This document shows positions 1-29,357 of a stretch of DNA of 29,357 nucleotides, piece by piece. The stretch is taken from positions 1 through 29,357 of IMG/VR virus record IMGVR_UViG_3300009786_000054; one strand, 5' to 3'. The stretch's first letter is position 1. Every line of letters begins with the position of its first letter. The position numbers and the translations under genes were made by a program. The notes under the pieces were generated by a model, which was given only the letters and a program-made list of their open reading frames with translations, ran no database searches and was not told the origin of the DNA. This DNA is from a virus.

Positions 1-170
1 AGCAGTCCTTGGATATCCGAGCCGAGCTGGCAGCCCTGAAGGTTCATGCGGTCATTACTGGTCTTGGCAAGGTGGACCCACCCGACGAGATGACGACGAT
101 CATTGACGCGATTGATTCGGTGGGTCTGGAGGCTGACAAAAGGATGATTACTTATGAAGAAGAAAACTAA
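1..170 (+). CDS. 3' end of an unidentified gene (partial)
   Basis: An open frame enters from the left edge (first full codon at base 3) and stops at 168-170, giving 55 residues that end in ...MITYEEEN. The visible part is acidic and mostly helical in character, with no motif I recognise. It overlaps the start of the next gene by 17 bases, the tight packing typical of this rightward cluster. The start and any N-terminal domain lie outside the window, so function cannot be assigned. Because it lies upstream of the large terminase it could belong to the packaging or late region, but that is position only. Confidence 0.6.
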   Translation, partial: QSLDIRAELAALKVHAVITGLGKVDPPDEMTTIIDAIDSVGLEADKRMITYEEEN

Positions 171-513
171 GTCACATGGTATTACATTTGAGGTAGTAGA
201 TGAAGAACATCCACCGGTATGGCACACCATCAAAAGAGAGGTCATCCCCGTAGAATGTGACACGAGTCACCTTAATGATTTTAGGGAGGCGTATGGTAAA
301 AAAGAGTATAAGGAGAAAGTACGAGGGGAATTCAAAATACTTAAGCCCTCACCTTTTGCGGAAGAGTTCCGAGACAAACTTAAACAGGAATGGGAAGAAG
401 CACATCCACCAAAGCCCGCATCAGACTTCACAAAAAAAGATCTGGAACGTCTGGGGCACGACCCTAATGAGCCGATGGTACCGTATTACATTTACAGGAC
501 AATAAGCACTTAA
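154..513 (+). CDS. hypothetical protein, 119 aa
   Basis: A charged 119-residue protein rich in Lys, Glu and Pro, with no signal peptide or membrane segment. The N-terminus is basic (MKKKTK), the middle alternates acidic and basic stretches, and a Pro-rich HPPKPA segment lies near residues 84-89. I do not recognise the family. The ATG lies inside the end of the preceding gene (17-base overlap), consistent with translational coupling. A strong hairpin follows at 529-551. It lies two genes upstream of the large terminase, so a packaging role is conceivable, but no helix-turn-helix typical of a small terminase subunit can be seen. Confidence 0.7.
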   Translation: MKKKTKSHGITFEVVDEEHPPVWHTIKREVIPVECDTSHLNDFREAYGKKEYKEKVRGEFKILKPSPFAEEFRDKLKQEWEEAHPPKPASDFTKKDLERLGHDPNEPMVPYYIYRTIST

Positions 514-528
514 TGGTGCTTCGCTTTA

Positions 529-551
529 GAACCCGCGCGTTGCGCGGGTTC
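529..551. other. perfect inverted repeat / RNA hairpin
   Basis: GAACCCGCGC, loop GTT, GCGCGGGTTC: a 10-bp perfect, GC-rich stem between two rightward genes. No T-run follows on either strand, so it is not a canonical intrinsic terminator. It may protect or separate message segments. The next gene's ribosome site (TAAGGAGG) begins just after it. Confidence 0.6.
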
Positions 552-569
552 CACAGCTAAGGAGGCTTA

Positions 570-821
570 ATGACTAACGAACAATTTCTAAAGCACAAAG
601 AGATGGTAGTAGACTCCATGACGCAGAGCCTGAACAGCCTCAGCAGGACGATCACGTCAGTTGGTGATAGGATCGTGGGGGAGTTGGATCGGTTCGACGG
701 GACAGATGAGGACGTCTTTCAAAACTCGATCCTCCCCAAGATCAAGGGGCTGAAGGACGGTCTGCAATATGGTGTGGACAGTATGCAGAAGGTGGAAGAG
801 TTCATTGAAAAACTGCAATGA
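570..821 (+). CDS. hypothetical small helical protein, 83 aa
   Basis: ATG preceded by an excellent ribosome site (AAGGAGG, about 5 bases upstream). The 83-residue product is predicted largely alpha-helical, with regularly spaced Leu, Ile, Val and Met (for example LNSLSRTITSVGDRIVGEL) and an acidic middle, FDGTDEDVF. It has no cysteines, signal peptide or membrane segment. It sits directly upstream of the large terminase and overlaps it in another frame, the position where a small terminase subunit is often found. It lacks an obvious DNA-binding helix-turn-helix, so the name small terminase is not justified. Family unknown. Confidence 0.72.
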   Translation: MTNEQFLKHKEMVVDSMTQSLNSLSRTITSVGDRIVGELDRFDGTDEDVFQNSILPKIKGLKDGLQYGVDSMQKVEEFIEKLQ

Positions 822-2241
822 GTATTTCAAGCACATCCTGGGGGATATCCACAAATTCGCCAATGCCCTCGGGATGCGTGGCAAATACGAACCCACGGAC
901 CAGCAGAAAATGCTGTTCGATGCGGTCATGCGGGCGCAGGTCGGCACCGGCCCGAGGAGAATAGCCGTCAAGAGCGGTCAGGGGCCTGGTAAGACGACGA
1001 GTACCGCCGTGACGGGGCTCTACCGGGCCTTACGTTACAAAGACGCCCTGACGATCGTCACAGCCCCTACAATGAGGCAGTGCAAGGAGGTCTGGCTTGC
1101 CGAGGCCAGGAGGATCATTACGAGGGCTGATCCGCTCCTGAAACGCTCTATAAATATCACCAAAACGAAGGTAGAGCTGTGTAAGAGGCCCAAATGGGGG
1201 GTGGATCTTATCACGGCGAGCAAACCAGAGGCTGCTCAGGGGATACATGAGGAGCATTTAACGATCATAGCGGAAGAAGCGTCGGGTATTGACCGTGGTA
1301 TTATCGAAAACTTTGAAGGTACTTCGACCAACGATGACTCTATCTTTATTATGATTGGTAACCCAAATACCAATGATTGTGCCTTTTTTGACTGTTTTAA
1401 CCGTTTTAGGCATAAATGGCACTGTATTACGTTCAATGCGGAGGATTCTCCCCTTGTCAGTAAAGAAAACATCGAATACCTCGCCGAGAAGTACGGAAGA
1501 GATTCTGACGTCTACCGAGTACGGGTGCTTGGCGAGTTCCCTCATGGAGATCCGTCAAGCGTCATATCACTCGCAGACGCCGAAGCATGTACTAGAACAG
1601 ATCCTGAAGAACTTAGGCATACTTTACGACCTGACGTTGAAGACCATGAGGACCAATACGCTCACCCACAGCAGTTCGGAATAGATTACGCACGGTTCGG
1701 AAGCGATGAATCCGTAATCTACGCAAGAGAAGGCAACGCGATTACCGATTTCAAATTCTACTCCCACACAGACCCGAACCTTGTGACCAGGGAAGCCTTC
1801 CGAATGCAGATCGAGAAAGGCTGGTCAGACAATAATACCTGGTTCATTGCCGACGCGGGGGGCATGGGTCAGGGGTGCATGTTCAACTTCTACGAGGCTG
1901 ACAAGCTCCTGCACGAGTTCCACAACGCCGGGAGACCAGCCAACGGCGCGGAGTACGACAACAAGATCACAGAAGCTTGGTTCGAGCTGTCACACCTGAT
2001 GAAGAATCACCAGGTTCACATACCAAACGACTCGATCTTGATCCAGCAGCTCACCTCGCGGAAGTACTTGACCACGAACAAGGGCAAGTTAATTATTGAG
2101 ACCAAAGATCAGTACATGAAGAGGGACCAGCCCAGCCCGGATAGGGCGGACGCTCTAGTAATGGCCTTCTATGAGGGACAAATAGCAAGAGCACGAGTGG
2201 CGAGGCAAGACCCAGGGAAGCGAATTGGTGTGAAACGATGA
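769..2241 (+). CDS. terL: terminase large subunit (packaging ATPase/nuclease)
   Basis: The DNA-packaging motor ATPase and headful or site-cutting nuclease, which docks on the portal. Numbering from the first ATG, the ATPase domain has a Walker A SGQGPGKT (69-76), a hydrophobic Walker B ending in Glu-Glu (LTIIAEE, 164-170) and a coupling-type segment IMIGNPN (194-200). The RNase H-like nuclease domain supplies three acidic positions: D306 (GIDYARFG), D362 (ADAGG) and D461 (DRADAL). Length (about 480-490 aa) and domain order fit the family. The start is uncertain. The ATG at 769 lies 53 bases inside the preceding gene and its first 12 residues look non-native. A TTG at 805 with GGTGGAAGAG upstream is attractive, and the ATG at 874 has no ribosome site. 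The stop overlaps the next ATG (ATGA). Confidence 0.95.
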   Translation: MVWTVCRRWKSSLKNCNEYFKHILGDIHKFANALGMRGKYEPTDQQKMLFDAVMRAQVGTGPRRIAVKSGQGPGKTTSTAVTGLYRALRYKDALTIVTAPTMRQCKEVWLAEARRIITRADPLLKRSINITKTKVELCKRPKWGVDLITASKPEAAQGIHEEHLTIIAEEASGIDRGIIENFEGTSTNDDSIFIMIGNPNTNDCAFFDCFNRFRHKWHCITFNAEDSPLVSKENIEYLAEKYGRDSDVYRVRVLGEFPHGDPSSVISLADAEACTRTDPEELRHTLRPDVEDHEDQYAHPQQFGIDYARFGSDESVIYAREGNAITDFKFYSHTDPNLVTREAFRMQIEKGWSDNNTWFIADAGGMGQGCMFNFYEADKLLHEFHNAGRPANGAEYDNKITEAWFELSHLMKNHQVHIPNDSILIQQLTSRKYLTTNKGKLIIETKDQYMKRDQPSPDRADALVMAFYEGQIARARVARQDPGKRIGVKR

Positions 2242-2522
2242 GTGATCGTTTACTTTGTGCCGCGTGTGAGACGTACCTCCACATAGAGAGGGTGTACCAG
2301 GTAGGGGGCACTGCCCAAACCAAAACTGGAGTTTGCCCTTCGTGTAGTAGACGGTATACTATAGTGGCTGAATTCTCAGGCGACCGTACTGAGGTACGGA
2401 TAGTCGGAGATGAGAAGGAAATAAGTGCTTACCTCTTAGCAAAGGAACTAAATGGAAAGCGAACTATCAGACAGACAAAACCAAGTACTGGAGATAATCA
2501 AAAGAGAGAAAAAGCCACCTAG
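2238..2522 (+). CDS. small protein with two Cys pairs (zinc-ribbon-like), 94 aa
   Basis: Starts in an ATGA overlap with the terminase stop, so it is probably translationally coupled. Residues 7-10 (CAAC) and 33-36 (CPSC) form two CxxC knuckles about 22 residues apart, the spacing of a zinc ribbon or rubredoxin-like knuckle. The hydrophobic beta-rich segment YTIVAEF follows the second pair. The C-terminal 24 residues are basic and overlap the next gene by 71 bases in another frame. No family is recognised. Zinc binding is inferred from the cysteines only. Such proteins often bind nucleic acid or partner proteins. Confidence 0.7.
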   Translation: MSDRLLCAACETYLHIERVYQVGGTAQTKTGVCPSCSRRYTIVAEFSGDRTEVRIVGDEKEISAYLLAKELNGKRTIRQTKPSTGDNQKREKAT

Positions 2523-2808
2523 CTACGGTCTTATTGCTAAAGAGTTAAAGATTTCCCGTGCAACTGCCGTAGAGCACGTAGATAAGTTACTTCTGAAAGG
2601 TTTTGTAAGGAAGCATTTCAGTAAGATTTACTTGACTGCAAAGAACCTCCCAAGACTTCACAGCCCTTCGGAGCAGTATCAGAAGATTGAAGAATTAGAG
2701 CTTGAAAATAAACGACTGAAGGAAGAAGTAGAACACCTCAGGAGAAGCAAAGGTGCTATCAAAACCACCCCCAGACCGACTGAAAATATCTTTGAGCCTA
2801 TTGACTGA
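2452..2808 (+). CDS. winged-helix DNA-binding protein with C-terminal coiled coil, 118 aa
   Basis: Residues 5-52 look like the LexA/MarR-type winged helix: LSDRQNQVLEIIKREKKPPS, then LIAKELKISRATAVEHVDKL as helix-turn-helix, then LLKGFVRK leading into a wing. Residues 78-98 form a short Leu/Glu/Lys coiled coil (IEELELENKRLKEEVEHL) suited to dimerisation. There is no LexA-type Ser/Lys protease domain. The start is supported by AAAGGA four bases upstream, although the gene overlaps its predecessor by 71 bases. It may regulate phage transcription or serve as a DNA-recognition subunit. A helix-turn-helix plus coiled coil next to terL also recalls small terminase subunits, although those usually precede terL. 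Confidence 0.8.
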   Translation: MESELSDRQNQVLEIIKREKKPPSYGLIAKELKISRATAVEHVDKLLLKGFVRKHFSKIYLTAKNLPRLHSPSEQYQKIEELELENKRLKEEVEHLRRSKGAIKTTPRPTENIFEPID

Positions 2809-2965
2809 GCAGGGTGATAGTATCGTGGAGCACTTCGTTACAATTGACTGCATGGAGAGGCATTTCGGATACAGCCTGCTGGAGCAGGAGCAAGAGTTGG
2901 ATGATAGCCTTATGACGGCTATCAAGGCTATAGTACCAAAGTTCGGATTGAAATATGATGAATGA
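2753..2965 (+). CDS. hypothetical protein, 70 aa (GTG start)
   Basis: Reads from a GTG at 2753 with AGGAG eight bases upstream and overlaps the end of the winged-helix gene by 56 bases. The first 20 or so residues are proline-rich. Residues 18-70 are acidic and helical, ending in IKAIVPKFGLKYDE. A later start within the overlap (TTG in the TCT TTG AGC CTA TTG stretch) is possible. There are no recognisable motifs. The stop overlaps the next gene's ATG ATG. Confidence 0.55.
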   Translation: MLSKPPPDRLKISLSLLTEQGDSIVEHFVTIDCMERHFGYSLLEQEQELDDSLMTAIKAIVPKFGLKYDE

Positions 2966-3143
2966 GTTTGACAAAGCATACGAAGAGTACTACGGTACCC
3001 TTGGCTCGCAGAAGGACTTCTGCCGGATTATCTGGAACGCAGCTATTGAGAGGGGCATAGAGGAGACGATGGGTAACATTGACGCGAATTTCCACACCGT
3101 TAAGAAGACCCTGGAGGCTTTGAAAGTTGAAGTTGGAAAGTAA
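2955..3143 (+). CDS. hypothetical protein, 62 aa, WNAAI motif
   Basis: A short acidic helical protein starting at a double ATG that overlaps the preceding stop by 11 bases. The segment FCRIIWNAAIERG (residues 23-35) is notable because the next small gene carries a near copy (REVWNAAIKTA). Both continue as a helix rich in Glu, Leu and Thr. The family is not recognised. It is too small for an enzyme and may be an accessory or regulatory peptide. Confidence 0.6.
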   Translation: MMNEFDKAYEEYYGTLGSQKDFCRIIWNAAIERGIEETMGNIDANFHTVKKTLEALKVEVGK

Positions 3144-3288
3144 ACGGGATCGGGAGGTTTGGAACGCAGCTATTAAGACGGCTAAGTTAATTGTTGAGGA
3201 GCAGTACACAACAGATCTCGGTGCAATTGAGTTTGAAGAAAACCTACAAAGGACTTTGGAGTGGCAAATAGTTGAGATTAACGACTGA
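3127..3288 (+). CDS. hypothetical protein, 53 aa, WNAAI motif (TTG start)
   Basis: A short gene opening at TTG 3127 with GGAGG nine bases upstream. It overlaps the previous gene by 17 bases and the next by 17. The product is acidic and helical and contains REVWNAAIKTAKLIVEEQY near its N-terminus. Its WNAAI segment, with the 15-base DNA string behind it, matches the preceding gene, suggesting tandem duplication and divergence. The good ribosome site, the fit between neighbours and the shared motif make it likely to be real despite its length. Function unknown. Confidence 0.6.
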   Translation: MKLESKRDREVWNAAIKTAKLIVEEQYTTDLGAIEFEENLQRTLEWQIVEIND

Positions 3289-3664
3289 CCAACTGGAGTT
3301 TCAGAGGCTTGGTAAAGAACTAAAGTTCCGGTACCTTACCTCAAGTCAAAAGAGGGAGATTTGTAATGGCTGCGGGCCGAAGTTCGCCGGGGAGATCTGC
3401 CCGAAGTTCCTCCTCACCGCGAGCTGCGACCACCACGACTTTAACTACTGGCTTGGAGGTACTTCACTGGACCGGCAGATTGCAGACGACCAGTTCTACT
3501 CGGCCATGCTCGACGACGCTTCAAAGTCGTGGCCGCCGAAGAGTTGGTTCTACAGGCTCCTTGCCTGGAGGTTCTACCGCGCCGTCCGTGAGTGGGGCGC
3601 GACGTTCTTCGGAGCAGGCCGTAAGAGGAGTTGGAATGAGTTAGCGGCATGGGAGCCAAAATGA
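3272..3664 (+). CDS. phospholipase A2-like protein, 130 aa
   Basis: Carries the core of the His/Asp phospholipase A2 family, which hydrolyses the sn-2 acyl ester of phospholipids using Ca2+. The calcium-loop-like NGCGP is at 32-36, the catalytic CDHHD at 52-56 (His55-Asp56 in the CxxHD pattern), then YWLGG and a second acidic ADDQFY at 71-76. The cysteines at 31, 34, 43 and 52 could supply disulfides or metal ligands. Residues 90-112 are aromatic, basic and amphipathic (SWFYRLLAWRFYRAVREW), plausible for membrane contact. There is no signal peptide. The TTG start at 3272 has GGAG about 10 bases upstream. Role unproven: lysis, entry or membrane remodelling are all possible. Confidence 0.8.
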   Translation: MRLTTDQLEFQRLGKELKFRYLTSSQKREICNGCGPKFAGEICPKFLLTASCDHHDFNYWLGGTSLDRQIADDQFYSAMLDDASKSWPPKSWFYRLLAWRFYRAVREWGATFFGAGRKRSWNELAAWEPK

Positions 3665-3906
3665 AAAAGCCGGATAGTGAAAAACCAGAAAGCTGCTACG
3701 CCTGTCAGTTTGAGACAGATAAGTTAAAATGGTACCCCCCGGTACCTAGAACGAATGAGGGTAATTGGTTCTGTAAGATCTGCGCCAGCACTTGCTCAGG
3801 TAATTCAGTTCAGTACCCCGATCTGTACCGCAACGAGGGGAAGACCCTTACGGCTATGGCCTTTATGACAAATACAATCTTAAAAGCTATAAAGGAAAAG
3901 AAGTAA
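3661..3906 (+). CDS. small protein with two Cys pairs, 81 aa
   Basis: Begins at the ATG that overlaps the phospholipase-like stop (ATGA), with GGGAG six bases upstream. An in-frame ATG at 3649 would add four residues. Two knuckles, CYAC near residues 12-15 and CKIC near 38-41, flank an aromatic Pro-rich stretch (KWYPPVP), again a zinc-ribbon-like layout. The C-terminus is a helix ending in AIKEKK. Family not recognised. The cysteines point to metal binding, possibly with nucleic acid or a protein partner. The stop overlaps the next gene's ATG (TAATG). Confidence 0.68.
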   Translation: MKKPDSEKPESCYACQFETDKLKWYPPVPRTNEGNWFCKICASTCSGNSVQYPDLYRNEGKTLTAMAFMTNTILKAIKEKK

Positions 3907-4067
3907 TGAACAAGGACTTCTATCCCGTCTTTATACTTCTAGCGTGTATTTCACTTGTTCAAACTCTGAATAGTTGTGGTAGGCAAGAGGATCACGGAGT
4001 TACTATTGAAAAGCTTGACCGTGTGATAGAGCTTCTAGAGGTAAGGAATGGCCAAAAAGACAAGTGA
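3906..4067 (+). CDS. small predicted lipoprotein or membrane-anchored peptide, 53 aa
   Basis: A 53-residue gene in a TAATG overlap with its predecessor, with AAGGA in the upstream leader. Residues 1-20 form a short charged N-terminus (MNKD) and a hydrophobic stretch (FYPVFILLACISLV). Then comes LNSC at 21-24, close to a lipobox, so Cys24 could be the lipidated residue of a 30-aa mature peptide; alternatively the stretch is a single membrane anchor. The mature part is hydrophilic and helical. Small outer-membrane lipoproteins of this size occur in phage spanin pairs (Rz1) and superinfection-exclusion genes. No Rz partner is visible, so function is open. It lies two genes after the phospholipase-like gene. 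Confidence 0.55.
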   Translation: MNKDFYPVFILLACISLVQTLNSCGRQEDHGVTIEKLDRVIELLEVRNGQKDK

Positions 4068-4248
4068 GAAGTACGCCATACGGGTAACCGTAGCAGCGCA
4101 CCAGGGGGACGAGAGGAAGCAGACTATTGAGGTACTGGCTGGAGTCCTGGAGCTTGAGACGGACGAGATAGGGTATATCCTTGAGGCGCTAACGGAGTCG
4201 GTATTAGCTAAGTATAAGGAAGATCATGAACGGCAGACAGAGACGTGA
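4048..4248 (+). CDS. hypothetical protein, 66 aa
   Basis: ATG at 4048 with GAGG about seven bases upstream, overlapping the previous gene by 20 bases. The N-terminus is basic (MAKKTSEKYAIRVTV) and beta-like. It is followed by a helical half (IEVLAGVLELETDEIGYILEALTESVLAKY) with no cysteines or membrane segment. The layout (short strand, then helices) is compatible with a small DNA-binding or toxin-antitoxin-like protein, but no specific family is recognised. Confidence 0.6.
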   Translation: MAKKTSEKYAIRVTVAAHQGDERKQTIEVLAGVLELETDEIGYILEALTESVLAKYKEDHERQTET

Positions 4249-4594
4249 ACGCATTGCTATCACGGACCCTGCGGACTTGGACGTTGAGATTGAGGAGTTG
4301 AAGGCCGAGGCCGAGCGGTTGCGGGGTTCTTTGCAATCCCAAGCGGAGCGTTATGACGACTACATCGCCGAGGGGAAGAAGACATTAAGAATACATGGCC
4401 ATATAAGTACCCAGGCTATAAATAGTCAGAAGGATAACATACTTGCGTTAAGGGAAGAACTTAGGAAACTTATATCATTTATTGTAAATGAGTATGATGA
4501 TAGTACAGAAGTCGCAAATGCCGAAGGGTTATTAGATAGGATATATGATAAGGCTATTGAAGCAGGTAGGGAGGCTAATAAACATCTTAAATAA
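4226..4594 (+). CDS. coiled-coil hypothetical protein, 122 aa
   Basis: The ATG has a strong site (AAGGAAG) just upstream and overlaps the preceding gene by 23 bases. Residues 17-45 (VEIEELKAEAERLRGSL and on) and 70-90 (ILALREELRKLISFIV) are heptad-like helices, so the protein probably oligomerises. Codon use shifts along the gene: the first half is GC-richer, while the second half from about 4380 is AT-rich. No family is recognised. It is the last rightward gene before the convergent junction. Confidence 0.7.
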   Translation: MNGRQRRERIAITDPADLDVEIEELKAEAERLRGSLQSQAERYDDYIAEGKKTLRIHGHISTQAINSQKDNILALREELRKLISFIVNEYDDSTEVANAEGLLDRIYDKAIEAGREANKHLK

Positions 4595-4629
4595 AAAGAG
4601 CCCCGCAGGGGAGTATTACTGCGGGGCTC
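4592..4629 (-). terminator. intrinsic terminator of the leftward head-tail block
   Basis: GAGCCCCGCAG, 10-base loop, CTGCGGGGCTC: an 11-bp perfect stem. Read leftward the hairpin is followed by TTTTTAT, a canonical rho-independent terminator, placed about 80 bases past the stop of the tail-hub gene. In the rightward direction there is no T-run. Confidence 0.88.
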
Positions 4630-4662
4630 AACGAACGAAGGCGGTAACCTTCTTTACCTACC

Positions 4663-4687
4663 AGAGCTGCGCGAAGCGCGCAGCTCT
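4663..4687 (+). other. perfect hairpin, possible weak rightward terminator
   Basis: AGAGCTGCGCG, loop AAG, CGCGCAGCTCT: an 11-bp perfect stem. Read rightward it is followed only by TT-GAGG-TTTATTT, so termination would be weak. Lying between the convergent blocks, it may limit rightward read-through into antisense of the hub gene. Confidence 0.5.
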
Positions 4688-4708
4688 TTGAGGTTTATTT
4701 AGGTACTA

Positions 4709-6529
4709 CTAAACGTCGTCAACCAGTCCGATCGGCGCTTTGTGCAGGTTCGCCTTACCTGCTGTCGAGTCTGGGACGATGAACGACGTCGGCCGTACCC
4801 CGTAGAAGTCCGAGAATACCTTCAGCTTGGCGAGGTTGGAATTCTGCTGGATTGCCACCGAAGCCACTCTCAGAGGGTGTAGAGACTGCGGAATGGCTAT
4901 CAGGTGCCCTGGGAAGAGGTTCCTGGTCCCCTTCTGCGTCTGCAGGTTGAATGTAGCCCCTCGGCCCAACTCTTCCTGTGCGCGCCTCTCAGCTACCCTG
5001 GCGGCCTCGTCGTAGGATGTGGGGATGTGCATGAGCACCCGCTGAGGTTTTGCACCTAATTGGGTCGCGTCAGGCACTGTGACCGGCATTTCCCTGTAAT
5101 TCCTCGTTCTGTCCGAGAACACGTACATGGGCCGACTGACCTGATTAGGTCGGTGGTTACGCTCGACCTCAGGCTCATCGAGGATTACATCGTTGGAGAC
5201 TGGGTAAATGTTAGTGTTATTCTCCCTTAGGGGGATGAACTTATACTTACCTGTTGTATGATCCCACGGCAAGTACATTCCGATATCCAACAACATATTA
5301 CCGAGGACATCACCACCCGTGGTACTGTCTCTAGCAACGATACTACCAAAGAGATCTTCGTTAACATCGTTAAGTAGGATAGCAACCTGCTCCATTGCCG
5401 CCTGATCGAATTGGTTCACGTCAACACCAAGCCCTTCGGGCCAGGGGCTGAATAGCAGCATGTGAAGGATGTGCATCGCATTGACGCCATCATCGTCAAT
5501 AGGTGGGTCAGGGAATATGGTTCCCGTATTAGTGATATCTGTTAACGGAGTGGTCTTATCGACTGTAATTACAGTAAGTCTTCGTTTAGTTCTATCAGAT
5601 GCGGATACTACTCGTTTTCTGTACTCAACCTTCTCTATCCTGTATAGTTTGTCAGGGTCTGCACCATCCTGATGAATGTGGAAGAAGCTACCTACAAGAA
5701 AGACAGACCCATATTTAGCCTGGGTTAATGGGTCTACACCAGGGAAGATATCCCTATCCTCAAAGGCTTCTGTATACAGTAAGATCTTTCTCCCATCTAT
5801 ACTTGAAGCATTAGTCTCTCGACTTTTAAAGGATAGATGAAAAGTAGGGACAGCTCCGGTTTTACCTGGGCGGTACCACGGGTCGACCGATACGGACGGT
5901 GACGTCCCGTAAGTCAAAGTAGGGTGGTCCGGGAAGCGGGTAACCTCGTACTCCATTGCAGGCCAGGTAGTCTGCGGCCCCAGGCGCTTACGATCCCAGA
6001 GAATATAGCAGTGGAAGGGCCAGCGGCTAGCGATACCTAACCGGGTGGAGTCGTTCCAAGGTGATTTATTGAGCCGCTCATTAACTGGTTGGTCCTCTTC
6101 CCCCCAGTAAATATAGAAGCTTCCTTCCTTACCTAGCTCTATCTTACTTCCTGAGGGGTAGTCCTCTCTTGATATGTTACCATTGAAGATAATCGCACCG
6201 CTCTGATAGATACGGTGAAGGATATGGCACGGCCCCACACCTAAGATATGCCACCCAGCCTGTAAAGCTATCTGCTGGATACCCTCTTCAGTTTTTACCT
6301 GGTCCCCCACCCATGCAATATACGGCCCTACCCTTCGCTTCCCTATGAAGTAGTTAGTAGAGTCACCACGGGTGGCGGTAGATGTGGGCTTATCGTCTTT
6401 TAGAGTGATTTTCTCCTGGTTGTTCTTAGCTAGCGCCCTGGACGCCAATGCGGTTGCCACACCTATAGCAGCTTTTAACGCAAAAGCTAGAAATGCTGCC
6501 CCAGTTATTGCAAAGCTTACGTCGTCCAT
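4709..6529 (-). CDS. tail hub / tail-tip protein (lambda gpJ or GTA gp15-like)
   Basis: 606 aa, the last gene of the tail block. The N-terminus is a hydrophobic Ala-rich segment (FAITGAAFLAFALKAAIGVA). The central region is beta-rich. The segment from about 365 (NAMHILHMLLFSP...LGVDVNQFDQAAMEQVA) through GKYKFIPLRE resembles the phage-tail_3/TipJ-type domain of baseplate hubs. It follows an NlpC/P60 gene and a gpL-like gene, the order found in lambda (L-K-I-J) and in gene transfer agents (DUF2163, peptidase, 'megatron'). It is short compared with gpJ (1132 aa) and lacks long fibronectin-type repeats, perhaps because host recognition is carried by the giant spike gene upstream. Its ATG follows AAGGAATT and overlaps the peptidase stop by 13 bases. 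Confidence 0.8.
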   Translation of the reverse strand: MDDVSFAITGAAFLAFALKAAIGVATALASRALAKNNQEKITLKDDKPTSTATRGDSTNYFIGKRRVGPYIAWVGDQVKTEEGIQQIALQAGWHILGVGPCHILHRIYQSGAIIFNGNISREDYPSGSKIELGKEGSFYIYWGEEDQPVNERLNKSPWNDSTRLGIASRWPFHCYILWDRKRLGPQTTWPAMEYEVTRFPDHPTLTYGTSPSVSVDPWYRPGKTGAVPTFHLSFKSRETNASSIDGRKILLYTEAFEDRDIFPGVDPLTQAKYGSVFLVGSFFHIHQDGADPDKLYRIEKVEYRKRVVSASDRTKRRLTVITVDKTTPLTDITNTGTIFPDPPIDDDGVNAMHILHMLLFSPWPEGLGVDVNQFDQAAMEQVAILLNDVNEDLFGSIVARDSTTGGDVLGNMLLDIGMYLPWDHTTGKYKFIPLRENNTNIYPVSNDVILDEPEVERNHRPNQVSRPMYVFSDRTRNYREMPVTVPDATQLGAKPQRVLMHIPTSYDEAARVAERRAQEELGRGATFNLQTQKGTRNLFPGHLIAIPQSLHPLRVASVAIQQNSNLAKLKVFSDFYGVRPTSFIVPDSTAGKANLHKAPIGLVDDV

Positions 6530-6969
6530 AATTCCTTATCCTTCGGTCGGCAAATAGTAGAGGAGGAGAACCCATCTGAGACGTCTTGGATGTGGCCCTC
6601 GTGGACGCCCTTTTCTTCAGTGGAGTGCCAGACCGTATTATGTTTTGCACCCACCATCACGGCGTGCTTCCCCTCGTTAGAGTCCTCGCTGAAGATTACG
6701 ATATCCCCCGGCTCCAGGAAGACGTGAGGTACGATATCTATTTCGTACTGCCTCATTAGTTTTCTGATAGGTACCCAGGTCAAACCTTCTAACGTTAGAT
6801 TAGGGTCAACGTAGATAGGGTTACCTCTTACAGCGTTCAAAGCATTAAGGATAAACTGTAAGCAGTTAAAATCGTAATACTTTTCCCCTTTAAACCTTTG
6901 CAATGCAGAGTCAAGGGCCTTGCATTGCCGAGGGGGGATAGGTTGCCAGCAGGCGTTAAAGAGTGGCAT
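6517..6969 (-). CDS. NlpC/P60-family tail peptidase (lambda gpK-like)
   Basis: A cysteine peptidase predicted to cleave peptidoglycan peptide bonds or act in tail-tip assembly. In the 150-aa form beginning MPLFNACW, the catalytic Cys is C36 in YYDFNCLQF, the His is H102 in GKHAVMVG, and a third polar residue is H115 in VWHST. The EPGDIVIF strand precedes the His strand as in the family. The chosen ATG (6969) has GAGGGAAG just upstream and overlaps the gpL-like gene by 14 bases; in-frame ATG 6984 or TTG 6990 would add 5 or 7 residues. It lies between the gpL-like and hub genes, the conserved place for the tail-tip peptidase in lambda-like tails and gene transfer agents. Confidence 0.88.
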   Translation of the reverse strand: MPLFNACWQPIPPRQCKALDSALQRFKGEKYYDFNCLQFILNALNAVRGNPIYVDPNLTLEGLTWVPIRKLMRQYEIDIVPHVFLEPGDIVIFSEDSNEGKHAVMVGAKHNTVWHSTEEKGVHEGHIQDVSDGFSSSTICRPKDKELWTT

Positions 6970-7807
6970 CCGGGCTTCCCTCATTCTCAATCAGAGGATA
7001 GTAAGCGGGAGTACCGTAGCCGATCGCGCCGAATTGGCTCTCATTCCCCCACCGCCTACATGATTCAATCGAGAGGTCGCAACCTGACACCAATGTTGCG
7101 GTGACCCCCGTCCAGAGGGAGGGGGCAGGTTCAGTCATGTAGAAGATCCGAGGCGACCCTTTATCCCAGGCACGGATCGTCAAAGCCAACCCGTCAAAGG
7201 AGAAGGTTCCCTTGTTGTACTCAGTCTGAAAAGACTCAGAACTTCCGTTAAATACGGGGTTGGTTGCAGTGATGATCGTATCCCGCTCGATGGTCTCTAC
7301 AACGATAGAGTTGGTCAGAGGGGCGAGATTCTTCAGACAACCCCTGCCACCAAACTTCCAAGGGCACTGGTGAGTACCTACGATACCCAGAGGGATATCT
7401 AGCTCATTTTTGAGCCCCTCACAGGTAATGAGTACTCTGTTGGGGTCACCTCTGTAATTCCGAAAGGACGTGACTACTTTACCCGAGAACCGGGCGTTAG
7501 CCTCGACCACCCCATCGGCGTCCCGTACAAGCTCCGTAATCACCACATTCACGGGAGCATGAGCCTCCCCGAAGGACAAAGGGTGGGTAAATTCGTCGAT
7601 CTTGGTAATCACCTTCAGAGGGGTTTCTTCGAGCCCCGAATCAGATACCGGGTACTGAATCTCTATGAAGGGTTCAGGGGCGAATACGCTAACAAAGTCC
7701 ACCTCCTCATTAGAGTCGGTAAGCCTGTGGAACTTAACAGGGTTCCCCCAAGTGAATTCCACTAAGGTAACTACGTCTTTGATTGGTTGTGCTGTGGGAC
7801 TACTCAC
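6956..7807 (-). CDS. minor tail protein, lambda gpL / DUF2163-BR0599-like, likely Fe-S
   Basis: 283 aa. The C-terminal segment GCDLSIESCRRWGNESQFG matches the Phage_BR0599/DUF2163 signature (GCD..F.TC..RFGN..NF.G). Cysteines C148, C157, C243 and C250 form C-x8-C and C-x6-C pairs, the arrangement of the four cysteines that hold an iron-sulfur cluster in lambda gpL. C157 sits in a KFGGRGC loop. The protein joins the tail tube to the hub at the tail tip. The start is GTG at 7807 with GAGG nine bases upstream, overlapping the spike gene's stop (GTGAGTAG). Its neighbours, spike upstream and NlpC/P60 downstream, agree with this role. Confidence 0.87.
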   Translation of the reverse strand: MSSPTAQPIKDVVTLVEFTWGNPVKFHRLTDSNEEVDFVSVFAPEPFIEIQYPVSDSGLEETPLKVITKIDEFTHPLSFGEAHAPVNVVITELVRDADGVVEANARFSGKVVTSFRNYRGDPNRVLITCEGLKNELDIPLGIVGTHQCPWKFGGRGCLKNLAPLTNSIVVETIERDTIITATNPVFNGSSESFQTEYNKGTFSFDGLALTIRAWDKGSPRIFYMTEPAPSLWTGVTATLVSGCDLSIESCRRWGNESQFGAIGYGTPAYYPLIENEGSPDATL

Positions 7808-10800
7808 GCCAGATTACCTCTGCCCATAGTTTAGTTACCCTTACATTGTCCGTGCTGAATGAGAGGTATGCGCCTGGGTCTTGTAAGATAACCTCAGCCC
7901 ACATTTTAGATACATTGAGTCTATCTACCGTAGGGCTAGGTAACTGGACTTCAACATCCTTCCCCTCTTTAAGCTCTACCATAGATAGGTTGAAGGAGCA
8001 CTTATCATCCGTGATCCAGTGTTCCCCCAAGGTGTCGAGGACAAACCTACAGTAGTGGCCGGAAGTGATCGCAGTGGCGGTACCGGGGGCAGTGTCGAAC
8101 GTCTCTACCGTATGGATTTCAGTGTTGCCACCGGAGTTCTCAAAGTGATCTATCTCGTAAAACTTCTGAATACCTTCAGCACCTTGGAATACAGTAATGT
8201 GATTGAAAAGCTGAGTGTAGGTATCAAGGTCTCCCTCCAGTTCACCGCTGTTAGTAATGACAGTACCTGACGGAGCTATGTTAGGATGTAAGTTGAATAC
8301 AGAGTTAGGGGCAGCGACCCAGAAGGGGTATGCCCTCCCCTTACGAGATTCAAAGAAGTGGATTACCTTAAAGATACTGGCCCTATCATACTCCTCTGCA
8401 CCTATAGATATGTGTACCTGAGGGGTGTCCCCCCGGACATTAGCAACGATAGACCTTCCTACTGTGTATGTCTTACCGCTTCTCTTGAATGAGAAGTTTT
8501 GGACAGATCTCCAGTTGGGCTCCAGGGGGAAGATAGGATCGCCCTTGTAGACGTTCTCCACCCCATAGGGCAGGGAGTCTACAGTAGCTCCAGGTAAGGT
8601 AGAAGCTTCCTGCACCTCATTGAAGGTTACAGTTATATCTGTAACCTGATCGTTGAGAAAGTTCGTAGGTAGGTTTAGATCTACTTCAGTATCAATCGCA
8701 GGGAAGACGAAAGAAGACACCATCGGGTAAGACTTCACCAAAGGTGTCTCAAGCGTTAGCTGAATAGGTGAGACTCCGTTGGGGGTTAATTGGTGGATTT
8801 CAAAGTCACCCGTGGCGAAGTTGTGGATAAACACCCTTTTGGTACTGGCGAATCTGAAATCTTTTGTGACCACCGGGATTGTGAAGAGGGTTGCGTTAAC
8901 ATCGGCCGACAGAGGGGCCTGATCCGAGAGGAGAGGTACCGGCTGCCGCTCCGATGTGTGCCTCGCCATGATATTGACGATGGAGGCTGTATCTTCGGTT
9001 GTGAGCCCCCTCAGGTGCGTCGTCATGCTCCTGTATGGATGGATTCGGAGGATACGTCGTTCCTCACTCAGCGTGATAGCCTCTGTGACGTCCGTAGAGT
9101 ACTTCGTTTGGACGGAAACGTCCGAACCCCAGTGATGTATCAGGATTGGGGCCAGGATCGTAGGAAGGGGCCGTACAGGGGCTACAGGAGGGTTGGGGGC
9201 GCTGAGGTTCTCAATAGCCGTATCCATTGAGGAAGTAACTATCCCGTAAGCCTCTACCGAGGAGGCTTGCGCGCTTTTTACCCCTTGGAGGCATTCGAGA
9301 GGTGAGGGGAGGGGATTATTCACCGGGGCAAACGACCCGGCTTCGGAGGCTCCGATATCCTCGCGCACGCCAACAAAGGCAGGGTTACCGTAGAAATCAG
9401 GGGTTTGGCCACCGTTGTACCCGGTGTTAATACATGGAGAAGTCGTATTCAGGAAGTAAATCTCGTTTTCAAGATCTACTACGTTGGGGTAGGTAGCAAT
9501 GGAGTTGGCTTCTTCCGCAGCTACGGCAGTCTGGTAATCAGCAAATTCGTTTTGCTCAAATAAGGTCTTCGGCCCAAGACTGTCATAGAAGATCAAGTCA
9601 GCGGAAGGTAAGCCACCCTCTGTGTAATAGCAGTTACGGTCAGTGTTGATATTGGCTGCGGAGGCACCCGAACCTACACTAAAGCAAATACCTTTAGTAA
9701 GATCGTATAGGTTACCTTGGTGAGCAATAGTCTCCCCAGCCATACCCTCCTCTAAGCGAAGGCAAACAGAGCCAGGCTTTGCTACCGGATCATAGGTTCC
9801 GCTAAAGGTATTACGTCGTATCTGGGAGACGGTTGCAGTGGATATACGCAAATTGATAGCGTATTTCGTAGTATCAGAGGGCTTACCGAGGGTATTGAAG
9901 ATGATAGAACCGTCACTACCATTAAGGGAATCAGGTGTAATGATTAGAGCATTCCAAGCATCAGAAATGTGGCAACGGTGTATTTTGTAGTTAGCACACT
10001 CTTTAAGTTGGACACCATCGGAGGAATCATCGATATTGAAGTCGGTTAAATGGTTATCGAGGATCTCTATGTTATTTGAATTAAAAGCATTGATACCATC
10101 AGCACAGTTGTAAATAGTCAGATTCTTGGCGATAGTGTTGTTTGCAATATGTATCTGTAATCCAGATCCACCGGGAACTACATTATCGTAGTATTTCCCA
10201 CCGTCAACTACGTTATCATCACCTGTACGGACGGTAATTCCATGGCGGCCGTTATTGTGAGAATCACAATTCAGGGCCAGTCCTCTCGCACCGTCCATCC
10301 AGATACCGTCATTCTCCCCACCACCGCTTGCGCCAGTGACTTCAATATTTTCTACGGTGCAATCATCTTTAACATTGAAGTGGACACCTATGTTTTGCCC
10401 TACGGCGTTTATAATAGGTTTACCGGCATTAGGATCGCCATAGTCTTTAATGGTTACATTATTTACTAGAAATTTGATTTGCTCAGCGAAGGTAGCTCCA
10501 CGTTTGAGGTAAACGGTATCCCCCGTGAATACGCTTCCAGAGTGAGCATTATACGTTTTCCATGGGGTTGTCTGCTCACCGTTGCCAAGGTCGTCTGCAA
10601 CCGTTGAGTCGATGTAGTGCTCAGTGCCGACCGGGGTTGTGGGGCTGTCAGACCAGGAGATTGTCCCGGTGGGTGAGTCGACAGATTGTATATCGTAAGG
10701 TACACCGTTAATTGTCAGGGAATTGTATGAACTAGGGAGACGATGCGTCATCACAGTCGCATCTTGGATATCCTCCCCCGTAACTATGATCGAAGTACCG

Positions 10801-13370
10801 CTATATTCTACTTCGATGATCTTAGTTTTTACAGAGGTTTGAATATAGGTATCGGCCCCGAACTTAAGTCTAGTGCCTTCGGTAAGGGAACATCTAATAG
10901 GGTTGACAAAACCTGGAGCACGTTCGATTATCCCTGCAAAGCCGTTGATCTCGTATCCCGCAGCGAAGAAAGATCCACCAACGTCATAACCATGATGATT
11001 GAGGATATATACTTCTGATGAGTTATCTAAATACGTTGCCTCAATGGCTGAGATATCATCATTATCAATGATTTCAGCTACATCAGGCCTCATGCCGTAC
11101 CCTGAAGCAGTAGTTGGGTACACGTAAGCGATAAATCGCATTTTACCGCCACCAGGCATGGATTTAGAGACCCGCCAGACGTAGGCGGTATCATCATCAT
11201 CCATGTAAGCACCTAGGCCGCTGTTAGTGTATGACGGATCTAACTCATAGGCCCCGTCCGTTGGCTTGACGAACTTTACTGCGGTAACCAGGCTATCATC
11301 AGACTTCTTGGAGCGTACCCACCTATCACTATCGAAGTCTGATGAATCAGGGGTGTCTTGGCTGAGGAAGTTCCATTCAGGGGCAATCGTCTCCTGAGCG
11401 TCGATAGTGTCTATGACAACTACCGGCCCCTTATTTCTAAGGAACATCCAGTGCCTGTTGACCTCATCAAGATTCAAGTCCGGGGTCACTGTCAGTTCAG
11501 GATGCACCCTGGTCGGGTAGAGGTTGGCCAGTTCTGTCCTGGCAGCCATATGATTGTTGGACGCGGAGAAGACATTAATCCCACCGTTGAGCCAACGACC
11601 ACCCAGAAAGTCAGCACGGTCATCAGCTTTGGAGCCCCCCAACTTATTCATCTGAAGCTGAGGTTTAGCTGGATTAGCATTTAAGTCATTTGATCCAGTC
11701 TGACCGACCCTATCTCCATCTTTGTTGAATGTCAGAGTATTAGACACCCAAGTTGATCTTGCCCACCCATCGGGAGTACCTGACGAATTATTCGTCAGGT
11801 GATTCATTACTCTCCATTCGTCGTAACCCCCTCCATACAAGGACCACATACCTACCTGCATTCTTACATGATGATATGAGTCCCGCATATCAAGAGGATA
11901 TTGCGCGTTAGATGGGGGTACTGCACTGTTGAAAGGTTGGGAAGACCATTCACTGTCAGATCCGTTTGAGTCCCAAGTAGGATGCGTAAGATTAGCATGG
12001 ATGTATTGCCCCCTACCTAAATGATGCCACCCTGAGGCGGCGAAGTTCCACCCTGACGCATCTTGCTCGAACCTCTTACGGGCAAAGATAAAATCTTTAT
12101 CAGGTTCGCAGTAGTGGGTGGGCCATCCTGAGGCTTCGGGGGAAATAGCAGGTACGGTATAGTCATGCAGAAGAATTTCCCAGATCAGTACGTTTTCCCA
12201 GTCTGCGCTTCCTCTCCTAGGGGGCAAGGTGTAGGATAATTGGGTTAGCCTATCGCCCAACCATTGGGCCTCCCCATCCCCCCAGTATTTAGCTGCAAAC
12301 CTATAAGATGACATATTAGAATGTTTTCTAGAATTGGCACTAGAAACATCCCCATAAGGTATGAGGGGCTCATTTACCCGTATCGTACTTGGCCTAGCTG
12401 TGTACGTTTGGAAGATATGTAAGCCCCTTGCATGGCCCCACCCACTAAGCATATCTTGGCCAAAGGCCCTAGCGTTACAATGATGGGCATAGTACCAATT
12501 AGAAAAAGTCTCTAAATAGTTCGAGCCTTCCCAATAGCACCCTGAATTAGTCCACATAGATCTCTGTGCCCTGAGAGCTATGTCATGGATTATATCCTTT
12601 TGAGCATCTTGACTATTTATGGAGACCCCGTGAGTATTAACTAAACGGGTTCTGTCATCTGGGGTAGCTGTAATGGCTGAAATGCCGGTCCCCATACCCA
12701 TAACCGAAGGATCATTAAAGTGGTTTTGGGAATACTTCGTAGCCCAAGTGTTGCCCCTATAGACCTCAGGGTGATCTATCTGTACTGTGCGGATAAGTTC
12801 CACAGCATCCCATATCTTTTTCTGGATATTAGATAGGGACATATATCCATTGTGTTGATCGTTGGCTTCAATGAATGGGTACAGCATATCAAATGCCATA
12901 GCACAGCGCATTGTAATAAGGCCGAATAGTCGATCTACCTCTCCCGCATCTCTCTCCCACCCAGTACCTTCAAAACTTAGTTTGCACTGTTTGCTAAGGG
13001 CGGAATAAGCCTTTACCCCGAAAGCACCTGCGGCAGTAGTCCTATTTAGGTAATCAGCCAGACCAAAGTCGTTGTTCTCTACGGCCCACATTAAGGAGAG
13101 GATACATAGGAATTCGACACCTGGGCTAGACCCTACAGAGGTTGTCTCAGCCTTTAGAGCCTCATATATGAGATAACTATTGGTTGTATTATCTTGGCAC
13201 TTCGCCTTAATACCGCCTGCACCGTACATCTCATCTTCGGTATACATCATAAAAGGATGTACCGTAGGCTGAGACCAACCGCCGATAGCAGGGAAACCGG
13301 TATAATCTGTATTTATAGCTGTAAAGTACGGCTCAGATTCCCAGGGGTAGACTGTATTAGGATAGGCCAT
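7800..13370 (-). CDS. giant tail-spike fusion: heparinase II/III-like lyase + beta-helix + tail-structural domain
   Basis: 1856 aa in four regions. (1) Residues 1-460: helical, (alpha/alpha)-toroid-like, with a CYWEGSNYLETF motif (278-289) like the WEGxxY motif of heparinase II/III and related lyases, and an Asn/His-rich YAHHCNARAF (294-303). (2) About 460-900: beta-sandwich, typical as the second lyase domain. (3) About 915-1345: right-handed beta-helix with repeated N/D-G-I turns, ending REDIGASE, as many secreted beta-helix proteins do. (4) 1356-1395: three 'IE' repeats, then a tail-structural part (TKYSTDVTEAI, EERRILR, FFESRKGRAYPFW) resembling proteins encoded just before gpL/DUF2163 in tail operons. 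It probably degrades or binds host capsule or lipopolysaccharide. Lyase activity is inferred; no catalytic set is proven. Confidence 0.82.
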   Translation of the reverse strand: MAYPNTVYPWESEPYFTAINTDYTGFPAIGGWSQPTVHPFMMYTEDEMYGAGGIKAKCQDNTTNSYLIYEALKAETTSVGSSPGVEFLCILSLMWAVENNDFGLADYLNRTTAAGAFGVKAYSALSKQCKLSFEGTGWERDAGEVDRLFGLITMRCAMAFDMLYPFIEANDQHNGYMSLSNIQKKIWDAVELIRTVQIDHPEVYRGNTWATKYSQNHFNDPSVMGMGTGISAITATPDDRTRLVNTHGVSINSQDAQKDIIHDIALRAQRSMWTNSGCYWEGSNYLETFSNWYYAHHCNARAFGQDMLSGWGHARGLHIFQTYTARPSTIRVNEPLIPYGDVSSANSRKHSNMSSYRFAAKYWGDGEAQWLGDRLTQLSYTLPPRRGSADWENVLIWEILLHDYTVPAISPEASGWPTHYCEPDKDFIFARKRFEQDASGWNFAASGWHHLGRGQYIHANLTHPTWDSNGSDSEWSSQPFNSAVPPSNAQYPLDMRDSYHHVRMQVGMWSLYGGGYDEWRVMNHLTNNSSGTPDGWARSTWVSNTLTFNKDGDRVGQTGSNDLNANPAKPQLQMNKLGGSKADDRADFLGGRWLNGGINVFSASNNHMAARTELANLYPTRVHPELTVTPDLNLDEVNRHWMFLRNKGPVVVIDTIDAQETIAPEWNFLSQDTPDSSDFDSDRWVRSKKSDDSLVTAVKFVKPTDGAYELDPSYTNSGLGAYMDDDDTAYVWRVSKSMPGGGKMRFIAYVYPTTASGYGMRPDVAEIIDNDDISAIEATYLDNSSEVYILNHHGYDVGGSFFAAGYEINGFAGIIERAPGFVNPIRCSLTEGTRLKFGADTYIQTSVKTKIIEVEYSGTSIIVTGEDIQDATVMTHRLPSSYNSLTINGVPYDIQSVDSPTGTISWSDSPTTPVGTEHYIDSTVADDLGNGEQTTPWKTYNAHSGSVFTGDTVYLKRGATFAEQIKFLVNNVTIKDYGDPNAGKPIINAVGQNIGVHFNVKDDCTVENIEVTGASGGGENDGIWMDGARGLALNCDSHNNGRHGITVRTGDDNVVDGGKYYDNVVPGGSGLQIHIANNTIAKNLTIYNCADGINAFNSNNIEILDNHLTDFNIDDSSDGVQLKECANYKIHRCHISDAWNALIITPDSLNGSDGSIIFNTLGKPSDTTKYAINLRISTATVSQIRRNTFSGTYDPVAKPGSVCLRLEEGMAGETIAHQGNLYDLTKGICFSVGSGASAANINTDRNCYYTEGGLPSADLIFYDSLGPKTLFEQNEFADYQTAVAAEEANSIATYPNVVDLENEIYFLNTTSPCINTGYNGGQTPDFYGNPAFVGVREDIGASEAGSFAPVNNPLPSPLECLQGVKSAQASSVEAYGIVTSSMDTAIENLSAPNPPVAPVRPLPTILAPILIHHWGSDVSVQTKYSTDVTEAITLSEERRILRIHPYRSMTTHLRGLTTEDTASIVNIMARHTSERQPVPLLSDQAPLSADVNATLFTIPVVTKDFRFASTKRVFIHNFATGDFEIHQLTPNGVSPIQLTLETPLVKSYPMVSSFVFPAIDTEVDLNLPTNFLNDQVTDITVTFNEVQEASTLPGATVDSLPYGVENVYKGDPIFPLEPNWRSVQNFSFKRSGKTYTVGRSIVANVRGDTPQVHISIGAEEYDRASIFKVIHFFESRKGRAYPFWVAAPNSVFNLHPNIAPSGTVITNSGELEGDLDTYTQLFNHITVFQGAEGIQKFYEIDHFENSGGNTEIHTVETFDTAPGTATAITSGHYCRFVLDTLGEHWITDDKCSFNLSMVELKEGKDVEVQLPSPTVDRLNVSKMWAEVILQDPGAYLSFSTDNVRVTKLWAEVIWRE
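9186..9305 (-). repeat. three 'IE' repeat units joining spike and tail-structural domain
   Basis: Residues 1356-1395 of the spike: PLECLQGVKSAQAS, SVEAYGIVTSSMD, TAIENLSAPNPPVAP. Each unit has Ile/Val/Leu-Glu near its start with a 13-15 residue period. The same unit is arrayed in the 470-aa virion protein at 24927-26339. Confidence 0.7.
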
Positions 13371-16300
13371 TAGAAGGGTTGCAACTCCATACCGAATTCA
13401 GTATCAGGGAGGTCGACAATAGTCCAAGCAAGTGCAGTGACGGGATTAACCTCCAGCAACTCTGAAGTCACCTCGTACCCTGATGTTACTTCATTGTCTA
13501 TAGACATCTCATTAGGTGACGTGGCGTAAGTGTCCCCTGTCACACGTCTGAACGCAGGCTTAATAACTCGCGTGCTCGCGCCCGTGTCTTTGGAGCCAGC
13601 TACGTTTATTTCGACCCCTAAGACTGAGGTATACGGAGGTGACACTACAGCGGGGGACGACATAGTGTACAACTCGTGATCGTTGCCCGTATTGGACGTG
13701 ACCTTGGTTAAGTCTCCGTCAATACCTCCTGTCCCTGATTCCGTGTGCTGGGTCCAGTTGGGGGAGCCGTCAGTAGCTATCCACTCATTATGAGTTACTT
13801 CGTCAGCGGAATTTTCAATCACCTTGATCCCCTCGACCACGATAGGCCCGAGGGCGCCATCGAAACCGGAGGAGGTTGACCCGGAGAAGTCGTTGATGTA
13901 CAGATCGTCTACGGCAATGACCGGGTTACCTGAGTTGTAACCCCAATGGATCTTCCCTTGATCGGCTACAGCATCTATCTGGTTGGTCTCAATGGTATTG
14001 AATGAGTAGAGAGATACCCCGTTGACCCATACTTCGACAACACCGGAGCCTGCTAAATCTAAAATGATTTTAGATTCAATATACATCCAGGCACCGTTAC
14101 CGAAGGGGATGTAGTCAGTTAGAGGGTCATAACCTCCACATGCTACTTCCACTGGAGTAAGGGTATCGTTAATACCTGAGTAAAATTTGAAGGTCACCTC
14201 ATCTACTTTCAAGGCTTCATTGTAAGTCATGTACAGCCCCCCTACGAAGACTCCATTGCTCCATAGGCTGTGGATGAGCTTCTTATTATCAGTCCAGTTG
14301 AAGGTGAGGTCGGCAAGATAGATAGCGCTTCCGAAGTACCATCTGTTTATCGGTGTGACCACCTTAGACGAGATTACATAATCCCCTGACGTGGCGGCCC
14401 TACTTGCGTAACCAGATCCTCTCCTACCTGTAATGTATTCAGGTGGGCTGGGCTCGCTGTAGCCCCCATGTTTGAGACTTAGGGCGGTTGGGGATCTTAT
14501 ATTATCGAATCCCTCTACTAGTCTATTAACCAATTGGAGCACCCCTATTAGAATTAACATAGCCTGTATCTCGGCTGAGTTATCCTTAATCATTTCCATG
14601 AACGGCCTACGCCCCTGCGCCAGCAGGCGGTCATAGGTCTGTTCGTCAGAGACTACAACAGCTCGACCAACTCCGCCACCACTGCCACCACCTCCGGTGT
14701 CACCAGGGCCGGAGATCGAACCGCCCGTAGCATATCCGACCTTGGGCGTGCGGCCTGATCTTTTCTTGATCGAAGAGGCTCCTGCCAGCGCGCGGGCCTG
14801 CATAGGATCGAGGGAGAGGGTGCGAACAGCCTCCATGAACTGCGTCCCGTAAGTCTGCACAGCGTTGAGGGGCTGCATAAACTCCCCTGGCTGCGCCCAG
14901 ATAGGCACCGTGTCCTTCGGGTGGACCCCAGGAGGCGGCTTAGGTCGCCCACCGGAATGAAGACCCTGAGCGCGGGTGTAGTGGGCTGGGTGGGCAGCTC
15001 CTTTCGTGGGGATTTTTCCGCCCCTGTGCTGGGATACTTGCCCATTGAAATTTAGAGACCCTACCCCTGTATAACCCCCACTACCTCCGCTTATAAGACC
15101 TGATATCCCCCCTTGCACACTGGCTAATAGTGCCTTGGAGATAGTGCTAGTAAGGGATTGGAAGATATCCTTTGAGATCTGTCTGAAGAGGGATGCGAAA
15201 GCTTCTCGTATACTAAAGCCCTTATCAGTGGGGTCTAAAGCCTCAACAATGGCTTCCCCGAGAATATCTGTAGCCCCATCAAAGCCCTTGACTACTGCGT
15301 CATTTATAGACTGTGCTATCTCCTGATTTATGAACAGGGAGATATCAGTTATAGTACCTACTAGGTTTTCAATACTTAGAAGCAGCCCCGAGCCGATCGG
15401 ATTAGTGGCAGCAAGCTCCCGGATAGCTAGAACTCTCTCATATTGATCCTCCAGAACCTTTAACTCAACTACCCTTAGTTTAATATTGTTGCTAACCGTT
15501 TTTGTGCTTTCATTTGTGTCTTCGATAAGTTGTCGCTTAGCTAAGATCTCACCAGTTAATCTGTTCTCCTCCTCAGTCCCCGCTTGCACCTGAGCCTTTT
15601 GGGCCAACAATGAATTTAATTCCGATCCCATAGTTGCAAGCAGTTCGTTGGCGACCTCTTGATTTTTCCTATCTTCAATCCCTAGCTCAACTATCTCAAC
15701 GTCAATCTCCAGGATATTAGCCTTGGCAGTCAAAAGCTCTTTCTGGATATTCACTATACTATTCTCAGCCTGCACACGTAATCTAGTGGATTTTACAGCC
15801 GCTTCTGATACTCTCCGCTCGGCCTCAAGCTCGAATTTAGTATTTTGAAGTACTTGACGTAATTGAAGATCCCTATTTGCAATATGGCTGTCAGAGATGT
15901 TTTGCCGTTGCCTGGCAATCTCTTCTAAACCTTCGTTTGTAGCCTTCAACGTACCTTCAGTGGCGATCAGATCTTCAACAAGGGCTACAGCCCTTTCACT
16001 AGACGTGGCCCCTGTGGCGAGCAGGGCCTTTTCAAAATCCCTCATCTCATCCTGAGCAGATTTCAACTCCGCTTGGATAGTGCTGGCCACATCCTTTCCC
16101 CTTGCTACAAAGCTCTCAGCTTGCTTTATAGAATAAGGGTCACCCTCCCGTTGTACCTTCTTCAACTCACGTTCACGTTTTACGACTTGCTCTAATGCAG
16201 ATACTCTTTCCTTATCCCGTTCAGCAATTACTTTAGTTAATCTTATAATGTTTCGCAGAGAGTCGGAAGGGTCTTCTGCGGTAAGTTTCGTAGCGGAGTT

Positions 16301-19159
16301 ATTTAACTCTTCGATATCCTCAAGTAATCTTTTCTGTCTGTTAATCAGGTTATTACGTGCGTCTAATGCCGTGGCTCTCTTCCTATCAGCCGTCTCAGCC
16401 GCATCTCGGACCTTGATGGTAGTGTCCTTAATCACGTCAAGTAGGCCCTTGAGTGAATCGGAGGAGCCAATGGAGATAGCTGAGAAGCGCAGTTCAGTTA
16501 CAAGCTTCCTGGCCTCGCTGGCCATATCTATGATAGTGCTCTTACCGTCCCGTAGATCCTCAACCATTGATGTGATAATGGGGTCAAGGTTGGAAAGCTC
16601 CTCAACCATCGACCCTATCTCATTGGTTGCGTCGGCAACCGCGTCAGGCAAACCTTCCGAAAACTCGCCAATCAACTCATCAACAAGACTGAGCCCTTCC
16701 CTCACCAGTCCGTCTAACCCACCTTCCCCGGCTGCCTGCTGCTCCCAAATCCTATCCCAGTCCTCTGCTGCAGTTTCACCGACACCTACTATATCATCAG
16801 CGATTTTTGTTGCACTATCGAAGGCACCGCCAAGAGCTCCCCCACCTCCAGGGGCTACGACTCCAATATCATTGGCGTAGCCCCTGCTCATTATGTCGGC
16901 AGTCTTCTCCATTTGCGCCAGTTCTTTAGATATCTTATCTAACCCTAGAGCCTTTGTGATAATCCTACCTAACCCTGTAACCATACTAGCTACTCTAGTT
17001 ATAGCGGAGAGGACGAAATCTATAGCTCCCTGTATGATACCATTTATAGTGCCTGCAATACCTGTGAGGACGGAACTGGCTAAATTCCACACAGCCTTGA
17101 TCCCAAGGAGAATCAGTCGGATCAGTGTACCTAGCCCTATCTCAAAGCCGAACAGCGCTCCGGTGATCTTGAGGATTTCAGATACGATGATTCCGATCAG
17201 TATGACAACGGCACCTACTGGTGTGACGAAGAGGAGTATGAACCTGTAGATTGAACCAAGGGGCTTAATGAGGGATTGTGTCAATCCTACGATAATTGAG
17301 AGAGGTAGTATGAGGGACTTTATAAGTTGTGATATGGTGAACAGCACTATCCTCAGTGCAACGGCCGCACCTAATGTGGTAGTAAAGAGGGTCACCATCC
17401 GTTGCACTAATGAAGGATCAGGGAACAACTTATCGTAGGCTTCCCTGATCTTCGGGCCAAAGGAGGCAATGACCCGCGCCCAGCGGGCGGCTTCCCTGAA
17501 GCCTTTTACCAGGATGCTGATTGAGACGATAGCGGCAGACAGGGCAGTCAGAAGCCCAGTCTCAACGGCCTTGAGTACCTCAAAGATATCTGACGCGGTG
17601 AACTGCTTAGCGAACTGCTTGGACTTATCTACCAGACCTACGAGAATACGAGAGATGACCCTGAGAAGTGCAACAGTCGTGGGGCTCGGTGCCAGGTTAC
17701 CTGATATGTCCGTATCCAGGATGAGTGCATTGATCTGTTGTAGGGATTCTTTGATGCTCTCGAAGAAGGGTCGCAGTCCGGAACCCACGACCAGGGAGAT
17801 AGCGTCTTGCAGGTTGGTGAGGATAGTATTGAAGTTCAGTACTGACTTCTCGCCCGCGAGGGTGAACGCCTTGAACCTATCCTGAAGGAATCCGTACAGG
17901 TTACCTAGTTCCTTGGCGTTGCGGATATCCTCGTTGGTGATCCCGAGAGCAGCGGCAATCCTCGTGGTCCGGAGCTGGATAGTTCCAGCCAGCAGCGACC
18001 GAATCTCTTCCGCAAGCTGATTCTGCGCCAGACCAATAGCCGTGGCAGCCTGGGAGATCTGGACGGTGAACGCCCTGATCTCGTCGATGTTTAATCCTGC
18101 TTGGAATCCAGGGGCAAGAGCGACCTGGAAGGTATCTACGAGATCCTTGAACGTAGCAGACGTCTGGAGGGCCTCTACGCGCAGCAACTGGATCTGCTTA
18201 CGAGAAGCCCGTGTAGCCAGCTCCAGGGCCTGAGCAGGGGTCACAGCGCCTCCGAAGGCGTCTCTAACGTCCCCCACGGCAGTCAGCAGCGAGGCGATAC
18301 CCAGGGTCGCTTGCTCGATGTTGGCATTGAAGGTGACCGCCTCCCTGACAAGCCCTACAAAGCCCTGGGTGAGCCGCCGCACGATAGTAAAGGCTGCGAG
18401 GATAGAGATCAGGCGACGGAACGTGAAGCTGATACGGTTGGCCCTGAGGGCTGTAGCGTCGAGCCCAGTCCGCAAGGCTGTGAGGGCGTTGTTGGTCTGA
18501 AGGATAGTCTTCTTGGTCTGAGCTGCGTTACTCGCCGTCGAGGAGGTTCTGCTTTTCCGCTTCCCGCCGGCAGCAGGGGTCTGGCCGCTTGCGGCTGCAA
18601 AGACCGGACTGAGCTTCCGGATTGCCTTGAGGTTCCGAATCTCGCGCTCTAGTTGCTTGTTCTTTATACGGATACTTGTGATCTGTACCCGGTTGGCTTT
18701 GATGAATTCCTTGAAGGATTGGGTAGCCTTCTTCGCGGCAGAGAGTCTTTGAGCCTCCCTATCAATATCACCCTTGGTTAGCTCTCTAAGCTTTTGAACA
18801 TGCTTGAGCCTGGCTCGTGTAGCGGCAGTCAACCTACCTACAGCATTGGCTTGGGCGTTTATATGCCTGACTTTAGTTGCTAGTTTTGTATTAGTATCGG
18901 CACCAATGGATGTGCTGATCTGCTTGATAGCAGTAGCTTGGATCTTGAGGTTCTTGGAGATATTGGACGTCGCACTTTGGAACGCCTTGAAGTTGCTTCG
19001 TATCTCCTTTTGCTGAGTTGCAAAGGTGATAACCTCTCCACGGAAAGCGGCGAAGGCTTCTTTGTTGAGAGTCAACTCATCTCTGAAGGCTTTCGTACCC
19101 CCAGAGAATTTGTCCTCAACCTCTATCGTATACTTAGCGCCGCCAATGTTGGTGACCAT
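13370..19159 (-). CDS. tape measure protein with extra C-terminal beta-sandwich domains
   Basis: 1929 aa. This protein sets tail length and is ejected with DNA. Residues 1-230 are coiled coil. About 245-490 resembles the TMP_2 domain (EAVTFNANIEQATLGIASLL; later FNTILTNLQDAIS). About 590-705 holds several hydrophobic segments, and 890-1260 is long coiled coil. Near 1410-1430 is the classic tape-measure ending (KDTVPIWAQPGEFM). It does not stop there: after a Gly-rich linker (GDTGGGGSGGGVG) there are about 400 more residues, including a LamG/concanavalin-like part (about 1605-1760, VVEVWVNGVSLYSF then VDDLYINDF) and a second beta part ending in LPDTEFGMELQPF. Such domains usually occur on surface proteins. 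The stop is one base before the spike's start codon region, so the two genes are adjacent. Confidence 0.93.
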   Translation of the reverse strand: MVTNIGGAKYTIEVEDKFSGGTKAFRDELTLNKEAFAAFRGEVITFATQQKEIRSNFKAFQSATSNISKNLKIQATAIKQISTSIGADTNTKLATKVRHINAQANAVGRLTAATRARLKHVQKLRELTKGDIDREAQRLSAAKKATQSFKEFIKANRVQITSIRIKNKQLEREIRNLKAIRKLSPVFAAASGQTPAAGGKRKSRTSSTASNAAQTKKTILQTNNALTALRTGLDATALRANRISFTFRRLISILAAFTIVRRLTQGFVGLVREAVTFNANIEQATLGIASLLTAVGDVRDAFGGAVTPAQALELATRASRKQIQLLRVEALQTSATFKDLVDTFQVALAPGFQAGLNIDEIRAFTVQISQAATAIGLAQNQLAEEIRSLLAGTIQLRTTRIAAALGITNEDIRNAKELGNLYGFLQDRFKAFTLAGEKSVLNFNTILTNLQDAISLVVGSGLRPFFESIKESLQQINALILDTDISGNLAPSPTTVALLRVISRILVGLVDKSKQFAKQFTASDIFEVLKAVETGLLTALSAAIVSISILVKGFREAARWARVIASFGPKIREAYDKLFPDPSLVQRMVTLFTTTLGAAVALRIVLFTISQLIKSLILPLSIIVGLTQSLIKPLGSIYRFILLFVTPVGAVVILIGIIVSEILKITGALFGFEIGLGTLIRLILLGIKAVWNLASSVLTGIAGTINGIIQGAIDFVLSAITRVASMVTGLGRIITKALGLDKISKELAQMEKTADIMSRGYANDIGVVAPGGGGALGGAFDSATKIADDIVGVGETAAEDWDRIWEQQAAGEGGLDGLVREGLSLVDELIGEFSEGLPDAVADATNEIGSMVEELSNLDPIITSMVEDLRDGKSTIIDMASEARKLVTELRFSAISIGSSDSLKGLLDVIKDTTIKVRDAAETADRKRATALDARNNLINRQKRLLEDIEELNNSATKLTAEDPSDSLRNIIRLTKVIAERDKERVSALEQVVKRERELKKVQREGDPYSIKQAESFVARGKDVASTIQAELKSAQDEMRDFEKALLATGATSSERAVALVEDLIATEGTLKATNEGLEEIARQRQNISDSHIANRDLQLRQVLQNTKFELEAERRVSEAAVKSTRLRVQAENSIVNIQKELLTAKANILEIDVEIVELGIEDRKNQEVANELLATMGSELNSLLAQKAQVQAGTEEENRLTGEILAKRQLIEDTNESTKTVSNNIKLRVVELKVLEDQYERVLAIRELAATNPIGSGLLLSIENLVGTITDISLFINQEIAQSINDAVVKGFDGATDILGEAIVEALDPTDKGFSIREAFASLFRQISKDIFQSLTSTISKALLASVQGGISGLISGGSGGYTGVGSLNFNGQVSQHRGGKIPTKGAAHPAHYTRAQGLHSGGRPKPPPGVHPKDTVPIWAQPGEFMQPLNAVQTYGTQFMEAVRTLSLDPMQARALAGASSIKKRSGRTPKVGYATGGSISGPGDTGGGGSGGGVGRAVVVSDEQTYDRLLAQGRRPFMEMIKDNSAEIQAMLILIGVLQLVNRLVEGFDNIRSPTALSLKHGGYSEPSPPEYITGRRGSGYASRAATSGDYVISSKVVTPINRWYFGSAIYLADLTFNWTDNKKLIHSLWSNGVFVGGLYMTYNEALKVDEVTFKFYSGINDTLTPVEVACGGYDPLTDYIPFGNGAWMYIESKIILDLAGSGVVEVWVNGVSLYSFNTIETNQIDAVADQGKIHWGYNSGNPVIAVDDLYINDFSGSTSSGFDGALGPIVVEGIKVIENSADEVTHNEWIATDGSPNWTQHTESGTGGIDGDLTKVTSNTGNDHELYTMSSPAVVSPPYTSVLGVEINVAGSKDTGASTRVIKPAFRRVTGDTYATSPNEMSIDNEVTSGYEVTSELLEVNPVTALAWTIVDLPDTEFGMELQPF

Positions 19160-19160
19160 C

Positions 19161-19565
19161 TTAGACCCCTGTACCTAAATCCGATAAAGCCTTAGCTATA
19201 CCCGAAGCTCCCTTTTCGTTCACGCCACCCAAGATCTCGTCAAGTTGTTTTATATGTGCTGTAAACTGCTTCTCGTCTGCGTGCATGACTGCTCTCAGGG
19301 AGTACAGGGCCAGCTTCTGTTCTTGGTACTTAGCTTTCCTTATCGTGCAGTATAAGTCATTCAGACTGGTAATAGGGATGTCTAAGACGTAATCGAGTCC
19401 GTACCCATTTCCGACGCAGGTTGATATAATTCCGGAGAGGGTTTCCCATCCTGATTGCTGGGGCTCTGCGTTGGCTCCTTTTCGCTTTCCTTTTCTTCTG
19501 GCATCCGCTTTAGGGCTTCCTGCGCCATCAAGGATACCCTTTCCCCCAAAGGGCCGAGCACCTCT
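19161..19565 (-). CDS. tail assembly chaperone -1 frameshift extension (gpT-like)
   Basis: The -1 frame relative to the gpG-like gene is open from 19565 down to a TAA at 19161, just before the tape-measure ATG. It has no good start of its own, yet it encodes protein-like sequence: WETLSGIISTCVGNGYGLDY, then IPITSLNDLYCTIRKAKYQE and a helical end. This is the usual place of the gpT part of lambda gpG-T, made by about one ribosome in many slipping back one base. Slippage at 19544-19550 would give 164 residues of gpG plus 127 from this frame (291 aa). The G-T fusion binds the tape measure and recruits tube protein during tail assembly. Confidence 0.8.
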   Translation of the reverse strand, partial: RGARPFGGKGILDGAGSPKADARRKGKRKGANAEPQQSGWETLSGIISTCVGNGYGLDYVLDIPITSLNDLYCTIRKAKYQEQKLALYSLRAVMHADEKQFTAHIKQLDEILGGVNEKGASGIAKALSDLGTGV

Positions 19566-20035
19566 TTATTCGCATGGTAGACGCCTGTGAGCAGCTCTCG
19601 AAGGGCAATGACATCCAGACCATCCATGAGGGTCGTAACCTCATCGTCTTTGGCGTCCTTGTCCTGCCGCATGGAATTCAGGATCAGCTTGCCAACGATC
19701 AGCTTGTTATCAGCGGAGAGGAAGGTGTCTACGATCTCTACGATCGCTCGTTGTCTCTCTCGGATACGGAAGGTCGCAAGCGCCTCAGAGACCGGCTCAA
19801 TGTGGGTCTCCTGCATGACGTCTTTGGTATTCTTGTTCTCGAATTCCTTTATGGTGCGACCGGCGTCATTCGTATCTCTAGTAAATAAAACAGCCAATGG
19901 CCGGGTAATATCCTTGCCAATGGCTTTCATCTGGAAGAGTAGTCGTGCAGTGATTGGGTAGAAGTCAATCTCTCTTCCCCGGATGACGCTTGGGTACGCC
20001 TTCGGAGAAAAGGAGAGGGTTTCTTTCCAACTCAT
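19382..20035 (-). CDS. tail assembly chaperone (gpG-like)
   Basis: 217 aa. Lies between tail tube and tape measure, the conserved site of the tail chaperone pair. The N-terminal 165 residues look folded (DFYPITARLLFQMKAIGKD; helical DGLDVIALRELLTGVYHANKE). The last 45 residues are a Glu/Lys/Ser/Pro-rich linker (EEKESEKEPTQSPSNQDGK), typical just before the frameshift extension. A slippery T-TTG-GGG occurs at codons 163-164. It reads from an ATG close behind the terminator at 20063-20096, so it depends on read-through from the tail-tube gene or on an unseen promoter. Confidence 0.85.
   Translation of the reverse strand: MSWKETLSFSPKAYPSVIRGREIDFYPITARLLFQMKAIGKDITRPLAVLFTRDTNDAGRTIKEFENKNTKDVMQETHIEPVSEALATFRIRERQRAIVEIVDTFLSADNKLIVGKLILNSMRQDKDAKDDEVTTLMDGLDVIALRELLTGVYHANKEVLGPLGERVSLMAQEALKRMPEEKESEKEPTQSPSNQDGKPSPELYQPASEMGTDSITS
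19544..19550 (-). promoter_or_regulatory. candidate -1 slippery heptamer TTTGGGG
   Basis: In the gpG reading frame the bases fall as T TTG GGG (codons 163 and 164), satisfying the X-XXY-YYZ pattern for simultaneous -1 slippage. It lies just inside the interval where the -1 frame is open. Y = G is less slippery than A or T, so the site is a candidate, not certain. Confidence 0.5.
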
Positions 20036-20062
20036 AGGTTACCGCCTTTTGAGTAAGAGATT

Positions 20063-20096
20063 AAAAAGCCGTGGGCGAACAGTTACGCCCACGGCT
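20063..20096 (-). terminator. intrinsic terminator after the tail tube gene
   Basis: AGCCGTGGGCG, 8-base loop, CGCCCACGGCT: an 11-bp stem, followed leftward by TTTTTAA. It lies 20 bases past the tail tube stop and before the chaperone gene, so it should reduce, not abolish, downstream transcription. Confidence 0.87.
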
Positions 20097-20115
20097 CGAT
20101 CATGGAGGATTGGGT

Positions 20116-21021
20116 TTACGCGAATGTGTTCGGCACGGAGATAGTCAAAGTCTTGGACGTCGAATCCGCCGTCTCGTTGGCTTCGGCAACTCCGGTGAAC
20201 TGCATGGTCGTCCAGTCGTCAGAGATCAGACTGAACTCACCCTCAGCCTTGAGGGAGACCTGGTGGAACTGGAATTCATACTTACGGTCACTATCCGCCG
20301 GATTCTCCGGAATGAACTTCAGCGCACCAGCAATGTTGGTGGAGGTAAGGGCCTGCACAACATCCACATGGGTAGATACTGTACCTGTACCGGCCGTGAT
20401 ATGGACGGCATAGTCATCATTTGCAGGGATTTTGGCAGTACCATCGATGATGAAGATCATCCCCATCTTCCTGTCTACGGTGAAATCTACACCTTCAACA
20501 GCAGTGGTATCCGCAGGAGTCGCGAGCGTATCCTTGATAGTGAAAACGGAATCAGCCCGGATATCGTAGATACGTTCAGCATGGAAATCAGAGGCCGCAG
20601 GTGCGGTTTCTGGATTCGCATAAAGGTCGTACCATCTTCCCTGTTCAGTGACAGACAGGTTGAACTCAGTAAGGGCAGATCCGTCCGTCGTCTGCGCTTC
20701 CCAGGTGTCGAAACCAGTAGCCTTCGTAGTGGTCTGACCTGAGACGAACAGGGCAAGGTTGTCGAAGTTGATCTCATCAAGACTCAGAGAGAGGGTAATC
20801 TTCTGAGAGATGATAACTTCCTTATCCACGACCTTCAGACCACCACGAGACGAAAGGTGCTCAAGGGTTTCGGAATCAGTGGCAAAGGAAAATTCAGGAG
20901 CGTTCCCCAGGTCTCGATAAGCCTGAGGCTTGCCGAGGAGCAGGGGGGCAAAGTAGACCTTACCTCTTCCGAGGATATAGTCAGAGGTATTTGGGGTTCC
21001 AGTAGTATTGATTCCTGGCAT
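20116..21021 (-). CDS. major tail tube protein
   Basis: 301 aa. It begins MPGINTTGTPNTSDYILGRG and continues KVYFAPL..., the common N-terminus of siphovirus tube proteins ('sdY.lGrG.vyf'). The body is beta-rich, as expected for a tube monomer, with an acidic and Thr/Ala-rich central part that may include an added Ig-like decoration. It is expected to form stacked hexameric rings around the tape measure. The ATG follows AGAGGAG. A terminator lies directly downstream, and the chaperone pair and tape measure follow, as in lambda V-G-T-H. Length is slightly above the 250-aa average of the family. Confidence 0.88.
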   Translation of the reverse strand: MPGINTTGTPNTSDYILGRGKVYFAPLLLGKPQAYRDLGNAPEFSFATDSETLEHLSSRGGLKVVDKEVIISQKITLSLSLDEINFDNLALFVSGQTTTKATGFDTWEAQTTDGSALTEFNLSVTEQGRWYDLYANPETAPAASDFHAERIYDIRADSVFTIKDTLATPADTTAVEGVDFTVDRKMGMIFIIDGTAKIPANDDYAVHITAGTGTVSTHVDVVQALTSTNIAGALKFIPENPADSDRKYEFQFHQVSLKAEGEFSLISDDWTTMQFTGVAEANETADSTSKTLTISVPNTFA

Positions 21022-21033
21022 CGAAAGGCTCCT

Positions 21034-21468
21034 CTAAATAGGATATTCGTTTGCTTCTATAGTGTACGAAACAGAAGTCCCAGTAGCCCCTTCTTGGATT
21101 ACCGGGTGTTGGATCTCTGCTGATATCAAGTTGATCTCAGTTTGAGGCAGGTCAGTAGTTTTGGATAACAGTAGGGGAGGATCGGTTAGACTCTTTTCAA
21201 AAGACTCCAATGATACCTCCACAGAGAAAGCCAATCTAAATTCAAACCGCCAAAGCTTTCTTTCTCTTAGCCTGCCCCTCCTGTTTCTCTCCGGTTTATC
21301 GAATTCGCTCCCCACCTCGTTCGCATAAGCTACTGTAGGGTGGACCTTTTGAGTAGATACAGAAGCCTCGTTATTGTTCTGACTGTAAGTAATCTTAGGA
21401 AACTTATGATTATAAGCCAGCCCAGTAAGGGCGTTCTGTACTCTAGTTTTATTGTTGGTTAGGTCCAT
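21034..21468 (-). CDS. putative tail completion/terminator protein, 144 aa
   Basis: Position immediately upstream of the tail tube gene is that of lambda gpU or the tail terminator and head-tail joining proteins. The sequence (DLTNNKTRVQNALTGLAYNH...FRLAFSVEVSLESFEKSL) is beta-alpha mixed with a basic RNRRGRLRERK patch near residues 62-72. I do not recognise the family with certainty, so the role is inferred from order. It overlaps the preceding gene by 10 bases. Confidence 0.62.
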   Translation of the reverse strand: MDLTNNKTRVQNALTGLAYNHKFPKITYSQNNNEASVSTQKVHPTVAYANEVGSEFDKPERNRRGRLRERKLWRFEFRLAFSVEVSLESFEKSLTDPPLLLSKTTDLPQTEINLISAEIQHPVIQEGATGTSVSYTIEANEYPI

Positions 21469-21995
21469 AGTGCCTTAACTGATTTCGGCCAAGTTGTAGC
21501 ACCTGGAGGGAGAGGCTTGATATCCGGCTCCAAGATAGAAGACCTGACAGCAGACTCATCCCCGATAGAAGACTCCCCAGAAAGCAAACTTAAATCCATT
21601 TCGATGCTGATCGTCAGTAGTTCAGTCTCTTTGGCAGTATCTGACGAAGCAAACTTTCGTAGAAAAGGATCTTCATTCCAAGCCTCTACCCCGCCGTTAC
21701 CTTGCTCCATGAGCAGGTGGTTGTAGTACTGAAGAAGCTCTCGCTTGACGATCTTCAGTTCCACATCCTCAGCAATGGCACGCAGGTACCCGTCGCTGGT
21801 GGTCGGGTTGTCTGTAGAGGAGTAAGAGAGAAGAAGGGTTATCGTGGCAGATCCCAGACGTCTAAAGAGGGTAGTTCGTGCTACCTTGATAGATACGTCC
21901 AGTTGAGCCGCCCTACTCTCATTGAGGTCAATACCATTCAACCCCAGGGTTTCTTCTAACTCACCTTTAATGGGAATGAAGAGAGGCTTAATCAT
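21459..21995 (-). CDS. putative head-tail connector or minor tail protein, 178 aa
   Basis: 178 aa, mixed alpha-beta, with a central helical segment (EDVELKIVKRELLQYYNHLL) followed by QGNGGVEAWNEDPFLRKF, and a Pro-rich C-terminus (LPPGATTWPKSVKALW). No diagnostic motif is seen. It sits between the capsid and tail tube genes, where connector, stopper and tail-completion proteins are encoded, and overlaps both neighbours slightly, so co-translation is likely. Confidence 0.62.
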   Translation of the reverse strand: MIKPLFIPIKGELEETLGLNGIDLNESRAAQLDVSIKVARTTLFRRLGSATITLLLSYSSTDNPTTSDGYLRAIAEDVELKIVKRELLQYYNHLLMEQGNGGVEAWNEDPFLRKFASSDTAKETELLTISIEMDLSLLSGESSIGDESAVRSSILEPDIKPLPPGATTWPKSVKALWT

Positions 21996-22387
21996 TAATC
22001 AGATGCTCTTTTGAAGTCCTGGGAAAGAAAGATAATAGCCTCGTTCTTGTCCTCGAACTTGGGGGCTTTGGTGTCCTTAGCTTTGACCATGTTGTTGAGG
22101 TTAGTCAACGGCTGGTCTGAGAGGGACTGGGGGTTAGCGTCCCACTTGATAACCCTATCGAAATTACCTTCGGTGTTGAGCGCAGGTAGTTTCGCCGTGG
22201 ATTTAACCTGAGGAATCTCAGTTTGGTCTTTGCGGATCAGGTACCCAGTATTAACCATATCCGCCAACCTATCAGCGGACAGATTATCACAAGGGAACTC
22301 TTGGCCCTCGTAGACGACCTTACTTACCCCGCCTCTTCGGTTATCGGAGACAGCCTTACCCGGCGCTACAAAATAACTATTAGCCAT
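21995..22387 (-). CDS. hypothetical head protein, 130 aa (lambda FI position)
   Basis: The real start is probably the ATG at 22387 (MANSYFVAPGKAVSD), preceded by GGGAG eight bases upstream. An in-frame extension to 22456 would run through the terminator hairpin and is rejected. The product has an early beta motif (VVYEGQEFPCD) followed by helix LSADRLADMVNTGYL, then a Lys/Asp-rich linker and a helical end. This resembles small head-completion or packaging proteins only by position, directly downstream of the capsid gene (lambda FI). Confidence 0.65.
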   Translation of the reverse strand: MANSYFVAPGKAVSDNRRGGVSKVVYEGQEFPCDNLSADRLADMVNTGYLIRKDQTEIPQVKSTAKLPALNTEGNFDRVIKWDANPQSLSDQPLTNLNNMVKAKDTKAPKFEDKNEAIIFLSQDFKRASD

Positions 22388-22400
22388 AAAAAGTACTCCC

Positions 22401-22441
22401 AAAAGAAATAAGAAAGGAGGGGAGGGTGCGACCCTCCCCTC
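22401..22441 (-). terminator. intrinsic terminator after the major capsid gene
   Basis: GAGGGGAGGGT, loop of 3, ACCCTCCCCTC: an 11-bp stem at 22417-22441, followed leftward by a pyrimidine-rich CTTTCTTATTTCTTTT. It lies 24 bases past the capsid stop. The interrupted T-run suggests partial termination. Confidence 0.78.
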
Positions 22442-22464
22442 TCGCGAGGCTTGCACGGAAGGAT

Positions 22465-23520
22465 CTAACCGGAGACGACCTTCATTGAAACCGTACTTCC
22501 TGGGCGACGGGGCACAGGCAGAGGACGGGAGGCGACGAGGTTGTATCGCACTGGCGGATCTGGAACCTCCCAGCTCTTACTAAAGCGCTCAACAGCAAGA
22601 AGCTGTCCACGCAGAGTCGGGTTGTCGGCAATAGCCCCGAAGTACATGACGTTCTCCGCAGCAGGCGAAGCAGTAACGAACTCCGCATACTTATCCCGGA
22701 TGAGTGGAGTAGATGAGCCGAGAACGGATACGGTGCGAGGGTAGTACCAGACTCGGAGACCGCAGAAGTCGCCGAGGTACATGCCTCCGCTGTCCTGGAA
22801 GTTGGCCGCGAAATTGATGGCCCCAACATTGACGTTGTTCGCGTTCAGGAGAACGTGACCAAGCTGTTTGATAGTATCGAGGAACTCGGTAGCTGCTTCC
22901 TCACCGAGAATGACGTCAGTCGGCTGAAGGCCAACATCGTCGCTGATGAGCTTCTTAGCCAAACGGAAGTCAGCTTCCATTTGTCGATCAGCTACGATGG
23001 CAGCATCCCACAGTGCAGCAGCGGTGATATCGTGACCGGCAGGACGGGGATAGGTGATACTGAAGGTCTCATTATCCGCGTCAGAGTAGGTCACGGTGTC
23101 CTGGAGCGCCATGCACGCGAGGTACTCTTCCGTGTTCGTGAGCTTATCGGCCATGAACGTCATGTCGCGAGCGACTGCCGCTTGGATAGCCGAGGACTGC
23201 TGTCCGGAGGTCGGGAAGATCGTGGTGCCAGGACGACGACCGTAGGCGAGGTCAGAAGCATGGAAGGGTCGCTTGATACGAATATTCGTAGGCGAAACTT
23301 CCTGGAACTTCTCACTGACTCCACCGACCATCAGCGCTTCGCCATTCTTCTTGACAAACGGAGCAATTTCCCGTCCACCGCTGAAGATGCCGATTTCGAT
23401 CAGCTCCGTGGTAACTGCTTCTCTGTTCGAGAACAGCAACCTGTTGATGAAGTTGTTTGGGCTTTTGATATCGTTGACGGTTCGCGTCAAGCTCGCCCAG
23501 GTAAGAGCCGTCATAGGCAT
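22465..23520 (-). CDS. major capsid protein (lambda gpE-like family)
   Basis: 351 aa, HK97-fold capsid protein of the Phage_cap_E type. N-terminal signature: NFINRLLFSNREAVTTELIE, then SGGREIAPFVKKNGEAL and IRIKRPF (about residues 78-85). The C-terminal signature is SWEVPDPPVRYNLVASRPLP. Length matches the family (about 340-350). It forms the icosahedral shell together with the decoration protein. The ATG follows GAAAGGAAG. A 93-base leader with promoter-like elements precedes it and a terminator follows, giving the gene a possible transcript of its own. Confidence 0.94.
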   Translation of the reverse strand: MPMTALTWASLTRTVNDIKSPNNFINRLLFSNREAVTTELIEIGIFSGGREIAPFVKKNGEALMVGGVSEKFQEVSPTNIRIKRPFHASDLAYGRRPGTTIFPTSGQQSSAIQAAVARDMTFMADKLTNTEEYLACMALQDTVTYSDADNETFSITYPRPAGHDITAAALWDAAIVADRQMEADFRLAKKLISDDVGLQPTDVILGEEAATEFLDTIKQLGHVLLNANNVNVGAINFAANFQDSGGMYLGDFCGLRVWYYPRTVSVLGSSTPLIRDKYAEFVTASPAAENVMYFGAIADNPTLRGQLLAVERFSKSWEVPDPPVRYNLVASRPLPVPRRPGSTVSMKVVSG

Positions 23521-23563
23521 GGTTAGCTTCCTTTCAGAAAAATTAAATCTTTTTCACGAGTTT

Positions 23564-23591
23564 ATTAGAGAGTGAACCAAGAAAAAATCAA
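23564..23591 (-). promoter_or_regulatory. candidate sigma70-type promoter for the capsid gene
   Basis: In the leftward direction TTGATT (23591-23586), 16-base spacer, TCTAAT (23569-23564): 4/6 and 5/6 matches to TTGACA and TATAAT. It lies in the 93-base AT-rich gap before the capsid ATG, the largest gap inside the leftward block. Confidence 0.5.
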
Positions 23592-23613
23592 ATACAAAGT
23601 TTGTGCAGATCTA

Positions 23614-23934
23614 TCAAAGTCTGTCTCGCACTTTGAAGACTTTCGTTTCAAAAGTAGTGTAATCATCCCCTCCTGAAGATGTAACCAACACATCTACGGC
23701 CAATGTACCTTTAGAGGGTAGATCGGCATCCATAAGTTGATACGTGACCACTCCCTTGTTGGCTACCTGGTCAGGTATGGTACCTGCTTTTAGTACACCG
23801 GCAGCCCCGTTGAAAGACAACTTGAATTGCACAGCAGATATCCCAGCACTCAGGTCAATAGGGTTATTATCCTGATCCACTACGGTAAACCGTAGTGTAG
23901 GGTTATCTAAAGCTACTAGACCTACGTGACTCAT
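23614..23934 (-). CDS. Ig-like/BppU-N-like structural protein, 106 aa
   Basis: 106 aa with the common phage beta-sandwich pattern: VVDQDNNPIDLS early, VQFKLSF, KGVVTYQLMDADLPSKGTL, then a final strand TFETKVFKVRDRL. This layout (an added-value N-terminal Ig domain as in BppU and many fibre adaptors) suggests a virion attachment or decoration role, but that is by pattern only. It is encoded just before the capsid gene. Confidence 0.7.
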   Translation of the reverse strand: MSHVGLVALDNPTLRFTVVDQDNNPIDLSAGISAVQFKLSFNGAAGVLKAGTIPDQVANKGVVTYQLMDADLPSKGTLAVDVLVTSSGGDDYTTFETKVFKVRDRL

Positions 23935-23936
23935 AA

Positions 23937-24137
23937 TTAGTCAGACTCGACTACAGCCGGGATTTCATTAGTTGCGTAATGCTTCTCAGCGCACTTGGGG
24001 CAAGCAACCTCATGGGCTACTCCGTCCACAGGCACGGCATTGATTAGCTCAGTGAGGTTGGTGCCACAACCCTTACGCTTCTTCGGGTCTTCAACGGTAC
24101 GTGGCCCTCGGCAGATGTAGTTAATTCCCTTGCTCAT
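23937..24137 (-). CDS. small cysteine-pair protein, 66 aa
   Basis: 66 aa with C9, C24 and a CPKC pair (46-49), so at most a partial zinc-ribbon pattern. The C-terminus is acidic (EIPAVVESD). Begins in a TAATG overlap with the 259-aa gene and lies between structural genes. Likely a small virion or assembly accessory protein; function unknown. Confidence 0.65.
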   Translation of the reverse strand: MSKGINYICRGPRTVEDPKKRKGCGTNLTELINAVPVDGVAHEVACPKCAEKHYATNEIPAVVESD

Positions 24138-24916
24138 TAGACTGTTGTCCCTGAAATTTCAGTAGTGAATTCTTCGTTAAAGGCAGCTTGGCCCAATCCA
24201 AGTGTTTGCTTAATCCATACCCCTACCTTTTTCCCAAAAGCTAAATCAGGGCCATCGGGGACAGTCTGAGCAAGGCCAGTAGATACAAACGTCCCAACCG
24301 GGGTTGGGGCCGTAAGTCTGTTCGTAGCAACTACAGTATCATCAACTATAGTGGCCAGAGCCATTTCGATAGTATTGGTTGTCCCGTCGTCAGTAAGTGT
24401 GATTACAGCATCCAGCAGATCGAGAGAGGCATGGGTGTTCTTCCAGAAGAACTTCTCAAACCTGATCTTCGACCCGCCTGGGTCGCTCTGTGCGCTGATA
24501 AAGAATCGTTTGTTATCAAGGCACCCGATCGGAATGGCAATAATATCACCAGCGTCGGAGACGTGACGGACGGTAATAACCCCGGAAGCAGCCGCGTCCA
24601 TAGTGACTTGTAAGATGCGCTCAAAGTTATTAGGGGAAGACGGGTCTTGCTTAACCGTGGTGGCGTTAGTAGCATCCATCGCAATAACGTCAGTGACAAT
24701 AGCTCCGGCAGTATTCCTACCTCTTACCGTCACAGATCGTGCCGTATCCCCGGAATCAGAACTTAGGGCCTCAACAGTGGTATTGATCGGCTCGTTAGTA
24801 AAGTCGATTACCCTCTTGTCCGTAGTAGCAATGGCCCCACCAGGGTTAGCAGTAGTATCGTCCTCAACCATAAGGTCGGACTGATATGCGATGAGATCTC
24901 CAGCAACAATAGCCAT
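24137..24916 (-). CDS. phage structural protein, 259 aa
   Basis: 259 aa, beta-rich and Thr/Asp/Ala-rich. The segments TVRGRNTAGAIVTDVIAM and FERILQVTMDAA followed by KFFWKNTHASLDLLDAVITL recur in capsid-region structural proteins of many siphoviruses, whose exact role is unsettled (capsid decoration or minor head protein). It has a good ribosome site (AAGGAATAACCT-ATG) and lies between the LamG/'IE'-repeat gene and the capsid. There is no signal peptide or membrane segment. Confidence 0.7.
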   Translation of the reverse strand: MAIVAGDLIAYQSDLMVEDDTTANPGGAIATTDKRVIDFTNEPINTTVEALSSDSGDTARSVTVRGRNTAGAIVTDVIAMDATNATTVKQDPSSPNNFERILQVTMDAAASGVITVRHVSDAGDIIAIPIGCLDNKRFFISAQSDPGGSKIRFEKFFWKNTHASLDLLDAVITLTDDGTTNTIEMALATIVDDTVVATNRLTAPTPVGTFVSTGLAQTVPDGPDLAFGKKVGVWIKQTLGLGQAAFNEEFTTEISGTTV

Positions 24917-24926
24917 AGGTTATTCC

Positions 24927-26339
24927 TTATTTAATGTCCATACTTACGACCATTTGCACTTTAGTATCGCACTGCACTAACTGGTTAATCCTTACGGTGC
25001 GGTCAATAAAGACAAAATCGAAAATGTCCCTCTGCCCATCACATTCAATGGATGTGATAGTTGAGTTAGCCAATCCCTCTACTGCCTCTATGGCGCTAAT
25101 AAGCGCAAGAGACAAGGATACGATAGATTCAATTGCAGAGGTCTCGGTCGTGGTCGCTACCTGAAGCGCCTCGATCCTGAGAGTCCCCGCAACACTGAGA
25201 GTCTGAATGGCTTCGATCGCTGAAGCCTGGGTGGCCGTGGCGGTCCCCGGCTCCCCCAGGTTTTCAATGGCTGAGGCCACAGCGGCCACAGCGGCTGCCA
25301 GGGTCTCAATGCCCGTGACCTGGGAGGAGGTTACCGCAACCGGCTCTCCCTGGTTCTCAATGGCCGTGGCCACGGCAGCCACAGCTACTGCCAGGGTCTC
25401 GATCGCTGTGACCTGGGTGGAGGTCACCGCAACAGGCTCACCCTGGTTTTCAATGGACGTAGCTACCGTGGCTACGACCCTGGTGAGAGCTTCGATGGCC
25501 GTAGAGAAGGAGAGGGTGACTGTAGCGGGCTCCCCCAGGTTCTCTATCGCAGTGTCCTCAGTCCCCTCTACGCCCTGAAGGGCCTCAATAGGTATGACAT
25601 GGGTGGCAGGTATGGTACTGAGGGCCTCAATAGCTTGCGCTTGGGGAGCTTCGAGGAGTTGAAGACACTCAATACCAGTGTCTACGGTGGCGCTTACCGG
25701 GGTACTGTAAACCCCTATCTGGGTATCATCATCCCGGATAGTAAGTTCGTCCAGGTACATAGTACCTGAGATGCCGGAATCTAAACCACCTACACCACCT
25801 ACACGGAGACTAGTATTATCCCCTTGAGTAAATAGGTCTACGTTAGATAGGCTGCCTTTGGATACCCCCCCAAACCATAACTCCATCTCCCCGTCATCGT
25901 CGCTCGCCCCGGTAGCCCGCTGTACCCTGAACTCTATCTTATGCTCGTCATCGCTGATAGTGTACGGGCCTAGGCTTCTGTAGCTGCCACTATCATCTTT
26001 AACATCTAAGCCTACATTATAGTTAGATCCTGTCTTACCTAACGTTAAGGCTACTTTTCGACTGTAAAGTTCTACTAACCTAAACTCATCACCGTCAGAC
26101 ATCGTTAATGCGTTGAGGTCTATAGATGTATATGCTCTACAGTTATCTGTAGACCAGATGATATTCTCTTGCTTGTAGAATTTCCCAGTACTGCCCCCGG
26201 TATGGGTTACCAGCATACCACCAGCAGTACCTTCAAGACCAGCGCTAGCGCTCCAGGCTACGCTACCTCCTGATCCCGTACCACCACCACCCCAGTCATC
26301 CAGGTCGGCATTCATATTGGTGGTAAAAAGGACGCCCAT
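24927..26339 (-). CDS. LamG-like virion protein with 'IE' repeat array, 470 aa
   Basis: Residues 10-210 form a Gly/Ser/Thr-rich concanavalin/LamG-like beta-sandwich (GKFYKQENIIWS; IEFRVQRATGA; EMELWFGGVSKGSL; MYLDELTIRDDD), a fold that often binds sugars. Residues 221-434 are about 14 short repeats starting with Ile-Glu (AIEAL, AIENLGEP), four of them in exact 31-residue register. Residues 435-470 are a short beta tail (FVFIDRTVRINQLVQ) that may anchor it in the particle. It is encoded between the decoration and capsid genes, so it may be a head fibre; a tail role is also possible because the spike shares the repeat. The ATG overlaps the preceding stop (TAATG). Confidence 0.78.
   Translation of the reverse strand: MGVLFTTNMNADLDDWGGGGTGSGGSVAWSASAGLEGTAGGMLVTHTGGSTGKFYKQENIIWSTDNCRAYTSIDLNALTMSDGDEFRLVELYSRKVALTLGKTGSNYNVGLDVKDDSGSYRSLGPYTISDDEHKIEFRVQRATGASDDDGEMELWFGGVSKGSLSNVDLFTQGDNTSLRVGGVGGLDSGISGTMYLDELTIRDDDTQIGVYSTPVSATVDTGIECLQLLEAPQAQAIEALSTIPATHVIPIEALQGVEGTEDTAIENLGEPATVTLSFSTAIEALTRVVATVATSIENQGEPVAVTSTQVTAIETLAVAVAAVATAIENQGEPVAVTSSQVTGIETLAAAVAAVASAIENLGEPGTATATQASAIEAIQTLSVAGTLRIEALQVATTTETSAIESIVSLSLALISAIEAVEGLANSTITSIECDGQRDIFDFVFIDRTVRINQLVQCDTKVQMVVSMDIK
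25038..25679 (-). repeat. tandem 'IE' repeats, 31-aa (93-bp) period
   Basis: Encodes residues 221-434 of the 470-aa protein. Units alternate IENQGEPVAVTS(T/S)QVT and (A/G)IETLA(V/A)AVAAVA(T/S)A, so two 15-16 residue half-repeats make a 31-residue unit. Four consecutive 31-aa units are clear, and the flanking units are more diverged (28-30 residues). The DNA shows the same near-identical copies around 25340-25450. Confidence 0.85.
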
Positions 26340-26629
26340 TATCTATCTTCCCTGGCGAGGTCTTCGGTCCATGTAGCAGCAGTTTCCCCTACAGGTAAGT
26401 CACCATAGATTACCTGTAAAGTGCCATCCCTGTTGATATGTACCCTAAACTCCATATCCAAAGCCTTAGATAGCCTGAACTCTACGGTGTCTTTAATCTT
26501 CGAAGGGGTATCTAAGTTACGGGTAATTAAATCTTCTTTGGTGAGTGCAATCACCCGACCATCAGTCTTTATAACGAGAGCGTTACCGCGCCCGTCTTCT
26601 GCCGTACTGACTGAAAGTAGATTTGCCAT
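26339..26629 (-). CDS. hypothetical structural-region protein, 96 aa
   Basis: Starts best at ATG 26629 (MANLLSVSTAEDGRGNAL); the longer frame to 26695 passes through a terminator and is rejected. No clear ribosome site precedes it, which is unusual here. The product is mixed alpha-beta (ITRNLDTPSKIKDTVEFRLS; FRVHINRDGTLQVIYGD) with no cysteines. It lies between the decoration gene and the LamG-like gene, so a virion or assembly role is likely but unproven. Confidence 0.6.
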   Translation of the reverse strand: MANLLSVSTAEDGRGNALVIKTDGRVIALTKEDLITRNLDTPSKIKDTVEFRLSKALDMEFRVHINRDGTLQVIYGDLPVGETAATWTEDLAREDR

Positions 26630-26635
26630 AGTGGA

Positions 26636-26670
26636 TAAAAACAAAGGGCCGGAACGTGAGTCCCGGCCCT
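26636..26670 (-). terminator. intrinsic terminator after the decoration protein gene
   Basis: AGGGCCGG, 10-base loop, CCGGCCCT: an 8-bp GC-rich stem at 26645-26670, followed leftward by TTTGTTTTTA. It lies about 35 bases past the decoration gene stop and overlaps the spurious N-terminal extension of the next frame. Confidence 0.84.
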
Positions 26671-26704
26671 CCGTTTGCAAGACAGAACAGGACATCGGTT
26701 TGGT

Positions 26705-27115
26705 TTACTGAACGAGGTCGAGGTCTTCGACGATGAACCCAGCATTACGGACAGCCGCAAGACGGAGAGCCGTCTTCAGGTTTGCAGCCGATTCGCCATT
26801 GAGCGGGATATCATTATAATTGACGGTCCCAGCCAACATGACGTTCATCAACACAGTCTCAGTAGCGTGCTCGGTTACTTCATCGGGCCACAAGAAGCCA
26901 CGGATAGCGTTGGTGCCGGTACCGAAAGTAGCCGCATTCGTCCAAAGAGCCCAGACGCCCGTAGCGGTGATAATACCTAGCGCTGTACCGGCAGCGTAGG
27001 TTAGCGGGGTGGCATCTGGAGCGAGCTGCTTACCCTTCACGGACGTAGGTGCAAAGCGCAGCCCGTTGGTTGTTGCGGTCCCATCGGTGAAAAGTTCTGG
27101 TACGTTTACTGCCAT
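26705..27115 (-). CDS. head decoration protein (lambda gpD-like)
   Basis: 136 aa. The pattern (YAAGTALGIITATGVWALWT; AIRGFLWPDEV; TVLMNVMLAGTVNYNDIPL) matches small trimeric capsid-stabilising decoration proteins: an N-terminal arm, then a beta domain with the 'AGT.LG.IT.tG' loop and a late 'vlv.G.v'. It follows the protease/scaffold gene and precedes the capsid by five genes, whereas in lambda D and E are adjacent. A terminator lies just downstream, fitting a high-copy product. Confidence 0.8.
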   Translation of the reverse strand: MAVNVPELFTDGTATTNGLRFAPTSVKGKQLAPDATPLTYAAGTALGIITATGVWALWTNAATFGTGTNAIRGFLWPDEVTEHATETVLMNVMLAGTVNYNDIPLNGESAANLKTALRLAAVRNAGFIVEDLDLVQ

Positions 27116-27127
27116 TGGTTAGGCTCC

Positions 27128-27706
27128 TTACTTAGTGTCAAAGCCGCGAGCGGCGTTAGCAATCTTGGCGATATTCCCGCCCTCGTTAAACCCTTCCATC
27201 TCTTCCTTCGACAAAGAGATAGACCCGAATACCTGAAGGATATCGTCTTCGGTAGGCTGCTTGCTCGACTTGTTGAGCTTGGCCAGCTTACGTTGGAGGA
27301 GATCGTTTTCTTTCTTGAGGAAGTCAGGATCATTCTTGTCAGGAAGGGTCTCTTCGTCGTCACCCTTTGCGAGAGCGGTGATCGCCACGATCATCTTTGC
27401 AACCTGCTCGGGATCGGAGGTATCCGTTTCCTTACGGATCTTCCAAATCTGAAGCTCGCGTTGGTGCTTGGCAAGGGCCTCGACGTCGGTCCAATCGCCC
27501 TTGTACTCAGGAGCGTTGTCTTCCTTCTTGTCCTTCTTTTCCAAGGACTCAAGGTGCTTCTTCACAGCTTCCGCGTCGTTGAGGTCTACCGTCACCTCAG
27601 GCTTCGCCTCAGGTTCTGGCGTCTTCTTCTCAGGGGCAGGCGTCAGGGCCTTGATAAGAGCCTCGTTACTCTTCTCCAGTGCAGCAACCAGTTCTTCCGT
27701 GGTCAT
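27128..27706 (-). CDS. probable nested scaffold protein, 192 aa (Nu3-like internal start)
   Basis: An in-frame ATG at 27706 (MTTEELVAALEKSNEAL) is preceded by AAGAAGGA with a 10-base spacer, a better-than-chance ribosome site. It falls between the protease domain, which ends near residue 165-185, and the coiled-coil scaffold. The product would be scaffold without protease. In lambda the scaffold Nu3 is made by an internal start in the C protease gene. This is a prediction from site and domain boundaries, not proof. Confidence 0.55.
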   Translation of the reverse strand: MTTEELVAALEKSNEALIKALTPAPEKKTPEPEAKPEVTVDLNDAEAVKKHLESLEKKDKKEDNAPEYKGDWTDVEALAKHQRELQIWKIRKETDTSDPEQVAKMIVAITALAKGDDEETLPDKNDPDFLKKENDLLQRKLAKLNKSSKQPTEDDILQVFGSISLSKEEMEGFNEGGNIAKIANAARGFDTK

Positions 27707-28279
27707 GTCGATATCATCCTTCTTATTACTGTATCGTTTGACAAAACTCTTCAACAGGTCTTCCAGGGAGTCGGACTTTTCTTGGAGTACCTCCGCAGTG
27801 CCTCCCATAGAAACACCGTTCCAATTCTCTTCTTTGAACAGCTTCCTGAGAGCCTTATCCTCAATCTTCATCACGACGGCCCAGGCGTCTGTAACATCTA
27901 CTTTCTTTCCTGAATAATCTGTCATTTCGAAAAATCTCGGATCGTTCTTCTGAACGATGAAAGTTTCAGCTACGAAAGCCTTATCCTTTGAGATAGGCTT
28001 TCCGTCGTGGAGAATGTCAATAGCACCTCCTTCGCGCTGGAATTCGTAGGCCATCTCCTTGACGACCTCACCACTGGCGATATCACCCTGGGAATCACGC
28101 TGTTCCGGGGCGTACACGACGGCGGTCAGCTCGCCCTGATCCTCGAAGTTATCAGGGGTCTTGATGATCGTCGCCCATTCAAAACTCCCGTCGTCCGCCT
28201 TGTAGATGACGGGGAACTTGTTGGCCCCCTTGGGTACCAGGGACAGGAACTTAATCTTGGCTTTTACTATTCGCCTCAT
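27128..28279 (-). CDS. XkdF-type head maturation protease fused to scaffold
   Basis: 383 aa. Residues 1-165 resemble Peptidase_S78_2 (XkdF): VVYAPEQRDSQGDIAS (54-69), IDILHDGKPI with H91-D92, ETFIVQKND, WAVVMKIED and GVSMGG with candidate nucleophile S157. Residues 190-383 are a charged helical scaffold (EELVAALEKSNEALIKALT; LEKKDKKED; coiled KKENDLLQRKLAKLNK). The enzyme is expected to cleave scaffold and capsid precursors during prohead maturation. The GGAGAG ribosome site precedes the ATG. A second start inside the gene (27706) may give the scaffold alone, as lambda C/Nu3 does. It is divergent from the portal gene across a 96-base gap. Confidence 0.85.
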   Translation of the reverse strand: MRRIVKAKIKFLSLVPKGANKFPVIYKADDGSFEWATIIKTPDNFEDQGELTAVVYAPEQRDSQGDIASGEVVKEMAYEFQREGGAIDILHDGKPISKDKAFVAETFIVQKNDPRFFEMTDYSGKKVDVTDAWAVVMKIEDKALRKLFKEENWNGVSMGGTAEVLQEKSDSLEDLLKSFVKRYSNKKDDIDMTTEELVAALEKSNEALIKALTPAPEKKTPEPEAKPEVTVDLNDAEAVKKHLESLEKKDKKEDNAPEYKGDWTDVEALAKHQRELQIWKIRKETDTSDPEQVAKMIVAITALAKGDDEETLPDKNDPDFLKKENDLLQRKLAKLNKSSKQPTEDDILQVFGSISLSKEEMEGFNEGGNIAKIANAARGFDTK

Positions 28280-28375
28280 GCAGCTCTCCAGAATAGATTT
28301 AGATTCTCTGTGGATTATGGTATAAAACGGTGCTGAAAAGAAAAGAATTTTCTAATTTGATGGATCTAGCAAAGA
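28280..28375. promoter_or_regulatory. divergent intergenic region with candidate promoter
   Basis: 96 bases between the leftward protease and rightward portal starts. Rightward: TTTAGA (28298-28303), 17-base spacer, TATAAA (28321-28326), 4/6 and 5/6 to sigma70 consensus. Leftward: CATAAT on the opposite strand (28319-28314) overlaps it, but its -35 is poor. Both transcripts probably begin here. No terminator is seen. Confidence 0.5.
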
Positions 28376-29357
28376 ATGGCTGAAGACCAGACCAGGGTAA
28401 TGTTTCTAGATCGTAACTGGAAAGAGTTGTACCCGGAGGTAAGTACCCCGTCTTTTACGACCATTATTAAGAGTACTGCGACAGATCCCCTACCGTCAGC
28501 TCAAGACGATTCAGAAGGTGAGAAAGAGCACCTTATTGATATTCAGCAGGCGATACTACTTAAAGAGTACAACCCCTATCACAGTACTTGCATTAGTACT
28601 AAAGTAGCTGCTACAACTGGTCTGGGGTTTGTCAAGGATTCGACTGAGGAGCTTCTTGACCCCCTCACTCAAGTCTCCTGCCAGGATCTTCTTACTGACG
28701 TAACTGAAGACTTCCACCAGTGCGGCAACGGATACATCGAAGTCATTCGGGAAGACCGCATGACCAACGGGAGCCCCATCAAAGGGCTCCACCATGTACC
28801 GGCAGCCTCGATCCATGTTGTCGTCGAGGACAATGACGCCAAGGACACCCACTACATCATCCGTCCTCAGACTGGTGCAGAAGTCAGGTTCGCGAGGTTC
28901 GGTGACCTGGAAGACTTCCTCACCCGCAACGAGAAGCACCAGCAGACGGAAGCTTCCGAGATTATCCACTTCCGGAAGCCGACCAGCCGCAGCAAGCACT
29001 ACGGCCTATGCAACTGGATCGGTGCGGTTCCCTCGATCGAGTTGGCGCAGTGCATCCACCAATACGGATTCGACTTCTTCTTGAACCGTGGGGTGCCTGA
29101 GTTCCTTCTCTTCGTGAAGGGCTCCAAGATCGACAAGAAGACCTGGGACGAGATTCAGAACACCATGAAGGCGAACATCGGCTACGGGAATTCCCACAAG
29201 TCCGCCGCCTTCAACTTCCCCAACGATAATGTCGAAGTGACCGTAGAGCGGCTCGCAATGGAGTCCACGTCCTCCAGCGACACGATCAGCAAGCTTACAG
29301 ACACCCTGGCCCTTGAGATCGTCTCAGGTCACCAGGTACCGCCGCTCCTGGCAGGTA
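28376..29357 (+). CDS. portal protein, PBSX-type family (partial)
   Basis: The frame runs from ATG 28376 (an in-frame TAG lies seven bases upstream) to the right edge, about 327 residues. Motifs typical of siphovirus portals: YHSTCISTKVAATTGLGF after the N-terminal segment, FHQCGNGYIEVIRE, and EIIHFRKPTSRSKHYGLCNW followed by SIELAQCIHQYGFDFFLNRG. The dodecameric portal forms the DNA entry/exit vertex and docks terminase and tail. The ribosome site is weak (GGA 11 bases upstream). Unusually, it is transcribed away from the protease and capsid genes and does not lie beside the terminase. Confidence 0.9.
   Translation, partial: MAEDQTRVMFLDRNWKELYPEVSTPSFTTIIKSTATDPLPSAQDDSEGEKEHLIDIQQAILLKEYNPYHSTCISTKVAATTGLGFVKDSTEELLDPLTQVSCQDLLTDVTEDFHQCGNGYIEVIREDRMTNGSPIKGLHHVPAASIHVVVEDNDAKDTHYIIRPQTGAEVRFARFGDLEDFLTRNEKHQQTEASEIIHFRKPTSRSKHYGLCNWIGAVPSIELAQCIHQYGFDFFLNRGVPEFLLFVKGSKIDKKTWDEIQNTMKANIGYGNSHKSAAFNFPNDNVEVTVERLAMESTSSSDTISKLTDTLALEIVSGHQVPPLLAG

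Follow-up and report, generated by a model that had tools for sequence, protein, structure and literature searches.

A giant distal tail protein joined to a predicted heparinase II/III-like lyase and a right-handed beta-helix

What is the giant protein encoded in the tail operon of the virus recorded as IMGVR_UViG_3300009786_000054 in IMG/VR, and what might it do at the tail tip? The window analyzed here is the whole stretch of 29,357 bases. A sequence-only reading had described the protein as a tail spike in which a heparinase II/III-like lyase and a beta-helix are joined to a tail-structural domain. We examined the gene and its three parts in turn.

A single gene between the tape-measure and hub genes

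The minus strand of the window from 7800 to 13370 holds a single frame of 1856 codons, with an ATG start and zero internal stops. The ATG shares a base with the stop codon of the tape-measure gene (TAATG), and the stop codon of the giant gene runs into the start of the tail gene that follows. Since both ends of the frame overlap neighboring genes, nothing points to two genes in this interval, and the sequence-only reading was right to treat it as one gene without a frame break. The minus-strand tail operon runs in the order major tail protein, small gene, tape measure, giant gene, gpL/hub-like gene, small gene and Phage-tail_3 hub, which places the giant gene between the tape-measure and hub genes, as for a distal tail protein of the Chi/JBD30 type.

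20116-21021, minus strand: major tail protein, part of the minus-strand tail operon
13370..19159, minus strand: tape-measure gene, directly upstream, 1929 aa (phrog_167 and phrog_10093)
7800..13370, minus strand: whole gene, giant distal tail protein, 1856 aa (uninterrupted frame with overlaps on both sides)
6956..7807, minus strand: next gene, hub/gpL-like protein (phrog_778; Phage_BR0599)
4709..6529, minus strand: Phage-tail_3 hub/"megatron"-type protein (PF13550, 4e-6; phrog_1101, 7e-10)

The hub/gpL-like product weakly matches the R4C hub protein 8gtc_P (E 0.29). The C-terminal ~290 residues of the tape measure (13373-14242, minus strand) resemble one or two extra beta-rich domains, with no match in Pfam, and its last 110 residues match phrog_6368 weakly (E 0.0024). 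The portal gene (28376-29357) lies on the plus strand, opposite to the head protease gene (27128-28279) and the other genes of the head and tail operon; the terminase gene (769-2241) is also on the plus strand, a layout unusual for a siphophage. Another contig of this virus (L008, IMGVR_UViG_3300009706_000177) covers window positions 18827-29355 with 99.93% identity over 10.5 kb, runs ~660 bases beyond the right end and stops short of the giant gene.

The C-terminal part is of the Chi/JBD30 type

7803..9170, minus strand: distal tail protein (Dit) with two tandem Dit-core-like repeats, residues 1401-1856 (phrog_1082, Chi profile match and model)

Residues 1411-1839 match phrog_1082, "tail assembly protein" (E 1.1e-24), and Dit-core-like repeats start near residues 1411 and 1618. 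A tblastn search located the same domain, at 21-25% identity, in 15 records from Casjensviridae and other phages; the genes that carry it there encode 391-838 aa and follow the tape-measure region, ahead of the next tail gene. The domain stands alone at this place in phiWae15 and S-ESS1 (391-397 aa), in agreement with the earlier statement that the C-terminal domain also occurs by itself. A seven-member family profile, the phage protein included, retrieved the distal tail proteins of Chi (8vjh_B, E 1.9e-144) and JBD30 (8rk3, 1.6e-99); the former value measures the family and not the phage protein alone, because the profile includes close Chi relatives. Residues 1401-1856 were modeled from an alignment with five relatives that contained Chi-like sequences; the model reached a pLDDT of 57 and a pTM of 0.52. 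This moderate-confidence model was superimposed on 8vjh_B with a Z score of 26.8 (384 aligned, rmsd 6.2) and on 8rk3_D with a Z score of 26.5; the next, unrelated rows were small barrels with Z scores of ~11 over 75 residues.

The Dit of JBD30 forms a trimer in which every chain contributes two Dit cores; its N-terminal domains wind around the fibers and extend laterally from the tail (PMC11445458). The two repeats of the phage C terminus fit this two-core plan. Like the Chi and JBD30 proteins, the last 456 residues belong to the same family, with two Dit cores and inserted small barrels, and the gene likewise follows the tape-measure gene or its neighbors. The stretch before the cores sets the proteins apart: ~140-175 residues in Chi and JBD30 as opposed to ~1400, with the lyase and beta-helix, here. 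Across the family this stretch is absent from S-ESS1 and phiWae15, ~170 residues long in JC01, Recoleta and Chi, and 1400 in our protein. In the Chi-like Dits of JC01 and Recoleta (L006:5485-5960 and L007:5494-5970), the ~170-residue N-terminal domain resembles a carbohydrate-binding beta-sandwich and has no Pfam match.

By homology and modeling, residues 1401-1856 are a Dit of the phage Chi/JBD30 type and not a generic spike domain. The earlier notion of a tail-structural domain was correct in that this is a tail protein, and can now be made more specific (phrog_1082, 8vjh_B); the label "tail spike" was wrong, the C-terminal domain being a distal tail protein.

Residues 60 to 860 match the heparinase II/III-like lyases

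12171..13193, minus strand: alpha/alpha-toroid half of the heparinase II/III-like lyase domain, approximately residues 60-400 (eg2 profile)
10791..12098, minus strand: antiparallel beta-sandwich half of the lyase domain, approximately residues 425-860 (eg2 profile; hallmark residues R639, D654 and Y618)

Standard library profiles miss this domain. Residues 1-905 had no match in single-sequence searches of Pfam, PHROGs, NCBIfam and PDB, and none of PF07940, PF16889 and PF16332 matched at the curated Pfam cut-off. Direct searches of phages, plasmids, IMG/VR and species genomes returned nothing, and no match to the lyase domain was found among 50,697 phage records. In 388 genomes of one phylum, residues 1-905 had three matches, all at chance level and two of them GH16-like. 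The patterns YWEGxxYLxxF, YWEGxNYL and GxYWEGSxYL, when sought in IMG/VR and genomes, occurred only in frames unrelated to lyases.

Heparinase II/III family proteins were therefore compared as profiles, after being gathered from bacterial genomes via PF07940 loci. In many of them DGxxxEGxxYxxY is preceded by an NH or NNW motif; the phage counterparts are SGCYWEGSNYL and YSQNHF. Against a profile of 9 bacterial heparinase II/III proteins, residues 1-905 scored 19.8 bits, with shuffled sequences at <= -0.1. Against a 42-protein profile (eg2) the score was 46.5 bits (E 4.4e-14, set of 420), whereas the best of ~415 unrelated ORFs reached 5.5 bits and 500 shuffles peaked at 6.1. Since the 42 proteins had been picked for the EG motif, we masked the motif and scored again: without CYWEGSNY, 33.7 bits (E 3.2e-10) remained, and 31.1 bits when the NH motif was masked as well. 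The toroid half alone (residues 1-420) scored 27.4 bits (E 2.6e-8) and the sandwich half alone (residues 421-905) 21.8 bits (E 1.3e-6) on the eg2 profile, so that the two halves match the family independently and in family order. An hhalign comparison with 23 family members gave a probability of 92% and an E value of 5.6e-7 over residues 82-674 at 17% identity, with a raw score of 62 as opposed to <=21.8 for 61 unrelated frames.

The same family alignment retrieved structures of PL35 (best), PL15, PL17, PL39, PL21 and PL12; the solved enzymes closest to the lyase domain are PL35, then PL15, PL17 and PL21. The sequence-only reading, which had guessed a heparinase II/III-like lyase by eye from one motif, is borne out by these profile scores, as is the beta-sandwich that it placed after the helical domain. 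Among the polysaccharide lyase families it suggested, PL15, PL17 and PL21 rank after PL35, but PL8 is not among the closest.

A single-sequence AlphaFold model of residues 1-905 had a pLDDT of 31 and was left out of the fold search; the helices in this poor model span 65-198, 237-269 and 354-379. Four heparinase probes matched only unannotated fecal scaffolds plus one bacterial record. Heparinase relatives in four unannotated "Bacteriophage sp." fecal records were not counted as phage lyases, because the two inspected (L154 and L155) look like pieces of bacterial chromosome by their ORFs.

Profile homology places residues ~60-860 in the heparinase II/III-like lyase superfamily.

Predicted active site

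12723..12725, minus strand: Asn216 (YSQNHF), aligned in the A2 profile alignment with the carboxylate-neutralizing Asn192 of PL35 GAGase II
12513..12548, minus strand: motif NSGCYWEGSNYL, residues 275-286, with Tyr285 aligned with the catalytic Tyr246 of GAGase II
11868..11870, minus strand: His501, first candidate for the general-base His401 (hhalign, MAFFT local/global)
11997-11999, minus strand: His458, alternative general-base candidate (MAFFT genafpair, 42-sequence profile eg2.hmm)

The lyase motif noticed earlier in the N-terminal domain, CYWEGSNYLETF, was located at residues 278-289. In GAGase II of PL35, the triad Asn192/Tyr246/His401 is essential by mutagenesis, Asn192 neutralizes the carboxylate, and alanine mutants of the metal ligands His403, Asp405, Asp421 and His457 lose all or most activity (PMC12088678). 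Asn216 and Tyr285 of the phage protein align with Asn192 and Tyr246, and Glu281, Gly282, Asp341, Tyr618, Arg639 and Asp654 match family-invariant positions. Aligners disagree on the general-base His of the beta-domain (HxHxD), placing it at H501 or at H458; neither placement has the second His or the Asp. The four metal ligands have no counterpart in the phage domain, where Arg503, Gln505, a gap and Ser543 are aligned with them, and the alternative alignment likewise puts non-ligand residues at these positions. Because the metal ligands are absent, we keep the domain in the superfamily but do not file it under PL35. Its lyase activity is a prediction from homology.

A bacterial-type beta-helix

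9336..10628, minus strand: right-handed beta-helix ending in a choice-of-anchor-Q-like tail, approximately residues 915-1345 (PF13229, NF041518)

When residues 906-1400 were searched as an isolated piece, PF13229 matched residues 995-1143 with 62.3 bits (cut-off 25.9, E 5.4e-17), in keeping with the right-handed beta-helix proposed earlier for about 915-1345. The module begins as bacterial proteins of the pectate-lyase type do and has a choice-of-anchor-Q-type end at residues 1307-1344 (NF041518, E 6.7e-4). Its relatives are bacterial, with E values of up to 6.9e-7 per genome, and one of them (L140) resembles lacto-N-biosidase structures. No phage relative was found among the 50,697 phage records, and none in PDB. 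We classify residues ~915-1345, from these matches, as a bacterial-type right-handed beta-helix, which might supply binding or a second cut.

The third codon positions of the enzyme modules (9171-13370, minus strand) have a GC content (GC3) of 0.46, as opposed to 0.56 for the Dit part and a range of 0.53-0.64 across six other structural genes. This difference fits a cassette acquired from bacteria.

Proposed working and alternatives

Computation establishes the homology of all three parts, the single gene and the conserved Asn and Tyr; from these we infer trimeric arms, their activity, their substrate and a role in infection. The Dit ring would join the tail tube to the baseplate, its N terminus extended by the lyase and beta-helix modules. 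By homology to JBD30 gp49, three copies would form the ring, with each N-terminal arm pointing sideways from the tail tip. The arms would most likely bind a surface polysaccharide of the host. The lyase would cut a uronate-containing polymer by beta-elimination, with Asn216 neutralizing the carboxylate and Tyr285 and a His serving as acid and base; the beta-helix would add binding or a second cut. Once the polysaccharide is cleared, the tail tip could reach the outer membrane. We consider it fairly probable that the protein is a giant "evolved Dit" whose three arms, each with the lyase and the beta-helix, cut or bind polysaccharide on the host surface. The fuller version, in which the ring carries three active, metal-independent heparinase II/III-fold lyase arms plus a second beta-helix enzyme and so forms a two-enzyme depolymerase tail tip, is possible but doubtful.

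The lyase domain could instead be catalytically dead and serve as a lectin-like binding arm, with the beta-helix doing the cutting or neither module cutting at all. The missing metal ligands, essential in GAGase II, and the ambiguous position of the catalytic His speak for this, as does the fact that Dit decorations are usually binding-only, as in evolved Dits with carbohydrate-binding modules. However, Asn216, Tyr285, Glu281, Asp341 and other invariant toroid residues are kept despite 17% identity (hhalign), which would not be expected of a freely drifting site. Against the main reading, no close relative of the whole 1856-aa protein was found in which selection on the active-site residues could show. 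On balance, we rate a dead lyase as unlikely.

Two further explanations concern whether the enzyme part belongs to the ring at all. Cleavage during assembly might release the enzyme part, or leave it attached separately, while a normal Dit stays in the ring. The low-complexity, Pro-rich stretch between the beta-helix and the Dit (about 1346-1400) would suit such a cut, but profile-library searches recognized no protease or self-cleavage module in the protein, and the Chi and JBD30 Dits retain their N-terminal domains in solved structures; we regard this course of events as quite improbable. It is harder still to believe that the gene is an assembly chimera in which a bacterial polysaccharide gene was joined to a phage gene. 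Such a chimera could account for the GC3 of the enzyme part, which differs from the rest of the operon, and L008, the sole other contig of this virus, does not extend to the Dit gene. However, it would need two junctions, both in frame, and a start codon overlapping the tape-measure stop, without a leader peptide, and the Dit core begins exactly where the N-terminal arm begins in the relatives.

Comparison with known systems

Phage beta-helix enzymes are common, and Dits enlarged by carbohydrate modules are known. The literature search turned up no Dit that combines a lyase with a beta-helix. As in the evolved Dits of Gram-positive phages, a Dit has been enlarged by carbohydrate-directed modules; those carry binding modules, whereas the additions here are enzyme-like and N-terminal on a Chi-type double Dit. 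The protein shares a right-handed beta-helix with the tailspike depolymerases of phages, but its helix is of the choice-of-anchor-Q type, internal and anchored on a Dit.

The lyase domain belongs to the same toroid plus beta-sandwich family as PL35 (GAGase II, 8khv; GAGase VII, 8khw) and the PL15 alginate lyase Atu3025 (3a0o), and keeps the catalytic Asn and Tyr and most invariant residues. Unlike these enzymes, to which it is only remotely similar, it does not keep the metal ligands, has no signal peptide and is part of a virion protein. Phage alpha/alpha-toroid depolymerases are rare but already known: DepoScope assigned 11 of 984 predicted phage depolymerases to this fold (PMC11326577). Our domain falls in the same broad fold class, but a heparinase or a Dit fusion is not mentioned in that paper (PMC11326577).

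Implications

Depolymerases are usually pictured as separate spikes or fibers with one beta-helix. Here the predicted enzyme cargo is part of the tail-tip ring itself, and one module comes from a lyase class that is seldom seen in virions and is invisible to standard profiles. This arrangement suggests that Dit N termini are slots for enzyme cassettes and that current annotation under-detects toroid-type phage lyases, and it makes the protein a candidate source of new uronate-polymer lyases. Probably, the virus is equipped with three enzyme arms for cutting its way through the surface coat of its host.
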